A DNA stretch of 64,000 nt from an uncultured Flavobacteriaceae bacterium (GTDB taxonomy: Bacteria; Bacteroidota; Bacteroidia; Flavobacteriales; Flavobacteriaceae): the NCBI GenBank assembly GCA_947487895.1, contig CANKYF010000004.1, forward strand, positions 248,001 to 312,000, written 5' to 3'. Below are positions 1 through 64,000 of this stretch, one piece after another. Both the position numbers and the translations under genes were made by a program. The notes under the pieces are model-generated. The model had not been told where the DNA came from. It saw nothing but the letters and a program-made list of their open reading frames with translations, and did not search any database. The first letter of the stretch is position 1. Each line of letters begins with the position of its first letter.

Positions 1-438
1 CGCTTAGGAACTTATGGTGCAGCTGGATTAGTTTTAATACTAGCTTTAAAATTCACAAGCCTTAGAGAAATTCCATTTCATTTTATTCCATTAGCTTTAA
101 TCTCAGGGCATAGTTTGAGCAGATTTATTGCTACAACGCTCATATACACACATCCGTATGTACGAGACACAGACGATAGTAAAGCTAAACCCGCAGCAAA
201 AAATATCACTATAAGCATGCTATTAATTAGTGCTGTTTTTGGAATGCTTCCTCTTTTCTTTTTTAAAAATCCATTAGTTTTTTTAACAATTATTCCGTGT
301 TACTTGATTAAAATGTATATGGGTGCTAAATTCAAAAAATGGTTAGGTGGTCAAACAGGAGATTGTGCTGGTGCCGTACAACAATTATGCGAAGTTGTTT
401 TTTATTTAAGCCTATTAGTATTATGGAAATTCATTTAA
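1..438 (+). CDS. cobS: Adenosylcobinamide-GDP ribazoletransferase (cobalamin synthase), 3' part
   Basis: The reading frame is open from the first base, so the 5' end lies outside the window and about 145 C-terminal residues are visible. CobS joins adenosylcobinamide-GDP to alpha-ribazole (phosphate) in the last steps of B12 assembly, in the inner membrane. The visible part is hydrophobic, with segments near LVLILALKF, ITISMLLISAVFGMLPLFFF and VVFYLSLLVL. It carries the family hallmark GGQTGDCAGA near the C-terminus, expected to bind the nucleotide substrate through Mg2+. The next gene, cobC, begins 16 bases before this stop codon, which indicates translational coupling. Family assignment is firm; only the upstream neighbours are unknown. 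Confidence 0.93.
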   Translation, partial: RLGTYGAAGLVLILALKFTSLREIPFHFIPLALISGHSLSRFIATTLIYTHPYVRDTDDSKAKPAAKNITISMLLISAVFGMLPLFFFKNPLVFLTIIPCYLIKMYMGAKFKKWLGGQTGDCAGAVQQLCEVVFYLSLLVLWKFI

Positions 439-989
439 TAAGACATACAACTCCCAAGATAGAAAAAGGTATTTGTTATGGGCAAAGTAATTTAGATTTA
501 AGCGATTCTTATGATAAAGAATTCAAAACAGTTAAATCAAAAATAAACATTGTACCTCCCTTCAAAGTTATTTCAAGTCCTTTAAAACGTTGTACTCAGT
601 TAGCAGAATATTTGAATGAAAATGTATCCTATGAGAATCGTTTAAAAGAACTCAACTTCGGAAATTGGGAACTAAAACCTTGGAATGATATCCCCGAAAA
701 AGAAATAACTCCTTGGATGCAAGATTTTGTAAATGTAAAAGTTCCAAATGGCGAATCTTATACGCAATTAGCCACAAGAGTTAAAAACTTTTTTGATGAT
801 TTACTAGCTTCAAAAACAACTAATCATTTAATCATTGTATCTCATGCAGGTCCTATTAGAGCTTTTTTGGCAATGATTTTAAATATAGATTTAAAAGACT
901 CTTTCAATATTAAAATAAATTATGGTGACGTTTTTCACATTAAAAAAGAGAAAAACTCATTTAAACTTATCACAGAAATAGATATTTAA
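423..989 (+). CDS. cobC: Alpha-ribazole phosphatase, histidine phosphatase family
   Basis: This 188-residue protein begins at the ATG at 423, which places the catalytic motif LIRHTTP at residues 4-10, as expected for a phosphoglycerate-mutase-type phosphatase. A longer frame upstream lies inside cobS and is not needed. Other family residues are visible: SSPLKRCTQLAEYL (second Arg), the ELNFGNWE segment, and the C-terminal catalytic His in IVSHAGPIRAF. CobC removes the phosphate from alpha-ribazole-5'-phosphate (or from adenosylcobalamin phosphate) in nucleotide-loop assembly. Its overlap with cobS supports this role over a generic phosphatase. It is cytoplasmic, with no signal peptide. Confidence 0.9.
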   Translation: MEIHLIRHTTPKIEKGICYGQSNLDLSDSYDKEFKTVKSKINIVPPFKVISSPLKRCTQLAEYLNENVSYENRLKELNFGNWELKPWNDIPEKEITPWMQDFVNVKVPNGESYTQLATRVKNFFDDLLASKTTNHLIIVSHAGPIRAFLAMILNIDLKDSFNIKINYGDVFHIKKEKNSFKLITEIDI

Positions 990-1049
990 AAACACACCTT
1001 AACTAAGTATTCAAAAAAATTGAAGACCTTTGACTCATAATTATATAAC

Positions 1050-2195
1050 ATGCGCTTAATAACTCTACTCGTAATTGTAAGCTTCTTTACCATTATTACA
1101 TCCTGTAAAAAGGAGAAAGCCTCTAATGAACTGTCAGTAGCAATAAGTTCAGAAAAAGATGTCTTAAAATATGCTAAAGGCTTTTCAATCGTCAATCACA
1201 AAAATTATAAAGAAATAATTGTCACTTCTCCTTGGCCAAAAAGTGAAGATACTTATCATTATATCTTAGTAGATGAGGGGCAAACCGTTCCTGAGCATAA
1301 GGAATCTGATATTATTATCAAATTACCTATTAACAAAATTGTAGTAATGTCTACTACTAATATTCCAGCCTTAGAATATTTAGGTATAGATGATCAATTA
1401 GTAGGGTTTCCTAATACCAGATTCATTTCATCTGAAAAAACCAGACAACGTATTGATAATGGAGAAATTAAAGACTTAAACAATGACTTAGACATTAACA
1501 TGGAACTACTACTTGACTTGCAACCTGAGCTAGTTATTGGGTTTTCGGTTAATGGTAATGATAAGAAATTAGATCAAATTGAAAAGTTTGGAATTCCAGT
1601 AGTTTTAGATGGTGCTTGGACCGAAGAACACCCATTGGGCAGAGCAGAATGGATAAAATTTATTGGAGCATTTTTTAATAAAGAAAAAGAAGCAGATAGC
1701 ATTTTTAATAGCATAGAAACTAATTATTTAGAAGCTAAAGAAATGGTTCTGAAAGTAGAACAAAAACCTACAGTGTTTTCGGGCTCAATGATTAAAGATG
1801 TTTGGTATGTTCCTGGAGGAAAAAGCTTTGTTGCTAAATTTTTAGAAGACGCCAATACAAATTATCTTTGGAAGGATAGTGACGCTAATGGTAGCCTACA
1901 ATTAAATTTTGAAAACGTTTTGGAAAAAGCTCAAAATGCCGATTTATGGATTAGTGCCGGACTATTTGAAGATAAAGAACAAATGCAAAATCAGCATAAA
2001 GGTTATACCTATTTTAATGCTTATAAAACCAATAATATATATTCCTATACTAATAAAATAGGGCCAAATGGTGGTTTATTGTATTATGAATTAGGGCCGC
2101 TTAGACCAGATATTGTTTTAAAAGACATTATAGACATTGCACACCCAGAATTATTAGTAGATTACGAAAATTTCTTTTTTAAATGTTTAGAATAA
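1050..2195 (+). CDS. btuF: Periplasmic-binding lipoprotein of a BtuF/FecB-type ABC importer
   Basis: A 381-residue lipoprotein. The N-terminus is a short hydrophobic signal ending in the lipobox ITSC, followed by KKEK. The rest matches the periplasmic binding protein family for cobalamin, haem or ferric siderophores: residues near KIVVMSTTNIPALEYLGIDD form the first lobe, and LLLDLQPELVIGFS is the usual recognition helix region. The permease gene starts directly after its stop codon and an ATPase follows, so it is the binding component of a complete importer. Cobalamin is the inferred substrate because cobS and cobC lie immediately upstream; an iron or haem ligand cannot be excluded from sequence alone. 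Confidence 0.85.
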   Translation: MRLITLLVIVSFFTIITSCKKEKASNELSVAISSEKDVLKYAKGFSIVNHKNYKEIIVTSPWPKSEDTYHYILVDEGQTVPEHKESDIIIKLPINKIVVMSTTNIPALEYLGIDDQLVGFPNTRFISSEKTRQRIDNGEIKDLNNDLDINMELLLDLQPELVIGFSVNGNDKKLDQIEKFGIPVVLDGAWTEEHPLGRAEWIKFIGAFFNKEKEADSIFNSIETNYLEAKEMVLKVEQKPTVFSGSMIKDVWYVPGGKSFVAKFLEDANTNYLWKDSDANGSLQLNFENVLEKAQNADLWISAGLFEDKEQMQNQHKGYTYFNAYKTNNIYSYTNKIGPNGGLLYYELGPLRPDIVLKDIIDIAHPELLVDYENFFFKCLE

Positions 2196-3224
2196 TTGGC
2201 TGAAACAAAAACGTATCGCATGGCTTTTATAGCACTTATAGTGCTTGTTTTGCTATGCTTTTTTATAAACATAAGCCTTGGTTCTCTTTCTATTCCTAAC
2301 AAAGCCATTTTTAATATTCTTTTGGGGAATAACGAGAATATATCTTGGCATCATATTATTATTGATTATAGATTACCAAAAGCTGTTACTGCCATAATAG
2401 TTGGCTCGGGGTTAGGCGTTTCTGGTTTAATGATGCAAACACTTTTTAGAAACCCATTAGCTGGTCCTTTTGTTTTAGGTATTACATCTGGCGCTAGCTT
2501 AGGTGTTGCTATAATTACTATGGGTGCTTCAATTTTAGGAGGCACTTTATTAGGTATTTTGGCATCAAAATGGAGTATTGTTATTGCTGCCACTTTTGGT
2601 AGTTTTTTAGTACTATTGGTAGTACTAATTGTATCCACAAGAGTGAGAGATTCAATGGCTATTTTAATTATCGGTCTTATGTTTGGAAGCATTTCTACCG
2701 CTGTAGTAAATGTACTTTCCTATTTTAGTTCTGCTGAAGAATTACAACAATACTTCTTTTGGGGTTTTGGTAGTTTAGGAAACCTATCTTGGAATGAAGT
2801 ATTTATTCTATTTCTTATTTATGCTATTGGATTACTGTTTAGTTTAACATCTGTTAAAACACTCAACACACTTTTATTGGGTGAAAACTATGCAATTAGC
2901 TTAGGACTTAACATCAAAAAAAGCAGGTTTATAATCATTATAGCCACCAGTTTATTGGCAGGAACTATAACGGCTTTTACTGGGCCTATTGCTTTTATTG
3001 GCTTAGCCATTCCACATATTACAAGACAAGTATTTAACACTTCAAACCATAAAATATTACTTCCTGCTGTATTTTTATCAGGGGCAATAGTTATGCTTAT
3101 TTGCGACAGTATTTCACAATTACCCAACAGTGATTATACCTTACCTATAAATGCCATAACATCATTAGTAGGTGCCCCAGTAGTTATTTGGTTATTAGTT
3201 AGAAAACGAAAAATGGTATTTTAA
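2196..3224 (+). CDS. btuC: BtuC/FecCD-type ABC importer permease
   Basis: A 342-residue inner-membrane permease of the FecCD family with about ten hydrophobic segments. Family hallmarks are DYRLPKAVTAIIVGSGLGVSG near the N-terminus, QTLFRNPLAGPFVLGITSGASLG, and the C-terminal coupling region GPIAFIGLAIPHITR. The frame can start at a TTG at 2196, touching the upstream stop, or at the ATG at 2220. The ATG gives MAFIALIVLVLLCFF and is a reasonable alternative. It forms the translocation pore for the binding lipoprotein upstream and is powered by the ATPase at 3331. Substrate is probably cobalamin, by context. Confidence 0.88.
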   Translation: MAETKTYRMAFIALIVLVLLCFFINISLGSLSIPNKAIFNILLGNNENISWHHIIIDYRLPKAVTAIIVGSGLGVSGLMMQTLFRNPLAGPFVLGITSGASLGVAIITMGASILGGTLLGILASKWSIVIAATFGSFLVLLVVLIVSTRVRDSMAILIIGLMFGSISTAVVNVLSYFSSAEELQQYFFWGFGSLGNLSWNEVFILFLIYAIGLLFSLTSVKTLNTLLLGENYAISLGLNIKKSRFIIIIATSLLAGTITAFTGPIAFIGLAIPHITRQVFNTSNHKILLPAVFLSGAIVMLICDSISQLPNSDYTLPINAITSLVGAPVVIWLLVRKRKMVF

Positions 3225-3330
3225 TGAATATGCATAAATTCCAAAACAACAAAAACAAAATTCCATATTATAGTTTTGATAGGTTATTACATTTTTTGGA
3301 ATTTAGTGGTTGGAATTTGATTTTTTAAAG
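3225..3330 (+). promoter_or_regulatory. Gap with promoter-like -7 element and 11-bp inverted repeat
   Basis: The only sizeable gap in the importer operon. AAATTCCAAAA at 3236-3246 is repeated perfectly in inverted orientation at 3294-3304. Between them TAGTTTTG at 3271-3278 fits the Bacteroidota -7 consensus TAnnTTTG. The ATPase gene may therefore have its own promoter, within a loop that could be an operator. No T-tract follows, so a terminator is unlikely. Confidence 0.4.
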
Positions 3331-4125
3331 ATGACTAAGGATAAACAACATATCATTCTCAAAACCGAAAACTTAGCTATTGGTTACAAGTCTAAAGACT
3401 CTAATAATGTAGTAGCATCTAATATAAATATTGAATTAGAACAAGGAAAACTAGTAGGGTTAATTGGTGCCAATGGTATTGGTAAATCTACACTTTTAAA
3501 AACTTTGACTAAGGTTCAAAATCCTTTACAAGGAGACGTTTATTTAAACAACCAAGATATCTCTAAGTATTCAGCATTAGAATTAGCAAAAGTTCTAAGT
3601 TTGGTATTAACAGAGCCCATTGCCTCTAAAAATTTATCGGTTTTTGAATTAGTAGCATTAGGAAGACAACCTTATACCAATTGGATTGGTAACTTATCAA
3701 AACACGATATAGCCATTGTAAATAACGCTCTTGAACAAACGAATATCTCTGAGTTAAAACAAAAAAAATGTTTTGAATTGAGTGATGGTCAACTTCAAAA
3801 AGTCATGATATCTAGAGCTTTAGCTCAAGATACCGATTTAATCATTCTAGATGAACCTACAACGCATCTTGATATGTATCATAAGGCCTATATTTTGAAG
3901 CTACTGCAACGTTTAGCTAAAGACACTGGCAAAACCATTTTGTTTTCATCTCACGAAATAGATTTAGCCATTCAACTTTGTGATACCTTAATTGTTATGA
4001 CAGAAACTGAAGTGGTTTCAGATGAACCTTGTAATCTTATCTCAAAAGGCACCTTTAATGCATTATTTCCTGAAGATTTAATTTCTTTTGATAAAATCAC
4101 AGGTAGATTTAAAGTAAATAAATAA
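3331..4125 (+). CDS. btuD: BtuD/FecE-type ABC importer ATPase
   Basis: A 264-residue ATP-binding subunit. The ATG at 3331 is preferred over the in-frame TTG at 3310 because homologous subunits begin shortly before the first beta strand. Visible motifs are Walker A GANGIGKST, the signature LSDGQLQKV, Walker B LIILDEPTTHLD and the H-loop SSHE. The signature has Asp where LSGGQ has its first Gly, a common variant in FecE/BtuD proteins. It energises import through the permease and binding lipoprotein encoded just upstream. A short hairpin (AGCATTT...AAATGCT, 4125-4149) follows the stop but lacks a T-tract. Confidence 0.9.
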   Translation: MTKDKQHIILKTENLAIGYKSKDSNNVVASNINIELEQGKLVGLIGANGIGKSTLLKTLTKVQNPLQGDVYLNNQDISKYSALELAKVLSLVLTEPIASKNLSVFELVALGRQPYTNWIGNLSKHDIAIVNNALEQTNISELKQKKCFELSDGQLQKVMISRALAQDTDLIILDEPTTHLDMYHKAYILKLLQRLAKDTGKTILFSSHEIDLAIQLCDTLIVMTETEVVSDEPCNLISKGTFNALFPEDLISFDKITGRFKVNK

Positions 4126-4267
4126 GCATTTCATCGATATAAAAATGCTATTTATTAGCAAAATCTGCTTTTTTATTAACAAAAAACCTGTTTTTTTTTA
4201 ATTCTCATATCTATTTTAATTAAATTCAAGTCTCTTTCCCTCATAAATTTAAAAACCTACAAGTATT

Positions 4268-4552
4268 ATGAATTTAGCTATTATCAAAAGTATTGAGAAA
4301 GAAAACATCAAATTTCTAACTTTTCCTAAAAAAGAAATTTTACCAAAAACCCAAGAAAAAATCATTCGTAAAATGGACTTATTACGAGCCTTAGCTCTTG
4401 GTAATTTACAGCGTAACAAAGTGAAAATTATTTTTATTGATAATGAAGGCCTTAAAAAAGTTGAAACCACAATATGGGGATGCACAGATAAAGAAGTTAT
4501 TTTAAAACAAGGTACCATAATTCCTATAGAACGTATTCATAGTGTCATGTAA
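4268..4552 (+). CDS. Small conserved flavobacterial protein of unknown function
   Basis: A 94-residue cytoplasmic protein with no signal peptide or membrane segment. I recognise the type from other flavobacteria (a C-terminal pattern like ETTIWGCTDKEVILKQG...IPIERI), but know no function. The N-terminal half is Lys/Glu-rich and probably helical; the C-terminal half looks like a small beta fold. It sits alone, 140 bases after the importer ATPase and convergent with the receptor gene at 4687. A strong terminator follows at 4632. Confidence 0.75.
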   Translation: MNLAIIKSIEKENIKFLTFPKKEILPKTQEKIIRKMDLLRALALGNLQRNKVKIIFIDNEGLKKVETTIWGCTDKEVILKQGTIIPIERIHSVM

Positions 4553-4631
4553 TTCCAACAAATTAATATAGTTATAAAGCCCTTATTAATTGTATAATAT
4601 TATTAGAACAAAACTATAACCATCATTTAAA

Positions 4632-4660
4632 AGTCTTCTTATTAACTAAGAAGGCTTTTT
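4632..4660. terminator. Bidirectional intrinsic terminator
   Basis: AGTCTTCTT (4632-4640) pairs with AAGAAGGCT (4648-4656) with one G-T wobble, followed by TTTTT on the plus strand and preceded by an A-run that serves the minus strand. It lies between the convergent genes ending at 4552 and 4687. Confidence 0.8.
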
Positions 4661-4686
4661 ACTTTCAATTCATATAAATAAAACCC

Positions 4687-7356
4687 TTAAAAAAAGACTC
4701 TTAAAGCTATGTTAGGTGTAAAACCTAATGAAAAACGTTGCAGTACCTGTTCCACAATAAGTTCACGTTCGCTTCTAGTTGCTCCTGTTGTACCTGGTTT
4801 TGGAATTCCACCATCATCTAAGGGTTTCACCTCTGCTCTGTACGTAACATCTATTGGGCGAATTCTGTTATAAATATTTAGGGCAGCAATTCCTAATTGC
4901 GCTTTATATTTCTTTTTTTCATTACCTATATAAAAATCATGTAAAATAGACGCATCTAATCTATGGTAAGTTGGCAAACGATCACTATTGGTATCTCCAA
5001 AACGGATAACCCCAGCATTTTCTCCATCTTGATCTACTTTTAATTCAAATTCATTTACAGGCGTAAATGGCTTACCGCTTCTTATTTGCCAACCCAAAGA
5101 GAATTGCCAATTTTTAGATGTATACGCACTTGAAATTCTAAAGTTATGAGCTACATCATTATTACCTGGAAATACTTTGTTACCAAGTTCTAACGTTGGG
5201 AAATTGTAAGTGATGTTATTATGGGTATACCCTGCCCAAATACGGTATTTATCATATTTATATTTTACTAATACATCTACTCCTTTTACTGTACTTTCCC
5301 CTGGTTTTAACTCTTCTATAGGATTACTAAAGCCACTAGTAAAAGTTGTTAATCCATCTAACTCTCTATAATAAGCGTCTACATCAATATTTAAATGGTT
5401 GAGCTTGAATAGTAACCCTCCAGAAATCTGGTTACTAGATAACAATGGATAATCTCTATTATCTGATAATCGCCAAAGGTTATTTTCTAAACGTAATTCG
5501 GTTTGGTTAAATTCTATTAATTGTGAAATAGATTGATTTCTACGTTCCACTGCGGCTTTAACTCTTAAAGATGGTAAAACTGCATATTCAAAATTCACCC
5601 TTGGCTCTACAAAAATTTTATCTAAACCACCATAATGTACTAAACGAAGCCCTGTATTTAATAAACTTTTTCTATTAAAATTATAGGTATACTCAGCAAA
5701 TAGTGCATTATTTAAAGTATTAACTTTTTGGGGTAAACTTTCATTATCACTTGTATCAAAAGGTTCTACTTTTTCTATTGCTACGCCTAAATCTATATAT
5801 GTTAATTGGTATCCTAACTGTAATTTTTGACGTTCGTTTAACTGGGTTGTATTTTTTATGTTGATGCCAATATCTGTTATTTCATTAGATCTTATATTAA
5901 TTTCAGATACTTCTAGCCCAGGTTCTTCAATAATCTCATCTTCTAACTCTAAATTTTCATAAAAAGAATAATACCTAGAAATGTAAGCTATCAATTCTTG
6001 TGTATTTTTTTGAGACGCTTTATGATTCCATTTAAAGCTTAATCCCATATTTTCAGTATCTAAATCGTCTATTTTGGTTTCACCTTGATCAGAAAACTCA
6101 AAATTCATGGTTGTTTTGGTATACAATCCTCCTATTTCATAAGTGTTTTCAGCATTTGGCTTTAATACTAATTTAGTATTTATATCTCCAAAAGCATAAC
6201 TATGAGTGCTGGTATCTGTATTATAATCGTCATCTGTTTCTAATTGTAATACATTACCATTAATGTCTTTAGCCACACCAAAATTGGTAAATATTTTATC
6301 AGCATAGCTGTTGTATGTTGGTGTTCTCCATATATCACCATAAGACCTTCTTGCAAACAGATATAAACTTGATGTTTTAGACAAAGGTGTTTTTACAAAT
6401 CCGTTTACAGAAATACCATCAATTTCAAATCCGCCTTCTGTCTTTGTTGATATATCATTTCCGCTGGAAACATCTATGATACCAGAAATACGGTCTCCAT
6501 AATTTGCACTTGTTCCTGACCTAAAAATTCTGGCACTTTTAGTTGCAAATGGATTAAATAATGAAAACATCCCATAAAAATACCCCATGTTGTATAGCTT
6601 AATATTATCATACAACACCAAATTTTGATCTGCCGAACCTCCTCTAATTTGAATGCCTGTAGCAGATTCATCTAAACTTGTAATACCAGGTATTAATTGA
6701 ATACTTTGAGCAATATCAGCAGAAACCAAGCCTGGAAGAATACCCAACCTATCTGTATCTACATCTATAGACCCATCTTTATTTCTGTCTATACCTGAAG
6801 TAACGTAACTAGAAACAATTACTTCACTCAATTCTTCTTCTTGAATTTGTAATAGCGTTTTAAGGCAACCTTTTGAAGATAAGGTAACATTCTGTATTTT
6901 ATATCCAGTAGCTTTAATGGTTATAGGCTCTTTTTGAGGTGTATTAAACTCGTAAAAACCATTAATATCAGTTAATATTTCTTCTCCATTCTGTAGTGTT
7001 ATAGCGGCATTATTAATTGGGAAATGAGATTCTGCATCAAGTACATATCCGCAATATTTACCTGCAATAACTTTGGCTATGATAATGTATTGTTTATCAT
7101 CAATTTTTTTGAATTCTAGAGTAGCTTGAATGGATAATTCTTGTATGATTTCTTGTAACGAGTAATTACCTGCTCTTAATGTCACTGTTTTTCCCTCTGT
7201 TAAATTACTTGCAAAGGAAAATTCTATATCATTTTTATTCTGAATATCTTTTAAAACAGATAAAAGTGATACGTCTTTATATGAATAAGATTGCATTTTT
7301 TGCGCTGTACTAACCACGCTTAAAAACAGAAAAATTAGGGTTAAAATTTTCTTCAT
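4687..7356 (-). CDS. TonB-dependent receptor with STN domain (FecA-type transducer), cassette 1
   Basis: An 889-residue outer-membrane receptor. Domains in order: signal peptide (1-18, ending STAQ); STN secretin/TonB short domain (about 20-95), the part that signals to FecR; a carboxypeptidase-D-like beta sandwich (about 97-165, GYVLDAESHFPINNAAI); the plug (about 195-320, with IQIRGGSADQNLVLYD); then the 22-strand barrel ending in an aromatic residue (ALRVFF). No SusD partner is nearby, so it is not a SusC protein. It is the last gene after a sigma factor and a FecR, so it both imports a ligand and triggers its own expression. The ligand is unknown; a siderophore or metal complex is the commonest for this architecture. 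Confidence 0.9.
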   Translation of the reverse strand: MKKILTLIFLFLSVVSTAQKMQSYSYKDVSLLSVLKDIQNKNDIEFSFASNLTEGKTVTLRAGNYSLQEIIQELSIQATLEFKKIDDKQYIIIAKVIAGKYCGYVLDAESHFPINNAAITLQNGEEILTDINGFYEFNTPQKEPITIKATGYKIQNVTLSSKGCLKTLLQIQEEELSEVIVSSYVTSGIDRNKDGSIDVDTDRLGILPGLVSADIAQSIQLIPGITSLDESATGIQIRGGSADQNLVLYDNIKLYNMGYFYGMFSLFNPFATKSARIFRSGTSANYGDRISGIIDVSSGNDISTKTEGGFEIDGISVNGFVKTPLSKTSSLYLFARRSYGDIWRTPTYNSYADKIFTNFGVAKDINGNVLQLETDDDYNTDTSTHSYAFGDINTKLVLKPNAENTYEIGGLYTKTTMNFEFSDQGETKIDDLDTENMGLSFKWNHKASQKNTQELIAYISRYYSFYENLELEDEIIEEPGLEVSEINIRSNEITDIGINIKNTTQLNERQKLQLGYQLTYIDLGVAIEKVEPFDTSDNESLPQKVNTLNNALFAEYTYNFNRKSLLNTGLRLVHYGGLDKIFVEPRVNFEYAVLPSLRVKAAVERRNQSISQLIEFNQTELRLENNLWRLSDNRDYPLLSSNQISGGLLFKLNHLNIDVDAYYRELDGLTTFTSGFSNPIEELKPGESTVKGVDVLVKYKYDKYRIWAGYTHNNITYNFPTLELGNKVFPGNNDVAHNFRISSAYTSKNWQFSLGWQIRSGKPFTPVNEFELKVDQDGENAGVIRFGDTNSDRLPTYHRLDASILHDFYIGNEKKKYKAQLGIAALNIYNRIRPIDVTYRAEVKPLDDGGIPKPGTTGATRSERELIVEQVLQRFSLGFTPNIALRVFF

Positions 7357-7399
7357 TTTTATTAAAAAGAACTTAGGGATTTGCTTAAATTAATAAAAT

Positions 7400-8308
7400 T
7401 TACTCTGAAAGTGTGAGTGTATTGCCTTTTTTAACAAACTTAAGTTTCATAGGTAACAAAACGGTTTGTAAGGCTATTTCTAAATCTGAATGTGAAAAAC
7501 TACCAGTAAAATTTATTTTGGTATTTATCTTAGATGTATCAAAAGTTACAGGATAATATTGTTCAAACTCATTTAGAACAATATGTAATGGCACATTTTC
7601 AAAAGTAGATTTATTTAATAACCATTGCTCTTTTTCTTCATTAAAGTTTTCTTTTAAGAAAGAGTTATTTGATAAAGTAACTTGCTGACCTTTAGTTAAA
7701 ACTTCAACATCATCTATACTTCGTGTAAACTGTACTTTTCCTTCATAACAAGCCACTTTAAACTGATCTTTTCTTTCTTGTACATTAAACTGCGTTCCTA
7801 AAACCTCTATGTGTCCTTGAGCTGTTGTTACTTTAAACCCTTCTCCTTTTACAACTGTAAAATACCCTTCACCAGTGAGTTCTACTTCCTTATTATCTGT
7901 CCAGAAAAAACGTTTATGAGACAACCTTGAATTAGCATTTAAATTCACTGTAGATCCATCATTTAAAGTTACAAGCATTTTTTCTCCTATACCCGTTCTG
8001 TAGGTTTTAGATGAATTTAAAAAAGTCCCTAAACCTATTAATAATATAACCGTAGCTGCTACTGCATACCACATGCGTATTACTTTAGGCTTTGGCTTTT
8101 CTTGTTCTATTTGTTGTTTAACTTTTTCTAAAGCTGCATTAGTATCTATAGCAGGACCTTCTAACAGTTCAGCTTCTCTATTAATGAGCTGAAACTGTTT
8201 GAATTCCTTAGTTTTTTCAAAGGCAATACGTTCTTCTTCGGTAAGTGTTCCCGCTATCCACCTTCCTAAAAAAGTATCATCTGAATTGTAATTTTCGTTC
8301 ATAAGCAT
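7400..8308 (-). CDS. FecR-type anti-sigma factor, cassette 1
   Basis: A 302-residue single-pass inner-membrane regulator. The cytoplasmic N-terminus (about 1-80) contains GRWIAGTLTEEER, the short motif typical of the sigma-binding part. A transmembrane helix follows (about 83-99, WYAVAATVILLIGLGTFL), then the periplasmic FecR domain with LNDGSTVNLNANSRL, LTGEGYFTV and VLGTQFNVQ, and a C-terminal STN-contacting domain (LEIALQTVLLPMKLKF). It sits between the sigma gene (44 bases upstream) and the receptor (43 bases downstream), the standard cell-surface signalling order. Translation may start at 8308 or at the second Met at 8302. Confidence 0.9.
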   Translation of the reverse strand: MLMNENYNSDDTFLGRWIAGTLTEEERIAFEKTKEFKQFQLINREAELLEGPAIDTNAALEKVKQQIEQEKPKPKVIRMWYAVAATVILLIGLGTFLNSSKTYRTGIGEKMLVTLNDGSTVNLNANSRLSHKRFFWTDNKEVELTGEGYFTVVKGEGFKVTTAQGHIEVLGTQFNVQERKDQFKVACYEGKVQFTRSIDDVEVLTKGQQVTLSNNSFLKENFNEEKEQWLLNKSTFENVPLHIVLNEFEQYYPVTFDTSKINTKINFTGSFSHSDLEIALQTVLLPMKLKFVKKGNTLTLSE

Positions 8309-8319
8309 TTAGCTTTCTT

Positions 8320-8339
8320 AATAACAAGACATTTAAAAG
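8320..8339 (-). promoter_or_regulatory. Promoter-like element between sigma and fecR, cassette 1
   Basis: On the minus strand this reads CTTTTAAATGTCTTGTTATT. It shares the arrangement TTTTAAA, three or four bases, TTGTTAT with the 30-base element in the same position of cassette 2 (20144-20173). Position a few bases upstream of fecR suggests an internal promoter read by the cognate ECF sigma. This rests on comparing two loci in this window only. Confidence 0.4.
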
Positions 8340-8352
8340 TACTTATACCCTA

Positions 8353-8874
8353 TTATATTTTAATATCTTTTCCTAGCATACTCTTCAATTCTTGTAATGC
8401 TTTACTCATTCTGCGTTCTATGGCTTTTACCGTTAACCCAGTAATTTCAGCTATTTCTTTATAAGTATGTTTTTCTACTCTGCTTAATAAAAAAACTTCA
8501 CGTTCTTTAACAGATAATTTGTTAATAGCTGCTTTTAATTTTTCTCTAAATTCTTCAACTTCAATTAAAAAATCAGGGCTTTCTTTATCGGCAGTATTTA
8601 CAATAGATTTCTGGTGCTTTAACACTACTTTTTTATGTGCAACTTCATTTAAAAAAAGATTATTACACGCCTTATAAATATATGATTTTGCTTTACTAAA
8701 AGCTATGGTGTTACAGAGTTTCCATAATTTTAAAAATACACTTTGTGTAATATCTTCCGCCTGTTGTAGATCTCCGCACTTGTAATAAATATACTTAGTT
8801 ACAGCCTCATAATGTTTATGAAACAATTGATTATAGTTTTTCTCCTCACAAATAGAAGGGTCTTTTTCTTGCAT
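8353..8874 (-). CDS. ECF sigma factor (RNA polymerase sigma-70 family), cassette 1
   Basis: A 173-residue ECF sigma. Region 2 is visible at about 15-75 (YNQLFHKHYEAVTKYIYYK, then AEDITQSVFLKLWKL), with the DNA-melting part around SKAKSYIYKACNNLFLNE. Region 4 is the C-terminal HTH (KLSVKEREVFLLSRVEKHTYKEIAEITGLTVKAIERRMSKA in outline). No other domain is present. It heads the FecR/receptor cassette on the minus strand. CAAAAGTA at 8895-8902 (TACTTTTG on this strand) could be its -7 element, which would leave a very short leader. It presumably directs transcription of fecR and the receptor when the receptor is ligand-bound. Confidence 0.92.
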   Translation of the reverse strand: MQEKDPSICEEKNYNQLFHKHYEAVTKYIYYKCGDLQQAEDITQSVFLKLWKLCNTIAFSKAKSYIYKACNNLFLNEVAHKKVVLKHQKSIVNTADKESPDFLIEVEEFREKLKAAINKLSVKEREVFLLSRVEKHTYKEIAEITGLTVKAIERRMSKALQELKSMLGKDIKI

Positions 8875-9000
8875 TATAAGCTCTGTAAAGTTTTCAAAAG
8901 TAATTAAATCTAAAAAATAAAATAGGGTGTTTTAAAAGTTACCTGTCTTAAACAATATAAATCCTAATTTATTTTGAAACCTACTAACATAAAAAGAATG

Positions 9001-9108
9001 ATGTCTCATAAGTTTTGTAAGACACTAATACCAGTTGTCATATTCTTATCTCTAACACATGCGCTATTGGTATTAATTCATCTTTTATTTAATCTCTCTC
9101 AACTATAA
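9001..9108 (+). CDS. Possible 35-residue membrane peptide coupled to the HTH gene
   Basis: Reading ATG at 9001 (or the adjacent ATG at 8998) gives a 35-residue peptide whose centre, LIPVVIFLSLTHALLVLIHL, is one plausible membrane helix. Its stop TAA at 9106-9108 shares one base with the ATG of the next gene, the TAATG arrangement of translational coupling. Longer flavobacterial regulators of the TPR/membrane/coiled-coil/HTH type have a membrane helix just before the part encoded next, so this could be a split or decayed N-terminus. I cannot tell a real small gene from chance. Confidence 0.35.
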   Translation: MSHKFCKTLIPVVIFLSLTHALLVLIHLLFNLSQL

Positions 9109-9524
9109 TGCTAAAAAAACATATAAGAACTGCCATAGATTTTATATCAAATTCATTAATGGAAACGGAAGAAAGAGCACACATCACAAATCCATTAGAT
9201 GAGTATAATAATGACACCAATTTACAACAAATTGAATCTCTATTAAATACAAAAATTTTAACCCAAGAAGATTGGAAGAATTTCAAAAAACAATTTATAA
9301 AACTGCACCCTTTATTTTTTATAAACTTAAAACTTAAAGACATACAATTAACAAAATCTGAAGAACGTCTACTAGCCTTAGAATATCTTAACCTTAATAC
9401 ACATGAGATTGCAAATAAGTTAGGTATTTCAGATCGCAGTGTTATTGTAAGCCGTTACAGATTAAGAAAAAAAACACAAGCCCCAAAAGGTACCCCAATA
9501 TTAGAATATTTAAACTTAAAATAA
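9108..9524 (+). CDS. LuxR-like helix-turn-helix regulator, lacks a sensor domain
   Basis: A 138-residue protein. The C-terminus is a helix-turn-helix, with LTKSEERLLALEYLNLNTHE leading into IANKLGISDRSVIVSRYRLRKK. Together with the preceding LTQEDWKNFKKQFIKLHPLFF segment it matches the output end of large Bacteroidota regulators with TPR repeats, a membrane helix and a coiled coil. Here only the output end is present, so it is either a stand-alone regulator or a remnant of a longer gene. It lies 257 bases upstream of the secreted adhesin-like gene and diverges from the sigma gene at 8874; either could be its target. Confidence 0.75.
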   Translation: MLKKHIRTAIDFISNSLMETEERAHITNPLDEYNNDTNLQQIESLLNTKILTQEDWKNFKKQFIKLHPLFFINLKLKDIQLTKSEERLLALEYLNLNTHEIANKLGISDRSVIVSRYRLRKKTQAPKGTPILEYLNLK

Positions 9525-9634
9525 TAACCCCAACCCAATGGAATTTTACCTACACCAACAATTCACATCAGCCTCTCCAAGACTTTATTATAAAGCCGAC
9601 ATCAACGTAAACACCTAAAAGTCAAACAAAAACA

Positions 9635-9658
9635 TTTTTTGTATACTTTTTTGTATAC
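9635..9658 (+). repeat. Tandem 12-base direct repeat upstream of the secreted-protein gene
   Basis: TTTTTTGTATAC occurs twice head to tail, each copy ending in the palindrome GTATAC. The copies are about one helical turn apart, which would suit a cooperatively binding regulator. The rest of the 9525-9781 gap is AT-rich and holds no gene that I can see. Function is inferred from position only. Confidence 0.5.
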
Positions 9659-9781
9659 CTCAAAAAATATAAAAAATCGATAAAACGATGTTTTTTTACG
9701 ATGAATTGCTGAATTAATGAAATCTGTACTATTAAAAAGACAGTTTTATTCAAAAAACCAAATCTCTTAAATACTCAAATC

Positions 9782-12700
9782 ATGAAAAAAAATTACATTA
9801 GGAAACCCTATAAAAAACTATTAGGTCTCTTTTTCTTTTTATTGTTATTAAATGTAAAAGCTCAAACCCCTGCTACGGCATTAAATTTTGATGGTCCGGT
9901 AAATAGTAGTTATGATTATATTACAGTGACAGATGACCCTTCATTAGACTTTACCAATAGCTTCACCTTTGAAACTTGGGTGAATTTTGATTTTATAGCA
10001 AGAAATAATGACGGTTGGGATTGGCAATGTTTATTTGCCAAATCTCGATACAACGCCTCTTATGGCTTAATGTATTTATCTGATACTGGTTTTCCTAGAG
10101 GGATTACATTTTACCATGCAGGTTTTGGCACTGGAGCAACCACATACCAATGGCCCACTATAGCATCAAACACCTGGTACCATATAGCAGTGACCTTATC
10201 GCCAACAAAAGCGACGATTTATGTAGATGGTGTAGAGGTAATGTCTCAAACAGGTACAGGAAGTTTAACACCTAATAACGATCCGCTGTTTATAGGAGCT
10301 AATAATGGCGCTGGTGATCCTTATCCATTAGATGGCACCTTAGAAGAAACACGTTTTTGGAATGTTGCCCGTACCCAAGCCGAAATACAAGCAGATATGA
10401 TGAGGCAATTAGGCGGGAGTGAATCTAATTTGGTATTGCAATTTAGCTACAATCAAGGCAATATTGCTGAAGATAATACGGCAATAACCATGGTAACAGA
10501 TAACTCAACAGAAGGGAACCATGGTACTTTAAATCAGTTTGCCTTAACAGGTGCTGCGAGTAATTTCGTAGATGGTTCTGGATCTGGTGTGGTTTCTGGA
10601 CAAGAGCAAACCATTACTTTTGGTGCTCTAGCAGATAAAACAACTGATGATGTTCCTTTTCAGTTAACAGCAACCAGCGATTCTGGTTTGCCTATTACCT
10701 ATACAAGTTCCAATTTAGCAGTAGCAACAATTAGTGGAGATATGCTTACCATTGTAGGAGCTGGCACTACTACCATTACCGCTTCTCAACCTGGAAATGC
10801 TACGTATCAATCAGCAATGGATGTGTCGCAAGTACAACTGGTCACTTTAGGGATGACAAACCCATGCGATCCAGGCAATGATAATTTTGCGCCTTCCTTT
10901 ACAAATATAAATGGGAATACGTCACAAACAGTAGCTTTAGATGCTATGGGAACAATTACCATTACTCCAGAAAGTTTTGGAATTACAGCAGTTGATAACT
11001 GTACCGCTAGCCCTGTATTAAGTCTAAGTCAAACAGATTTTACGTGTAATGATATAGGCAATAATACCATTCAACTTACAGTTACAGATGATCAAAATAA
11101 TAGTGATGTAATGGATGTAACTGTGGTAGTTCAAGATACTACAGATCCAGTAATTGACTTAGGAGGTTCTAGTATATTTACAGTAGATCTTGACGAAAAT
11201 GGAGAAGTTGATATAGACATTGCTTCCCTTGGAATAGTGGTAACAGATAACTGTGGAACGCCACAAGTAACACTATCTACCACTTCATTTAATTGTAATA
11301 ATATTAGAGCAACTCCAGGTAATTTTGTTCTGGTTACAGCAACAGATGCACAAAACAATACGACAAGAGCAAATATTTTTGTAACAGTTAGAGATAATAC
11401 GGCACCAATAATTAACCAATGTGCTAGCCCATTCGAAGTCACTTTAGATACTTCTGGAAGATATACCTTAACAGCTGATGAGTTAGGAACAGGAATTTCT
11501 GATAACTGTAGTTTTTCCACGTCTATAGATATTGAAACGTTAACTGCAGCCAACATTGGAGACAATACAGTAACCATGACAGCTACCGATGCTGCTGGAA
11601 ATGCTAATAACTGTTCTACAACCGTAACGGTAAATTTTGGAGGTTGCCCATCAGATATTACAGTAAATAGTGACCCTTCTTTATGCGGTGCTATTGTAGA
11701 TTATGGCTCTTGGGATAATATCACTTCTGGACTTCCTAGTGGTAGCGTATTCCCTGTAGGAACTACAACTGTAGCTTTTGAAGTTCAAGATGAAAACAAC
11801 CAAACCATTCAATGTAGTTTCAATGTTATTGTTAACGATGTTATGGCTCCCCAATTTTTCGTGGTAGATCAAAGCGTTGATGTATCTGCAGGTGATGTTA
11901 CATTAGCTATCGATGATTTTATCGGTTTAGAAACTGGAGATCCTTCATATGTAGTAAGTAGAGTAGGAACTTTTGCTCCTGCTACTTTATCTGGAAGTCA
12001 GACTGGAGTTACTTTAGATGATGATGAAGTGAGTGGTAATTTACCAATTGGTTTTGATTTCGATTTCTTTGGAGTAACGTATTCAGAATTTTATATTTCT
12101 TCTAATGGTTTTATTAGTTTTTTAAATGATTCTGATGAAGATGGGTGCTGTAATGGGGCCTCATTACCTGATAATGGAGATGATATTCGTGCGTTAATTG
12201 CTTATGCATGGAGTGATTTAGATCCTACAAATGCAGGGGTTATTAGTTATGAAACCATAGGTATGGCTCCAAATAGAACGCTCATTATAGATTTTGATAA
12301 TGTGAGTCATTTTGAAGGAGCACAATGGTCGGTTACTTCTCAAATAAAGTTATTTGAAATGTCTAATGTTATAGAGATTCATAGCGCTAGTATCATTCCT
12401 GTTACTGTGCCAGGTGAAGACTATGTGGTAACCCAAGGTATTGAAAATGCAGCACAAGATGAAGCTTTCTATTTATCAGGAAGAAATGCAGGCGCCAATT
12501 GGGGAACTACCAATGAATACCTTGCTTTCATTCCTTCAATCAATAGTGTGTTTGATACCTGTGGTGTTGATACTGTTACTATTTCTCAAACCACTTTTAC
12601 TTGTTCAGATATCGGTGATATATCTGTAACTATTACAGCTACCGATGTTAATAGCAACGTTTCTACACAAAATGTAACAGTAACTGTAACTACTACAGAC

Positions 12701-13189
12701 ACTACAGCACCAGTTATCAGTTTGACTGGAGACAACCCTCAAGAAATCATTCTAGGAGATGCGTATACAGAATTAGGAGCAACAACCGATGATGGTTCAA
12801 CCGTTGTAATTAATGATACTGCCGTAAACACTAATCAAGTAGGAAGTTATAGTGTTACCTATAATGCCAGTGATTTATCTTGTAATGATGCTGTAGAAAT
12901 GATAAGAACAGTTAATGTAGTTTCTTCATTAAGTTTAGAAGATACTTTATTCGCAAAAGGTATTAGTATATATCCTAATCCAGTTAATGAAATAATTACC
13001 ATTCAATCTGATCACAACGTAATGGATCAAATTAAAATTATAGATATAAGTGGGCGTGTCATTAAAAAAACAACTAATAAAGTAGGTTCTATGTATCAGA
13101 TGAATCTATCTGGTATCTCTAAGGGCGTTTATTTTTTACAAATAACTTCAGAAGGTAAAGAAGCCGTAAAACGAATTGTAAAAGAATAA
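9782..13189 (+). CDS. Secreted multidomain protein with LamG-like domain, Ig/HYR-like repeats and T9SS sorting domain
   Basis: A 1135-residue exported protein. A signal peptide (1-28, ending VKAQ) is followed by a LamG/concanavalin-like lectin fold (about 30-215), an Ig-like domain (about 265-355), several HYR-like repeats ending in DTTDP, DNTAP or similar linkers (about 370-690), a segment with GFDFDFFGVTYSEFYISSNG that resembles nidogen-type extracellular domains (about 715-925), a DUF5011-like domain (about 985-1060) and a type A T9SS C-terminal sorting domain (IYPNPV, then SGRVIKK and GVYFLQI). It is therefore probably moved across the outer membrane by type IX secretion and anchored on the surface. 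No catalytic motif is evident; adhesion or glycan binding is the best guess. Many Cys and Asp residues suggest disulphides and Ca2+ sites. Confidence 0.88.
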   Translation: MKKNYIRKPYKKLLGLFFFLLLLNVKAQTPATALNFDGPVNSSYDYITVTDDPSLDFTNSFTFETWVNFDFIARNNDGWDWQCLFAKSRYNASYGLMYLSDTGFPRGITFYHAGFGTGATTYQWPTIASNTWYHIAVTLSPTKATIYVDGVEVMSQTGTGSLTPNNDPLFIGANNGAGDPYPLDGTLEETRFWNVARTQAEIQADMMRQLGGSESNLVLQFSYNQGNIAEDNTAITMVTDNSTEGNHGTLNQFALTGAASNFVDGSGSGVVSGQEQTITFGALADKTTDDVPFQLTATSDSGLPITYTSSNLAVATISGDMLTIVGAGTTTITASQPGNATYQSAMDVSQVQLVTLGMTNPCDPGNDNFAPSFTNINGNTSQTVALDAMGTITITPESFGITAVDNCTASPVLSLSQTDFTCNDIGNNTIQLTVTDDQNNSDVMDVTVVVQDTTDPVIDLGGSSIFTVDLDENGEVDIDIASLGIVVTDNCGTPQVTLSTTSFNCNNIRATPGNFVLVTATDAQNNTTRANIFVTVRDNTAPIINQCASPFEVTLDTSGRYTLTADELGTGISDNCSFSTSIDIETLTAANIGDNTVTMTATDAAGNANNCSTTVTVNFGGCPSDITVNSDPSLCGAIVDYGSWDNITSGLPSGSVFPVGTTTVAFEVQDENNQTIQCSFNVIVNDVMAPQFFVVDQSVDVSAGDVTLAIDDFIGLETGDPSYVVSRVGTFAPATLSGSQTGVTLDDDEVSGNLPIGFDFDFFGVTYSEFYISSNGFISFLNDSDEDGCCNGASLPDNGDDIRALIAYAWSDLDPTNAGVISYETIGMAPNRTLIIDFDNVSHFEGAQWSVTSQIKLFEMSNVIEIHSASIIPVTVPGEDYVVTQGIENAAQDEAFYLSGRNAGANWGTTNEYLAFIPSINSVFDTCGVDTVTISQTTFTCSDIGDISVTITATDVNSNVSTQNVTVTVTTTDTTAPVISLTGDNPQEIILGDAYTELGATTDDGSTVVINDTAVNTNQVGSYSVTYNASDLSCNDAVEMIRTVNVVSSLSLEDTLFAKGISIYPNPVNEIITIQSDHNVMDQIKIIDISGRVIKKTTNKVGSMYQMNLSGISKGVYFLQITSEGKEAVKRIVKE

Positions 13190-13215
13190 ATATTAATTAA
13201 CGAATTTATGATTTT

Positions 13216-13247
13216 AAAGCCTTCTTATTTTTTAAGGAGGCTTTTTT
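13216..13247 (+). terminator. Intrinsic terminator after the secreted-protein gene
   Basis: AAGCCTTCTT pairs with AAGGAGGCTT (one G-T wobble) around a T-rich loop and is followed by TTTT. It ends the secreted-protein transcript and precedes the rmuC promoter. Confidence 0.8.
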
Positions 13248-13264
13248 ACTTTCATTCAAAAAAG

Positions 13265-13272
13265 TATCTTTG
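13265..13272 (+). promoter_or_regulatory. Candidate -7 element for rmuC
   Basis: TATCTTTG fits TAnnTTTG and lies 20 bases before the rmuC ATG. No clear TTG is visible at the -33 position. Confidence 0.45.
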
Positions 13273-13292
13273 ATTTAAACTATATTTTTTAA

Positions 13293-14675
13293 ATGAACGA
13301 CAGCTTAATTCTTATTCTGGCTATTTTAATTTCAGCAGGTATTGGCGCCTATGTTGGTATGCTATTTTCAAAACTTAAAAATAAAGGTGAAAAAAGTACA
13401 CTTGAAGAACGTAATGCCAATTTACAACAACAATTAAATGACTTTAAGCAATTTTCTGAAACTGAAAATGAAAAGCAAAACGAAAATTTCAACCTTCAAA
13501 TAAACGAATTAAAAGAAACAGTTTCTAAAACTGAAAAAGAACGAGAAGATATTAGACGTGAAAAGGAGTTTTTAAGTAATGAGCTAACAAGAAAAAATTC
13601 TGAATACGAAAATCTACAGCAACAAAACTTAAAACGCGATAAAGAATTAGAAGAACGCCAAGAACAGTTACGCAAAGATTTTGAACTATTGGCCAATAAA
13701 ATTCTTGAAGAAAAATCTAATAAATTCACTGAGCAGAATAAAGAGAATATTAAAAATATTTTAAATCCGCTTCAAGAAAAAATCCAAGGATTTGAGAAAA
13801 AAGTAGAAGCATCGCAAAAAGAAAGCATCAGTATGCATTCTGCATTAAAAGAACAATTGTTGGGTTTAAAAGACCTCAACCAACAAATGACTAAAGAGGC
13901 TACCAATTTAACCAGAGCCTTAAAAGGTGATAGTAAAATGCAAGGTAATTGGGGCGAGTTGGTTTTAGAGCGTGTATTGGAGAAATCTGGTCTAGAGAAA
14001 GACCGAGAATATTTTGTTCAACAAAGCTTTACACTTGAAGATGGTTCTCGTGTTATGCCAGATGTGGTATTACACCTTCCCGATAATAAAAAAATGATTA
14101 TTGATAGTAAGGTATCTTTAACAGATTATGAACGTTTAGTTAATGCAGATGATGATCAAAAAGACAGCTTTTTAAAAGCGCATACCAACTCTGTAAAAAA
14201 ACATGTTGAGCAATTATCTGCTAAAAACTATCAAGATTTGTATGATATAGAATCACCAGATTTTGTATTGATGTTCATTCCTATTGAACCTGCTTTTGCC
14301 ATTGTTGTAAATGAAGATAGCAGTATTTATAACAAAGCTTTTGAAAAGAACATTGTTATTGTAACACCTTCTACTCTTTTGGCTACGTTGCGTACTATTG
14401 ATACCATGTGGAATAACGAAAAACAACAACGTAATGCCATGGAAATTGCACGACAAGCAGGAGCGCTTTACGATAAGTTTGAAGGTTTAGTAAAAGATTT
14501 AACTGGAGTTGGTAAAAAGATTGATGATGCTAAAAAAGACTATTCAGCAGCCATGAATAAACTGGTTGACGGACGCGGAAACCTCATCACCAGCGTTGAA
14601 AAACTTAAGAAAATGGGGGCCAAAGCTAAAAAATCACTACCTGAAGCTATCATAAAACGCGCTGAAGAAGAGTAA
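13293..14675 (+). CDS. rmuC: DNA recombination protein RmuC
   Basis: A 460-residue protein. One N-terminal membrane helix (about 3-24, LILILAILISAGIGAYVGMLF) is followed by a long Glu/Lys/Gln-rich coiled coil (about 30-190) and the RmuC nuclease-like domain (about 195-430). Family motifs include LKGDSKMQGNWGELVLERVL, a PDVVLHLPDNKKMIIDSKVS segment (restriction-endonuclease-like Asp and Lys), and LMFIPIEPAF. RmuC limits inversions between short inverted repeats in E. coli; the molecular activity is not well defined. It stands alone between its own promoter and the palindrome array at 14690. Confidence 0.93.
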   Translation: MNDSLILILAILISAGIGAYVGMLFSKLKNKGEKSTLEERNANLQQQLNDFKQFSETENEKQNENFNLQINELKETVSKTEKEREDIRREKEFLSNELTRKNSEYENLQQQNLKRDKELEERQEQLRKDFELLANKILEEKSNKFTEQNKENIKNILNPLQEKIQGFEKKVEASQKESISMHSALKEQLLGLKDLNQQMTKEATNLTRALKGDSKMQGNWGELVLERVLEKSGLEKDREYFVQQSFTLEDGSRVMPDVVLHLPDNKKMIIDSKVSLTDYERLVNADDDQKDSFLKAHTNSVKKHVEQLSAKNYQDLYDIESPDFVLMFIPIEPAFAIVVNEDSSIYNKAFEKNIVIVTPSTLLATLRTIDTMWNNEKQQRNAMEIARQAGALYDKFEGLVKDLTGVGKKIDDAKKDYSAAMNKLVDGRGNLITSVEKLKKMGAKAKKSLPEAIIKRAEEE

Positions 14676-14689
14676 AACGAATAACATGA

Positions 14690-14850
14690 TATCACATAAA
14701 AATGCGATATTATTAATTATCACATAAAAATGTGATAAAATTGATTATCACATAAAAATGTGATATATTTGATTATTCCATAAATACGGAATATTTTAAA
14801 TTATGCCTTAATAAAGGAATATTTTAAATTATTCTCCAATACAAGGAATA
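14690..14850 (+). repeat. Array of six palindromes with 28-base period upstream of satD
   Basis: Six units start at 14690, 14718, 14746, 14774, 14802 and 14830, exactly 28 bases apart. Each is a palindrome of about 20 bases followed by an 8-base AT-rich spacer (only three bases follow the last unit before the ATG). Units 2 and 3 are the perfect palindrome TATCACATAAAAATGTGATA; unit 1 differs by one base. Units 4-6 share the outer TAT/ATA but have TCC/GGA arms (unit 4 TATTCCATAAATACGGAATA) and become progressively imperfect. The last unit ends three bases before the satD start codon. Repeats this short with 8-base spacers are not CRISPR. The best reading is a multi-site operator, or stacked hairpins in the leader. 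Confidence 0.85.
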
Positions 14851-14853
14851 ACT

Positions 14854-15471
14854 ATGACAAGCGTTATAACAGGAGATATTATTAACTCAAGAGAAGCAAA
14901 ACCAATTGCTTGGATTGATATTCTAAAAAGGACTTTATCTAATATAAGTTCCGAAAAAAAATATTGGGATATTTATAGAGGCGATAGTTTTCAGATAGAA
15001 ATAAGAGATTATCTATCTAGCTTTATAAAAGCCGTTTACATAAAAGCCTGTATTAAATCTATACATGGTCTTGATGTTAGATTAGCCATAGGTATTGGTA
15101 ATAAAACTTTTGATGGCAAAAAGGTCTCAGAATCAAGTGGAGATGCTTTTATATTCTCAGGAGAAACCTTAGAATCTTTAAAAAAAGAAAAACAGAATTT
15201 ACGAATAAAAACATCAAATTTCGATCTGGATGAAGAACTAAACTTATATTTTAAATTAGCTCTTATAGCCATGGATAATTGGACTGTAAATACTGCTGAA
15301 ATTGTAAAATTAAGTATTGAAAACCCTAATGCATTGCAAAGCGAATTAGGAAAACTCATAGGAATTAATCAAAACGCAGTAAGCACAAGACAAAAACGTG
15401 CTTACTTGAACGAAATCGAAGAATTAGATCTTTTATTTCGTGAAAAAATATATGACCATTACAAATCATGA
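14854..15471 (+). CDS. SatD family protein with C-terminal helix-turn-helix
   Basis: A 205-residue cytoplasmic protein of the SatD family, named after a streptococcal acid-tolerance locus; its biochemical role is not established. The N-terminus reads VITGDIINSREA; later come YRGDSFQIEI, RLAIGIG and SSGDAFIFSGETLESL. In order and spacing these resemble the two metal-binding Asp motifs and following strands of class III nucleotidyl cyclases, but this is my own comparison. The C-terminus (about 155-195, LGKLIGINQNAVSTRQKRA) looks like a helix-turn-helix. It overlaps the DUF3307 gene by four bases (ATGA) and is preceded by the palindrome array, which its own HTH might bind. Confidence 0.8.
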   Translation: MTSVITGDIINSREAKPIAWIDILKRTLSNISSEKKYWDIYRGDSFQIEIRDYLSSFIKAVYIKACIKSIHGLDVRLAIGIGNKTFDGKKVSESSGDAFIFSGETLESLKKEKQNLRIKTSNFDLDEELNLYFKLALIAMDNWTVNTAEIVKLSIENPNALQSELGKLIGINQNAVSTRQKRAYLNEIEELDLLFREKIYDHYKS

Positions 15472-16169
15472 TTCTAACAAAACTATTCTTAGCCCACCTC
15501 ATTGCCGACTTTTTTCTACAACCTGCTAAATGGGTACAAGAGAAAGAAGAAAAGAAACTAAAATCTGGGAAGCTTTACATACATGTATTGTTGCATATTG
15601 CTATAACAACGTTAATCCTGTGGGATTTTAAGTTATGGTACGTACCATTAATTATAGGGGTTTCGCATTTTATAATTGATGCTTTGAAACTCATACTTCA
15701 AAATGAAAAGACTAAAAGACTATTATTTTTCATAGATCAGTTATGCCACATACTGGTTATTGCAATAGTATATTTTGCAATTTCTAAAGACAGTTTTAAT
15801 CTAAATACAATTCTAACAGATCAAAATATTTTACTTGTAACTTGTTTGTTGTTTTTAACGATTCCAGCTTCAATAATTATGAAAACCATTTTTTTAAAGT
15901 GGAATATTTTAGAACTCACTAAAAATGAAGAGTCACTTGAAGATGCTGGTAAATATATTGGTATTTTAGAGCGCTTATTCGTGTTTATTTTTATCATATT
16001 TGGGCATTGGGAAGCTGTTGGTTTTTTAATTACTGCTAAATCTGTTTTTAGATTTAAAGATTTAAGAGATTCAAAAGAAAGACAACTCACCGAATACATC
16101 TTAATAGGCACACTAATAAGTTTTGGCATTGCCATAATTACAGGAATACTTTATAATTTAATGACTTAA
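15468..16169 (+). CDS. DUF3307 family integral membrane protein
   Basis: A 233-residue inner-membrane protein with about six or seven hydrophobic segments. The N-terminal LFLAHLIADFFLQP and the following H/D-containing helices (VSHFIIDALKLIL, FIDQLCHILVIAIVYF) are typical of DUF3307. The repeated H...D residues within helices could bind a metal or a polar ligand. The start overlaps the satD stop by four bases, so the two are surely co-translated. Function is unknown; the tight coupling suggests that SatD acts with or through this membrane protein. Confidence 0.85.
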   Translation: MILTKLFLAHLIADFFLQPAKWVQEKEEKKLKSGKLYIHVLLHIAITTLILWDFKLWYVPLIIGVSHFIIDALKLILQNEKTKRLLFFIDQLCHILVIAIVYFAISKDSFNLNTILTDQNILLVTCLLFLTIPASIIMKTIFLKWNILELTKNEESLEDAGKYIGILERLFVFIFIIFGHWEAVGFLITAKSVFRFKDLRDSKERQLTEYILIGTLISFGIAIITGILYNLMT

Positions 16170-16171
16170 AA

Positions 16172-16708
16172 ATGTTTAAAAGCGCCAAAGAATCTCAAGT
16201 ATCTATTACAGAATTAATGTTGCCAGCTCACTCAAATTTTAGTGGTAAAATTCACGGAGGTCACATACTTAACTTAATGGATCAAATTGCATTTGCCTGT
16301 GCTTCTAAGCATTCTCAGAACTACTGTGTAACGGCTTCTGTAAATAGAGTAGATTTTTTAAATCCTATTGAAGTAGGTGAGTTAGTAACATTGAAAGCAT
16401 CTGTTAATTATACTGGTAGAACCTCTATGGTTATTGGTTTAAGGGTTGAATCTGAAAACGTACAAACTGGTGAGGTAAAACATTGTAATTCTTCATATTT
16501 TACAATGGTTGCAAAAGATTCTAATGGTAAAAACGCTTCTGTACCTGGTCTTATTTTAGACAGTGAACAAAGCGTAAGACGCTTTTCTAGAAGTATTGCA
16601 AGACAAGAACAGGCTAAAAACAGAACTTCGCAATTTAAATCTTCAGAATTTAAAATAGAAGATCATATTGATGCTTTAAAAGCTCATAATGTAAAATTAG
16701 AACTTTAA
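16172..16708 (+). CDS. Acyl-CoA thioesterase, YciA-like hotdog family
   Basis: A 178-residue cytoplasmic hotdog-fold enzyme that hydrolyses acyl-CoA thioesters. Family signatures are the early MLPAHSNFSGKIHGGHILNLMDQ (the catalytic-helix region with conserved Asn, Gly and Asp), SVNRVDFLNPIEVGELV and GRTSMVIGL. It begins two bases after the DUF3307 stop and so belongs to the satD operon. Its stop codon overlaps that of the convergent receptor gene by four bases, leaving no room for a terminator. The C-terminal 40 residues are charged and probably helical. Confidence 0.87.
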   Translation: MFKSAKESQVSITELMLPAHSNFSGKIHGGHILNLMDQIAFACASKHSQNYCVTASVNRVDFLNPIEVGELVTLKASVNYTGRTSMVIGLRVESENVQTGEVKHCNSSYFTMVAKDSNGKNASVPGLILDSEQSVRRFSRSIARQEQAKNRTSQFKSSEFKIEDHIDALKAHNVKLEL

Positions 16709-19233
16709 AACTGTACTTTAAAAACTGCATTAGGTGTAAATCCTAATGATTGCTGAATGGTTTCGTTTAGCATACTATTACTATCTATATTGTAAAAAGT
16801 ATTCAATTGATTTTCCCTATTTAATACATTCCAAATAGAAATACCTGCAGTAGCATTAGTTTTAGCTCCTATTTTAAAATTATATAAAGCAGAAACATCT
16901 AGCCTTAAATAATTACGAAGGGTTGTATTATTAGTTTCGTCAAAATTAACTTGATTGCCATCAATTTCATCCCCTAAAACAGGTATTGTTATAGGTTTAC
17001 CTGAATGCCAATTTAAACCACCAGAAAGTTTCAATCTATTGGTTGAATAACTTGTTCCAAAGGTAATAGCATGAGCAATATTATAATTACTTGGAAAAGC
17101 ATCAGGTTCTAAATCTTCAAACTTATAACTACTATTTAAGTTGAAATAACTCAACCATATATTAAAATTATCAATTTGTTTTCTAAGTAGTACATCTAAA
17201 CCATAAGATTCATAACTTCCTTTACTTTTAACAAATTCATAGTCATTTTGAAAACCTTGACTTTGTGATGTTATGCCATCTACCTCTTTTAAGTACCCTT
17301 TTACACTCAACAACCAGTTGTTATTGCTATAATTTATGCCCGCTGAAAGCTGCTTGCTCATTATAACTGGAATATCTTCATTATTTGATAATTGCCATCT
17401 ACGTTTTTCTATACCTAAAAAATCACTTTGAAAATTGATAACTTGAGACGTATTTTGATGTTTAAATTCACCTAATACTTCAAATGTAAAATGATTTGAA
17501 AAGCGTTGTATAAAACTAAATCTAGGCTCAAATATTGTCTTCTTAAATTTACTTAGGTAGTTATATCTTAAACCTACATTAAAATTTGTAGCGCCTAACT
17601 TTGATCTATAATTAAACTGACTAAATACACCATGTGTTCTTAAAACTTCAGAAATTAATAATCTATAAATAGGTGTATCTACATCATCTAAATTGGTAAC
17701 CTCAGTCTCAACAAAATGATATCCAAATAAAATATTTGAGTCATTGGTTAACTTATAATTAGCCTTTAATTTACTACTTGTCTCAGACACTTTATTTTCT
17801 TGTAAAAATCTCTGAGACTCTAAAATATTTGCATTAATAGCCCTTAACTTATAATCGGTTTCATAAATTTCAAAAATGGTTTGTAACTTATCATTCCATT
17901 GTCTTTTATAAAATAATGCACCTGCTATACTATTTTGCGTTAATTCACTATCTCTAGACTCATTTTCTCCATAAACAACAGCATTTTCAATAAACTGTAA
18001 TTTATTATGGGCATTTATAAAATTTAGGCGTAACTCTTCATTTTCATTTATTTTATAAATCCAACGCAATGAGGTATCATAAAAATTAAATGTTTCATCT
18101 GTATTAGATATGGCCATAACATTGTTTGCAACTTCGGTATTTTGAGAAATTCTTTTAAAAAAAGATTTATACGTTGGTGTTTCCACAAAATCACTAATAG
18201 ACTTTCTCCCTGCAATTTGTAGGGAAGATTTCTTTCCAATTGGCACATCTGCAAAAGCATTTACATTGGTTAAATTAAGATCTAGAGAGCCTCTAAACTC
18301 ATTATTGACCTGTTCTCTTGTCTTCATTAAAATAGTCCCCGAAATACCATCGGTATAACTTGCGTCACTTCCATTTTTTCTTAGTGCTACTTTTTCTGTA
18401 ATATTTGGGTTATACATAGAAATTAATCCAAAAAAATGTCCAGATTGATACATTTTTATACCATCCCAAAGTATCAAATTTTGATCGTGAGTACCCCCTC
18501 TTATATTAATATTAGAAACGGTTTCATTAGCACTAATAATTCCTGGAAAAGCCTGTACAGATTGTAAAACATCATTATTTATCAAGCCTGGTAAAATGGA
18601 GAATTTAGAAAAGTCTATTTCAAAAGAACCATTGCTAATCTTATTGATACCTGTAGCTATATAGTCTGAAATTATTACTTCAGAAAGTACTTCAACATCT
18701 GGCATCATATATATATATACACAAGAGCTTCCAACCTTAAAATCGGTATACTTTTTTTCAATAGTTTTATAGCCTAAATGTTCTATTTTAATTGGAGCGT
18801 CTATAGCATTCAACTTAATTTCAAAATAGCCGTTTTTATTAGTAACTGCTTTATGATTAAACGATTGAACAGTAGCAAAAGAAATAGGTTTTAAATTGTC
18901 TTTTTCTTTTAAATATCCACAAAAAAATAACTCTTTTTTCTCTTTATGTTTTATTAGAATAATACGCTTATTTAAGATAGAAAAATCTAATGAGGTATTT
19001 TGTTTTAAATAATTGAGAGTTTTATTAAGTGTAAGATGCTGTTTAGGGGCAAACAACATGATATCTTGTACAAGATCTTCTGCATAATTAAACTTAATAT
19101 TATGCTTTTCTTGAAGTGTATTTAAAATTTCTATTAATGATTTTTGGGTGTTAATTTCTTGGGCACTAATTCTAATTAGAGCAAAAAAGAAAAGCCAAAT
19201 GAAAATAATGGTGTTACTTATTTTCCTTTCCAT
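16705..19233 (-). CDS. TonB-dependent receptor with STN domain (FecA-type transducer), cassette 2
   Basis: An 842-residue outer-membrane receptor, paralogous in layout to the one at 4687. Signal peptide (1-24, ending ISAQ), STN domain (about 28-100), carboxypeptidase-D-like domain (about 105-170, with GYLKEKDNLKPISFATVQS), plug (about 200-320, INIRGGTHDQNLILWDG) and a beta barrel ending in VFKVQF. Its start overlaps the end of fecR by 20 bases, so the two are co-translated. It is expected to import an unknown ligand and to signal through FecR. Both receptors share the plug text GGxxDQNLxLxD, so they may be ancient duplicates with different ligands. Confidence 0.9.
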   Translation of the reverse strand: MERKISNTIIFIWLFFFALIRISAQEINTQKSLIEILNTLQEKHNIKFNYAEDLVQDIMLFAPKQHLTLNKTLNYLKQNTSLDFSILNKRIILIKHKEKKELFFCGYLKEKDNLKPISFATVQSFNHKAVTNKNGYFEIKLNAIDAPIKIEHLGYKTIEKKYTDFKVGSSCVYIYMMPDVEVLSEVIISDYIATGINKISNGSFEIDFSKFSILPGLINNDVLQSVQAFPGIISANETVSNINIRGGTHDQNLILWDGIKMYQSGHFFGLISMYNPNITEKVALRKNGSDASYTDGISGTILMKTREQVNNEFRGSLDLNLTNVNAFADVPIGKKSSLQIAGRKSISDFVETPTYKSFFKRISQNTEVANNVMAISNTDETFNFYDTSLRWIYKINENEELRLNFINAHNKLQFIENAVVYGENESRDSELTQNSIAGALFYKRQWNDKLQTIFEIYETDYKLRAINANILESQRFLQENKVSETSSKLKANYKLTNDSNILFGYHFVETEVTNLDDVDTPIYRLLISEVLRTHGVFSQFNYRSKLGATNFNVGLRYNYLSKFKKTIFEPRFSFIQRFSNHFTFEVLGEFKHQNTSQVINFQSDFLGIEKRRWQLSNNEDIPVIMSKQLSAGINYSNNNWLLSVKGYLKEVDGITSQSQGFQNDYEFVKSKGSYESYGLDVLLRKQIDNFNIWLSYFNLNSSYKFEDLEPDAFPSNYNIAHAITFGTSYSTNRLKLSGGLNWHSGKPITIPVLGDEIDGNQVNFDETNNTTLRNYLRLDVSALYNFKIGAKTNATAGISIWNVLNRENQLNTFYNIDSNSMLNETIQQSLGFTPNAVFKVQF

Positions 19234-20137
19234 GAATTGTTACCACATTTGAATCACTTAATTTGTAAGATAAATTCATTGGTAGAGTAATGGCGTTTAA
19301 CGCATCATCAAGATTATCATGAGGAAACCCTCCTGTAAACAATCTATTAGTATTTACATTTTTAAATATTACCTGTAAATTATACTGTCTTTCTATTTCA
19401 GACAATACTTCACTGTAAGGTATTGCTTTAAATTCGCTCATATTTTCGGTCCATAAAGGAACCTTATTACCTGTTTTACCTGATATAAATTTATTGTTTA
19501 AAATTAAAAAAACATCTCCTGCTAACAATCTTTTATTGATTTTATTTGACTTTACATTTACTATACCTTCAAAACATTTTACCTCAAAATAATTGTGGCG
19601 TTGTTTTACATTGAATTGTGTTCCTAAAACTGTCACAATCCCTTGACTGGTTTTAACATTAAACGTACTTCCCTTTTCTACTTTAAAATAAGCTTCACCA
19701 TCTAATTTTAAAGTTCTATTATCGTTCCAGTTTTTAACATCATAATTTATTTCAGATAATGCATTGAGCTCCGCAATAGAATTATCAGGTAATTCAATAA
19801 TCGTTTTTTCTCCTGCAAGTGTTTTTACGTTACCACTTTCATTAAAAAATAACGTATAGTAAATACCTAAGCTTATTACAACTACACTAGCAATTTTTAA
19901 TAAAAAACTAAATTTATTAAGTTTTCTAACAGGCTTTTGTTGCTTATAATACGCTTTAAATGCCTTAAAATCTTTATTCTTATAAAAGTTAGACGCACTA
20001 AAATACTGAGCACTTTTTATCAGGTGTTCATTAAATTCATAGTCTTCCTGCTCACTAAACTGCTTCTTTTCAGCGTCAGTGAGATTGTCATTAAGCCATT
20101 TTTTAACTAAATCATCATTTTCCATAATCATTGACAT
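19214..20137 (-). CDS. FecR-type anti-sigma factor, cassette 2
   Basis: A 307-residue FecR. The cytoplasmic part has KKWLNDNLTDAEKKQF; a membrane helix lies at about 83-98 (LLKIASVVVISLGIYYTLFF); the periplasmic domain carries IIELPDNSIAELNALSEI, LDGEAYFKVEKG and VLGTQFNVK; the C-terminus has LDDALNAITLPMNLSYKL. Translation could begin at 20137, 20131 or 20125 (Met 1, 3 or 5). The promoter-like repeat ends only six bases before 20137, so one of the later Met codons may be the real start if transcription begins there. Confidence 0.88.
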   Translation of the reverse strand: MSMIMENDDLVKKWLNDNLTDAEKKQFSEQEDYEFNEHLIKSAQYFSASNFYKNKDFKAFKAYYKQQKPVRKLNKFSFLLKIASVVVISLGIYYTLFFNESGNVKTLAGEKTIIELPDNSIAELNALSEINYDVKNWNDNRTLKLDGEAYFKVEKGSTFNVKTSQGIVTVLGTQFNVKQRHNYFEVKCFEGIVNVKSNKINKRLLAGDVFLILNNKFISGKTGNKVPLWTENMSEFKAIPYSEVLSEIERQYNLQVIFKNVNTNRLFTGGFPHDNLDDALNAITLPMNLSYKLSDSNVVTIHGKENK

Positions 20138-20143
20138 CTATCT

Positions 20144-20173
20144 ATATAACAACTAGATTTTAAAAATTCCTGA
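20144..20173 (-). promoter_or_regulatory. Candidate ECF-dependent promoter in front of fecR (copy 1 of a 30-base repeat)
   Basis: This element fills nearly the whole 36-base gap between the sigma gene and fecR. On the minus strand it starts TCAGGAATTTTTAAAATC and ends TAGTTGTTATAT. The same 30 bases, with one difference (A/G at the seventh base), stand at 20749-20778 on the plus strand, facing the divergent lipoprotein gene. The CAGGA and TTGTTATAT blocks would be -35 and -10 elements. Two identically oriented copies before two genes of one system argue for the binding site of the adjacent ECF sigma factor. Confidence 0.65.
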
Positions 20174-20698
20174 TTATTTTATTTTAAATCCTTTTAATTC
20201 CTTTTTTAAAGTTTTAAAAGCTGTGTAAATTCTATATTCAACAACTTTCTGAGTAATTCCTAAAAGTTCTGCAATTTCACTATGCTTTTTGCCTTCAACT
20301 TTGTTCAATAAAAAAGCAACCCTATATTCTTCCTTTAAGCCTTCTAATACGCTTTTATATTGCTGTAAAAACTGTTCTTCTTCTAAAAGAAATTCTGGGG
20401 TCTCATTTGTATAGTTTTTTTTATTTTCTTGTTTATACTTTAGAACTACTTTTTCATGCTTTACGGCGTTTAAAGCCATATTATTGGCTACAGTATATAA
20501 ATAAGATTTTGCCTTTGATGAACTTACTGAATTACAATTATTCCAGAGTTTAACAAAAGCATCTTGAGCCATATCTACAGGATTAGATGTATCTCCATAT
20601 TTATAAAATAAAAAACTCTGTAAGTCTTTTATATACTTGTTATAAATAAACTCAAATACTTTTTCTTTACAAATGTCTTTGTGAAGCTCTTTTGCCAA
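20174..20698 (-). CDS. ECF sigma factor (RNA polymerase sigma-70 family), cassette 2
   Basis: A 174-residue ECF sigma. Region 2 is at about 18-80 (FIYNKYIKDLQSFLFYK, PVDMAQDAFVKLWNN, SKAKSYLYTVANNMALN) and region 4 at about 120-165 (LKEEYRVAFLLNKVEGKKHS, then EIAELLGITQKVVEYRIYTA). It resembles the cassette 1 sigma throughout, including the SKAKSYxY segment. It heads fecR and the receptor on the minus strand and diverges from the lipoprotein gene at 20811. No clear TAnnTTTG element is visible upstream, so its own promoter is unclear. Confidence 0.92.
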   Translation of the reverse strand: MAKELHKDICKEKVFEFIYNKYIKDLQSFLFYKYGDTSNPVDMAQDAFVKLWNNCNSVSSSKAKSYLYTVANNMALNAVKHEKVVLKYKQENKKNYTNETPEFLLEEEQFLQQYKSVLEGLKEEYRVAFLLNKVEGKKHSEIAELLGITQKVVEYRIYTAFKTLKKELKGFKIK

Positions 20699-20748
20699 TG
20701 TTTTGTTTTTGGTGTTTAAAGTTATGTAAAAAAATATTGAACTTTTTT

Positions 20749-20778
20749 TCAGGAGTTTTTAAAATCTAGTTGTTATAT
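20749..20778 (+). promoter_or_regulatory. Candidate ECF-dependent promoter for the divergent lipoprotein (copy 2 of the 30-base repeat)
   Basis: This copy matches the fecR-proximal copy at 29 of 30 positions, begins TCAGGAGTTTTTAAAATC, and ends 33 bases before the ATG at 20811. It ties the lipoprotein to the regulon of the sigma factor at 20174. Confidence 0.65.
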
Positions 20779-20810
20779 TAGTAAATGCCCCAAATCTTTT
20801 TATTTAAAAA

Positions 20811-21881
20811 ATGATAGCAAATAAAATAAATTCCATTCTAATAATACTATGCATGTTCTTATTTATAAGTTGCAGAAAGGAAGAAATGGTGTTTATTAAA
20901 GCTCCGGAAGATGAAATAATAGAGAAAAATTCTGCCGTTGCCACTTTAATTAGAAATATATCTATTCATGATGGGTCTAATGATAATATTTTAGATTACT
21001 CCAATTGTTTTAGTATTAAATTACCTGTTGAAGTCACTGCGAACGGTTCTAAACTAGATATTTCAACTAAAGATGATTATAAAATTGTAGAATATATTTT
21101 TGATGATTCTGATGATGACACAGATGTACTGGATATTACTTATCCTATTTCGCTAACACTCGAAGATTTTACAGAGGTAACAATAGCTAATGCAGATGAA
21201 TTATCAAACTATTCTAAAACTTGTAAAGGCGAAAATGTAAAAGATAGTGATATTGAGTGTTTAGACTTTCAATATCCAATTAATGGATCTTTATTTAACA
21301 CATCAAGCGGAACTATTAGTACGTTCTCTATTAATTCTGATGAAGAATTTTTAAAATTTATTGATGGCTTAAATAATGTTGAAATTGTTTCTGTAGAATT
21401 CCCCATTGCTGTGACACTTTTTAATGATGATATAGTTGTTATGAACAACTTTACTGAATTAGAAAACATTATAACAACTCATGGGAACGCTTGCGACGAA
21501 GATGATGATTATAACTATAATGATGATGATTGTGATGATTGTAACACCGAAGATTTAATCCCGCTACTAACTAATTGTACAGGTTGGACTGTTGATAAGC
21601 TAAAACGAGATGGTAATAATCTGGATACTCTTTACGAAGGATATACATTTAACTTTTATGCCAACGGTAATTTAGGGGTATACTGGAATGGAAGAAACAC
21701 ACAAGGTACTTGGGTAGCTAATGGAGAAGGAAATAATCTAATTGTTACTATTGATGTTCCCGATTTACCTCCTTGTAATAATGAATGGAGATTACATGAA
21801 GTAGCCGAATATAATGCAACACGCTTAGATTTAAGAGTTGGAGATAACGATAGATTAAGATATAACAACAACTGTAATTAA
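20811..21881 (+). CDS. Acidic lipoprotein of the cassette 2 regulon
   Basis: A 356-residue lipoprotein with signal and lipobox ending FISC, then RKEE, which may act as a surface-export signal. Residues of about 58-215 contain roughly four related stretches of the form (Y/F)PI-x-(V/L)TL followed by a strand and an acidic turn, suggesting an internal repeat. Residues 228-244 form a Cys/Asp cluster, CDEDDDYNYNDDDCDDC, that could bind a divalent metal or form a disulphide loop. The last 100 residues (GYTFNFYANGNLGVYWNG...GTW) look like a lipocalin-type beta domain. It shares a promoter-like repeat with fecR of cassette 2, so I infer that it serves the same ligand system, perhaps as a surface binder. 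Family unknown to me by name. Confidence 0.8.
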   Translation: MIANKINSILIILCMFLFISCRKEEMVFIKAPEDEIIEKNSAVATLIRNISIHDGSNDNILDYSNCFSIKLPVEVTANGSKLDISTKDDYKIVEYIFDDSDDDTDVLDITYPISLTLEDFTEVTIANADELSNYSKTCKGENVKDSDIECLDFQYPINGSLFNTSSGTISTFSINSDEEFLKFIDGLNNVEIVSVEFPIAVTLFNDDIVVMNNFTELENIITTHGNACDEDDDYNYNDDDCDDCNTEDLIPLLTNCTGWTVDKLKRDGNNLDTLYEGYTFNFYANGNLGVYWNGRNTQGTWVANGEGNNLIVTIDVPDLPPCNNEWRLHEVAEYNATRLDLRVGDNDRLRYNNNCN

Positions 21882-21892
21882 ATAATAAATAA

Positions 21893-21965
21893 ATGCTAGT
21901 TTATAGTTCTATGAAAAAGAGGAGTTTAATAAACGTGTTAATATATTAACTTGTTTAACTAGCAT
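21893..21965 (+). other. Structured intergenic segment before a terminator
   Basis: ATGCTAGTT (21893-21901) pairs perfectly with AACTAGCAT (21957-21965). The enclosed 55 bases contain the 14-base palindrome GTTAATATATTAAC (21937-21950). A strong terminator follows immediately. The block could be the 3' end of the lipoprotein mRNA, a small RNA, or an attenuator for the next operon. Confidence 0.45.
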
Positions 21966-21966
21966 A

Positions 21967-22000
21967 CTGCTTCAGCATTAAATGCTGAAGCAGTTTTTTA
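21967..22000 (+). terminator. Strong intrinsic terminator
   Basis: CTGCTTCAGCAT and ATGCTGAAGCAG form a perfect 12-bp stem with a 3-base loop, followed by TTTTTT. It lies only 12 bases before the next start codon, so the downstream genes either have their promoter within or upstream of it, or depend on read-through. Confidence 0.9.
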
Positions 22001-22012
22001 AAACCAATCATC

Positions 22013-22396
22013 ATGAGAAAAAAAACAATCGTCTTATTAATCATTGTAATTTCAGGTATTGCAGGGTATAACTACATTTACAAAGACCATAGGAATATTG
22101 AAAAGGAAAAAGCGGCCTTTACTCTAAAATCTACAGAACTTTCCAATGAGTTTTTAGTATCATCTTCAGATTCAGAAAAAAAATATTTGAATAAAACTAT
22201 TGAGATTTCTGGTAAAGTAACAGAGGTGGATAACAACACATTAGTTATTGATAATAATATTTTCTGTCAGTTTCTAAATCCAATATCTAACAGTATCAAA
22301 ACAGATGCAGTTATTACCATTAAAGGGCGCTTTATTGGTTATGATGACTTGTTAGAAGAAATTAAACTAGACCAATGCAGTTTAAGCAAAAATTAA
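22013..22396 (+). CDS. Membrane-anchored OB-fold (tRNA_anti-like) protein
   Basis: A 127-residue protein with an N-terminal membrane anchor (about 4-22, KTIVLLIIVISGIAGYNYI) and a periplasmic domain. The part from YLNKTIEISGKVTEVDNNTL to VITIKGRFIGYDDLLEEIKLDQCSL matches the tRNA_anti-like OB-fold family, in which the final Cys segment is conserved. Such proteins occur in Bacteroidota next to DUF5777, haem and YceI genes, as here. No activity is known; a periplasmic ligand-binding role is an inference. Confidence 0.78.
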   Translation: MRKKTIVLLIIVISGIAGYNYIYKDHRNIEKEKAAFTLKSTELSNEFLVSSSDSEKKYLNKTIEISGKVTEVDNNTLVIDNNIFCQFLNPISNSIKTDAVITIKGRFIGYDDLLEEIKLDQCSLSKN

Positions 22397-22434
22397 TCCA
22401 TTAACTAAACTTGAATTATTTATAAATACATATC

Positions 22435-23310
22435 ATGAAACCAAAATTTATGAAACACATTTTACTTTTCCTATTATTAAGTTTACCATTACTAACATTC
22501 TCTCAAGATGATTTACTTGATGAATTAGAGGCAGAAGCAGATGATTCTGAAGTGAAAAATTATACATCGGCGACTTTTAAAGGGCTAAAAGTTGTGAATT
22601 TTGAATCTACCAAATTGGTTGCAAAAGAAGAATTAACGTTTGTTGTATCTCATAGGTTTGGTACTTTAAAAGATGGTATTAACACATTTTTTGGTTTAGA
22701 TAACGCCGTAACAAGGCTAAATTTCGTATATGGAATAACAGATGGTTTAAATGTGAGTATATCAAGAAGTTCTGGAATTAAAGTATACGATGCCACCATT
22801 AAATATAACATTGTAAAACAATCTAAAAACGGATTTCCTTTTACAATAGTTGGATTTAATGCTATTGTTTTTAATTCTGGGCTTAGTGAACTAGATTATC
22901 CTTTATTAGAATTTAAAGATCGATTAGGATATACAACACAGCTTTTAATAGCAAGAAAAATGAGCACAAATTTATCTATAGAATTAGCCCCTACTATATT
23001 TCATGAAAATTTTGTAGCAAATGATTTGCAACACAATGTGCAATATGCTTTAGGTATTGCTGGAAGATATAAACTAAACAAACGGTGGTCTTTTAATGCA
23101 GATTATGGCTTTCATTTTAATAGAGCCGATAACTCTGTTTTTAGAAACCCGTTATCAATAGGTTTTGACTTAGAAACTGGAGGACATGTATTTCAACTTC
23201 ATTTAACTAACGCTCAGGCTATGTATACTAATGGTTTTTTAGGTCAAGCAGCAGGAGATTGGAGCGACGGAGATGTATATTTTGGATTTAACTTAAGTAG
23301 AAGATTTTAA
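22435..23310 (+). CDS. DUF5777 family beta-barrel protein
   Basis: A 291-residue exported protein with signal peptide ending LTFSQ (about 1-24; Met 6 at 22450 is an alternative start), an acidic linker (DDLLDELEAEADDSE) and then alternating beta strands typical of a small outer-membrane barrel. VVSHRFGTLKDGINTFFGLDNA and the closing Phe (NLSRRF) fit DUF5777. It is spaced 38 bases from the OB-fold gene and 16 bases from the haem lipoprotein. Role unknown; its place among a haem lipoprotein and a YceI protein suggests a redox or lipid-linked envelope function. Confidence 0.8.
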   Translation: MKPKFMKHILLFLLLSLPLLTFSQDDLLDELEAEADDSEVKNYTSATFKGLKVVNFESTKLVAKEELTFVVSHRFGTLKDGINTFFGLDNAVTRLNFVYGITDGLNVSISRSSGIKVYDATIKYNIVKQSKNGFPFTIVGFNAIVFNSGLSELDYPLLEFKDRLGYTTQLLIARKMSTNLSIELAPTIFHENFVANDLQHNVQYALGIAGRYKLNKRWSFNADYGFHFNRADNSVFRNPLSIGFDLETGGHVFQLHLTNAQAMYTNGFLGQAAGDWSDGDVYFGFNLSRRF

Positions 23311-23326
23311 TTAAGAACATATAGCA

Positions 23327-23686
23327 ATGAAAACGAAGCATTTAACTTACTTATTAGGAATATCACTTTTCTTATATAACTGCTCTAGCAGCAGCCCTAA
23401 CGATTTAATTGATCAAGAACCAGATCCAGATCCATCAACAGAAATCACTTATGATGATGATATTAAATCTATTCTAAATAATAGATGTACTGGTTGTCAT
23501 GGTAACCCTACTCAAAATGGCGCACCATTTTCATTAACTACATTCAATAGTGCCAAAAATAGAATTGACGACATTATTAGTAGAATAAATAATGCTAGTA
23601 ACCCAATGCCTCCTAGTGGTCTAATGTCCCAAGAGGTCAGAGATGAAATTCAACAATGGAAAGATGACGGTTTATTAGAAAACTAA
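23327..23686 (+). CDS. Mono-haem c-type cytochrome lipoprotein
   Basis: A 119-residue lipoprotein (lipobox LYNC at about residue 19) with a small cytochrome c domain. The haem-binding motif is CTGCH in the SILNNRCTGCHG segment, and the likely axial Met is in NPMPPSG; the C-terminal helix is EVRDEIQQWKDDGLL. It would carry electrons at the periplasmic face of a membrane, or sense redox state. It stands 16 bases after the DUF5777 gene and 31 bases before yceI. Confidence 0.87.
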   Translation: MKTKHLTYLLGISLFLYNCSSSSPNDLIDQEPDPDPSTEITYDDDIKSILNNRCTGCHGNPTQNGAPFSLTTFNSAKNRIDDIISRINNASNPMPPSGLMSQEVRDEIQQWKDDGLLEN

Positions 23687-23717
23687 ATATTTAAACAAAC
23701 TTTAAAAATACTTCATT

Positions 23718-24260
23718 ATGAAAAAATTTATTTATCTAATTGCTCTTTTAAGCTTTAGTGTTTACAGCCAAGGTAAATACTTAACAAAAACTGGAACGGT
23801 AAGTTTTGAAGCCTCTGTACCTTCATTTGAAGAAGTAAAAGCAAAAAATGATGCTGTAACAGCCATACTAAACACAGATAACGGTGATTTTGCTGCACTA
23901 ATTCTAGTGAAAGGATTCAGATTTAAAAATGCGCTTATGGAAGAGCATTTTAATGAAAACTATGCCGAATCTGATGAATATCCAAAAGCAACATTTAAAG
24001 GGAATTTAAATGGGTTTAATGTTTCATCAATTGATGGAAACTCAACTTTTAAAGTTAGTGGCTCCCTTACTTTTCATGGAAAATCTAAAGAAATCAGCGA
24101 CATTAACTGTAACGTTGTAAAAACAGATAAAGGACTTGAGCTTACTGGTAATTTCTCTGTTACACCTTCAGATTTTGATATTGAAATTCCAAAGATAGTA
24201 AGTAAAAAAATTGCCGAAGATATCGAGGTTTCTTTTAAATTTGATGTTATTAAGAAATAA
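23718..24260 (+). CDS. YceI family periplasmic protein
   Basis: A 180-residue exported protein with a short signal peptide (about 1-18, ending YSQG) and a YceI beta-barrel domain that in homologues binds an isoprenoid or fatty amide. Typical features are GTVSFEASVPSFEEVKAKN, the middle HFNENYAESDEYPKATFKG, and SGSLTFHGKSKEI. The substrate here is unknown. It closes the OB-fold / DUF5777 / cytochrome block, but only 27 bases separate it from the next gene, so transcription may continue into the nucleotidyltransferase cluster. Confidence 0.88.
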   Translation: MKKFIYLIALLSFSVYSQGKYLTKTGTVSFEASVPSFEEVKAKNDAVTAILNTDNGDFAALILVKGFRFKNALMEEHFNENYAESDEYPKATFKGNLNGFNVSSIDGNSTFKVSGSLTFHGKSKEISDINCNVVKTDKGLELTGNFSVTPSDFDIEIPKIVSKKIAEDIEVSFKFDVIKK

Positions 24261-24287
24261 AAATCATTCAAAAAACCAGTCATAATC

Positions 24288-25193
24288 TTGATTGCCCTAA
24301 AAACATTACTGTATTTCTCTATTTTTAAATATCCACTTACTAAAGAGGAAATTTACAAGTTTTCTGATGCGGACTCTAAAGAAGTAATAAATAGAGAAAT
24401 AGATATTCTTATAAAAAAGGGAATTGTCTTTAAATTCAATGAATTTTATACGCTCAGTAATGATAGCAAGTTTATTGATAGAAGATTAAAAGGAAATAAA
24501 ATGGCAAAAGCTATTATGCCCAAAGCCAATAAAGTTTCAAAATTCATTGCTAAATTCCCATACATTGAAAGTGTTTGTATTTCAGGTGCTTTATCAAAAG
24601 GGTATTATGATGATGATGGAGATATAGACTTCTTTATCATTACAAAGCCAAATAGATTATGGATAGCTAGAACTCTACTTATACTTTACAAAAAAATATT
24701 TCTATTAAACTCTAAAAAATATTTTTGCGTTAATTATTTTATAGGGAGTAATTATTTAAAAATTTCTGAGCAAAATAGGTTTACCGCAACAGAAATGGTT
24801 ACCTTAATGCCCATGTATGGTAAAGAAACTTTTAAGGCTTTTATAGATGAAAACCAATGGCCTAATAATTACCTACCAAACATACCATCTCATAACTTTT
24901 CTGCTATAAAAAACACAAAAAAAAGTTGGCTTTCAATCATTATTGAAAAAACTTTAAACACACCTTTAGGCAATTCTGTAGATGAATTACTTAGAAAAGC
25001 TACTTTAAAAAAATGGCATTCTAAATTTGGAAATCTACCACCCGAAGAATTTAAAATTGCTTTAAAATCTACCAAAAATGTATCTAAACATCACCCTGAA
25101 AACTCGCAAAGAATGGTGATTGATAGGTTGAACTTAGAATATAAGAAAATAGAGAAAGAACATAATTTACAAATACAACAAGAATATGCTTGA
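24288..25193 (+). CDS. Winged-helix nucleotidyltransferase-domain protein
   Basis: A 301-residue cytoplasmic protein. I keep the TTG start at 24288 because the next in-frame Met is about 70 residues in, past a clear winged-helix-like region (TLLYFSIFKYPLTKEEIYKF...EIDILIKKGIVFK). A polymerase-beta-type nucleotidyltransferase motif follows at about 104-118 (SGALSKGYYDDDGDIDFFI), with the Ser/Gly and paired Asp residues expected for metal binding. The C-terminal half is helical. It overlaps the first radical SAM gene by eight bases, which ties it to that pathway. Substrate unknown: it could activate a sugar or regulate the cluster by nucleotidylating a partner. Confidence 0.75.
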   Translation: MIALKTLLYFSIFKYPLTKEEIYKFSDADSKEVINREIDILIKKGIVFKFNEFYTLSNDSKFIDRRLKGNKMAKAIMPKANKVSKFIAKFPYIESVCISGALSKGYYDDDGDIDFFIITKPNRLWIARTLLILYKKIFLLNSKKYFCVNYFIGSNYLKISEQNRFTATEMVTLMPMYGKETFKAFIDENQWPNNYLPNIPSHNFSAIKNTKKSWLSIIIEKTLNTPLGNSVDELLRKATLKKWHSKFGNLPPEEFKIALKSTKNVSKHHPENSQRMVIDRLNLEYKKIEKEHNLQIQQEYA

Positions 25194-26649
25194 TATTGTT
25201 TTTTCACATTCTTACTACTATAAATTTGATCCTAAGCAGTGGAAAAACAAAACGCCATATCCACCTTTAGGAACACTGTATGCCGCATCCTATTTAAGAG
25301 AAAACGGTTACTCTGTAGGCCTTTTTGACTCAAATCTTATTGAAGACCCCAAAACAATCAAACCTTACCTTAACAAACATCTCCCAAAAATATTTGTTAT
25401 TTATGATGATGGTTTTAATTATCTAACAAAAATGTGCTTGACTACAATGCGCGAAGCTGCATTTAAAATGATTAGTATTGCTAAAGAAATAGACAGTAAG
25501 GTCATAGTTTGTAGTTCAGACTCAACAGATCATTATGAAAAATACTTAAATGCTGGTGCTGATTTTGTAATAAGAGGAGAAGGTGAAATTACCCTAAAAA
25601 AATTAGTTGATGCTATTTCTAATAATGTTATAACTTCTAACATTGAGGGAATTGTATATAAAAAAGAAGGTACAATTGTAGAAACCCCTAAACGCACAGT
25701 ATTACGAGATTTAGATGAACTTCCTTTACCTGCATGGGACTTAGTAGATGTAGAAGCCTATAGGAACGTTTGGGAAAGCGCCAATAAGAAATTCACCCTT
25801 AATATTGCCACCACTCGTGGTTGTCCGTTTAAATGTAATTGGTGCGCTAAACCTATTTATGGTAATAGATATAATTCTCATTCACCAGAATATATTACCA
25901 AACACATAAAACTCTTAAGTGAAACCTATGGTGTTAAAAGGTTTTGGATGTGCGATGATATTTTTGGATTAAAACCTAATTGGGTACAAAACTTTAATAA
26001 AGAATTAAAAAAAGAAGACCTTTCAATTTCTTATTATATACAGAGTAGAGTAGATTTACTTTTAAAAGAAGATACCATAGACGCATTAGCCGAAAGTGGG
26101 TTGGAAGAAGTATGGGTTGGTGCCGAAAGTGGCTCTCAAGCCATTTTGGATGCCATGGATAAAGAAACAAAAGTGGAACAAATTTATGAAGCCACTAGAC
26201 TTTTAAAGGCGAAAAACATTCGTGTAGCCTTTTTTATTCAATTTGGTTATTTAGGAGAAACCAAAGAAGACATAGGCAAAACAATTGCAATGATTAAGGA
26301 ATTGATTCCTGATAACATAGGTATTTCTGTATCTTACCCATTACCTGGAACAAAGTTTTATGATAAGGTAAAAGATGATTTAAAATTAAAAGCTAATTGG
26401 ACAGATTCTGATGATCTAGCTATGCTTTTTAAAGGCTCTTTTAATTCTAAATTTTATAAAAAACTCCACAGGTATGTTCACAAAGAATATAGAAAAAGTC
26501 AAGCGTTTTCATTTTTAAAGAAGGCATTAAAAAAGCCTTTTTCTATTAAGAAATCTGAGTTTAGATTATTAATACTTTCTCTGTATTACTATCCTGCGGC
26601 ATTTATAAATAAACTACAACTTAAAAACTTGAATCCAAGAAATGTCTAA
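25186..26649 (+). CDS. B12-binding-domain radical SAM protein, first copy
   Basis: A 487-residue enzyme. The N-terminal 150 residues form a Rossmann-type B12-binding domain (PPLGTLYAASYLRENGYSV, NAGADFVIRGEGE), without the DxHxxG motif, as in the BchE/HpnJ/HpnR class. The radical SAM domain follows with Cys213, Cys217 and Cys220 in TTRGCPFKCNWC, and later ESGSQAILDAMDKETK. Such enzymes methylate, cyclise or rearrange unactivated carbons. A paralogue lies at 27421 with a methyltransferase gene between. It overlaps both neighbours by eight bases, so the run is one translational unit. The substrate is unknown; a lipid or glycan precursor is plausible from the downstream glycosyltransferases. Confidence 0.88.
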   Translation: MLDIVFSHSYYYKFDPKQWKNKTPYPPLGTLYAASYLRENGYSVGLFDSNLIEDPKTIKPYLNKHLPKIFVIYDDGFNYLTKMCLTTMREAAFKMISIAKEIDSKVIVCSSDSTDHYEKYLNAGADFVIRGEGEITLKKLVDAISNNVITSNIEGIVYKKEGTIVETPKRTVLRDLDELPLPAWDLVDVEAYRNVWESANKKFTLNIATTRGCPFKCNWCAKPIYGNRYNSHSPEYITKHIKLLSETYGVKRFWMCDDIFGLKPNWVQNFNKELKKEDLSISYYIQSRVDLLLKEDTIDALAESGLEEVWVGAESGSQAILDAMDKETKVEQIYEATRLLKAKNIRVAFFIQFGYLGETKEDIGKTIAMIKELIPDNIGISVSYPLPGTKFYDKVKDDLKLKANWTDSDDLAMLFKGSFNSKFYKKLHRYVHKEYRKSQAFSFLKKALKKPFSIKKSEFRLLILSLYYYPAAFINKLQLKNLNPRNV

Positions 26650-27424
26650 CGATTTTGATGTTGCTGCTTTAGAATACGATACTAATTTCACTTTTTCTAA
26701 CATAGGAAAAGCACAAAGACATTTTGTATATCAATACCTTAAACCAATTCTTAGATCAAATACTAAGCTTTCTATCTTAGAAATTAATTGCGGTACTGGA
26801 GAAGATGCACTTTATTTTGCAAAACAAGGACATAATGTTACTGCCACAGACATTTCGCGAGGCATGATACAGGTAGCTAATTCAAAGTCTGCACCTAAAA
26901 ATCTTATTTTTAAAACATTAGACATCAATACCATTACTCAAACTACATTTACTAAAAAATTTGATATAGTATTTTCTAATTTTGGAGGGTTAAACTGCTT
27001 ATCTAAAAATAAACTTCAATATTTTTTAAACACATTACCAACTCTTTTAAAACCTAATGGTAAAATAATTATGGTAGTTATGCCCAAGCATTGCTTATGG
27101 GAGCGTGTCTATTTTAGTTTAAAAGGGAATTTTAAAAAAGCAAAAAGACGTAACACTAATAATTCTCTGTTAGTTAATGTAGACGGAACTTCTGTTGAAA
27201 CTTGGTATTATAATCCTGATGACCTTTTAGAATTTACAGAAAAAATATTTACTCAAAAAACAATAAAACCTATTGGTATTGCTATTCCTCCCTCCTATTT
27301 AGAGGGCTCTTTTTTGGCTAAAAAACCATTTTTGAATCTGTTAAAGTCTACGGAGCATATACTTAGGCAACCGTTTTGGGCAAAATATGCAGATCATTTT
27401 TTAATTGAATTAGAGAAAAAATGA
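26642..27424 (+). CDS. Class I SAM-dependent methyltransferase
   Basis: A 260-residue methyltransferase. Motif I is ILEINCGTGEDALYFA (about 45-60), followed by motif II TATDISRGMIQVA and the post-I acidic region; IVFSNFGGLNCLS corresponds to motif IV. It overlaps the radical SAM genes on both sides (eight and four bases). The C-terminal region (GTSVETWYYNPDDLLEF) resembles small-molecule O- or C-methyltransferases. It probably acts on the same intermediate as the two radical SAM proteins. Confidence 0.87.
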   Translation: MSNDFDVAALEYDTNFTFSNIGKAQRHFVYQYLKPILRSNTKLSILEINCGTGEDALYFAKQGHNVTATDISRGMIQVANSKSAPKNLIFKTLDINTITQTTFTKKFDIVFSNFGGLNCLSKNKLQYFLNTLPTLLKPNGKIIMVVMPKHCLWERVYFSLKGNFKKAKRRNTNNSLLVNVDGTSVETWYYNPDDLLEFTEKIFTQKTIKPIGIAIPPSYLEGSFLAKKPFLNLLKSTEHILRQPFWAKYADHFLIELEKK

Positions 27425-28797
27425 GTATCGTTCTAACACATGCATATTATCTATTTGAAGATGAAAAGGAAGCAAAAATAATGCGTCCTTACGCTCCTTT
27501 AGGCTTGTTATATGTTTCTGCTTATTTAAATGAAAATAACGTTGAAAACCATGTGTTTGATAGCACTTTTTACAGTCAAGAACTACAATTAAAATTCATA
27601 AAAGAAAAACAACCCAAAGCAGTAGCTATCTATACTAATTTAATGACAAAAATAAATGTCATTAAACTTATTAAAATTCTTAAAAATGAAGCAGAATATG
27701 GATTTCCAAAAGTAATTTTAGGTGGCCCAGATACAACCTATAACTGTGAAAATTATTTAAAAACTGGTGCCGATTTTTTAATTCTTGGTGAAGGAGAAGA
27801 GACTACTCTTGAACTTTACAATGCAATTATTAAAAAAGTATCTTATAAAGATATTTCAGGTATTGCTTTTCTAGAAAATAGTGTTTTACAGAAAACAACT
27901 CCAAGAATAAAAATGAAAAGTCTTAGAGACTTACCTTTTCCCAATAGAGAGGCAATACCGGTTAAAAAATACCTTGAAACTTGGAAAACACATCATGGGA
28001 AAAGTTCAATGACAATAAGCACACAACGTGGTTGCCCATATACTTGCAAATGGTGCAGTACTGCTGTTTACGGACAAAGCTACAGAAGACGTCCAGCAGA
28101 CATGGTGGTTGCAGAATTAAAAATGCTTAAAGAAACTTACAACCCAGATACTATATGGTTTGTTGATGATGTTTTTACAGTAAGTCATAAATGGTTAAAA
28201 GAATTTAGAGATACTGTTATTCAACAAAATGCCATTATTCCGTTTGAGTGTATTACAAGAGCTGAAAGATTAAATGATGACGTTTTAAAACAACTCAAGG
28301 AAGCGGGATGTTATAGAATTTGGATTGGAGCCGAAAGCGGCTCTCAAAAAATTATTGACGCCATGGACAGACGCGTTGATGTGAATGTAGTAAAAGAAGC
28401 CATTCAAAATACAAATGCTTTGGGTATGGAAACTGGTACATTTATCATGGTTGGGTACCCTGGAGAAGATGAAACAGATATTGAAGAAACCATTAATTAT
28501 TTAAAAGCTGCAAATCCAACTCATTTTACGATTACAGTGGCTTATCCCATTAAGGGCACATCGCTTTATAATGAAATCGAGGGGAAAATCACAATACAAC
28601 CTAATTGGGAAACCTCAACAGACAGAGATATTGATTTTAAAAGAACTTACTCTAGAAAGTTTTATGATTATGCCGTGAGGCGCATTGTTAATGAGGTAAA
28701 TTATGTTAAAAGTCATTACAGTATAGTAAAAAAATATAAACTAAAAATTAAATCTATAATCTCCCTATTATTAATGAAGTATTATAAATTTAGATAG
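27421..28797 (+). CDS. B12-binding-domain radical SAM protein, second copy
   Basis: A 458-residue paralogue of the enzyme at 25186. It has the N-terminal B12-binding domain (PLGLLYVSAYLNENNV, TGADFLILGEGEE) and radical SAM Cys205, Cys209 and Cys212 in STQRGCPYTCKWCS, followed by WIGAESGSQKIIDAMDRR and a C-terminal domain with YPIKGTSLYNEI. Two such enzymes in a row suggest sequential modifications of one scaffold. The start ATGA overlaps the methyltransferase stop by four bases. The C-terminus is basic and hydrophobic (SIISLLLMKYYKF), perhaps bringing it to the membrane. Confidence 0.88.
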   Translation: MSIVLTHAYYLFEDEKEAKIMRPYAPLGLLYVSAYLNENNVENHVFDSTFYSQELQLKFIKEKQPKAVAIYTNLMTKINVIKLIKILKNEAEYGFPKVILGGPDTTYNCENYLKTGADFLILGEGEETTLELYNAIIKKVSYKDISGIAFLENSVLQKTTPRIKMKSLRDLPFPNREAIPVKKYLETWKTHHGKSSMTISTQRGCPYTCKWCSTAVYGQSYRRRPADMVVAELKMLKETYNPDTIWFVDDVFTVSHKWLKEFRDTVIQQNAIIPFECITRAERLNDDVLKQLKEAGCYRIWIGAESGSQKIIDAMDRRVDVNVVKEAIQNTNALGMETGTFIMVGYPGEDETDIEETINYLKAANPTHFTITVAYPIKGTSLYNEIEGKITIQPNWETSTDRDIDFKRTYSRKFYDYAVRRIVNEVNYVKSHYSIVKKYKLKIKSIISLLLMKYYKFR

Positions 28798-28801
28798 TTT
28801 T

Positions 28802-30358
28802 ATGAATACGTTTAATATAAAAAGATATTTAAGTTTTGTAACAAAAGATTATGTTATTGTTACTACTATATTTTTTCTTTTAAGTTATATAGGTATTCTT
28901 AATCATGAAATTTGGTTAGACGAAGCTCAGCACTGGCTTTTAGCAAGAGATAGCAAATCACTTTCAAATTTAATTGAAATTACCCGATATGAAGGTCACC
29001 CCTTGCTTTGGAACATTTTACTTTTTTTTATCAGTAGATTTTCTGTGGACCCATTTTGGATGCAATTATTACATATTATTATATCAACATCAGCAATATT
29101 TGTTTTCTTAAAAAATGCACCATTTTCTCTAATTTTTAAAATAGCATTCATTTTTGGATATTTTACTTTTTTTGAATACAACTTGATCAGTAGAAATTAT
29201 GCATTAGGAGTATTATTTTTCTTTTTAGCATGTAGCACCTATAAATATAGAAAGGAAAAATTCATTCTTTTTGCTAGCTTCTTATCGTTGACGTGTAATA
29301 CTCATGCTATTTTTGTTGTTATAAGCTGTTGTTTAATGTTGTCTGTATTAATAGAACACATTATTTATAATAACAGTTTTAGAATACCAATAAAAATGAG
29401 GGTTGGTTTATTTATTTTTTCTATTGGTACACTTTTAGCCATTATTCAAATAATCCCTCCAGCTGATACACTTTTTTTTGAAAGCTCAAGTAACTTAAAA
29501 ATCTATCAAAAGATTTCGAAAGTTTTTGTAGCCTTTTTTAAAGGCATTTATACAATTCCAGATCTAAGAACAATCCATTTTTGGAATACTAATCTAATAA
29601 TAAACTTAAGCAAGCCTCTTGCTGCTATTTTAAGCTTAGCTTCATTTTTAATTCCTTGTTTTCTATTTTTCAAGAATAAAATAGTCCTTTTTTATGCTTA
29701 CCTAGCTATTATAGGCTCCATAATATTCTTTTTTGTTACTCAATTATCAGACACAAGATATCTAGGCATATGCTATTTGATTATAATTTCTGGTCTATGG
29801 ATTAATACTTACCAATCATTCGAAAAAAATAAATTAAACGCTTTAATTTCTATTACTCTTTTAGAAAAAATAAAGAAAGGTATTGTATATAGTATTTTAG
29901 GTATTCAATTAGTCTCTGGAATCTATGCATATTCCTTAGATTTAATACATCCATTTACTAATGCTAAGAAGACTTTGTCTTTTTTAAAGACAGCAGGACT
30001 AACTAACAAAACTATTGTTAGTAAAACATCTGATGGTACTGAACTGAGCTGCTACCTACAAAAACCAATCTATTTTGCATATTCAGGTCAATATCAAAGC
30101 TATTTTATATCAAGTAATCCGCTTCCTTGCACAACTGACCTAAAAGAAAAGATCATAAAGTCATTAGAAAATTTAGTTAAAACCGAAAAAGAATCAGTTA
30201 TTTTGATTTTAAACCAACCATTTTTTAATACTTTAAACTCAAACAATTGGTTGTCAATAAATAAAGAAATAAGGTGTAAACTTTTACAAAAATTTGAAGA
30301 AAGTATATTTAATAGAAATTATTATATCTATGAAGTATCAAAAACCATAAACTACTGA
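28802..30358 (+). CDS. Polytopic GT-C-like glycosyltransferase candidate
   Basis: A 518-residue protein with about ten to twelve hydrophobic segments. After the first helix comes HEIWLDEAQHWLLARD, an acidic loop in the position of the catalytic Asp/Glu of GT-C (family 39-like) enzymes, followed by ITRYEGHPLLWNILLFFI. GT-C enzymes move a sugar from a polyprenyl-phosphate donor outside the cytoplasm. The C-terminal 130 residues are a soluble domain. The gene is four bases after the second radical SAM gene. Specific family membership is not certain, but the LDEAQ...ARD...EGHP pattern is recurrent in uncharacterised bacterial proteins. Confidence 0.7.
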   Translation: MNTFNIKRYLSFVTKDYVIVTTIFFLLSYIGILNHEIWLDEAQHWLLARDSKSLSNLIEITRYEGHPLLWNILLFFISRFSVDPFWMQLLHIIISTSAIFVFLKNAPFSLIFKIAFIFGYFTFFEYNLISRNYALGVLFFFLACSTYKYRKEKFILFASFLSLTCNTHAIFVVISCCLMLSVLIEHIIYNNSFRIPIKMRVGLFIFSIGTLLAIIQIIPPADTLFFESSSNLKIYQKISKVFVAFFKGIYTIPDLRTIHFWNTNLIINLSKPLAAILSLASFLIPCFLFFKNKIVLFYAYLAIIGSIIFFFVTQLSDTRYLGICYLIIISGLWINTYQSFEKNKLNALISITLLEKIKKGIVYSILGIQLVSGIYAYSLDLIHPFTNAKKTLSFLKTAGLTNKTIVSKTSDGTELSCYLQKPIYFAYSGQYQSYFISSNPLPCTTDLKEKIIKSLENLVKTEKESVILILNQPFFNTLNSNNWLSINKEIRCKLLQKFEESIFNRNYYIYEVSKTINY

Positions 30359-30373
30359 TTTACTAAATAATAA

Positions 30374-31117
30374 ATGCTTAATTCTAAAAAAATAGTAGTT
30401 GTATTACCTGCTTATAATGCCGAAAAAACCCTTGAAAAAACATTCAAAGAAATTCCTCATGATATAGTAGATGAAATTATTTTGACTGATGATTATAGTA
30501 GTGATCAAACAGTAAATATTGCGAAAAAATTAGGAGTAAAGCACATTATTGAGCATCATAAAAATCTTGGGTATGGAGCTAATCAAAAGTCGTGTTATAC
30601 AAAGGCCAGCGAACTAGATGCCGATATTATTATCATGTTACATCCTGATTATCAATATGATCCAAAACTAATACTCGCCATGTGTTCGTTAATTGCTAAT
30701 GGCGTATATAAAGCTGTACTTGGTTCAAGAATTTTAGGCAAAGGTGCTCTAAAAGGGGGAATGCCTATCTATAAATATATTTCAAATAGATTTTTAACAG
30801 CCATACAAAATATACTAATGAATCAAAAACTATCTGAGTATCACACAGGTTTTAGATGCTTTGATGCCCAACTAATTAAGACAATCCCATACAACTCAAA
30901 TTCTGATGATTTCATTTTTGATAATCAGTTACTAGCGCAAATATGTTATAAAAAAGTTACAATTGGAGAAATTTCTTGCCCAACTAAATATGAAAAAGAT
31001 TCTTCTTCGATAAATTTTTCTAGAAGTGTAAAATATGGACTAGGAGTTCTATTAGTTTCCTCTCAATACTTTCTTCAGCAATTGGGTTTTAAATTCAAGC
31101 TATTTAAAAACATATAA
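30374..31117 (+). CDS. Family 2 glycosyltransferase, polyprenyl-phosphate type
   Basis: A 247-residue GT-A fold enzyme. Motifs are VVVLPAYNAEKTLEKTF at the N-terminus, the DDYSSD nucleotide-sugar Asp, an HPDYQYDP metal-binding region in place of the usual DADLQ, and EYHTGFRCF. Similar proteins make polyprenyl-phosphate hexose, which would supply the GT-C-like protein encoded just before it. It lacks the C-terminal membrane helices of GtrB-type enzymes. The gap from the preceding gene is 15 bases. Confidence 0.85.
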   Translation: MLNSKKIVVVLPAYNAEKTLEKTFKEIPHDIVDEIILTDDYSSDQTVNIAKKLGVKHIIEHHKNLGYGANQKSCYTKASELDADIIIMLHPDYQYDPKLILAMCSLIANGVYKAVLGSRILGKGALKGGMPIYKYISNRFLTAIQNILMNQKLSEYHTGFRCFDAQLIKTIPYNSNSDDFIFDNQLLAQICYKKVTIGEISCPTKYEKDSSSINFSRSVKYGLGVLLVSSQYFLQQLGFKFKLFKNI

Positions 31118-31178
31118 AATAATTATCTTATTATAATGATAAAGACAATTAACAAAGGATACTTTACAAAACACAATA

Positions 31179-32177
31179 ATGCACAAAGACACTTCTAAAG
31201 TTTCGATAGTAATCCCCACTAGAAATAGGTTAGAATCTTTGAACAGAATTTTAACCTCTATTTCTAAACAAACTTATGCGCCTAGCCAATTGATTATTGT
31301 TGACTCTAGTGATAATCCATTAACTAAAAAGCATTTGAGTATTACTATTAATTTTGATTTACAAATTATTCATAGCAAACCGTCTGTGTGCTTACAAAGA
31401 AATTTAGGTATTAATCAATGTAATTCTGATTATATTCTTTTATGTGATGATGATATTGAAATTCCCAATGACTATATAGAACATTTAGTGAATTATTTAA
31501 AACAAAACAGTTCGGTAAATATTGTAAGCGGAATTGTATATGAAAAAAGAAATCAACAATGGAAATATGCCGAAAAAAAGAAATCGTTTTTTAAACTTCT
31601 GTATGCTCATATCTTCGGGTTATCAGTTTGGGCAGAGATTAAAAACACTAATTATCCTGCAAATAATATGATACAAAAATTTGTTTCCTATTATTTAGAA
31701 AAAGGAAACAGAATCGCAAAATCTGGATGGCCAATAGTTATAAATTACGAAGATCCTATTTTTAAAACGCCTATTTATAGCTTGATGGCTGCACTAATTA
31801 GATCTGATAAAATAAAAAAAGTACCTTTTGATACTTCTTTTTATGAAAATGGAATTGGAGATAATTATGATGTACTAATGGGTTTAAATAATGATGTTTA
31901 TATTATGAAACAACTCAAAGTTTTTCATCATGAAGAAAAAATAAATCGAGTAAAAAACAACAAAGCATATTATTATAGAGTTTCAGCATTACATTACATA
32001 TTACTAAAGCACAAAAAGTTTAATTTCAAAAATCGCATTTTCTTAATTTGGTCCTTACTAGGAAATTCATTTTTATTTATATTAAAAGGCAAAATTGAAT
32101 TGCTTTATTATAATTTTAAACTAATCGCTCAAGTAATCTTCAATAAAAATATTTACCGAAAAACCCTTTCACAATAA
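31179..32177 (+). CDS. Family 2 glycosyltransferase
   Basis: A 332-residue GT2 enzyme. VSIVIPTRNRLESLNRILTSI is the first strand region, LIIVDSSDNP the donor-binding site, and ILLCDDDIEIPNDYIE the DXD-type metal site; FYENGIGDNYDVLMGL would hold the catalytic Asp or Glu. A hydrophobic stretch near the C-terminus (IFLIWSLLGNSFLFIL) may tether it to the membrane. It probably adds a residue to the glycan assembled by this cluster; donor and acceptor are unknown. Confidence 0.85.
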   Translation: MHKDTSKVSIVIPTRNRLESLNRILTSISKQTYAPSQLIIVDSSDNPLTKKHLSITINFDLQIIHSKPSVCLQRNLGINQCNSDYILLCDDDIEIPNDYIEHLVNYLKQNSSVNIVSGIVYEKRNQQWKYAEKKKSFFKLLYAHIFGLSVWAEIKNTNYPANNMIQKFVSYYLEKGNRIAKSGWPIVINYEDPIFKTPIYSLMAALIRSDKIKKVPFDTSFYENGIGDNYDVLMGLNNDVYIMKQLKVFHHEEKINRVKNNKAYYYRVSALHYILLKHKKFNFKNRIFLIWSLLGNSFLFILKGKIELLYYNFKLIAQVIFNKNIYRKTLSQ

Positions 32178-32220
32178 TGAATTTATTTTCAAGTAAACTT
32201 TAAATTAAACAATTGAAATA

Positions 32221-33903
32221 TTGAAAACAATTTTCAGAAAATCATATTATTTAATTCCTTCAGAAAAAAGAAAAAAACTACCTACTTTTTTCTTTGTTTC
32301 AATGATTAATTCTTTTTTAGATTTTATTTCTATTGCTTTTTTAACACCGTTTGTACTACTTATTATTAATAAAGAGAAAATAGATACTTTTTTAATTACA
32401 AATTTTGATATTAGATATGAACAAAAACATATAATAGCCGCTTTAATTGGGCTTATTGTTTTTTATTTATTGAAAAATTTAATACAAGCTAGAGTCACTT
32501 TTATTCAATCCAAATATTTATACTCAATTGGGTCTGTCCTATCAAAAGATTTAACAAAAACTTTCATTAATGGTAGTTATAAAAACTTTTATTTATATGA
32601 TAAAGGAAAGCTTATACAGGATTTTCATAAACTACCTATGATCTTTATTACAAATGTTCTATCACCCATTTATAACCTTCTATCAGAAACAATTATACTG
32701 TTATTAATTGTGAGTGTTGGAATTTACCTAAACCCATATGTTACATTTTTCTCAATACTTTTTGTTTTAAGTTGTTCGACTATTCTATTCTTTTTAAGAA
32801 AAAACAAAACAAAATATTTTAATGAAACTATTGCTTCTTCTTATAGAGTAGCCTTAAATAATTTAATGAATATTTTAAATGGATTTATTGAAATTAAGAG
32901 CTCTGAATCTGAAAATAAATTCATTGAAAAATTCAATCATTCCAATAAAGAACACAATGATACAATGGCTGAATTAACAACTTTTAAATTAAACAATGTT
33001 AGATATTTAGAAGTATTAACTATCTGTTTTATTGCATTTACAATTGCATTCGTTTTATTAAATTCTTGGTCATTCAAAGACATGGTTTTATTATCATTTT
33101 ATGGTAGTGCAATCATAAAAATAATTCCTTCTTTCAATAAGATTATTAACGCATATGTAGATATTAAAAGTAATAAACATGCTGTAGATATTCTCACATC
33201 GTATCAGTTTAAAAATAGTATTTCGAAAAGTTCAATTCCATTTAAAGACTCGATAACTTTAAAAGAACTATATTTTAATTACCCTAATAAAGAAGTAATT
33301 ATTGATAGCATTAACTTGGAAATAAAAAAAGGAGATTTTATAGCTGTTACAGGAAAATCGGGGTGTGGAAAAACAACACTATTACATATCATTTCTGGGT
33401 TACTATCTCCAACTTCTGGTACCATTTTAATTGATAGTGAAATAAAACAAAAAGACAACTTTTTATCTTTTGCTTATTTGGTTTCTCAACAGTCCTTTAT
33501 TTTTCAAGGAACCATATTGGAAAATATAACGATGAATAAAACAAAAAGTGTAGATCTTAAACATATTAATGAGCTTATTGATGCTCTAGATTTAAGGCAG
33601 TGGTTAAATAGTCAGCCTAATGGTCTACGTACTAATTTAGTTTTAGATAGTAAAAGTATTTCTGGTGGCCAAAAACAAAGAATAGCCTTAATAAGGGCTC
33701 TTTATACGCGTCCAGAGTTATTACTCTTAGACGAAGCCACAAATCAATTAAACGAGACCTTAGAAAGAAAAATAATGAATTTTCTAAAAAAGAAAACTAT
33801 AGATAAAGAGCTTACTATAATTTCTGTTTTCCATAATAGTAATTTATTAGATTATGCAACAAAACAATTTTCTTTTAATGATCAGAACCTTTTTCGGTTA
33901 TGA
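32221..33903 (+). CDS. ABC transporter with fused membrane and ATPase domains, PglK-like
   Basis: A 560-residue half-transporter. It has six membrane segments (about 20-300) and a C-terminal ATPase: Walker A GKSGCGKTT, Q-loop VSQQS, signature SISGGQKQR, Walker B LLLLDEATNQLN and a His in SVFHNSN. ATNQLN departs from the usual ATSALD. Overall size and start (FRKSYYLIPSEKRKKL) resemble PglK, the flippase for lipid-linked oligosaccharides. The only start before the first membrane helix is the TTG at 32221. It overlaps the next GT4 gene by four bases. I infer that it flips the glycolipid made by this cluster. Confidence 0.85.
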   Translation: MKTIFRKSYYLIPSEKRKKLPTFFFVSMINSFLDFISIAFLTPFVLLIINKEKIDTFLITNFDIRYEQKHIIAALIGLIVFYLLKNLIQARVTFIQSKYLYSIGSVLSKDLTKTFINGSYKNFYLYDKGKLIQDFHKLPMIFITNVLSPIYNLLSETIILLLIVSVGIYLNPYVTFFSILFVLSCSTILFFLRKNKTKYFNETIASSYRVALNNLMNILNGFIEIKSSESENKFIEKFNHSNKEHNDTMAELTTFKLNNVRYLEVLTICFIAFTIAFVLLNSWSFKDMVLLSFYGSAIIKIIPSFNKIINAYVDIKSNKHAVDILTSYQFKNSISKSSIPFKDSITLKELYFNYPNKEVIIDSINLEIKKGDFIAVTGKSGCGKTTLLHIISGLLSPTSGTILIDSEIKQKDNFLSFAYLVSQQSFIFQGTILENITMNKTKSVDLKHINELIDALDLRQWLNSQPNGLRTNLVLDSKSISGGQKQRIALIRALYTRPELLLLDEATNQLNETLERKIMNFLKKKTIDKELTIISVFHNSNLLDYATKQFSFNDQNLFRL

Positions 33904-34970
33904 AGAAAAAACTATTATTTGTAATACCAATTTTCCCAAATAGTCTAGAAGACGACACGATTGTACCTTTTATTTTTCAATTTTGTCTTTACCTAAATGA
34001 TAATTATAATGATTTAGAAATAGATATTATGACGCTTCGATATCCTATAAAAAAGGATATGTATAGCCTTAATTCCTTAAACATCTACCCTGTTGGAGGT
34101 GGGTTTAAAAATAAATGGAATAGTCTTAGAGTAATTTACAAATCTGTTATCAAAGGTATTAGTTTATTTAAACAAAAACGTTATGATGGTGTTTTATCAT
34201 TTTGGTATTATGATACAACAATTGTAGGGACCATTTTAAATAGAATATTTAAAATACCTCATTATACATGGATGCAGGGGCAAGATGTAAAATCCGATAA
34301 TAAATATTTAAAGTTCATTAAACCTCAAAAAAACAAGCTAATTGTAGTTGGTAAAAATCAAAATGAACTTTTAATGCAACACCAAGGCTATAAAGCAAAA
34401 ATCATTGCTAATGTTGCTATAAACCCCAAAAACTTCCCAGAGCTAAATGTTGAAAAAAGAAATATAGACATTATAGGCGTAGGTAATCTTGGTGCCTTAA
34501 AAAATTATTCATTCTTTATTGAAATTATAGCAGAGTTAAAAAAGACATTTAAAAACATTAATGCTGTCATTTGTGGAGACGGAGAAGAAAGAGACATGTT
34601 ATTAAATAAAATTAAAACTTTAGGATTAACTAAAAATGTTAAACTATTAGGATATGTGTCTAATAAAAAAACTCGAGAACTTATGAATAACAGTAAAATT
34701 CTTTTACATACTTCAAAATTTGAAGGCAATTCAACAGTTGTTCAAGAAGCATTATTTTCGGGTTGTAAAGTTATAAGTACAGTGCCTTTGCAAGAAAATG
34801 TATTAAATTTTTTCTTTGAAGGAAAAAAAGATAAAATCGTTCAAAAATTAAAGCTAATGATTAACAATGAAGTTATGCAAACTGAACGAGTTCGTCATTT
34901 TAAAATAGAAGATACTGCGCATACTATTTATTCCTGTTTTTTCAACTCTAAAGAATCAAAAACAGTATAA
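33900..34970 (+). CDS. Family 4 glycosyltransferase
   Basis: A 356-residue GT-B enzyme. IDIIGVGNLGALKNYSFFIE starts the C-terminal domain; AVICGDGEERDMLLNKI and KFEGNSTVVQEALFSGCKVI (the EX7E-type donor site) are characteristic. The N-terminal acceptor domain is basic and contains FLKxKRYDGVLSFWYYD-like text typical of exopolysaccharide enzymes. It begins at an ATGA overlap with the ABC transporter. Its 3' end overlaps the convergent GT4 gene by 43 bases. Confidence 0.87.
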   Translation: MKKKLLFVIPIFPNSLEDDTIVPFIFQFCLYLNDNYNDLEIDIMTLRYPIKKDMYSLNSLNIYPVGGGFKNKWNSLRVIYKSVIKGISLFKQKRYDGVLSFWYYDTTIVGTILNRIFKIPHYTWMQGQDVKSDNKYLKFIKPQKNKLIVVGKNQNELLMQHQGYKAKIIANVAINPKNFPELNVEKRNIDIIGVGNLGALKNYSFFIEIIAELKKTFKNINAVICGDGEERDMLLNKIKTLGLTKNVKLLGYVSNKKTRELMNNSKILLHTSKFEGNSTVVQEALFSGCKVISTVPLQENVLNFFFEGKKDKIVQKLKLMINNEVMQTERVRHFKIEDTAHTIYSCFFNSKESKTV

Positions 34971-36031
34971 ATATCTTTTGCTATTGCCTCAAAAGACAGT
35001 CTACTTTCAAATTGCTTTAAGACCTTGTTTTGTAGTAATTCCAAATCACAATTTTGAGTTGCTTTGAGTTGCTTAAACAACTCGTTATCGTTACTAGGAG
35101 GAAACAAAAAAGCACAATTTCCATTATTAGTCATATATTTAAAGGGCGGAATATTAGTTACTATTGGGATACAACCACATGCCATAGATTCTAAAAGAGC
35201 ATAACCACTACCTTCATAATGAGACCCTAAAATAAAAAATTGTGTCTCATTATAAAGTTCTTCAAGATGTACATGCTTAACATATCCTTTTAAACAAAGA
35301 GCTTTATTTAATTTGGGGTTTCTCTTAATAAGTATTTTTAAATCTAATAATAAATCATTTTGATGAAATATCATAGTTAACTTTGCTAAAGGTTCCTCTT
35401 CTAAAAACTTAATAAAGGCTTTTAGTATTGTTAATGGATCTTTATTAGTATTTAATCCTCCTACCCAAATAAAAGAATTAGGATTTCTTTTTGTATCGGA
35501 ATTATATTTAAAATGAGTAGACCCTTCCATGACTTCAAAAATCTTATCTCTTTTTAAAATATTTGTATCGTACCAATGCTTTGCATTTTCAATGCCTGTG
35601 AATAAATAGCCATCAATAAATCTATCAGACAATCTGTAAATAAGTTCTTTATACCACTTAGGTTTCGTAGTATAGCCATTACATTGTAAGACAATTTTAG
35701 ATTTAGGGAGTATCAATTTTAAAAAGATTAAATAATGAACAAATCCGAAACCATGAACTAAAATATAATCTGGTTTAAAAGATTTTATATAGTTATTAAA
35801 CTTAAATGGAATTTGCCATCTTTTTAATTTCTTACTTCTGTAAAATATAATTGAAGCTTCCTCTACTTCTTTATTTTCAATATGTTTAGTCGTTCTAGCA
35901 ACAAAGAATACTCTAAATTGTGAAGTCAACTTGTTAAGGTATCCTAAAGTACTGTAACAAGAATTCAAAATTTGATTAGATGATTTTAAAGAAAATGTAT
36001 AATAAGATATATCAATAAAGGTCTTCTTCAT
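34928..36031 (-). CDS. Family 4 glycosyltransferase, convergent
   Basis: A 367-residue GT-B enzyme on the opposite strand. FIWVGGLNTNKDPLTILKAF begins the donor-binding domain, and SHYEGSGYALLESMACGCIPIV is the EX7E region. It is expected to act in the cytoplasm on a lipid-linked acceptor. Its last 43 bases overlap the end of the plus-strand GT4 gene, so the two transcripts are antisense at their 3' ends, with no terminator between them. No obvious TAnnTTTG element is visible upstream. Confidence 0.87.
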   Translation of the reverse strand: MKKTFIDISYYTFSLKSSNQILNSCYSTLGYLNKLTSQFRVFFVARTTKHIENKEVEEASIIFYRSKKLKRWQIPFKFNNYIKSFKPDYILVHGFGFVHYLIFLKLILPKSKIVLQCNGYTTKPKWYKELIYRLSDRFIDGYLFTGIENAKHWYDTNILKRDKIFEVMEGSTHFKYNSDTKRNPNSFIWVGGLNTNKDPLTILKAFIKFLEEEPLAKLTMIFHQNDLLLDLKILIKRNPKLNKALCLKGYVKHVHLEELYNETQFFILGSHYEGSGYALLESMACGCIPIVTNIPPFKYMTNNGNCAFLFPPSNDNELFKQLKATQNCDLELLQNKVLKQFESRLSFEAIAKDIYTVFDSLELKKQE

Positions 36032-36167
36032 GGTTTCTTAAATTCCAAGTAAAATCTTAGAGTTATATTGCTTGTTATTTTATAGAATGGAGTAAATATA
36101 ATAAAACCAAAGATTTAGTCAACCTAACAAAATATCAAAGAGGAATGCTTATTCTAATTTCTTAATA

Positions 36168-36201
36168 AAAAAGCCGCTAATAATTAAATTAAGCGGCTTT
36201 T
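36168..36201 (-). terminator. Intrinsic terminator of carB
   Basis: AAAGCCGCT and AGCGGCTTT are inverted around an AT-rich loop; on the minus strand the stem ends in a T-run. It lies 23 bases after the carB stop and may also stop plus-strand transcription. Confidence 0.85.
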
Positions 36202-36223
36202 GTTATTCTAATTTTGTTCTCTA

Positions 36224-39076
36224 CTATTTACTCAAATACATCTTACGTCTAGAGTATAAATCGTAGAACGCATCATCTTTTAAGCTGTCTATAAATAAGA
36301 TACTTTCACCTGTACTCTTCATTTCTGGTCCTAAGTTTTTATTCACATTAGGGAATTTATTAAATGAGAATACTGGTTGCTTAATAGCATATCCTTCTAA
36401 TTGAGGATTGAAATTAAAATCTTTTACCTTCTTCTCTCCTAACATTAACTTAGTAGCATAATTTACATAAGGCTCTCCGTATGCTTTAGCTATAAAAGGT
36501 ACCGTTCTAGACGCTCTAGGATTAGCTTCAATGATATAAACAACATCATCTTTTACTGCAAACTGAATGTTTATTAAACCAACCGTATTAAGTGCTAAAG
36601 CAATCTTTTTAGTATGGTCTTTAATTTGCTGCATTACAAACTCACCCAAGTTAAAAGGCGGTAATGTTGAATTACTATCTCCAGAGTGAATACCACAAGG
36701 CTCTATATGCTCCATGATACCTATAATGTAAACATCTTCTCCATCACAGATAGCATCTGCTTCGGCTTCAATAGCACCTTCTAAATAATGATCTAATAAT
36801 AGTTTGTTATTAGGAATACTTTGTAGTAAGCTTACAACATGTTTCTCTAACTCCTTTTCATTAATTACTATTTTCATTCCCTGACCTCCTAATACATAGG
36901 ATGGTCTTACAAGTATTGGGAAATCTAATTCTTTAGCTACAGCAAGTGCTTCATCGGCAGTTTCAGCAGTATCAAATTGTGGATAAGGGATGCCGTTCTC
37001 TTTTAGTAACGTAGAGAAACTTCCTCTGTCTTCAGCTAAATCTAAAGATTCATAGCTTGTTCCAATAATCTTAACACCGTATCTATCTAGTTTTTCAGCA
37101 AGTTTTAAAGCTGTTTGTCCACCTAACTGAACAATAACACCTTCTGGTTTTTCATGCTTAATAATGTCATATATATGCTCCCAGAAAACAGGCTCAAAAT
37201 ATAATTTGTCTGCAGTATCAAAATCTGTAGAAACTGTTTCTGGATTACAGTTAATCATAATAGTTTCATAACCACATTCTTTAGCAGCATAAACCCCATG
37301 TACACAACAGTAATCAAACTCAATACCTTGCCCAATTCTGTTAGGTCCAGAACCTAAAACAATGATTTTCTTTTTATCTGTAACAACACTTTCATTGTGA
37401 GAATAGCGTTCACCACCTGTAACTTCCATTTCACTTTCAAAAGTAGAATAGTAATAAGGCGTCTTAGCTTCAAACTCAGCCGCACAAGTATCAACCAGTT
37501 TATAAACTCTATTGATATTTAAAGCTTCACGTTTATTATAAACCTCACTTTCTAAACACCCCAACATATGAGCAATCTGTCTATCTCCGTAACCTTTTTG
37601 CTTCGCTTCTAATAGCAATGGTTTTTCAATAGAATCTATATTGAATGTTGAAATCTCTTTTTCTAAGAAATATAGTTCTTCATATTGCTTTAAGAACCAC
37701 ATATCTATTTTAGTAATTTCATGAATTCTGCTTAATGGAATTCCCATTTTAATAGCATCATAAATGATAAATACACGATCCCAAGATGCAAACCTTAATT
37801 TCTCAATGATTTCATCATAATTGGTGTTTTCTTTACCATCAGCCCCTAAACCATTACGTTTAATTTCTAAAGACTGTGTTGCTTTGTGTAATGCCTCTTG
37901 GAAAGAACGCCCAATTCCCATTACCTCACCAACAGCTTTCATTTGAAGTCCTAATGTTCTATCAGATCCTTCAAACTTATCAAAGTTCCAACGTGGTATT
38001 TTTACAATTACATAATCTAAAGTTGGCTCAAATAACGCCGAAGTAGATTTTGTAATTTGGTTATTTAGCTCATCTAAATGGTATCCCATAGCCAATTTAG
38101 CAGCAATTTTTGCAATTGGGTATCCAGTTGCTTTACTTGCTAATGCTGATGAACGTGATACACGTGGATTGATCTCAATGGCAATGATATTTTCAGCATC
38201 ATCAGGAGACACAGCAAATTGCACATTACATCCACCTGCAAAATCTCCAATACTACGCATCATATGAATAGCCATATCACGCATTTTTTGAAAAGTTCTA
38301 TCACTTAAAGTCATTGCTGGTGCTACCGTGATAGAATCTCCTGTATGAATTCCCATTGGATCCATATTTTCAATAGAACAGATAATAACTACATTATCAT
38401 TTGAATCTCTCAATAACTCTAACTCATACTCTTTCCATCCTAATAGCGCCTTATCAATCATTACTTCATGAATAGGAGAAATCTCTAAACCTCTACGTAA
38501 TAATTCATCAAAATCTTCTTCTTCATAAACTATTGAAGCTCCTGCACCTCCCAAAGTAAACGAAGAACGAATACATAATGGAAAACCAAATTCTTGAGCA
38601 ATTTCTTTACCTTTTAAGAATGATGTGGCAGTTGCTTGTGGCGCCATATCAATTCCTATCTTGGTCATTAATTCTCTAAACTGCTCTCTATCTTCTGTTA
38701 TGTTAATGGCATCAATGTCAACTCCAATAATTTCAACATCAAAATCTTTCCAAATACCTTTTTCATCAGCTTCAATACAAAGGTTTAATGCTGTTTGACC
38801 TCCCATAGTTGGTAAAACGGCATCAATTTGAGGGTGTTCTTTTAGAATCTTAATTATAGATTTTGTGGTTAAGGGCAACAAATACACATGATCTGCCATA
38901 GAAGGATCAGTCATAATTGTTGCAGGGTTAGAGTTAATTAGAATCGTTTCAATTCCATCTTCTCTTAACGATCGTAATGCCTGTGAACCAGAATAATCAA
39001 ACTCACACGCTTGCCCAATAATAATAGGGCCCGAACCAATAATCAATATAGATTTTAAATTTGGATTTTTTGGCAT
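36224..39076 (-). CDS. carB: Carbamoyl-phosphate synthase large chain without the C-terminal allosteric domain
   Basis: A 950-residue enzyme that makes carbamoyl phosphate from bicarbonate, ATP and glutamine-derived ammonia, for pyrimidines and arginine. Both ATP-grasp halves are present: ILIIGSGPIIIGQACEFDYSG at the N-terminus and IVLGSGPNRIGQGIEFDYC at the start of the second half, with two EINPR/EANPR metal-binding segments. The protein ends soon after LGPEMKSTGE, whereas the E. coli protein (1073 residues) continues with an MGS-like domain that binds UMP and ornithine. The usual allosteric control by those ligands is therefore expected to be absent. I believe this short form is normal in flavobacteria. 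The glutaminase gene carA is not adjacent. Confidence 0.93.
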   Translation of the reverse strand: MPKNPNLKSILIIGSGPIIIGQACEFDYSGSQALRSLREDGIETILINSNPATIMTDPSMADHVYLLPLTTKSIIKILKEHPQIDAVLPTMGGQTALNLCIEADEKGIWKDFDVEIIGVDIDAINITEDREQFRELMTKIGIDMAPQATATSFLKGKEIAQEFGFPLCIRSSFTLGGAGASIVYEEEDFDELLRRGLEISPIHEVMIDKALLGWKEYELELLRDSNDNVVIICSIENMDPMGIHTGDSITVAPAMTLSDRTFQKMRDMAIHMMRSIGDFAGGCNVQFAVSPDDAENIIAIEINPRVSRSSALASKATGYPIAKIAAKLAMGYHLDELNNQITKSTSALFEPTLDYVIVKIPRWNFDKFEGSDRTLGLQMKAVGEVMGIGRSFQEALHKATQSLEIKRNGLGADGKENTNYDEIIEKLRFASWDRVFIIYDAIKMGIPLSRIHEITKIDMWFLKQYEELYFLEKEISTFNIDSIEKPLLLEAKQKGYGDRQIAHMLGCLESEVYNKREALNINRVYKLVDTCAAEFEAKTPYYYSTFESEMEVTGGERYSHNESVVTDKKKIIVLGSGPNRIGQGIEFDYCCVHGVYAAKECGYETIMINCNPETVSTDFDTADKLYFEPVFWEHIYDIIKHEKPEGVIVQLGGQTALKLAEKLDRYGVKIIGTSYESLDLAEDRGSFSTLLKENGIPYPQFDTAETADEALAVAKELDFPILVRPSYVLGGQGMKIVINEKELEKHVVSLLQSIPNNKLLLDHYLEGAIEAEADAICDGEDVYIIGIMEHIEPCGIHSGDSNSTLPPFNLGEFVMQQIKDHTKKIALALNTVGLINIQFAVKDDVVYIIEANPRASRTVPFIAKAYGEPYVNYATKLMLGEKKVKDFNFNPQLEGYAIKQPVFSFNKFPNVNKNLGPEMKSTGESILFIDSLKDDAFYDLYSRRKMYLSK

Positions 39077-39110
39077 CTTATATAGTATTCTTGTTTAAAT
39101 ATATTTTTTA

Positions 39111-39118
39111 CAAAATTA
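39111..39118 (-). promoter_or_regulatory. Candidate -7 element for carB
   Basis: On the minus strand this reads TAATTTTG, matching TAnnTTTG, 35 bases before the carB ATG. A -33 TTG is not evident. Confidence 0.4.
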
Positions 39119-39130
39119 GTAATTACGAAA

Positions 39131-39166
39131 CATAAAAAAAGGCGCTACACTTAAGCAACACCTTTA
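39131..39166 (-). terminator. Intrinsic terminator of rpmH
   Basis: On the minus strand AAAGGTGTTGC pairs with GTAGCGCCTTT through several G-U pairs and is followed by a T-run. It lies just after rpmH and just upstream of the carB promoter. Confidence 0.6.
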
Positions 39167-39188
39167 ATTTATAAACAATTGTTAATCA

Positions 39189-39350
39189 TTATTTTTTATG
39201 TCTAGTTTCAGATGATACAGACAATTTTTTTCTTCCCTTAGCTCTTCTACGAGCAAGTACTTTTCTTCCATTAGCAGAAGCCATTCTTTCTCTGAAACCG
39301 TGCTTGTTTCTTCTCTTTCTTTTTGATGGTTGAAACGTTCTTTTACTCAT
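39189..39350 (-). CDS. rpmH: Ribosomal protein bL34
   Basis: A 53-residue, very basic ribosomal protein of the large subunit. It begins [20 protein letters not shown] and continues with the family core [20 protein letters not shown] before ending SSETRHKK. The length is normal for the family. It has its own promoter at 39422-39450 and a terminator at 39131-39166, and so forms a single-gene unit upstream of carB. Confidence 0.97.
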
Positions 39351-39421
39351 GTCTTATATCTTTAAATATCTGAAATGTAATTTTTATATTTTGTCTTTGA
39401 ACCCTGCTCAAAAACTGAGCG

Positions 39422-39450
39422 CAAATATACAACAGTTTTTTATTTCACAA
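39422..39450 (-). promoter_or_regulatory. rpmH promoter
   Basis: On the minus strand, TTG (39448-39450) and TATATTTG (39422-39429) are separated by 18 bases. This is a full match to the Bacteroidota -33/-7 promoter, with the -7 element about 70 bases before the rpmH ATG. Confidence 0.75.
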
Positions 39451-39719
39451 ACCTATTTTAATAATATTTTTTTCGGAATTAGTTTAAATCTTTTCCATTT
39501 GCTAAAAAATTACTCTTTTAAGCCTTTTTTAGCCTTTTTTTCGTCACGTAGTAATACTATGATCCTTAAAAAATTCTTCAGAAGAAACTTAAAATATCTA
39601 ATTTTCGCTTAAATGTAAAAAGTTAAACCAGTTCCAAGAAAATTTTAGTTTCTTTGCATTTCAAAACAAACACCTAGTAAAAACGGGCTTAAACCCGCAA
39701 TCAATTCATAAAATTTAAC
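39451..39719. other. Non-coding gap between rpmH promoter and next gene
   Basis: The stretch is AT-rich. TTAGCCTTTTTT-like text occurs twice in tandem at about 39519-39541. A near-palindrome CGGGCTTAAACCCG lies at about 39684-39697, within the probable leader of the next gene. I see no gene or terminator. Confidence 0.4.
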
Positions 39720-40298
39720 ATGTACAATAAAATTATAAAACTTATTATAGCCGCAGGAATATTAGCTTACGCCATATATCAAATTACAGAAGGGTATGTA
39801 GGTAATGGTATTGCCTTAATTTTGCTTGCAGGTATATTTGTATTCTTATATTTTAAAAACGAATTTATACTTCTTGCTTTTTTAAGGTTACGTAAACAAG
39901 ATTTTCCTGGTGCTAAAAAGTGGTTAGATAAAATTAAAAACCCTGAAAGTGCTTTAGTAAAAAAACAACAAGGGTATTACAATTATCTACATGGCTTAAT
40001 GACTATGCAAGATAATATGAACGACTCTGAAAAATATTTCAAGAAAGCCATTAATTTAGGGTTATCTATGAAACATGATTTAGCCATGGCAAAATTAAAT
40101 CTTGCTGGTATTGCTTTTTCAAAACGAAGAAAACAAGAAGCTCAAAAGCTTTTAAGTGAAGCTCAAAAACTAGATAAACATGGTATGCTTGCAGATCAAA
40201 TTAAAATGATGAAGCAAAACATGAAACGTGCTGTTGGTCCTAATCAACATTATGGAACTGGTGGTTCATTAAGATCTCAAAAAAGAAAGAGTAGATAA
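39720..40298 (+). CDS. Small membrane protein with TPR-like repeats
   Basis: A 192-residue protein. Two membrane helices (about 5-22 and 28-45, with LIIAAGILAYAIYQI and IALILLAGIFVFLYF) are followed by a helical domain with TPR-like text (GYYNYLHGLMTMQDNMNDSEKYFKKAINLG, then KLNLAGIAFSKRRKQEAQKLL). The C-terminus is very basic (SQKRKSR). TPR domains hold protein partners, so a membrane scaffold role is possible, but no function is known. Its stop codon lies inside the stem of the following terminator. Confidence 0.75.
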   Translation: MYNKIIKLIIAAGILAYAIYQITEGYVGNGIALILLAGIFVFLYFKNEFILLAFLRLRKQDFPGAKKWLDKIKNPESALVKKQQGYYNYLHGLMTMQDNMNDSEKYFKKAINLGLSMKHDLAMAKLNLAGIAFSKRRKQEAQKLLSEAQKLDKHGMLADQIKMMKQNMKRAVGPNQHYGTGGSLRSQKRKSR

Positions 40299-40316
40299 TT
40301 CTACTCTTTTTCTTTT
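40287..40316. terminator. Bidirectional intrinsic terminator overlapping a stop codon
   Basis: AAAGAGTAGA (40287-40296) and TCTACTCTTT (40301-40310) form a perfect 10-bp stem with loop TAAT, then TTCTTTT. The upstream A-rich run would serve the convergent gene ending at 40315. The TAA stop of the plus-strand gene straddles the end of the stem and the loop. Confidence 0.8.
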
Positions 40317-41241
40317 ATAAGGCATAATACCCTTCTTTAGGTATTTCTATTCTGTAGACCTTTCTTGTTTTATTATTTAGATGTTTTTCACGCAACCAAG
40401 GGTTGTGTAACTTAAGTATTTTGTAATTTATACCAAATTTTTGAGCAAACTTTGAAAAGTTTGTTACCGCAGTGTCTACTTCTATTTTATAAGTTGGTAT
40501 GTTAGTATAAAGATCTTTATCTCTAAAATTAAACCCGTATTTATTTGGGTTTGATAAAATCTCTTTTAAAGCTACAATTCTAAATAAATAACGCCCCGTT
40601 TCTTCACCTAAAAGTAAATCATAATAATCAGTCACATTTTGTTCTCTTAATCTTCTAGAAACACCTGCATTACCTGCATTATATGCGGCAGCAGCTAGTG
40701 TCCAAGATCCCAAGCTTTTTTTAGCATTTTTCAGATATTTACAGGCAACTTCAGTAGCTTTCTCTAAATGATAACGTTCATCTACATTGGCATTTACTTC
40801 TAAACCATTTTCTCTACCTGTCACTTTCATAATTTGCCAAACACCTCTGGCTCCAGCTGGAGATACTGCATTGGTTAAACCACTCTCAATTACTGCTAAA
40901 TACTTAAAGTCATCTGGCACGCCATGTTTAGCTAAAATAGGTTCTATTATTGGGAAGTACTTTTTAGAACGTTTAAACATTAATAAACCATTAGATTGCC
41001 AATAAGTATTTACTAGCAACTCTCTATCCATACGTTCTAAAATATCTGGATTATTTAACGGAAGAGATTCTCCAGCAAAGTCTAATTCATCAGGTACCTG
41101 AAGCGCATAAACATTGTAATCGTTTATTAACTTTGTTTCAAAATTTTCGTCAGTGGGCGCATCTTGAAGAGCATAGATAAATAATAAGCATAAACTTAAT
41201 AACCCTACTAGCGCAAGTAGCTTTTGTATTGTTTTCATCAT
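40315..41241 (-). CDS. Membrane-bound lytic murein transglycosylase, SLT/MltD-like
   Basis: A 308-residue exported enzyme that cleaves the MurNAc-GlcNAc bond of peptidoglycan, forming anhydro-MurNAc. The N-terminal hydrophobic segment (about 5-25) is a signal anchor. The SLT domain (about 95-215) has the catalytic Glu in VIESGLTNA, then GVWQIMKVTGRENGL and the AAAAYNAGNAGV motif. The C-terminal 60 residues (VTNFSKFAQKFGINYKILKLHNPWL) look like a LysM-type wall-binding module. It lies 46 bases downstream of the hydrolase gene on the same strand. Confidence 0.88.
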   Translation of the reverse strand: MMKTIQKLLALVGLLSLCLLFIYALQDAPTDENFETKLINDYNVYALQVPDELDFAGESLPLNNPDILERMDRELLVNTYWQSNGLLMFKRSKKYFPIIEPILAKHGVPDDFKYLAVIESGLTNAVSPAGARGVWQIMKVTGRENGLEVNANVDERYHLEKATEVACKYLKNAKKSLGSWTLAAAAYNAGNAGVSRRLREQNVTDYYDLLLGEETGRYLFRIVALKEILSNPNKYGFNFRDKDLYTNIPTYKIEVDTAVTNFSKFAQKFGINYKILKLHNPWLREKHLNNKTRKVYRIEIPKEGYYAL

Positions 41242-41287
41242 AAGTACATAAATAGGTTGGGACGCCTAAAATAATAAAAAATCTTTA

Positions 41288-41950
41288 CTATTCAATAATA
41301 ATACCAGGTAAATGCTCATTAAACCACTTATACTTATTGATTATCATGATATGAGTTCCATTTTTTAGAGTAATATTACCTTTTATATTTTTAATAGGAA
41401 AAACAGCATCATTATCGCCATGAATATGAATAATTCCTTTTGGTGGTTCTTTTTGATTCCAACTTATCATTTCTTTAATAGCCCAATTTAAATATTGTTC
41501 GTTGTTAACAGATAAGTATTTTTTATAAAGTTCTAAACGCTTAGTGAAATGCTTACCAAAAGCATATTTTTCTAAAACATCAATCTTACTTGCCAACTGA
41601 GTTGGCACTAATTTATATACACCTGTTGCTTTGGCCAACTGCATATGTTTAGGGATTTCTTCTCTAGACTTCACAGTAGAAACCACAATTAACTTCCTTA
41701 TTTCTATATGTTTACTCATTTCTTGCACAAGCACTCCACCAAAAGACACTCCTATTAAAACTACACTATCATGCACTATATTTTTAGTCATTCTTAACGC
41801 ATAATCACTAAGTGTTTCATCTTCAAAAGGTATCATCCATTCTAGGTAATGAAGTTTGAATTTATCTTCAGGAAGTTGAATATGTTCAAAAATCAATGGG
41901 CTAGCTGCCATACCAGGCATTAGATATACATGTATTAGTTCTTGACTCAT
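41288..41950 (-). CDS. Alpha/beta hydrolase
   Basis: A 220-residue alpha/beta hydrolase with no signal peptide. The nucleophile elbow is GVSFGG (about residues 89-94), and a C-terminal HGDNDAVFP plus NGTHIMII supply the likely Asp and His of the triad. YLMPGMAASPLIFEHI forms the first strand and oxyanion region. The natural substrate is unknown; small esters or lipids are usual for short proteins of this kind. Confidence 0.75.
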   Translation of the reverse strand: MSQELIHVYLMPGMAASPLIFEHIQLPEDKFKLHYLEWMIPFEDETLSDYALRMTKNIVHDSVVLIGVSFGGVLVQEMSKHIEIRKLIVVSTVKSREEIPKHMQLAKATGVYKLVPTQLASKIDVLEKYAFGKHFTKRLELYKKYLSVNNEQYLNWAIKEMISWNQKEPPKGIIHIHGDNDAVFPIKNIKGNITLKNGTHIMIINKYKWFNEHLPGIIIE

Positions 41951-41995
41951 AGGCTATTAACTTACTTTTTTCTTTATAATAAGGTTTTTTTTTAG

Positions 41996-42003
41996 TATTT
42001 TTG
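41996..42003 (+). promoter_or_regulatory. Candidate -7 element for the acetyltransferase-like gene
   Basis: TATTTTTG fits TAnnTTTG and lies 68 bases before the ATG at 42072, which leaves the palindrome at 42021-42040 in the transcribed leader. Confidence 0.55.
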
Positions 42004-42020
42004 CACCGCAATATAAACTA

Positions 42021-42040
42021 GAAATACTTGTAAGTATTTC
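42021..42040 (+). promoter_or_regulatory. Palindrome GAAATACTTGTAAGTATTTC in leader
   Basis: GAAATACTT and AAGTATTTC are exact inverted repeats around GT. Its core AATACTTGTAAGTATT recurs, with TG-CA at its centre, upstream of mtaB at 44280-44295. It is a candidate operator or a small mRNA hairpin. Confidence 0.5.
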
Positions 42041-42071
42041 TTTTCTCCACTAAAATTAAAAAATTATACAA

Positions 42072-42368
42072 ATGGTTGATGCTGCCGAATTAATAGACAA
42101 TGATTTTTTACGTCAATTTGAAATTAAGATTGAAGATCATTTAGCTAAAATTGAATATTCTTTACAAGAGCGAAAGATATTTTTAACTAAACTTATTATT
42201 CCTGAAGAAATTAAGAGTGAAGATTTTAGAAAAGAATTCATTTCTGCCGTTTTTGAACAGATTCAGGATAGAAATTTAAGCGTTGTTCCAACAAGTCCAG
42301 AAATTGCAAAATTTGTAAGAAGCAATAGAAAATACAAACGTATGCTTCCTGTTGGAGTAAGAATTTAA
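42072..42368 (+). CDS. Short GNAT-type N-acetyltransferase family protein (COG2388-like)
   Basis: A 98-residue protein. HLAKIEYSLQERKIFLTKLIIPEEI followed by NLSVVPTSPEIAKFVRSN matches the short, single-domain GNAT-like proteins often annotated as acetyltransferases. The glycine-rich acetyl-CoA loop of GNAT enzymes is not evident (KSEDFRKEF stands where it would be), so catalytic activity is doubtful. It has its own promoter and a strong terminator. Confidence 0.75.
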   Translation: MVDAAELIDNDFLRQFEIKIEDHLAKIEYSLQERKIFLTKLIIPEEIKSEDFRKEFISAVFEQIQDRNLSVVPTSPEIAKFVRSNRKYKRMLPVGVRI

Positions 42369-42391
42369 GTTTCTAAAAAAAGAAATAAAAA

Positions 42392-42420
42392 AACCGAAGT
42401 TAAAACTTCGGTTTTTTTAT
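42392..42420. terminator. Bidirectional intrinsic terminator
   Basis: AACCGAAGT (42392-42400) and ACTTCGGTT (42405-42413) form a perfect 9-bp stem with loop TAAA, flanked by an A-run and TTTTTT. It separates the convergent genes ending at 42368 and 42424. Confidence 0.9.
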
Positions 42421-42423
42421 GTT

Positions 42424-42819
42424 TTAATATTTAGAGAGATCTTCAGATACTTTGGTATAAAATATATCTTCTATTTTTTTAGACTTTAGTTGCTCACCGG
42501 TATCATTCACTAGGAAGCTTTCTTTTTTATCTCCTTCCTCTTTTATAACTACCAAATCTTCATTCATTTTCCAATTAAACATATTAATGGTAGATGTTAT
42601 TTCTCCAGATGTTAAACTTGTTTTATAAATTTTGGCTCCTGTATTATTAGGTCTAAAAACTAAAAGAACAGTTTTTGTACTATCCCCTTCTTTTTCAACA
42701 TTACTCCATACACCAGACAAACGAAATTGATTGCCTGAACATGACACTATAACTAAGGATATTAAAATAAAAAAACGGAATATCCCGTTTACATTTTTAT
42801 GTAAAGTATTTGGTAGCAC
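42424..42819 (-). CDS. Small lipoprotein, lipocalin-like
   Basis: A 131-residue lipoprotein with a basic N-terminus, hydrophobic segment and lipobox VIVSC at about residue 27. The rest (LSGVWSNVEKEGDSTKTVLLVFRPNNTGAKIY) reads like the small lipocalin-like domain of many Bacteroidota lipoproteins. Function is unknown. It lies 66 bases downstream... on the opposite side of mtaB's stop: mtaB ends at 42886 on the same strand is encoded upstream of it, so both could share a transcript. Confidence 0.72.
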   Translation of the reverse strand: MLPNTLHKNVNGIFRFFILISLVIVSCSGNQFRLSGVWSNVEKEGDSTKTVLLVFRPNNTGAKIYKTSLTSGEITSTINMFNWKMNEDLVVIKEEGDKKESFLVNDTGEQLKSKKIEDIFYTKVSEDLSKY

Positions 42820-42885
42820 TAAATTTAATTTCTAGGTAATGGATTATGCATACAATGTATAAAATAAATTAAATACTACCTTTTA

Positions 42886-44199
42886 TTATCGATTAAAGTC
42901 AAATCTTACCAACCCATCGTCACCAATCTTGGTTAATTGAACTTCATGAAGTGTGTTTACTAACTCTGGGTTCCAAGGTGTTTTTACTTTTACATAATTT
43001 TCAGTAAACCCATGGATATAGCCTTCTTTGTTTTCGCTTTCAAATAAAACTGTTCGTGTTGTACCTATTTGGCTTTCATAAAAAGCTCTTCGTTTTTTAA
43101 CAGATAAGCCGCGAAGCATCTTACTACGTTTACTTCTTATATTACCTGACACTACTCCATCCATTTCTGCAGCTTCAGTATTATCTCTTTCAGAATAAGT
43201 GAATACATGTAGATAAGAAATATCTAACTCGTTTAGGAAATTATAGGTATCTAAAAAATGATTGTCTGTTTCTCCAGGGAAACCAACAATTACATCAACA
43301 CCTATGCATGCATGTGGCATTACCTCCTTTATTTTAGAAACTCTATCAATATATAATTCACGCATATAACGACGCTTCATTTTCTTTAGAATTTCATTAT
43401 TACCACTTTGCAAAGGCACATGAAAATGAGGCACAAATGCTCTAGATTGAGACACTAAATCTATAGTTTCATTTTTTAACAAATTAGGTTCTATAGATGA
43501 AATACGTAAACGCTCAATACCTTCAACCTTATCTAATTCTGTTACTAAATCTAAAAAAGTATGCTCATGTTTCTTATTACCAAATTCGCCCTTACCATAA
43601 TCACCAATATTAACACCCGTGAGCACAATTTCTTTGATGTTTTTACCCGAAATTTCTCTGGCATTTTTTAAAACATTATCCATAGTATCACTTCTGGAAA
43701 TACCTCTAGCCAAAGGAATAGTACAATAAGTACATTTATAATCGCAACCATCTTGAACTTTTAAAAACGCTCTGGTTCTATCTCCTATTGAATAAGAACC
43801 TACATAAAAATCTGCATCCTCAATTTCACAAGAATGCACTTCACCATAATCGTTTTTAGTTAAGTCATTAAGATAATCTGTAATCTTGAATTTTTCTGTG
43901 GCACCAAGCACCAAATCAACCCCATTTACGTCTGCTAGTTCCTGTGGTTTTAATTGTGCATAACAACCAACTGCTGCGATAAATGCTTTATCATTGGCTT
44001 TTTGAGCTTGCTTTACTATAGTTTTAAAACGTTTATCTGCATTCTCGGTAACCGAACATGTATTAATCACATATATATCTGCTTTTTCTTGAAAGTCTAC
44101 TCTATCAAATCCTTCATTTGAAAAACTTCGAGCAATGGTAGAGGTTTCAGAAAAATTAAGCTTACAGCCTAATGTATAAAATGCGACTTTTTTGTTCAT
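42886..44199 (-). CDS. mtaB: tRNA t6A37 methylthiotransferase MtaB
   Basis: A 437-residue radical SAM enzyme that converts t6A37 to ms2t6A37 in tRNAs reading ANN codons. The N-terminal UPF0004 domain (about 1-115) carries three Cys residues for the auxiliary cluster (TLGCKLN, NTCSVTE, VGCYAQL). The radical SAM motif is CDYKCTYC in VQDGCDYKCTYCTIPLARG. A C-terminal TRAM domain ends the protein (GYIHGFTENYVKVKTPW). Length and motifs are normal for MtaB and fit it better than MiaB or RimO. Confidence 0.93.
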   Translation of the reverse strand: MNKKVAFYTLGCKLNFSETSTIARSFSNEGFDRVDFQEKADIYVINTCSVTENADKRFKTIVKQAQKANDKAFIAAVGCYAQLKPQELADVNGVDLVLGATEKFKITDYLNDLTKNDYGEVHSCEIEDADFYVGSYSIGDRTRAFLKVQDGCDYKCTYCTIPLARGISRSDTMDNVLKNAREISGKNIKEIVLTGVNIGDYGKGEFGNKKHEHTFLDLVTELDKVEGIERLRISSIEPNLLKNETIDLVSQSRAFVPHFHVPLQSGNNEILKKMKRRYMRELYIDRVSKIKEVMPHACIGVDVIVGFPGETDNHFLDTYNFLNELDISYLHVFTYSERDNTEAAEMDGVVSGNIRSKRSKMLRGLSVKKRRAFYESQIGTTRTVLFESENKEGYIHGFTENYVKVKTPWNPELVNTLHEVQLTKIGDDGLVRFDFNR

Positions 44200-44268
44200 A
44201 CAAATACTTTACTTTTACAATAAGTAAGAAAATTAACTATTTCACTTGTTTTCTAACTTAAAAGCGTG

Positions 44269-44299
44269 CAAATTTACATAATACTTGCAAGTATTCCAA
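44269..44299 (-). promoter_or_regulatory. Candidate mtaB promoter with palindrome
   Basis: On the minus strand TAAATTTG (44269-44276) fits the -7 element, and TTG at 44297-44299 lies 20 bases upstream. The perfect 16-base palindrome AATACTTGCAAGTATT (44280-44295) sits between them, where a bound repressor would block RNA polymerase. Confidence 0.5.
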
Positions 44300-44339
44300 C
44301 GTATTAACACTTTCAAAATTGAGCATTAACAACTTATAA

Positions 44340-45488
44340 ATGACACAATCTGAACAACGAATTAAAGAGGTTTATACTTTTTTTAATAATAATGATTTAG
44401 TCTTAGGTTTTAGAAAGCTTATGGACTGTGCCATAGACACACAAAACATGGATATTTATAAATCTGTTATTAACTTAACAGATTGGAAAGAAAACCATCT
44501 AGATAAAGAAGAGGAGTTTGTATTAAAATGTAAAGAAATTTTAAGCGCTATTTCTAAAATATCTATTAATGAATATAATTCTACAACTCCAATAATTACA
44601 GGTGAAAATTTAGAAAAAAGTTATGGAAAAAACAGGTTTTCTTTAGGCCCAGTATCGTTAGAAATTAAAAAGGGACAAGTTTATGGTTTAGTTGGCGAAA
44701 ACGGTAATGGGAAAACAACTCTTTTAAGGCTTTTGGCTAAAGAATTAAAACTTAACAAGGGTATTTTAACATACAATCTGGACTCTAATGTTAAGAATGA
44801 GTTTGATTTAAGAACTAAATTAATTTACATTCCACAGCGAACAAAAAAATGGTACGGTAGTTTAAAAGACAATCTTAAATTGGTTCTATCTAGTTATGGC
44901 ACTTCACCTAATGAAAATGAAACTAGGGTTTTAATGATGATTGCCAGATTAGGACTTTGGAACTATAAACATTTAAAATGGGCTGAACTCTCTTCTGGAT
45001 ATAAAATGCGTTTTGAATTAGCAAGAACACTTTTAAGGCAACCTGAAATATTGCTGTTAGATGAACCTCTTGCCAATCTTGACGTTTTAGCACAACAAGT
45101 TATTTTAGAAGATCTAAAATCTATATGCAACTCTTTAAATAACCCCATTGCTTTAATATTGAGTTCTCAACAGTTATATGAAGTTGAAAAAGTATCTGAC
45201 AAGGTTATCTTCCTTAAAAACGGTAAATACACAGATAATAGTGAAGACAGTAATAATTCTAATTCTTTGATAATTGAAATTGAAACTAACTCTAACAGAG
45301 AAGTCTTAAAGGCTGCCTTTAATAATTTACAATTAGAAAAATTAACCTTTAATGGAGGAATTTATATTGCTTATTTTAATAACAACACCTCTTTCTCTAA
45401 TGTTTTAGAAGCCTTAGGAGCAAACAATATTGAAATTACATACACACGTAACATCTCAAAATCTACAAGGCGTTTCTTTGTTTCTTAA
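44340..45488 (+). CDS. ABC transporter ATP-binding protein with N-terminal helical extension
   Basis: A 382-residue protein. The first 80 residues are an unusual helical extension. The ATPase domain (about 85-295) has Walker A GENGNGKTT, a signature LSSGYKMR in place of LSGGQ, and Walker B LLLDEPLANLD. The usual H-loop His is replaced: the text is LSSQQLYEVE. The C-terminal 80 residues form a small extra domain. It starts a three-gene run with a large membrane protein (ten-base gap) and a peptide-type binding lipoprotein. It presumably drives that membrane protein; the substrate is unknown. Confidence 0.82.
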   Translation: MTQSEQRIKEVYTFFNNNDLVLGFRKLMDCAIDTQNMDIYKSVINLTDWKENHLDKEEEFVLKCKEILSAISKISINEYNSTTPIITGENLEKSYGKNRFSLGPVSLEIKKGQVYGLVGENGNGKTTLLRLLAKELKLNKGILTYNLDSNVKNEFDLRTKLIYIPQRTKKWYGSLKDNLKLVLSSYGTSPNENETRVLMMIARLGLWNYKHLKWAELSSGYKMRFELARTLLRQPEILLLDEPLANLDVLAQQVILEDLKSICNSLNNPIALILSSQQLYEVEKVSDKVIFLKNGKYTDNSEDSNNSNSLIIEIETNSNREVLKAAFNNLQLEKLTFNGGIYIAYFNNNTSFSNVLEALGANNIEITYTRNISKSTRRFFVS

Positions 45489-45498
45489 TTATTTCCAA

Positions 45499-47280
45499 AT
45501 GAAAAAATTTATAACCAAAACCAATAAATATTTATTAGAAAATTATCCAAACATTTGGAATACTAAAATTGTTTGGGTCTTACTTATTAGCTTAATACTC
45601 CATTTTATTTTTTTCTGTTTCGGTTTTTTAACTTTCATCAATCCTGAAACGTTACATGAAACCAGAGTTGTAGATATATATTTTGAAAATGGTACCGTTT
45701 TTATGAATATCATTTTATTCATTTTAATTACTGTTATCTGGCTTTCATATCTTTTTAAAAACAATACGTTTAAAAGCTTGTATTCATTAAAAAGCAAGCA
45801 ACTATTTGGTCAACTTTTAATGTACATCATCATTATATTAAGCATAAGTAGCTTTTATATTTCATACAATTACGGCATCAAAACCTACATTAGTATTAAT
45901 TATGATGATGAACGTATTGAAGATGAAATTAAAAAATCAAATAAAGTTGCTGTATTTTTTTCTCATAATCTAGGACACTACACATTAGATGAACGTTACT
46001 ACCCAGCTCCTTTTGACACCCTATATTGTTCTCAATCTAAACCTTATTCAAGAGCAAACTATGATTATGAAGATTTTGAAACTCTCAAACCTATTCTAAA
46101 ACCTATAGATTCTAGTTTACCACATCTAAAATTTTTAGATAAAAGATATTACTACTATTCTCTCTACAAAAAAATTGGTTCTCTTAATCAAGGTTTACAA
46201 GACGAAAACTACAAAGGGTTTGTTTATTACAAAACAGAAGACACCTTAAGAACCTATTACTATAAAGACACCATTTTTGATATTACTAAAATTGAAAAGT
46301 CTGCTCACCCTAGTTACTATAATTATTCCTCTATTTTTTTCCAATTATCTGATTCTAATAATTTCATTAATTATTCGTATGTAACTGAACCCCATTATTA
46401 TGGTAGAGAAAATGAGTTTTTAGAAGAAAAAATTAATTTGAACAAACAAAGTCATGCTTTTTTAAAAAGAAATGATGCTAATGAAATATTAGTTGCATTA
46501 ACTGACTTTTTAGAAATTTGTTCTAACTACAAAGTTAAACATAACTTAACTCCAAAAGTATGGTTTGATTTAGTATACCACCCTGATGACTTTAAAATAA
46601 ATGCTTTAATAAGAAAAGAGCCTAAAGAAGATTTTGAATTTTTTGATGAAGAAAACAAAACTCCTATTGAGGTTTTCAAACAAAAACTTCTAACAGACTA
46701 TTACATTGAAACTAATAAACTACACAATCTTTTTGAAAATGTAGAAGATATAAAACATAGTACACCTTTTTTAGATAGTATAAATGTCTTTTTATGGTTA
46801 TCATTTTTAATTGCGGCTGTTATTCTTATGTTTAGAACTACTGGATTAAAAACATTCATTCTAACAATAGTATCGGCTGGAGTTTTATCTATTTTTATTG
46901 GTTTGTCTGCAACTATTTATGAATTCACATATAGATATCATGGTAATAACTTAGAATACTTCACAATGTATTTATCTTTGATATTACTTCTTATTATTAT
47001 TCTTATTCCTATAAGTTTCGCTTATAGACTAAAAAAGATCATAGTTGGTATATGTCTGAATCTTTCATACATAGGTTTTATTATTTTTATAGTTTTGGTT
47101 ATGGGGTTAATTTCAATGTATCAAGAAAAGATATGCTATAATACTAGAATAGGTCCTTGTAATACAATTTGGGATCTATTTAATATAGGCTGGAGCCCAA
47201 TACTATTTATAATTAACTTAATAATTCTATATTTTTACACCAAAGTAATTAAAAAGTGGAAGGCTTTACCTGAAGCTTAA
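45499..47280 (+). CDS. Large membrane protein, partner of the upstream ATPase
   Basis: A 593-residue protein. I choose the ATG at 45499 over the TTG at 45430, which lies inside the ATPase gene. Three membrane helices come first (VWVLLISLILHFIFFCFGFL, NIILFILITVIWLSYLF, LLMYIIIILSISSFYISY), then a large exposed domain (about 115-430, rich in Tyr, Asp and Lys), then about five helices. This layout resembles ABC permeases with a large extracytoplasmic loop. I do not recognise the family. Its place ten bases after the ATPase gene makes it the likely membrane subunit. Confidence 0.68.
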   Translation: MKKFITKTNKYLLENYPNIWNTKIVWVLLISLILHFIFFCFGFLTFINPETLHETRVVDIYFENGTVFMNIILFILITVIWLSYLFKNNTFKSLYSLKSKQLFGQLLMYIIIILSISSFYISYNYGIKTYISINYDDERIEDEIKKSNKVAVFFSHNLGHYTLDERYYPAPFDTLYCSQSKPYSRANYDYEDFETLKPILKPIDSSLPHLKFLDKRYYYYSLYKKIGSLNQGLQDENYKGFVYYKTEDTLRTYYYKDTIFDITKIEKSAHPSYYNYSSIFFQLSDSNNFINYSYVTEPHYYGRENEFLEEKINLNKQSHAFLKRNDANEILVALTDFLEICSNYKVKHNLTPKVWFDLVYHPDDFKINALIRKEPKEDFEFFDEENKTPIEVFKQKLLTDYYIETNKLHNLFENVEDIKHSTPFLDSINVFLWLSFLIAAVILMFRTTGLKTFILTIVSAGVLSIFIGLSATIYEFTYRYHGNNLEYFTMYLSLILLLIIILIPISFAYRLKKIIVGICLNLSYIGFIIFIVLVMGLISMYQEKICYNTRIGPCNTIWDLFNIGWSPILFIINLIILYFYTKVIKKWKALPEA

Positions 47281-47306
47281 TACTTCCTTTTTGTAGAATT
47301 TTAACA

Positions 47307-48926
47307 ATGAATAATACAATGTTTCTAAAACAGAAATTATACTTTTATTTAAGTTTACCACTTTTAGTTTTGTCTTGTGGAAACAATTCAAACTCTAATA
47401 AAGACCATCTTGTTTTTAGATACAATGAGTATGCTAATATAAACACTTTAGATCCTGCATTTTCCAGGACACTTCAAGATAATTCTATTAATAATCAACT
47501 ATTTAATGGTTTAGTTCAATTAGATGATGAACTAAACATAAAACCTTGTATTGCGAAATCTTGGTCTATTTCAGAAGATGCCATCATGTACACTTTCAAC
47601 CTAAGAAATGATGTACGCTTTCATAAACATCATTTATTTGGAAAAGATTCAATAAGAACAGTAAAAGCAAAAGATTTTGAATATAGTTTAAACCGACTTA
47701 GAGATACGAAAATAGCTGCACCAGGGAGTTGGGTTTTAAAAAAAGTAAAAGATTTTAAAGCTATAAATGACACTATATTTCAAATTGAATTAAAACAACC
47801 TTTTCCAGCATTTATTGGCTTACTAACCATGAAATATTGTTCTGTAGTCCCAAAAGAAATTGTAGAACATTATGGCAATAATTTTAGAGCAAACCCCATT
47901 GGAACTGGGCCTTTTAAATTTAAACGTTGGGAAGAAAATATTAAACTTATTTTAAGAAGGAATAACAATTATTTTGAAAAAGATGAAGATGGAAATCAGC
48001 TCCCCCATTTAGAAGCTGTAGCCTTAACATTTTTACCCGATAAGCAAAGTGAGTTTTTGCAATTTGCCCAAGGAAACATTGACTATTTACAAAGTTTGGA
48101 TAATTCGTATAAAGATGAATTATTGACGGCCGATGGTAAACTAAGAGCAAAATATACTACATCTGTTAATATGACTACAGGACCTTTTCTTAACACAGAG
48201 TATTTAGGGTTTTACTTGGATTCTAAGACCCCTGAAATTCAATCTAAATTGATTAGAAAAGCAATTAATTACGGTTTTGACCGTAAAAAAATGATGATAT
48301 ACCTTAGAAACGGAATTGGCAACCCAGCTAATGGCGGTTTTATCCCCATTGGGCTAGAAGGGCATAAAAAAACAAATGGTTATACCTATCAACCTGAAAA
48401 AGCTAAACAGTTGGTAGAACAATTTAAAAAAGAAAGTGGTATTAAAAACCCTAAAATTAACTTAGTTACCACAAGTAATTACTTAGATTTTTGTGAATTC
48501 ATTCAGCGAGAACTTGAAAAAGCAGGTTTAACCATAAATGTTGATGTTATGCCTGAAGCTGCTTTACGCAGTGCCCGATATAATGGTAAAGTAGATATGT
48601 TTAGAAGTTCTTGGGTAGCCGACTATTTAGATGCTGAAAACTATTTATCAATTTTTTATAGCAAGAATTTTGCTCCTAATGGCTCTAATTACTTTCATTT
48701 TAAAAATAAAATCGTAGACAGTCTATACAATAAAGCATTCACAATTACTGATATTGAAGAACGTAAACATTTGTATACCACAATTGATTCTTTAGCTATG
48801 GATAACGCTATTATGGTGCCTTTATATTATGACGAAGTAGTGCGATTTACCAGAAAGAATGTATCTGGATTGGGTATCAATCCTATTAATATGCTTGATT
48901 TAAAACGAGTTAAAAAATTGAATTAA
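47307..48926 (+). CDS. Peptide/oligopeptide-type ABC substrate-binding lipoprotein (SBP_bac_5)
   Basis: A 539-residue lipoprotein (lipobox VLSC at about residue 24; Met 5 is an alternative start). The body matches the OppA/DppA family: LDPAFSRTLQDNSINNQLFNGLVQLDDEL, IAKSWSISEDAIMYTFNLRNDVRFH, ANPIGTGPFKFKRWE and LIRKAINYGFDRKKMM. It would bind peptides or similar ligands in the periplasm. It follows the ATPase and membrane-protein genes by 26 bases, yet the family's normal permeases (DppB/C type) are not here, so the association may be only positional. Confidence 0.85.
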   Translation: MNNTMFLKQKLYFYLSLPLLVLSCGNNSNSNKDHLVFRYNEYANINTLDPAFSRTLQDNSINNQLFNGLVQLDDELNIKPCIAKSWSISEDAIMYTFNLRNDVRFHKHHLFGKDSIRTVKAKDFEYSLNRLRDTKIAAPGSWVLKKVKDFKAINDTIFQIELKQPFPAFIGLLTMKYCSVVPKEIVEHYGNNFRANPIGTGPFKFKRWEENIKLILRRNNNYFEKDEDGNQLPHLEAVALTFLPDKQSEFLQFAQGNIDYLQSLDNSYKDELLTADGKLRAKYTTSVNMTTGPFLNTEYLGFYLDSKTPEIQSKLIRKAINYGFDRKKMMIYLRNGIGNPANGGFIPIGLEGHKKTNGYTYQPEKAKQLVEQFKKESGIKNPKINLVTTSNYLDFCEFIQRELEKAGLTINVDVMPEAALRSARYNGKVDMFRSSWVADYLDAENYLSIFYSKNFAPNGSNYFHFKNKIVDSLYNKAFTITDIEERKHLYTTIDSLAMDNAIMVPLYYDEVVRFTRKNVSGLGINPINMLDLKRVKKLN

Positions 48927-48935
48927 TATTTTATT

Positions 48936-49631
48936 CTACTCGTTACTTAACTTTTTCTCTTCAATAAAACCTGTAATAAAAAAGTATTGAGAAATCCCGT
49001 AGCATAGCATTATTAATAGTCCAAAAAAACTGGAATTAAAGGAATAGTACATTTGAAGCGCTACTAAAGAATCAGACAATATTGAGAAAAATACTCCTAC
49101 AAAAACTAAATGATAGCTAACTCTATTCACACTATTTTTACGAATTAAGGAAAAGAATACTACATGAAGAGCAACCATAAAGTAAATAATTGTTAAATAC
49201 AGATGAATTCCACTTAAACCTTGGTAAATAAGAGCAAAAATAGATACCATATAAATAAATATAAAAATGATATAAGGCATTAGTTTTCTTAGTCTAAATT
49301 CTTCTCTTGTTACTAATCTAAAAATATAAAACACTTTTCCAAAAATAAAACACACAACTCCAATAGAATACAATAAGGGGTTTTTATATAAGAGCATAAA
49401 TATATCTCCAAACAAGAAAAGTATTAATCCTACTAATACATAAATTAAATTTCGCTTATATGTTAGGTGTTTATTAAAAAAAGTGAACAATATTAAAATT
49501 AACAACAAGAAAGGTTTAGTTATAAATCTTAACGTTGAAACTTCTGAATAAAATTTAATCACGAGATCAAGTAATAAAACAGAAAAAAAAATTAAAGCAA
49601 CGTATTTTTTGTTTTGAAAAATACTAATCAT
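48936..49631 (-). CDS. YhhN family membrane protein (TMEM86/lysoplasmalogenase-like)
   Basis: A 231-residue protein with about eight membrane segments. ITKPFLLLILILFTFF, LFGDIFMLLYKN and the central Asp/His-bearing helices fit the YhhN family, whose animal relatives hydrolyse lysoplasmalogen. Activity in bacteria is not established. The gene is convergent with the binding lipoprotein and ends nine bases after it. No close partner lies upstream; 49632-49803 is an AT-rich gap in which I see nothing. Confidence 0.75.
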   Translation of the reverse strand: MISIFQNKKYVALIFFSVLLLDLVIKFYSEVSTLRFITKPFLLLILILFTFFNKHLTYKRNLIYVLVGLILFLFGDIFMLLYKNPLLYSIGVVCFIFGKVFYIFRLVTREEFRLRKLMPYIIFIFIYMVSIFALIYQGLSGIHLYLTIIYFMVALHVVFFSLIRKNSVNRVSYHLVFVGVFFSILSDSLVALQMYYSFNSSFFGLLIMLCYGISQYFFITGFIEEKKLSNE

Positions 49632-49803
49632 AATATTTAATCTCTCATAAAGTTAGCTTAACTAACATTCTATTATACGTAATTATATCAATTATTTTAA
49701 TACATTACAATACTAAAAGTAATAAAATAACTTAAGCATTAAAATAAAATTCACTATTAATAGATAACCTGAAAGATTCATTTACTTAAAAATACTAAAC
49801 AAA

Positions 49804-50979
49804 TTACTCTTTTCTAAACTTTTTGGTATCTTCAAAAATATACTCTAGAATTTGCTTATCTACTTCAGTAAATTCAACATTACGCCTTTTAGCTACAACC
49901 TCTGCTACCTCAAAAGCTTTTTTGGTAAGGTAAGTGGTAAAACCGCTACTACCACCCCAACTAAAACTAGGTATAAAGTTTCTTGGAAATCCGCCACCAA
50001 ACACATTAGCACTAACTCCAACCACTGTGCCTGTATTAAACATGGTATTAATACCTGCTTTACTATGATCTCCCATCATTAAACCACAAAACTGTAATCC
50101 CGTTTTAGCAAAACCTTCAGTATTATAATCCCAAAGCCTTACCATAGCATAATTATTCTTAAGGTTAGACGTATTAGTATCTGCACCTAAATTACACCAT
50201 TCACCTAAAACAGAGTTCCCTAAAAAACCATCATGCCCCTTATTAGAATATCCAAAAATCACAGAATTACTTATCTCTCCTCCTACCTTGCTATAAGGTC
50301 CTATAGTTGTTGGACCATAAATCTTACCAGCCATTTTTACAACAGCATTATTACATAAAGCAAAAGGCCCTCTTATCATACTACCCTCCATAATTTCTGC
50401 GTCTTTTCCAATGTATATTGGTCCATTAGAGGCATTCAAAGAACATAGTGGCAATTTAGCCCCTGGTTCGATAAATATCTCTTCTTGATTAAAAGCAACT
50501 GTTGTTTCGGGTATAGAGGCAGATGTTCTATCCTTTGTAATTAAATCAAAATCCTCTTTAATAGCTTCTCCATTTTTAGAAAAAATATCCCATGTATTCT
50601 CAATAGTGATACAATTTCCCTCGAACTCAATAGCTTCAAAAGTATTCAAATCTATACTATCTTGAGTATCCTTAGTATAAAAAGCAATGACGTCTTCACC
50701 TTTAAAAACAGCTTGATTTTCCTTAAGTTTAAGAACTTCATCAATTAATTCTTGATTGGGTAAGTATGACGCATTAATCATCACATTTTCATCCATTTCA
50801 ACCATAGGGTATTTATCAGATAAATAATCTTCTGTAACCGTAGTTGTGGTTGTTTTCAAATACATTTCCCATTTTTCTCTTATAGTTAAAATACCAACTC
50901 TAATGTCTGCAACTGGTCGTGTATATGTAAATGGTAAAAGATTATTTCTTGAAGGACCGTCAAAAAGAATATAATTCAT
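49804..50979 (-). CDS. GlmU-like putative sugar nucleotidyltransferase
   Basis: A 391-residue protein of the Bacteroidota GlmU-like family. The N-terminus (NYILFDGPSRNNLLPFTYTRPVADIRVGILTIREKWE) is a reduced or divergent nucleotidyltransferase-like domain without the classical GxGTRM loop. The C-terminal half is a left-handed beta helix of hexapeptide repeats (PIYIGKDAEIMEGSMIRGPF, TIGPYSKVGGEISNSVIFGY). It may join UDP-sugar or acyl/acetyl transfer, but the exact reaction is unknown. An earlier stop and hairpin separate it from rpmE2. Confidence 0.8.
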   Translation of the reverse strand: MNYILFDGPSRNNLLPFTYTRPVADIRVGILTIREKWEMYLKTTTTTVTEDYLSDKYPMVEMDENVMINASYLPNQELIDEVLKLKENQAVFKGEDVIAFYTKDTQDSIDLNTFEAIEFEGNCITIENTWDIFSKNGEAIKEDFDLITKDRTSASIPETTVAFNQEEIFIEPGAKLPLCSLNASNGPIYIGKDAEIMEGSMIRGPFALCNNAVVKMAGKIYGPTTIGPYSKVGGEISNSVIFGYSNKGHDGFLGNSVLGEWCNLGADTNTSNLKNNYAMVRLWDYNTEGFAKTGLQFCGLMMGDHSKAGINTMFNTGTVVGVSANVFGGGFPRNFIPSFSWGGSSGFTTYLTKKAFEVAEVVAKRRNVEFTEVDKQILEYIFEDTKKFRKE

Positions 50980-51076
50980 GATTACGTTGAAAAGTTTCTA
51001 ATAACAAGTTAAAAGTTTAATACTTTAAACCTATGCTATGATTTGTTTAATCAAATTTATACTAAAAGTAGAGAAT

Positions 51077-51106
51077 AAAAAAGCCTTTCCACATAAAGAA
51101 AGGCTT
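51077..51106 (-). terminator. Intrinsic terminator of rpmE2
   Basis: AAGCCTTTC (51081-51089) and GAAAGGCTT (51098-51106) form a perfect 9-bp stem; on the minus strand a T-run follows. It lies between rpmE2 and the GlmU-like gene. Confidence 0.85.
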
Positions 51107-51132
51107 AAAGATATATTATAAAAAAGTTAAGT

Positions 51133-51384
51133 TTATTTTTTAAACTTAGCGTATTTAGTTTTGAATTTATCAATACGTCCTGCTGTATCTACTAATTTAG
51201 ATTTACCAGTATAGTAAGGATGCGATGTTCTTGAAATCTCCATTTTAATAAGAGGATACTCAACACCATCAACCTCAAGAGTCTCATTAGTATCAGCAGT
51301 AGACTTAGTTAAGAACACATCATCATTAGACATATCTTTAAATGCTACTATTCTATAATTTTCTGGGTGTATACCTTTTTTCAT
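51133..51384 (-). CDS. rpmE2: Ribosomal protein bL31, type B (zinc-independent)
   Basis: An 83-residue ribosomal protein. The true start is the ATG at 51384 ([20 protein letters not shown]); the frame runs 22 codons further upstream, but that part covers the promoter. The sequence lacks the CxxC zinc ligands of type A L31, so it is the zinc-independent form ([20 protein letters not shown] is typical). Its own promoter is at 51421-51450 and its terminator at 51077-51106. Confidence 0.95.
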
Positions 51385-51420
51385 CGCTTTAATATTTAAA
51401 GTCTGTATTTTTTCGAGGTG

Positions 51421-51450
51421 CAAATTTAAGCATTTTTTATAATTGAACAA
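51421..51450 (-). promoter_or_regulatory. rpmE2 promoter
   Basis: On the minus strand TTG (51448-51450), 19 bases, then TAAATTTG (51421-51428). This is a full match to the Bacteroidota promoter and excludes the longer rpmE2 start. Confidence 0.72.
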
Positions 51451-51495
51451 TACTTTTTTACAATTTTTATTTTAACTTTTTGTGTAACTATTTGC

Positions 51496-51503
51496 TAACT
51501 TTG
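51496..51503 (+). promoter_or_regulatory. Candidate -7 element for the DUF4199 gene
   Basis: TAACTTTG fits TAnnTTTG and lies 42 bases before the ATG at 51545. A TTG lies too close upstream (13 bases), so the -33 element is uncertain. Confidence 0.5.
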
Positions 51504-51544
51504 AATACTAACACTAGCAACTAACATCAAAAACATAAATAATT

Positions 51545-52051
51545 ATGGAAAAAACATTTAAATCTATAGCAACAAATTACGGACTATACTTAGGAGGAAT
51601 CTCCATATTAGTTCTAGCCATAATGTATGCACTTTCACTTGAAAAAAGCTGGGCTATAAGTGGCGCAAGCGTTGTTTTAACAATTTTAATATTCTTTTAT
51701 GGTATAAAAAGCTTCAAAAGTTTTAATGAAGGGTATTTAACTTTAGGGGAAGCAATTAAAATGGGATTAGCTATTGCTGCTATTGGTGGTGTTATAGGTG
51801 CTATTTACACTTACATTCATTATTCATTTATATATCCTGAATTTATAGAAAACATAAGATCTCAATCATTAAACCAAATGTTACAAAGTAATCCTGAAAT
51901 AACAGATGAACAGATAGAAAAAGCTACTCAAATGACTAATATATTCTCATCTCCTTTTTCCTTGGCCACTTTTTCATTAATAGGTAATTTGGTATTTGGT
52001 ATTATAGCTTCTTTAATTATTGGGCTAATAATTAAAAAGGGAAAAGAATAA
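51545..52051 (+). CDS. DUF4199 family membrane protein
   Basis: A 168-residue inner-membrane protein with four segments (GLYLGGISILVLAIMYAL, ISGASVVLTILIFFYGI, MGLAIAAIGGVIGAIYTYI, LIGNLVFGIIASLIIGLI). The loop after segment 3 (NQMLQSNPEITDEQIEKATQM) is hydrophilic, as in DUF4199. Function unknown. It precedes a polyprenyl-phosphate-type glycosyltransferase and a phosphohexomutase by about 50 bases, an order that suggests envelope biosynthesis. Confidence 0.85.
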   Translation: MEKTFKSIATNYGLYLGGISILVLAIMYALSLEKSWAISGASVVLTILIFFYGIKSFKSFNEGYLTLGEAIKMGLAIAAIGGVIGAIYTYIHYSFIYPEFIENIRSQSLNQMLQSNPEITDEQIEKATQMTNIFSSPFSLATFSLIGNLVFGIIASLIIGLIIKKGKE

Positions 52052-52075
52052 ACCCAAAAGATAATTTCTTTATTT

Positions 52076-52091
52076 TTGATTTCGAAATCAA
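52076..52091 (+). promoter_or_regulatory. 16-base palindrome before GT2 gene
   Basis: TTGATTTCGAAATCAA is a perfect palindrome ending 10 bases before the ATG at 52102. It overlaps TATTTTTG (52071-52078), a -7-like element. A regulator bound here would cover both the promoter and the start of the mRNA. Confidence 0.45.
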
Positions 52092-52101
52092 GAAATTATA
52101 A

Positions 52102-53049
52102 ATGAATATATCAGTAGTTATACCACTACTTAATGAGGAAGACTCTTTAAAAGAATTACATGATTGGATTGCAAATGTTATGCAGTCCAATCATTTTTCA
52201 TATGAAATCATTTTTATTGATGATGGTAGTACAGATAATTCGTGGCAAGTTATATCTCAATTAGGTGTACAAAACACCAATACAAAAGGCATCAGGTTTT
52301 TAAAAAACTTTGGAAAATCTCAAGCACTTAATGCTGGTTTCAAAGAAGCTGAAGGAGATGTAATCATTACCATGGATGCCGACTTACAAGATAGCCCAGA
52401 CGAAATAACAGAACTTTACAATATGATAGTAAATGATGGGTATGATTTGGTTTCTGGCTGGAAAAAGAAACGGTATGACTCTGTAATTGCCAAAAATCTT
52501 CCCTCAAAATTATTTAATTGGGCGGCACGAAAAACTTCAAAAGTAAAACTACATGATTTTAACTGCGGACTAAAGGCTTATAAAAATGAAGTCGTTAAAA
52601 ATATAGATGTCCATGGTGAAATGCATCGCTATATTCCTGTATTATCTAAAAATGCTGGTTTTAATAAAATTGGTGAAAAAATAGTAAAACACCAAGCTAG
52701 AAAATATGGTGAAACCAAATTTGGTATGAATAGGTTTATTCATGGCTTTTTAGATCTCATTACTATTTGGTTTATTTCAAGGTTTGGTAAGCAGCCTATG
52801 CACCTATTTGGAGCCTTAGGTGTTATTATGTTTATTATTGGGTTTGGCTTTTCAGTTTATCTTGGAATAGACAAACTATTTTTAAATACAACTGGTAGAT
52901 TAATTACCTCTAGACCTCAATTTTATATTGCACTTTCTACCATGATCATTGGTTCACAATTCTTTATTGCTGGTTTTTTGGGTGAAATTATTCTACGTAC
53001 CAAAAAAGATGGTAAACGCTATCTAATTAAAGATAAACTAAATTTATAA
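52102..53049 (+). CDS. Family 2 glycosyltransferase, DPM1/GtrB-like with two membrane helices
   Basis: A 315-residue enzyme. The GT-A domain (about 1-225) has ISVVIPLLNEEDSLKELHDWI, IFIDDGSTDNSW, FGKSQALNAGFKEA and MDADLQDSPDEI. The C-terminus has two membrane helices (LFGALGVIMFIIGFGFSVYL, ALSTMIIGSQFFIAGFLGEI), as in GtrB and related polyprenyl-phosphate sugar synthases. It would charge a polyprenyl phosphate with a sugar at the inner face of the membrane. A phosphohexomutase gene follows 105 bases later. Confidence 0.9.
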   Translation: MNISVVIPLLNEEDSLKELHDWIANVMQSNHFSYEIIFIDDGSTDNSWQVISQLGVQNTNTKGIRFLKNFGKSQALNAGFKEAEGDVIITMDADLQDSPDEITELYNMIVNDGYDLVSGWKKKRYDSVIAKNLPSKLFNWAARKTSKVKLHDFNCGLKAYKNEVVKNIDVHGEMHRYIPVLSKNAGFNKIGEKIVKHQARKYGETKFGMNRFIHGFLDLITIWFISRFGKQPMHLFGALGVIMFIIGFGFSVYLGIDKLFLNTTGRLITSRPQFYIALSTMIIGSQFFIAGFLGEIILRTKKDGKRYLIKDKLNL

Positions 53050-53154
53050 TACACTATTCCGTTTTCGTTATTCATCTTTTCAATTGTGTGTTTTTTTTAA
53101 CCAGAATTTTAACCAATTACCTATTTTTGTTATATAATTTTTACAATCTGCATT

Positions 53155-54885
53155 ATGATTTACATTGAACCTAACATTTTAGATCGCATTAACTCATGGT
53201 TAACACCTGCTTTTGATGAAGAAACACAGCAATTCATTAAAGATAGCATAGCCAACAATCCTGAAGATATTCAAGAAAGTTTTTATAAAGATTTAGAATT
53301 TGGTACTGGTGGTATGCGAGGTGTTATGGGAATAGGCACTAACAGAATTAACAAGTATACTTTAGGAAAAAGCACTCAAGGTTTAAGTAATTATTTAAAA
53401 GAGTCTTTTCCAGGTGAAAAACTAAAAACTGTTATAGCTTATGATTGTAGAAACAACAGTAAAACACTAGCCAAAGTAGTAGCAGATGTTTTTTCAGCAA
53501 ATGGTGTAGAAGTTTATCTATTTGAAGATTTACGCCCTACTCCAGAATTATCATTTGCAGTTAAACATTTAAACTGCCATTGTGGTATTGTTTTAACAGC
53601 ATCTCATAACCCGCCAGAATACAACGGATATAAAGTATATTGGCAAGATGGCGGACAATTAGTGCCGCCACAAGATGGTGCCATTATTAGTGAAATAAAC
53701 TCATTAGATTATTCAGATATAAAGTTTGAAGCTAATGAAGACCTTATCAATTATATAAGCTCAGATATTGATAATATATTTATTGATGCCTCTGTAAAAA
53801 ACGGTAGCTTAGGCTTAACTCAAGAAGCTAAAGATAACTTAACAATTGTTTTCACACCACTTCATGGTACTTCTGTTACAGCTGTTCCTGAAACTTTAAA
53901 GCGTGCTGGTTATAAAAATGTTCATATAGTAAAAGAACAGGAAGCACCTAATGGTAATTTCCCAACGGTAGCATCTCCTAACCCTGAAGAACCTGCAGCT
54001 TTAAAAATGGCTTTAGAATTAGCCGAAGAAGTAAATGCTGATATTGTTATTGGAACAGATCCTGATTGTGATAGATTAGGTGTAGCTGTTAGAAATTTGA
54101 ATAATGAATTGGTGCTTTTAAACGGAAATCAAACGATGGTAATGATGGTTGATTTCTTATTAAAACTTTGGAAAAACGAAAACAAACTTAAAGGAAAAGA
54201 ATTTGTAGCTACAACTATAGTTTCTACTCCAATGTTTGCTAAACTTGCTAGCGCTTATAATGTTGAAAGCAAAATAGTTTTAACAGGTTTTAAATGGATT
54301 GCTAAACTTATAAAAGACTACCCAGAACTAGATTTTATTGGTGGTGGTGAAGAAAGTTTTGGTTTCATGGTAGGTGACTTTGTTAGAGACAAAGATGCGG
54401 TAACGTCTACTCTTTTAGCAGTTGAAATTGCAGCAAACGCAAAAGCTAATGGGAGTTCTGTATTTGAAGAACTAATTAATCTATATTTAGAACATGGTTT
54501 TTATAAAGAAAAGCTTGTATCACTAACTAAAAAAGGTATTGAAGGTGCTCAAGAAATCAAACAAATGATGATTGAGTCCAGAGAAAACCCAATAACTGAA
54601 GTTTGTGGTTCTAAAGTGGTTAAAGTAGAAGATTACCAATCTTCAATCTCTAAAAACATGATTACAGGTGAAGAAACTACTATTGATATTCCAAAATCTA
54701 ACGTATTAATTTATTATACTGAAGATGGTACTCAAGTAGCCCTAAGACCAAGTGGTACAGAACCAAAAATAAAATTCTATATAAGTACAAATACAACGTT
54801 AGAATCTGCTTCAGAATTTAATAGTACCGAAAACACTTTAGATACTAAAATAGATAGCATTTTAAAAGACATGAAATTAGCTTAA
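53155..54885 (+). CDS. Phosphohexomutase (phosphoglucomutase/phosphomannomutase)
   Basis: A 576-residue enzyme of the alpha-D-phosphohexomutase family that interconverts hexose 1- and 6-phosphates. The phosphoserine loop is [16 protein letters not shown], the Mg2+ loop [14 protein letters not shown], the sugar-binding loop [13 protein letters not shown], and the phosphate-binding loop [12 protein letters not shown] near the C-terminus. Length and N-terminal [17 protein letters not shown] fit the longer phospho-sugar mutases rather than GlmM. It supplies sugar phosphates for nucleotide-sugar synthesis. Confidence 0.93.
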
Positions 54886-54919
54886 CAAAATTTTATGTCT
54901 TAGTTAATTTACTAAGGCG

Positions 54920-54927
54920 TATTTTTG
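54920..54927 (+). promoter_or_regulatory. Candidate -7 element that settles the exporter start
   Basis: TATTTTTG fits TAnnTTTG and overlaps the in-frame TTG at 54925. A promoter here means translation cannot begin at that TTG, so the ATG at 54955 is the start. Confidence 0.55.
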
Positions 54928-54954
54928 CATATACATAGACATGATTTTACATTA

Positions 54955-56799
54955 ATGAATCAATTTTTTAAAATATTAAGGTACGCTAAGCCTTACAAAC
55001 GTTTTGCAATAGGACACATTATTTCTAATGTGTTTTTTGCTTTATTTGGGACACTTTCTTTTGTAGCTCTCAAACCTATGTTAGATGTAATCTTTGATAA
55101 AAATAGTGTTGAAAATTTAATTCCTAAAAAACCTATCTATAGCGGTATAATGCAAATTAAAGATTATGGTGAAGATGTTTTGGCATATCAAATGTACAAT
55201 TTTGCTGGTAATGATAAATCTAAAGCACTGGTTTTTGTAATCATACTAATAATCATCGCTTTTTTTCTTAAAAATGTTTCGGGTTATCTGGCAAACTACT
55301 TTATGGTATTTTTAAGAAATGGAGTCATTAGAGATATTAGAAATACAGTTTATAATAAAATATTAGAATTACCTGTATCTTTTTTTTCTGAAAAAAGAAA
55401 AGGCGACATCATTGCAAGAGTCACTGGAGATGTTAATGATTTGCAATACTCCATGTTGCCCGTTTTAGAATTGATTGTTAGAGAACCGTTAACTATTCTT
55501 TTTTCTTTGACAATTATGTTAATAATAAGCGCAAAATTTACTCTGTTTGTTTTTGTTTTTATTCCAATAGTGGGGTTTGTAATTTCCAAAATCGGTAAAA
55601 GTCTCAAAAGAAAATCAGATCGAGTTCAAAAGGAACAAGGGCTATTTTTATCAACCCTAGAAGAAACCTTAAGCGGTCTAAGAATTATAAAAGGTTTTAA
55701 TGTTGAAACAGTTTTTAATGAAAAATTCAAAAGCTCTACTCAACGCTTTTATAATTTTTCTAATAAGCTTTTGATAAGACAAAGTTTAGCATCCCCTACA
55801 AGTGAATTTTTAGGCATTTGTATGATTGCTGTTATCCTTTGGTATGGAGGAAACTTAATTTTAAATAATAATAGCACTGAAGCATTTTTAGATGGTAGTA
55901 GTTTTTTAGTCTACATAGGTCTAGCATACAACATACTTACACCTGCCAAAGCTTTTTCGAGAGGTTTAGTAAACGTTAAAAAAGGTGGGGCTGCAGCAGA
56001 ACGTATTCAAGAAATTTTAGAAGCTGATAACGCCTTAATAGACAAACATAATGCACTTATAAAATCTAGTTTTGATGCAGACATAGAATTTAAAAACATA
56101 TGGTTTAAATACGAAGAAGAATATGTTCTAAAAGATTTTTCTTTAAAAATACCCATAGGAAAAACAGTGGCTTTGGTTGGACAATCAGGAAGTGGTAAAT
56201 CTACCATTGCTAATCTTATCACCCGTTTTTATGATGTAAATAAAGGGCAAATTCTTATTGATAGTGTAGACATTAGAGACTTAACTATTCATTCTCTAAG
56301 AGAACAATTAGGCATAGTAACTCAAGATGCTATTTTGTTTAATGATTCTATCAAAGAAAATTTGTTATTAGGAAAAGAAAACGCGACTGATGAAGAAATT
56401 ATTGAAGCATTAAAAATTGCCAATGCTTGGGAATTTGTTGAAGAACTACCAAATGGTATAGAGACCAATATTGGAGATTCAGGTAATAAACTTTCTGGCG
56501 GACAAAAACAACGTTTAAGCATTGCTAGGGCTGTTTTAAAAAGTCCACCAATTATGATTCTTGATGAAGCTACTTCTGCTTTAGATACTGAAAGTGAACG
56601 TCTTGTTCAAGAAGCTTTAGAAAATCTAATGAAAAATAGAACATCTATTGTTATTGCTCATAGATTATCTACCATCCAGAATGCAGATGAAATTGTAGTG
56701 CTCAAAAAAGGAGAAATAGTAGAACAAGGAAAACATACCGAACTTATAGCCAAAAAAGGAGCTTACAAAAAGTTGGTAGAAATGCAAAGTCTAGAATAA
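54955..56799 (+). CDS. MsbA-like ABC exporter (membrane and ATPase domains fused)
   Basis: A 614-residue half-transporter. The membrane domain (about 15-335) has six helices with KISNxF-type coupling loops; the ATPase domain has Walker A GQSGSGKST, Q-loop VTQDA, signature KLSGGQKQRLSIARA, Walker B IMILDEATSALD and H-loop IAHRLS. Overall it resembles MsbA and related lipid or drug exporters. Translation starts at the ATG at 54955. It follows the phosphohexomutase by 69 bases, and a terminator closes the unit at 56823-56862. Confidence 0.9.
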   Translation: MNQFFKILRYAKPYKRFAIGHIISNVFFALFGTLSFVALKPMLDVIFDKNSVENLIPKKPIYSGIMQIKDYGEDVLAYQMYNFAGNDKSKALVFVIILIIIAFFLKNVSGYLANYFMVFLRNGVIRDIRNTVYNKILELPVSFFSEKRKGDIIARVTGDVNDLQYSMLPVLELIVREPLTILFSLTIMLIISAKFTLFVFVFIPIVGFVISKIGKSLKRKSDRVQKEQGLFLSTLEETLSGLRIIKGFNVETVFNEKFKSSTQRFYNFSNKLLIRQSLASPTSEFLGICMIAVILWYGGNLILNNNSTEAFLDGSSFLVYIGLAYNILTPAKAFSRGLVNVKKGGAAAERIQEILEADNALIDKHNALIKSSFDADIEFKNIWFKYEEEYVLKDFSLKIPIGKTVALVGQSGSGKSTIANLITRFYDVNKGQILIDSVDIRDLTIHSLREQLGIVTQDAILFNDSIKENLLLGKENATDEEIIEALKIANAWEFVEELPNGIETNIGDSGNKLSGGQKQRLSIARAVLKSPPIMILDEATSALDTESERLVQEALENLMKNRTSIVIAHRLSTIQNADEIVVLKKGEIVEQGKHTELIAKKGAYKKLVEMQSLE

Positions 56800-56822
56800 A
56801 AATAAACAGCGTTTATAAAAAA

Positions 56823-56862
56823 TAAAAAAGGATAGAGATTTGGGGGCATCTATCCTTTTTTT
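56823..56862 (+). terminator. Intrinsic terminator of the exporter gene
   Basis: An A-run plus GGATAG pairs with TATCC plus a T-run around a G-rich loop. It lies 24 bases after the exporter stop codon. The rest of the gap to 57098 is AT-rich and holds one palindrome (57073-57090). Confidence 0.75.
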
Positions 56863-57072
56863 GTTCATTGATAGAATTGGGGCTTCTAACAACATAAGTA
56901 AGTATCTGTTACAAACATAAAATAAAAGGCTATATACTCCAAGAAAAAAATGCTTTTTATCGTTTTTAAATGCATTTCATCGGATTAAAAAACGATAACC
57001 TACATAAAATCAATCCAATAAATTTTTACGTGAATTTTAAAATTTCTTTCATTTTAAACTTTAGTATATTTA

Positions 57073-57090
57073 TTTAGTCTAAAGACTAAA
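57073..57090 (+). promoter_or_regulatory. Inverted repeat directly upstream of a sigma gene
   Basis: TTTAGTC and GACTAAA are exact inverted repeats around TAAA. The element ends eight bases before the GTG at 57099, so it could be an operator, a leader hairpin hiding the ribosome site, or both. Confidence 0.5.
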
Positions 57091-57098
57091 TATTGTTT

Positions 57099-57641
57099 GT
57101 GACAAACGAAGAATTATTATTACAGAACCTACAATCTAAAACGCACAAAGAGCAGGCTTTTAGACAACTTATAGCGCTTTACAAAGAGCGATTATACTGG
57201 CACATACGTAATATAGTAAAGTCTCATGATGATGCAGATGATGTACTTCAAAATACCTTTATCAAAATATTTAAAGGCATTGATAAATTTAAAGGAGATA
57301 GCAAGCTTTATTCATGGATGTATAGAATAGCTACTAATGAATCTATAACACTCATAAACAAGAACGCAAAACGTCTTCAAATAACAAATGAAGAAGTGCA
57401 ACAATTAGCCATAAACAATTTAAAATCTGATACTTATTTTGAAGGTGATGCTATTCAATTACAATTACAAAAAGCCATAGCTACTCTACCAGAGAAACAA
57501 CAATTAGTCTTTAACATGAAATATTTTCAGGATTTAAAATATAAAGAAATGTCCGAAATTTTAGAAACAAGTGAAGGTGCTTTAAAAGCATCATATCACA
57601 TTGCTGTAAAAAAAATAGAAAGCTATTTAACTAAAGATTAA
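57099..57641 (+). CDS. ECF sigma factor (RNA polymerase sigma-70 family)
   Basis: A sigma factor of about 180 residues. GTG at 57099 (MTNEELLLQNL) is preferred to the TTG two codons upstream at 57093. Region 2 reads AFRQLIALYKERLYWHIRNIV...DDADDVLQNTFIKIFKG, and region 4 LPEKQQLVFNMKYFQDLKYK followed by EMSEILETSEGALKASYHIA. It is unlike the two FecR-linked factors and is followed by a single-pass membrane protein and a Spy-like protein, which suggests an envelope-stress unit. Confidence 0.9.
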   Translation: MTNEELLLQNLQSKTHKEQAFRQLIALYKERLYWHIRNIVKSHDDADDVLQNTFIKIFKGIDKFKGDSKLYSWMYRIATNESITLINKNAKRLQITNEEVQQLAINNLKSDTYFEGDAIQLQLQKAIATLPEKQQLVFNMKYFQDLKYKEMSEILETSEGALKASYHIAVKKIESYLTKD

Positions 57642-57674
57642 ACCTTTAAACAAAAAACAAGTCTTAGTAGTAAG

Positions 57675-58160
57675 ATGAAAAAAAATAAATTACATAATAA
57701 CATAAAAAGTGGCTTTAAAACTCCTGAAGGTTATTTTGACTCTCTAGAAGAGCATATCATTAGTGATTTGAAACTCAAAGAACTTTCTAACAACTCTGGT
57801 TTTAAAACTCCTGATAATTATTTTAGTAATCTGGAAGACACTATTATTTCTAAAGTTTCAAAAAAAGAAACTAAAGTTATTAAGTTGTTCACAAAAAAGC
57901 GTCTTATCTATATATCTGGTATTGCTGCAGCTATTTTATTATTATTCAACGTATCAATATTTAATAAAGTTGAAGAATGGCCAACAGATTTTCAAACCGT
58001 TGAGACTTATATTTTAGAAGAAGATATTAATTATTATGACATAGCAACTTTATTAGATGAAGACGAATTAATTGAAGATAATTTTATCGATTACACCATT
58101 AAAGAAGAAACAGTTGAAGATTACATTATTGACAACTTAAATGTTGATGACTTGTATTAA
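57675..58160 (+). CDS. Single-pass membrane protein, possible anti-sigma factor
   Basis: A 161-residue protein with one membrane helix (about 78-94, IYISGIAAAILLLFNVSIF). The N-terminal 65 residues contain two near-identical units, SGFKTPEGYFDSLEEHIIS and SGFKTPDNYFSNLEDTIIS, so the cytoplasmic part is an internal duplication. The periplasmic part is very acidic (LLDEDELIEDNFIDY). Lying 33 bases after a sigma gene, it may bind that sigma through the duplicated motif. It lacks the ZAS zinc motif, so the anti-sigma role is an inference. Confidence 0.65.
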   Translation: MKKNKLHNNIKSGFKTPEGYFDSLEEHIISDLKLKELSNNSGFKTPDNYFSNLEDTIISKVSKKETKVIKLFTKKRLIYISGIAAAILLLFNVSIFNKVEEWPTDFQTVETYILEEDINYYDIATLLDEDELIEDNFIDYTIKEETVEDYIIDNLNVDDLY

Positions 58161-58173
58161 ACGTTAATTTAAA

Positions 58174-58638
58174 ATGAAAATGAAAAAACACATACTTATA
58201 ACACTAATACTTTTAATGTCTGTATCCGTAATAGGTCAAAACAGACATGAAAAAGTACGTGCTTTAAAAATAGCTCACATAACAGAACAGCTTGATTTAA
58301 CTGAAAAAGAAGCCCAAGTATTCTGGCCTATTTACAATGCAAATGATAAAACTTCTAGAAAAACCATACAAGAATTACGTAGATTGAGACGAAACATTAA
58401 AGACAGCTCTGAGACTGTTTCTGATAACGAAGCTTTAGATTTAATGACTAGGTTGATAAACCTAGAAACCAATTTACATGAACAAAGGGTTGATTTTTTA
58501 AAAAAACTTAGAAAAATTTTACCTCCAAGAAAAATACTAAAACTAAAAGTAGCTGAAGAAGATTTTAAACGAAAACTATTAGATCGTTTTAAGAAACACA
58601 GAGGTGGAGGTCCAGGATCTGATGGACCTAGACATTAA
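58174..58638 (+). CDS. Periplasmic Spy/CpxP-like helical protein
   Basis: A 154-residue exported protein with a signal peptide (about 1-23, ending VIGQ) and a helical, charged domain. KIAHITEQLDLTEKEAQVFWPIYN is characteristic of the Spy/LTXXQ-like proteins of Bacteroidota, and the LRRLRR and RRxLLDRF-like segments continue the helices. The C-terminus is Gly/Pro/His-rich (HRGGGPGSDGPRH). Relatives act as chaperones or stress sensors. It starts 13 bases after the membrane-protein gene. Confidence 0.78.
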   Translation: MKMKKHILITLILLMSVSVIGQNRHEKVRALKIAHITEQLDLTEKEAQVFWPIYNANDKTSRKTIQELRRLRRNIKDSSETVSDNEALDLMTRLINLETNLHEQRVDFLKKLRKILPPRKILKLKVAEEDFKRKLLDRFKKHRGGGPGSDGPRH

Positions 58639-58642
58639 AATT

Positions 58643-58670
58643 AAGAGAGACTTTGTCTCTCTTTTTTATT
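58643..58670. terminator. Intrinsic terminator, overlapping the convergent stop
   Basis: AAGAGAGAC (58643-58651) and GTCTCTCTT (58655-58663) form a perfect 9-bp stem with a 3-base loop, then TTTT. It ends the sigma operon; the convergent gene's stop lies at its end. Confidence 0.88.
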
Positions 58671-59772
58671 CACTAAAAGTTAGTCTTGAAACTCTACCTT
58701 TTCCTGCTGCATACGCCACAGAATCATTTAAGAATCTAATAGTGTAAAACCCTTCATCACTTAAATGATTCCAAGTAGTCCCTGAATCGTTACTATAATC
58801 AATACCTTTAAAACCAATGGCAACTAACTCTTTCCCTCCTCTATTGGGGATATATTGTACACAACTCCTATAACCGGGGTTTTTATTTTCGGCTACTAGT
58901 TGCCATGTTTTACCCCCATCTTGAGTTCTAATTTTATTAGCAGCATTATCATCTGGTTTGGTATAATCACCGCCAATAGCAAAGCCATTTAGTTCATCAT
59001 AAAAATCTATTGAATATATACCGGTGGTTTCTTTGCCTTGTATAATTGGTGTATCGTAAACTTCCCAGGTATTTCCTTTATCTGGTGAATATAAAATTCT
59101 ACTTGCCTTACCTCCAGTAGCCACCCATGTATGATCTCCTACTATAGCAATATTTGTATCACTGGCAGCAAAAGCAGCTTCCCCCTCTTTAGCTTTTGGT
59201 AAATCATCACAAGAAATTTTGTTCCAAGTATCACCACCATCTCTGGTAATTATAATACTCATACAATCATCTATAGGATCACCAATAGCAATACCTTCTT
59301 TATCATTCCAAAATTCCATGGAGTCATAAAAGGCTTTGGGGTGAGTTTCCGAAAAAACAAAATCTCTTGAATTAGATCCAAATTTGGTTAATACAGCAGG
59401 GCTTCCTGAAGTCAAAGTTAAAAAGTAATCACTAATTTTAGCAATGGCTCTTAGCTCATAACCTGTGGTATCACTATTCATCTGCCTAAACCTATAGCTA
59501 TCATAGCTATGATACAATTCTGCTGTTTCTTTGAAAACTAGCGATTCAGATATATTTTTCTGATAATCGAAAATTTCTTGATTTCCTGTTTCACCATCTG
59601 AACCCGCATACCAAACTCTATTATTTGACAATTCAATAGCCCTAATATTCAACAAAGAATCTTCTAACAGATGTTTTATTTCTAATTTAGAAATATTTCT
59701 AGGCTTAAACTTGTTATTTATTTTACAGGAAAAACATAAAACAATCACAAATAATAAAGATAAGTTCTTCAT
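58666..59772 (-). CDS. BNR/YCF48-like beta-propeller lipoprotein
   Basis: A 368-residue lipoprotein (lipobox LCFSC at about residue 16). Repeated IITRDGGDTWNK, YSPDKGNTWEVYD, RTQDGGKTWQLV and YSNDSGTTWNHL are BNR/Asp-box blades of a seven-bladed propeller, as in YCF48-like assembly factors and exo-type sialidases. No sialidase catalytic arginine triad is evident, so it probably binds or scaffolds. It is last in the minus-strand block after the SCO gene, but a hairpin at 59797-59826 separates it. Confidence 0.82.
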   Translation of the reverse strand: MKNLSLLFVIVLCFSCKINNKFKPRNISKLEIKHLLEDSLLNIRAIELSNNRVWYAGSDGETGNQEIFDYQKNISESLVFKETAELYHSYDSYRFRQMNSDTTGYELRAIAKISDYFLTLTSGSPAVLTKFGSNSRDFVFSETHPKAFYDSMEFWNDKEGIAIGDPIDDCMSIIITRDGGDTWNKISCDDLPKAKEGEAAFAASDTNIAIVGDHTWVATGGKASRILYSPDKGNTWEVYDTPIIQGKETTGIYSIDFYDELNGFAIGGDYTKPDDNAANKIRTQDGGKTWQLVAENKNPGYRSCVQYIPNRGGKELVAIGFKGIDYSNDSGTTWNHLSDEGFYTIRFLNDSVAYAAGKGRVSRLTFSE

Positions 59773-59796
59773 AGACTACAATTTGTATAAAAATAA

Positions 59797-59826
59797 GAAA
59801 GCTCAGTATATAAATGCTGAGCTTTC
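59797..59826 (-). terminator. Probable terminator between SCO gene and propeller gene
   Basis: GAAAGCTCAG and CTGAGCTTTC form a perfect 10-bp stem. On the minus strand the trailing T-tract is interrupted, so termination may be partial. Confidence 0.5.
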
Positions 59827-59854
59827 AAAAAATAGTTGTGTATGGTATTATAAA

Positions 59855-60484
59855 TCAAGATTCGTTTCTTAATATTTCAATGTGTCTTTTAAGGCGTTTT
59901 ACTTCAACTTCTAATGTGCCATTATAGACTCCACGGATATGTCCTTTTTTATCAACTAAAATAAAATTTTCGGTATGAATGAAATTGCTTTCGTCTTGTG
60001 TTTTAGTAAAATCTTCATCTGCAAAATATCCGTTTCTCGCAATGTTATATAATTCACGCTTATTTCCTGTTACCAAATGCCATTTGGCTACATTCACATT
60101 ATTTCTAATAGCATAATCCTTTAAAACAGATATGGAATCTCGCCAAGGCATTACTGTATGAGATAACAACATAACATCTTTATCATTCTTATACACCTCT
60201 TGAATCTCATTCATATTTTTTGTCAGCTTAGGACAAATACCTGGACAACTAGTAAAAAAGAAATCAGCTATGTATATTTTACCTTCTAACGTTTTATTAG
60301 TGATTGTCTTACTTTCTTGATTTACAAAAGAAAACTCAGGGATTTTGTGTGTAGCATTATCCCAATTTGGTGTAAAATCTGCTGAATTAAAATATGGCAA
60401 CTTTGTAACTTGATTCACCTCTTTTTTTTCCTGTTTACAGGAACATAAGATGAAAAAAGATATTATAAGGGTGATGTGCTTCAT
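59855..60484 (-). CDS. SCO1/SenC/PrrC family lipoprotein (copper chaperone)
   Basis: A 209-residue thioredoxin-fold lipoprotein. The start is the ATG at 60484 (MKHITLIISFFILCSC); a longer frame upstream runs into a dispersed repeat. The Cu-binding CxxxC motif is FTSCPGICPKLT, and the conserved downstream His lies in NFIHTENFILVDKKG. SCO proteins deliver copper to cytochrome c oxidase or act in thiol redox. It follows a MORN-repeat lipoprotein and a YHYH protein, a combination seen in flavobacteria. Confidence 0.88.
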   Translation of the reverse strand: MKHITLIISFFILCSCKQEKKEVNQVTKLPYFNSADFTPNWDNATHKIPEFSFVNQESKTITNKTLEGKIYIADFFFTSCPGICPKLTKNMNEIQEVYKNDKDVMLLSHTVMPWRDSISVLKDYAIRNNVNVAKWHLVTGNKRELYNIARNGYFADEDFTKTQDESNFIHTENFILVDKKGHIRGVYNGTLEVEVKRLKRHIEILRNES

Positions 60485-60499
60485 TTTAAAAATACTTTT

Positions 60500-60528
60500 G
60501 AGATCCTGAAACAAGTTCAGGATGACAA
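60500..60528 (-). repeat. Dispersed 29-base hairpin repeat, copy A
   Basis: Reading the minus strand, the core is TCCTGAACTTGTTTCAGGA, an imperfect hairpin. It matches the copy at 63220-63248 at 26 of 29 positions. It lies between the SCO and MORN genes. Confidence 0.7.
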
Positions 60529-60534
60529 TTGTTG

Positions 60535-61101
60535 TTACTTTATTTTGTCTCTACCATCAGTTACAGTATAACATTTCTTTAATCCTATAAGTCCAAAACG
60601 TTCTCCATTTACTACTTCATAATTAGATTTAATGTTACCATTTAATTTCCATAAACGCTGTCTACCAGACTCCTTGCCTTTTTCATAATTAAAATCTCTA
60701 AACAACATACCATCCCTACTCCACTCTTTTACATTGCCATGAAACTCACCTTTGTTATTAAAATGATAGGCGAACTTTAGTTGTCCATTATCCCACCAAG
60801 CTCTGTGAATTCCAATCTTTTTACCTTTACTATAAAAACGTTCAACTGCTAATTGTCCATTTTCAAACCATTGCTTTTCTTCTCCTTCTTTTCTTCCTAG
60901 TGAATAGGATAATGCGCTTTGCAATCTTCCGTTAGAAAAAGTATCTGTCAATACACCAGTAAAAGGTTTACCACTAAACTCTAACACACCATTATTCAAC
61001 TTTAAATGTTTATTTGAAACATCTAAGCTTTGAATTTTTCTTTCACTACATGAAACTAGAGTGATGAAAACACAAATAATATGTATAAATAAAATCCTCA
61101 A
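60535..61101 (-). CDS. MORN/YwqK-repeat lipoprotein
   Basis: A 188-residue lipoprotein (lipobox LVSC at about residue 17). It contains the repeats GRKEGEEKQWFENGQLAVER, GIHRAWWDNGQLKFAYHF and GNVKEWSRDGMLFRDF, each with G-x(4)-W-x-x-(N/D)G. Such repeats form antiparallel beta sheets and occur in proteins annotated as YwqK-type antitoxins, a label not supported by function here. It starts one base before the end of the YHYH gene, so the two are co-translated, and probably shares that unit's job. Confidence 0.82.
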   Translation of the reverse strand: MRILFIHIICVFITLVSCSERKIQSLDVSNKHLKLNNGVLEFSGKPFTGVLTDTFSNGRLQSALSYSLGRKEGEEKQWFENGQLAVERFYSKGKKIGIHRAWWDNGQLKFAYHFNNKGEFHGNVKEWSRDGMLFRDFNYEKGKESGRQRLWKLNGNIKSNYEVVNGERFGLIGLKKCYTVTDGRDKIK

Positions 61102-61881
61102 TTATTGCGAAATATTTCCTGGAGTTCCAAAGTAACCGTTACCATTTAAATATGGATCTTCACTAGTTATATGGTAATGATAAATACCATTAGGAAAATC
61201 TTCTGTAGCAGATACGTGTCCATGATATTCATCTAAGTCGTCATTAGTAATAATTTGGTCGTTTTCCATTGATCCATATATTGGGAAGCCATCTGATAAT
61301 AGACCTAAAAATGCGTCATCTCCAAACTCACTTGTTAAATAAGTAGGCTCAATATGATAATGGTATTGACCTGTTCTTTGAGGATGCCCTAACCATTGGT
61401 CAAAAGAATCAATCTCATTAGTAAGTGGCTGATCTGGACCTGCATATTGATTAAAAAACACGACTCCATTTCTAGCTATACCAATAGGTCCTAAACCTGT
61501 TGCTTCTTTATTATTGGCCTCTTGTGGATTTAGAGTTATAGTAAATACAATATTTTGAGTTGAAATTCTATTAGGATTTAGGTTAAATTGATTATTTGTG
61601 CCATTATAATCTTCATGTAAAGCATTTGTCTCTGGCCAATAAGGACTGGTATGATTTGGTAAATCTTGTGTGGTGAAAGTCACTGTATTTCCATTTACTT
61701 CATAAGACAATCCTGTTCCAGAAAATTTTGAAAGAATTGTGCTTATATCATAATTAGTTTGAACTGGTGTTTCAGTATCATCTTCTTGTCCGTCATTACC
61801 AGAATCGTCACTTCCTGAACAAGCATTAAAAATTAATATTAAAACAGCGGCTAAGAACAATAGATTTTTTTGTGGCTTCAT
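61102..61881 (-). CDS. YHYH domain lipoprotein
   Basis: A 259-residue lipoprotein (lipobox FNAC, then SGSDD, a likely surface-export signal). The YHYH domain contains the motif twice: GQYHYHIEP and GIYHYHITSE. The His-rich sites are expected to bind copper or another metal. It leads a minus-strand run with a MORN protein, an SCO copper-type protein and a propeller lipoprotein, consistent with a periplasmic or surface copper system. No -7 element of the standard form is clear upstream. Confidence 0.87.
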   Translation of the reverse strand: MKPQKNLLFLAAVLILIFNACSGSDDSGNDGQEDDTETPVQTNYDISTILSKFSGTGLSYEVNGNTVTFTTQDLPNHTSPYWPETNALHEDYNGTNNQFNLNPNRISTQNIVFTITLNPQEANNKEATGLGPIGIARNGVVFFNQYAGPDQPLTNEIDSFDQWLGHPQRTGQYHYHIEPTYLTSEFGDDAFLGLLSDGFPIYGSMENDQIITNDDLDEYHGHVSATEDFPNGIYHYHITSEDPYLNGNGYFGTPGNISQ

Positions 61882-61952
61882 ACTTTTGAATTTTTATTTT
61901 AGGACTATATAAATATCAAAAGGTTTAATCTGTTTTCCAAATCTTTATTATT

Positions 61953-61960
61953 TACCTTTG
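61953..61960 (+). promoter_or_regulatory. Candidate -7 element that settles the methyltransferase start
   Basis: TACCTTTG fits TAnnTTTG and overlaps the in-frame TTG at 61958, so the ATG at 61979 must be the start. Confidence 0.55.
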
Positions 61961-61978
61961 CGACTTATTTATTTCAAG

Positions 61979-63190
61979 ATGCGACTACACAGAAATTTAT
62001 GCTTTGCGGTTATTGATGGTTTAACTTCAATTTTTAATGACGATGAATATGCAGATAAAGTTATCCAGCAATTATTAAAACGCGATAAACGTTGGGGGAG
62101 CAGAGACCGTGGTTTTGTAGCTGAAACCACTTATGACATTGTACGTTGGAAACGTTTGTATGCAGAGATAGCGGAGGTTAAAGAACCTTTCAACCGTGAT
62201 AATCTGTGGCGTATGTTTGCCGTTTGGGCTACCTTAAAAGGCATTAAGTTACCAGATTGGAAATACTTTGAAAACACACCAACAAGAAAAATTAAAGGAC
62301 GTTTTGATGAGCTCTCTAAAATTAGAAAATTTAGAGAATCTATTCCAGATTGGATTGATGACATTGGTGTTGAAGAATTAGGAGAAACTAAGTGGACTAA
62401 AGAAATAGCGATTCAAAACAAACAAGCTGATGTTATTTTAAGAGTAAATACGCTTAAAACCACAAAAGAAGAATTACAAAACTCACTATTTGATCAAGAC
62501 ATCAATACAGAATTTATAAAAGGGTACCCTTCTGCCTTAAAACTCAGTGAACGTGCTAACGTGTTTGTAACAGATGCCTTTAAAAAAGGCCTATTTGAAG
62601 TTCAAGATGCGTCTTCGCAATTGGTAGCAGACATGTTAGATGTAAAACCTGGACTTAAAGTAGTTGATACATGTGCTGGCGCTGGTGGTAAAACATTGCA
62701 TATTGCTTCTTTAATGGAAAACAAAGGGCAAATTATTGCCATGGATATCTACGAAAGTAAACTTAAAAAACTTAAGGTCAGAGCCAGACGTAATGGTGTC
62801 CATAATGTTGATTTACGAGTAATAGACTCAACTAAGCCTATTAAAAAATTACATAATAAGGCAGACCGTGTTTTAATTGATGCCCCTTGTTCTGGTTTGG
62901 GTGTGTTACGTAGAAACCCTGATGCTAAATGGAAATTAGAGCCACAGTTTTTAGATCAAATTAGAGGAATTCAGCAAGATATTTTACAGCGGTACTCTAA
63001 AATAGTTAAATCTGGAGGTAAATTGGTATATGCTACTTGCTCTGTGTTACCTTCTGAAAATGAAAATCAGGTGAACGCTTTCTTAGAATCTGAAGCTGGT
63101 AAAGAATTTACGTTTGTAAAAGACAAAAAGGTTTTAGCTCACAAATCTGGTTTTGATGGGTTTTATATGGCGTTATTGGAGCGGCATTAA
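61979..63190 (+). CDS. RsmB/NOP2-family rRNA cytosine methyltransferase
   Basis: A 403-residue m5C methyltransferase. Start at the ATG at 61979 (MRLHRNLCFAVIDGL), because a promoter-like -7 element overlaps the longer frame. The N-terminal helical domain (about 1-140) matches RsmB/NusB-like parts. The catalytic domain has the SAM motif VVDTCAGAGGKTLHIA, DAPCSGLGVLRRNPDAKW (motif IV Cys) and VYATCSVLPSENENQ (motif VI nucleophile Cys). It methylates cytosine in 16S or other RNA; the exact position is not deducible. It is a single gene with its own promoter. Confidence 0.88.
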   Translation: MRLHRNLCFAVIDGLTSIFNDDEYADKVIQQLLKRDKRWGSRDRGFVAETTYDIVRWKRLYAEIAEVKEPFNRDNLWRMFAVWATLKGIKLPDWKYFENTPTRKIKGRFDELSKIRKFRESIPDWIDDIGVEELGETKWTKEIAIQNKQADVILRVNTLKTTKEELQNSLFDQDINTEFIKGYPSALKLSERANVFVTDAFKKGLFEVQDASSQLVADMLDVKPGLKVVDTCAGAGGKTLHIASLMENKGQIIAMDIYESKLKKLKVRARRNGVHNVDLRVIDSTKPIKKLHNKADRVLIDAPCSGLGVLRRNPDAKWKLEPQFLDQIRGIQQDILQRYSKIVKSGGKLVYATCSVLPSENENQVNAFLESEAGKEFTFVKDKKVLAHKSGFDGFYMALLERH

Positions 63191-63219
63191 GCACTGTATT
63201 TATAAAACTTATTATTGTT

Positions 63220-63248
63220 TTGTCATTCTGAACTTGATTCAGAATCTC
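63220..63248 (+). repeat. Dispersed 29-base hairpin repeat, copy B
   Basis: The core is TTCTGAACTTGATTCAGAA, a perfect 7-bp hairpin. It matches copy A at 26 of 29 positions, including a paired change in the stem. It lies in the gap after the methyltransferase gene. Confidence 0.7.
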
Positions 63249-63268
63249 ATCTTACATATCTTAACTTC

Positions 63269-63547
63269 ATGGAAAATAAACATGAAAAAATAAAATTAAA
63301 AGAAATAGATCGAGAATATTGGAAGTTTATTCTTTATGAAACTCCTGATGAAAAATGGATTGGCTATTTTACTTATTCTCCAATAAGTTTTGTTGATTTA
63401 TCAATGTACATTATTCTATCAAATGAAGAAAAACTTAAAGCAAAAAAGAATAGAGATTATTTAATAGAACTATCTGAAAATGTTCGAAATAACTACAAGA
63501 AATATCTGAAAAAATCTATAGACGAAGAAAATTTCATTATTTCTTAG
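63269..63547 (+). CDS. Small protein of unknown function
   Basis: A 92-residue cytoplasmic protein starting at the ATG at 63269 (MENKHEKIKLKEI). A longer frame begins at a TTG at 63215 but reads straight through the dispersed repeat, so it is not the start. The protein is basic and has aromatic-rich text (EYWKFILYETPDEKWIGYFTYSP). I recognise no family. It ends nine bases before the kinase gene, so the two may be co-transcribed. Confidence 0.65.
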   Translation: MENKHEKIKLKEIDREYWKFILYETPDEKWIGYFTYSPISFVDLSMYIILSNEEKLKAKKNRDYLIELSENVRNNYKKYLKKSIDEENFIIS

Positions 63548-63556
63548 TTTTGCTTT

Positions 63557-64000
63557 ATGCTTGACCATTTAAAATCTCACTTATCTAATCTGTTAAGTAA
63601 TACTATCATAAAAGTATCTTCCATTTCAGGCGGTAATATATCTGAAGCTTTTCTAATTACAACTGAAAACCAAAAGTACTTTCTTAAAACAAACATTTAT
63701 GATAAGTACAACATGTTTAAATTAGAGGTAGAAGGTCTTCAAGCCATTGCAAACACCAACACCATTACTACTCCAAAAATTTATCATGTGGGTACTTATG
63801 ATACTTCGTCATATTTAATCATGGAATGGATTGAAACCAAATCACCAACTGATAAAGACTTTGAAAACCTAGGAAAACAGTTAGCGGAACTACACAAAAC
63901 AACGACAACTCAATTTGGTTTTGATAATAACAATTATATAGGAAGCCTCAACCAATCTAATAACCAGAAGTCAAATTGGAAAGATTTCTATATTAAAGAA
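63557..64000 (+). CDS. Fructosamine kinase family protein, 5' part
   Basis: The frame is open from the ATG at 63557 to the window end (148 residues). ISGGNISEAFLITTENQKYFLKTN is the glycine-rich loop and ATP-binding Lys of a protein-kinase-like fold; VEGLQAIANTNTITTPKIYHVG and YLIMEWIETKSPTD continue it, and TTTTQFGFDNNNYIGSLNQSN is characteristic of fructosamine kinase. The enzyme phosphorylates ketoamines on glycated proteins or amino acids so that they decay. The catalytic C-lobe lies beyond the window. Confidence 0.85.
   Translation, partial: MLDHLKSHLSNLLSNTIIKVSSISGGNISEAFLITTENQKYFLKTNIYDKYNMFKLEVEGLQAIANTNTITTPKIYHVGTYDTSSYLIMEWIETKSPTDKDFENLGKQLAELHKTTTTQFGFDNNNYIGSLNQSNNQKSNWKDFYIKE

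Follow-up and report, generated by a model that had tools for sequence, protein, structure and literature searches.

What might four overlapping genes of a flavobacterial genome, two of which encode radical SAM enzymes of the cobalamin type, produce together? These genes lie at positions 24288-28797, on the plus strand, of a stretch of 64,000 nucleotides from an uncultured Flavobacteriaceae bacterium, called the window in this work. Cobalamin-dependent radical SAM enzymes represent a largely untapped reservoir, in which uncharacterised members far outnumber the characterised ones (PMC8992657). The carriers described below include named strains of Kordia, Winogradskyella, Dokdonia, Tenacibaculum, and Olleya, and a compact, co-inherited set of genes in named strains turns this question into a defined substrate hunt.

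Four overlapping genes inherited as a module

The first gene, NTase (24288-25193), begins with a TTG start codon and encodes a 301 aa protein composed of a winged-helix-like N-terminal part, a Pol-beta/KNTase-type nucleotidyltransferase domain, and a helical C-terminal part. It is followed on the same strand by rSAM1 (25186-26649), encoding a 487 aa cobalamin-type radical SAM enzyme, MT (26642-27424), encoding a 260 aa class I SAM-dependent methyltransferase, and rSAM2 (27421-28797), encoding a second cobalamin-type radical SAM enzyme of 458 aa. According to the ORF calls, consecutive genes overlap by 8, 8, and 4 bases, exactly as the sequence-only reading had claimed. Among scorable loci of relatives, the same overlaps are kept in 45 of 79 NTase/rSAM1 pairs, 30 of 74 rSAM1/MT pairs, and 30 of 64 MT/rSAM2 pairs, the last number possibly including L096 and L109, two loci where the gene scored as "rSAM2" gives a 25-26% match and probably corresponds to another family, rSAM3.

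In a survey of 199 genomes of the family, NTase, rSAM1 (E <= 1e-60), and MT (E <= 1e-15) were found in an identical set of 16; an NTase match in genome G154 (E 4.6e-4, with two stops) was left out, which changed the NTase count from 17 to 16. Orthologues of rSAM2 (at least 69% identical) occur in 12 of these 16 carriers, the one in G112 being incomplete, at the end of a contig; the 183 other genomes have none at the cut-off used (hypergeometric 3e-16). Because the overlaps recur in relatives, and NTase, rSAM1, and MT are shared by the same 16 genomes, the unit is beyond chance; the four genes are a genuine module inherited together, and the earlier proposal of a single unit is thereby upheld. 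The genes were not found scattered among unrelated neighbours, the first outcome that the sequence-only reading had named as a refutation.

The composition of the module is not uniform. Four of the 16 carriers keep NTase, rSAM1, and a diverged MT (37-40% identical), with no rSAM2 orthologue found, so the steadier core consists of NTase and rSAM1, usually with MT, and rSAM2 is dispensable in some carriers. Among cultured carriers, Winogradskyella flava (L057) and Dokdonia pacifica (L061) have all four genes, while in the stretch covered of Kordia algicida OT-1 (L043) NTase, rSAM1, and MT occur without rSAM2. More broadly, an NTase profile finds a match in 33 of 395 Bacteroidota genomes, and in 24 of these the match is strong. 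In loci of named genomes, the ORF right after NTase belongs to the rSAM cluster in 77 of 80; here and below, these are the best-ranking loci out of 95, and their genomes overlap with the 199-genome survey, so that the counts are not independent. NTase without rSAM1 within the stretch covered was observed in six loci (L098, L151, L159, L161, L162, and L163), while two others (L148 and L149) contain NTase and rSAM1 with MT not adjacent. Pairwise protein distances of the four genes correlate over 54 loci (r 0.83-0.94, with a permutation maximum of 0.37); shared species history would also give such a correlation. One locus (L081) is labelled Saccharospirillaceae, and because an ORF two genes past rSAM2 contains a Por_Secre_tail domain, we read it as a mis-binned Bacteroidota contig.

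Predicted enzymes of the module

The Pol-beta nucleotidyltransferase superfamily is defined by a GS motif and a DxD motif. Both are present in NTase, as S99-G100 and D112-x-D114, in all 41 aligned sequences; K104, N149, E169, K267, and H269 are likewise found in 41/41, and H268 in 40/41. The likely position of the third carboxylate is occupied by Asn149 in every sequence, so catalysis is not assured, and the invariant Glu169 might stand in for it, as judged from the alignment. The Pfam NTP_transf_2 score is 20.9 bits, 0.1 bit under the cut-off of 21.0. In a Foldseek comparison, the AlphaFold model (pLDDT 93.3) weakly resembles winged-helix regulators and MNT/AadA chains, with no match at E <= 0.001; there is no match below E 0.24 among PDB sequences and none in NCBIfam. 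This is thus a family without a close solved relative. NTase is, on these domain and fold similarities, a winged-helix, Pol-beta-type nucleotidyltransferase of predicted activity, in agreement with how it was first called.

Both radical SAM proteins exceed the Pfam cut-off for Radical_SAM (rSAM1, 73.1 bits; rSAM2, 88.8 bits), and with the B12-binding domain (cut-off 32.1) rSAM2 scores 39.4, over, and rSAM1 28.5, under. The two proteins are 35% identical. Their CxxxCxxC cysteines, already listed in the sequence-only reading, are invariant, Cys213/217/220 of rSAM1 in 32/32 and Cys205/209/212 of rSAM2 in 24/24 aligned sequences. The model of rSAM1 has a mean pLDDT of 85.5, falling below 50 at residues 77-83, 214-226 (the cluster loop), and 404-413. 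Its fold matches are TsrM (6wte, E 4.8e-19), MgmA, OxsB, TokK, AprD4, and CysS, all of them cobalamin-dependent radical SAM structures, and the alignments with TsrM and OxsB extend over 440-602 columns despite the sub-cut-off B12-binding score. With these enzymes rSAM1 shares the fold, the CxxxCxxC motif, and the combination of a B12-binding domain with a radical SAM core, whereas identity in the structural alignments is only 13-21%. Both rSAM1 and rSAM2 are cobalamin-type radical SAM enzymes, and their use of cobalamin is predicted. MT was correctly called a methyltransferase: Methyltransf_25 matches at 57.7 bits, over the cut-off, and the closest sequences of known structure belong to various class I methyltransferases (28 MT sequences were aligned).

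Neighbouring genes and the proposed product

The four genes stand within a larger neighbourhood. Upstream on the plus strand, after a terminator-like hairpin at 21966-21994, lie genes for a tRNA_anti-like protein (22013-22396), a DUF5777 barrel (22435-23310), a cytochrome-like CxxCH lipoprotein (23327-23686), and a YceI protein (23718-24260), as assigned with Pfam; the gaps from the first of these genes through YceI to NTase are 38, 16, 31, and 27 bases. YceI or DUF5777 recurs in 16 of the 80 loci. DUF5777 is enriched in carriers (13 of 16, compared with 83 of 183 other genomes) but is common alone (96 of 199 genomes), and we therefore regard the upstream genes as neighbours rather than a proven part of the module; an obligate role of the DUF5777, cytochrome-like, and YceI genes was considered and rejected. 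The CxxCH lipoprotein family occurs in 4 of 199 genomes, every one a carrier.

Downstream, also on the plus strand, the genes point to sugar transfer and export. The product of 28802-30358 is a membrane protein judged by eye, from GT-C-like features of its translation, to be a putative GT-C-type glycosyltransferase; it has no Pfam or NCBIfam match, and its homologues directly follow rSAM2 in 6 of the 80 loci. Next come a GT2 enzyme resembling polyprenyl-phosphate sugar synthases (30374-31117; Glycos_transf_2, 65.1 bits), whose best NCBIfam neighbours, all far under cut-off, are AglJ, PpgS, and a dolichyl-phosphate hexose transferase, and whose homologues occur in 28 of the 80 loci, and a second GT2 glycosyltransferase (31179-32177; Glycos_transf_2, 70.5 bits). 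An ABC exporter (32221-33903; ABC_tran, 96.9 bits) has the PglK flippase as its best NCBIfam neighbour, at 205 bits (E 1.5e-60) against a cut-off of 1000, so it is not called PglK. It is followed by a GT4-type glycosyltransferase (33900-34970), whose best NCBIfam matches are GT4 enzymes, far under cut-off.

Such genes recur close to the module. At least one of four putative GT-C clusters, two of them GT-C by eye only, is present in 45 of the 80 loci, and GT2 and GT4 enzymes, flippase-like proteins, and sulfotransferases are also recurrent. The earlier delimitation to four genes thus holds for the unit itself and falls short for the neighbourhood, in which glycosyltransferase and flippase-like genes recur. 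The downstream glycosyltransferases vary between loci, as those of any variable polysaccharide region would, and the flippase assignments are matches under curated cut-offs or made by appearance.

Since the four genes are kept together beside genes for sugar transfer and export, they probably build or decorate a cell-surface molecule. Specifically, we propose, with confidence no better than evenly balanced, that the module produces or modifies an unusual unit from which a Bacteroidota cell-surface glycoconjugate is built. NTase would transfer a nucleoside monophosphate onto a small substrate or sugar-like intermediate, activating or tagging it; rSAM1 and rSAM2 would act on unactivated carbons of the same scaffold, conceivably in succession as the sequence-only reading implied, using a 5'-deoxyadenosyl radical and methylcobalamin, with C-methylation the likeliest reaction; and MT would methylate an O or N atom. 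On a lipid carrier, the product might then be put together by the downstream glycosyltransferases, and a transporter resembling PglK or Wzx might flip it towards the surface. We infer the substrate, the order of the steps, and the product alike. A bolder version, which we hold only tentatively, is a class of surface glycoconjugates found across the Bacteroidota, with a head group to which a new winged-helix Pol-beta-type enzyme would attach a nucleotide and which would then undergo C-methylation by B12-dependent radical enzymes, one to three in number; a structure of the cell surface would in that case depend directly on environmental vitamin B12. The module also lets a connection between the supply of vitamin B12 and the surface of bacterial cells be put to the test.

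Variant loci extend this picture. All four NTase-profile matches in ORFs longer than 600 aa are fused to a GT4 domain (L160-L163), one fusion being followed by rSAM1 (57%; L160). GT87, the CxxCH lipoprotein, a family without Pfam or NCBIfam match (c378), and rSAM3 also lie near the module, in an order that differs between two groups of loci (L063, L076, and L087; L101, L102, and L108). rSAM3 occurs in 35 of the 80 loci, counted by BLAST clusters because its HMM catches every radical SAM protein, and at E <= 1e-60 in 2 of 199 genomes, both carriers, in one of which (G102) it is distant from the module. Three loci without rSAM2 (L038, L062, and L064) have on the opposite strand a multi-span membrane protein (in L064, Polysacc_synt at 21.2 bits, cut-off 28.2), a GT2 enzyme, and a PNP_UDP_1-type protein. 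Other loci contain extra methyltransferase and SPASM-rSAM genes, an MFS transporter (L094), or an amidohydrolase (L150 and L156), and the last two would suit a soluble product.

The product could instead be a diffusible specialised metabolite, for example aminoglycoside- or nucleoside-like, that is glycosylated and exported, with NTase tagging or protecting it as aminoglycoside nucleotidyltransferases do. The PNP_UDP_1, amidohydrolase, MFS, methyltransferase, and SPASM-rSAM genes of the variant loci are consistent with this, as are the weak likeness of NTase to AadA and the resemblance of rSAM1 and rSAM2 to AprD4, whose substrate is an aminoglycoside. However, the AprD4 fold match of rSAM1 is no stronger than that of TsrM or MgmA, and GT-C-type, polyprenyl-sugar-type GT2, and flippase-like proteins, several of them sub-cut-off calls, suit a lipid-linked product better; we consider a diffusible metabolite unlikely.

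Comparison with known pathways

No described pathway with these four genes was found in the open-access literature, as the sequence-only reading had anticipated, and a match to a characterised pathway, hopanoid or other, which it had named as a refutation, was not found for the window genome. Assignment to a curated family was likewise rejected: NTase has no NCBIfam match, and rSAM1, MT, and rSAM2 are under every NCBIfam cut-off among the matches listed (the best 25 of 33, 34, and 39, respectively).

HpnJ and BchE are, in those matches, the top two models for rSAM1 and the third and fourth for rSAM2, but at only 125-166 bits against cut-offs of 481-578; for HpnJ (TIGR03471, cut-off 577.6 bits), rSAM1 reaches 134.6 and rSAM2 124.6. 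The YceI family, whose gene adjoins the module in the window, binds polyisoprenoids. Together with HpnJ and the lipid model TIGR04072 among the better NCBIfam neighbours, this would fit enzymes that modify the lipid itself, a polyprenyl carrier or membrane lipid, in the manner of HpnJ, HpnR, or ladderane-type enzymes, before glycosyltransferases decorate it. One carrier, G102, does match the hopene-cyclase family at model positions 99-287 of 319, with 31.2 bits against a cut-off of 26.1, yet the other 15 of 16 carriers, including the window genome, have no squalene-hopene cyclase match, all lipid radical SAM models lie far under their cut-offs, and DUF5777, which marks the YceI neighbourhood, is present in 83 genomes without the module. 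We therefore judge lipid modification to be rather improbable, slightly more so than a diffusible product; a hopanoid branch in particular was rejected, with the cyclase model matched in 1 of 16 carriers and HpnJ and HpnR far under cut-off.

A phosphonate or phosphinate pathway of the Fom3/PhpK kind is the least probable of the readings, and we give it very little credence. Among NCBIfam models, PhpK (TIGR04479, cut-off 600 bits) comes nearest to rSAM2, at 145 bits (rSAM1, 126.9), and six of the 16 carriers have a PEP_mutase match over cut-off. Only one of these (G179) has a strong full-length match (251.9 bits), the five others being partial (31.8-55.8 bits), while the model matches 11 of 14 control genomes, 9 of them over cut-off, and in the window genome the match is partial and, at 28.3 bits, falls short of the cut-off of 31.5; the pathway was rejected on these counts. 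The Fom1/PhpF cytidylyltransferases also have a fold other than that of the Pol-beta-type NTase. What is shared with fosfomycin biosynthesis is the Fom1-Fom3 logic of nucleotidylation followed by B12 radical SAM methylation: in the account of PMC8158854, Fom3 methylates cytidylyl-2-HEP, a precedent for a nucleotide-tagged substrate that speaks for our preferred reading.

The general protein O-glycosylation system of Bacteroidota bears on a sub-case of our preferred reading of a cell-surface glycoconjugate. In this sub-case, which we regard as doubtful though less so than a phosphonate, the module would tailor the species-specific outer glycan of that system, and an uneven distribution, such as the 16 of 199 genomes here, would fit. 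In the account of PMC12871550, described LFG loci start with metG followed by wzx, a layout not kept across the phylum; no MetG is present among the annotated window ORFs, which are a part of the total, and the word "radical" occurs 0 times in the main text of that article. That system employs a flippase and glycosyltransferases that vary, with a species-specific outer glycan and glycans that are commonly methylated (PMC12871550); in common with the module and its neighbourhood would be glycosyltransferases, a flippase, and methylated glycans.

The four-gene unit and its distribution

The four genes form a unit. They encode a winged-helix Pol-beta-type nucleotidyltransferase (NTase, 24288-25193, +), a cobalamin-type radical SAM enzyme (rSAM1, 25186-26649, +), a class I methyltransferase (MT, 26642-27424, +), and a second cobalamin-type radical SAM enzyme (rSAM2, 27421-28797, +), with positions and overlaps of 8, 8, and 4 bases as placed by the sequence-only reading. 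In a sample of 199 family genomes, the NTase gave 17 matches; once a short, broken one (G154) is left out, the 16 genomes that remain coincide fully with the set carrying rSAM1 (E <= 1e-60) and with the set carrying MT (E <= 1e-15). This identical distribution, together with the conservation of the overlaps in relatives, bears out the earlier claim of a single unit. Orthologues of rSAM2 (at least 69%) were found in 12 of the 16 carriers, one being partial at a contig end (G112) and one match reading through a TGA (G193), and in none of the remaining 183 genomes. The carriers in which no rSAM2 was found (G024, G090, G113, and G188) have a diverged MT (37-40%).

A survey of named genomes covered the best 80 of 95 loci, the window being left out of the cluster counts. 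An ORF of the radical SAM cluster lies directly 3' of the NTase in 77 of these 80 loci, the MT cluster is found in 74, and rSAM2 is full-length in 61 and partial or split in three more (L071, L077, and L093), with several loci cut by contig ends. The 8-base NTase/rSAM1 overlap recurs in 45 of 79 loci, the 8-base rSAM1/MT overlap in 30 of 74, and the 4-base MT/rSAM2 overlap in 30 of 64. The family sample and this survey have genomes in common, and their counts are not independent. Pairwise distances of the four proteins correlate at 0.83-0.94 across 54 loci, as shared species history would also cause.

In the phylum, a 41-row NTase profile reached E <= 0.001 in 33 of 395 genomes, and its score exceeded 190 bits in 24 of these. 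Stretches were taken from 20 of these 33, hand-picked and non-random, and rSAM1 (at least 46%) lies inside 15 of them; none was seen within the stretches of L151, L159, L161, L162, and L163. Two loci of one genus (L148 and L149) have NTase and rSAM1 without an adjacent MT, and at one of the named loci (L098, among the best 80 of 95) the NTase is present with no radical SAM gene seen in the stretch. The more constant core therefore seems to be NTase with rSAM1, usually accompanied by MT, while rSAM2 and further enzymes join it. The sole label outside Bacteroidota (L081, Saccharospirillaceae) belongs to a contig that encodes, next to the module, a Por_Secre_tail domain typical of type IX secretion; this contig is probably Bacteroidota DNA placed in the wrong bin.

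Domains, catalytic residues, and structural models

Pfam upheld the earlier calls of radical SAM domains in rSAM1 and rSAM2 and of a methyltransferase, here of class I, in MT; the B12 domain, also found in both radical SAM enzymes, is under its cut-off in rSAM1. The nucleotidyltransferase domain of the NTase, at 20.9 bits, falls just short of its cut-off of 21. The previously named cysteines (Cys213/217/220 in rSAM1 and Cys205/209/212 in rSAM2) are invariant in alignments, and both cluster motifs are intact. The DxD pair of the NTase is likewise intact, with an invariant Asn at the position expected for the third carboxylate.

In the AlphaFold model of the NTase (pLDDT 93.3), a helical N-terminus resembling a winged helix precedes a central nucleotidyltransferase-like region, and the C-terminal part is again helical. 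In Foldseek, one part weakly resembles winged-helix regulators and another MNT antitoxin, AadA, and similar chains, with no match at E <= 0.001. The rSAM1 model (mean pLDDT 85.5) has three loops below 50, including residues 214-226 with two of the three cluster cysteines, and its predicted fold resembles structures of TsrM, MgmA, OxsB, TokK, AprD4, and CysS (E 5e-19 to 5e-14).

Fusions and recurrent partner genes

Fusions join two methyltransferase domains at L038 and rSAM1 to a methyltransferase at L158. Four distantly related Bacteroidota genomes encode a GT4 glycosyltransferase with the NTase domain joined to its C-terminal side (L160 8743-10731 (-), L161 8919-10925 (-), L162 8154-10124 (+), and L163 7843-10239 (+)); rSAM1 (57%) follows at L160, and the other three stretches are without it. 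Since such fusions occur with no rSAM1 nearby, they suggest that the NTase has a role of its own in assembling glycans.

Recurrent partners among the best 80 of 95 loci are a third B12-type radical SAM enzyme (rSAM3, 35 loci), a second methyltransferase (MT2, 31), a GT2 resembling polyprenyl-sugar synthases (28), and lipoproteins of one family that bear a CxxCH heme-like motif (26); at least one of four putative GT-C clusters is present in 45. For the GT-C clusters, tested members matched GT87 over and PMT_2 just under the Pfam cut-off, the other two being assigned by eye. The CxxCH motif was observed in two sequences (L070 10144-11277 (+) and L101 5472-6608 (+)); the family has no match in Pfam or NCBIfam and occurs in 4/199 genomes, all carriers, each time next to the module (p 3e-5), with one match running through two TAA. 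Only 2/199 genomes, both carriers, have rSAM3 (E <= 1e-60; p 0.006), and in G102 over 500 kb separates it from the module.

GT87, the CxxCH lipoprotein, rSAM3, and a multi-span membrane protein that looks flippase-like by eye (c378; neither Pfam nor NCBIfam match) lie 3' of the module in some Flavobacteria (L063, L076, and L087) and 5' of it, in another order, in distant Bacteroidia (L101, where the c378 match is weak at 53 bits, L102, and L108). Content kept despite reshuffled order is better evidence of shared function than mere adjacency. On the opposite strand, L038, L062, and L064 (without rSAM2) carry a 402-411-aa membrane protein, with a sub-cut-off Polysacc_synt match at L064, a GT2, and a PNP_UDP_1-type protein; the latter two also adjoin complete modules (L034, L054, L073, and L091).

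A nucleoside phosphorylase-like PNP_UDP_1 gene lies near the module in 8 of the best 80 of 95 loci (e.g., L038 16186-16932 (-)), possibly clearing 5'-deoxyadenosine or SAH or belonging to the pathway. Some expanded clusters contain an amidohydrolase (L150 14631-15788 (+) and L156 13180-14355 (+)), the nearest family at L150 being aminofutalosine deaminase, far below cut-off. At 16705-20698 the window also encodes a TonB-receptor-like protein with a Plug domain and, on the same strand, FecR-type anti-sigma-like and ECF sigma-like proteins, as judged from translations alone.

Proposed pathway and comparison with known systems

In a glycoconjugate pathway, the NTase would transfer an NMP to an acceptor, rSAM1 and rSAM2 would perform cobalamin-mediated C-methylation, MT would O- or N-methylate, and the glycosylated product would be flipped via a PglK-like or Wzx-like protein. 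Against this reading, partner genes differ between loci, rSAM2 is dispensable, and the putative flippases were called from sub-cut-off matches or appearance. An MFS transporter (L094) and the amidohydrolases would also suit a soluble product. Just upstream of the module, moreover, genes for a tRNA_anti-like protein, a DUF5777 beta-barrel, a CxxCH lipoprotein, and YceI are closely spaced and point the same way (22013-24260); YceI and DUF5777 adjoin the module in distant loci too (L099 and L100), and such YceI/DUF5777/cytochrome-like genes are commonly found without it (DUF5777 in 96/199 genomes).

Each type of enzyme has precedents; the way they are combined and the NTase family appear to be new, and the product may be as well. 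Three results bear on this: none of the curated models listed for the module proteins reaches its cut-off, no close solved relative of the NTase was found with Foldseek or among PDB sequences, and, in agreement with the sequence-only reading, titles and abstract openings of the open-access papers listed yielded no described pathway with these four genes. Solved relatives of rSAM1, rSAM2, and MT are remote. Because the PEP_mutase match in the window genome is partial and under cut-off, and both radical SAM enzymes score far below the PhpK cut-off, likeness to fosfomycin biosynthesis is one of analogy only; that pathway, whose methylase Fom3 uses a cytidylylated substrate (PMC8158854), is the nearest working analogy for nucleotidylation coupled with radical SAM methylation.
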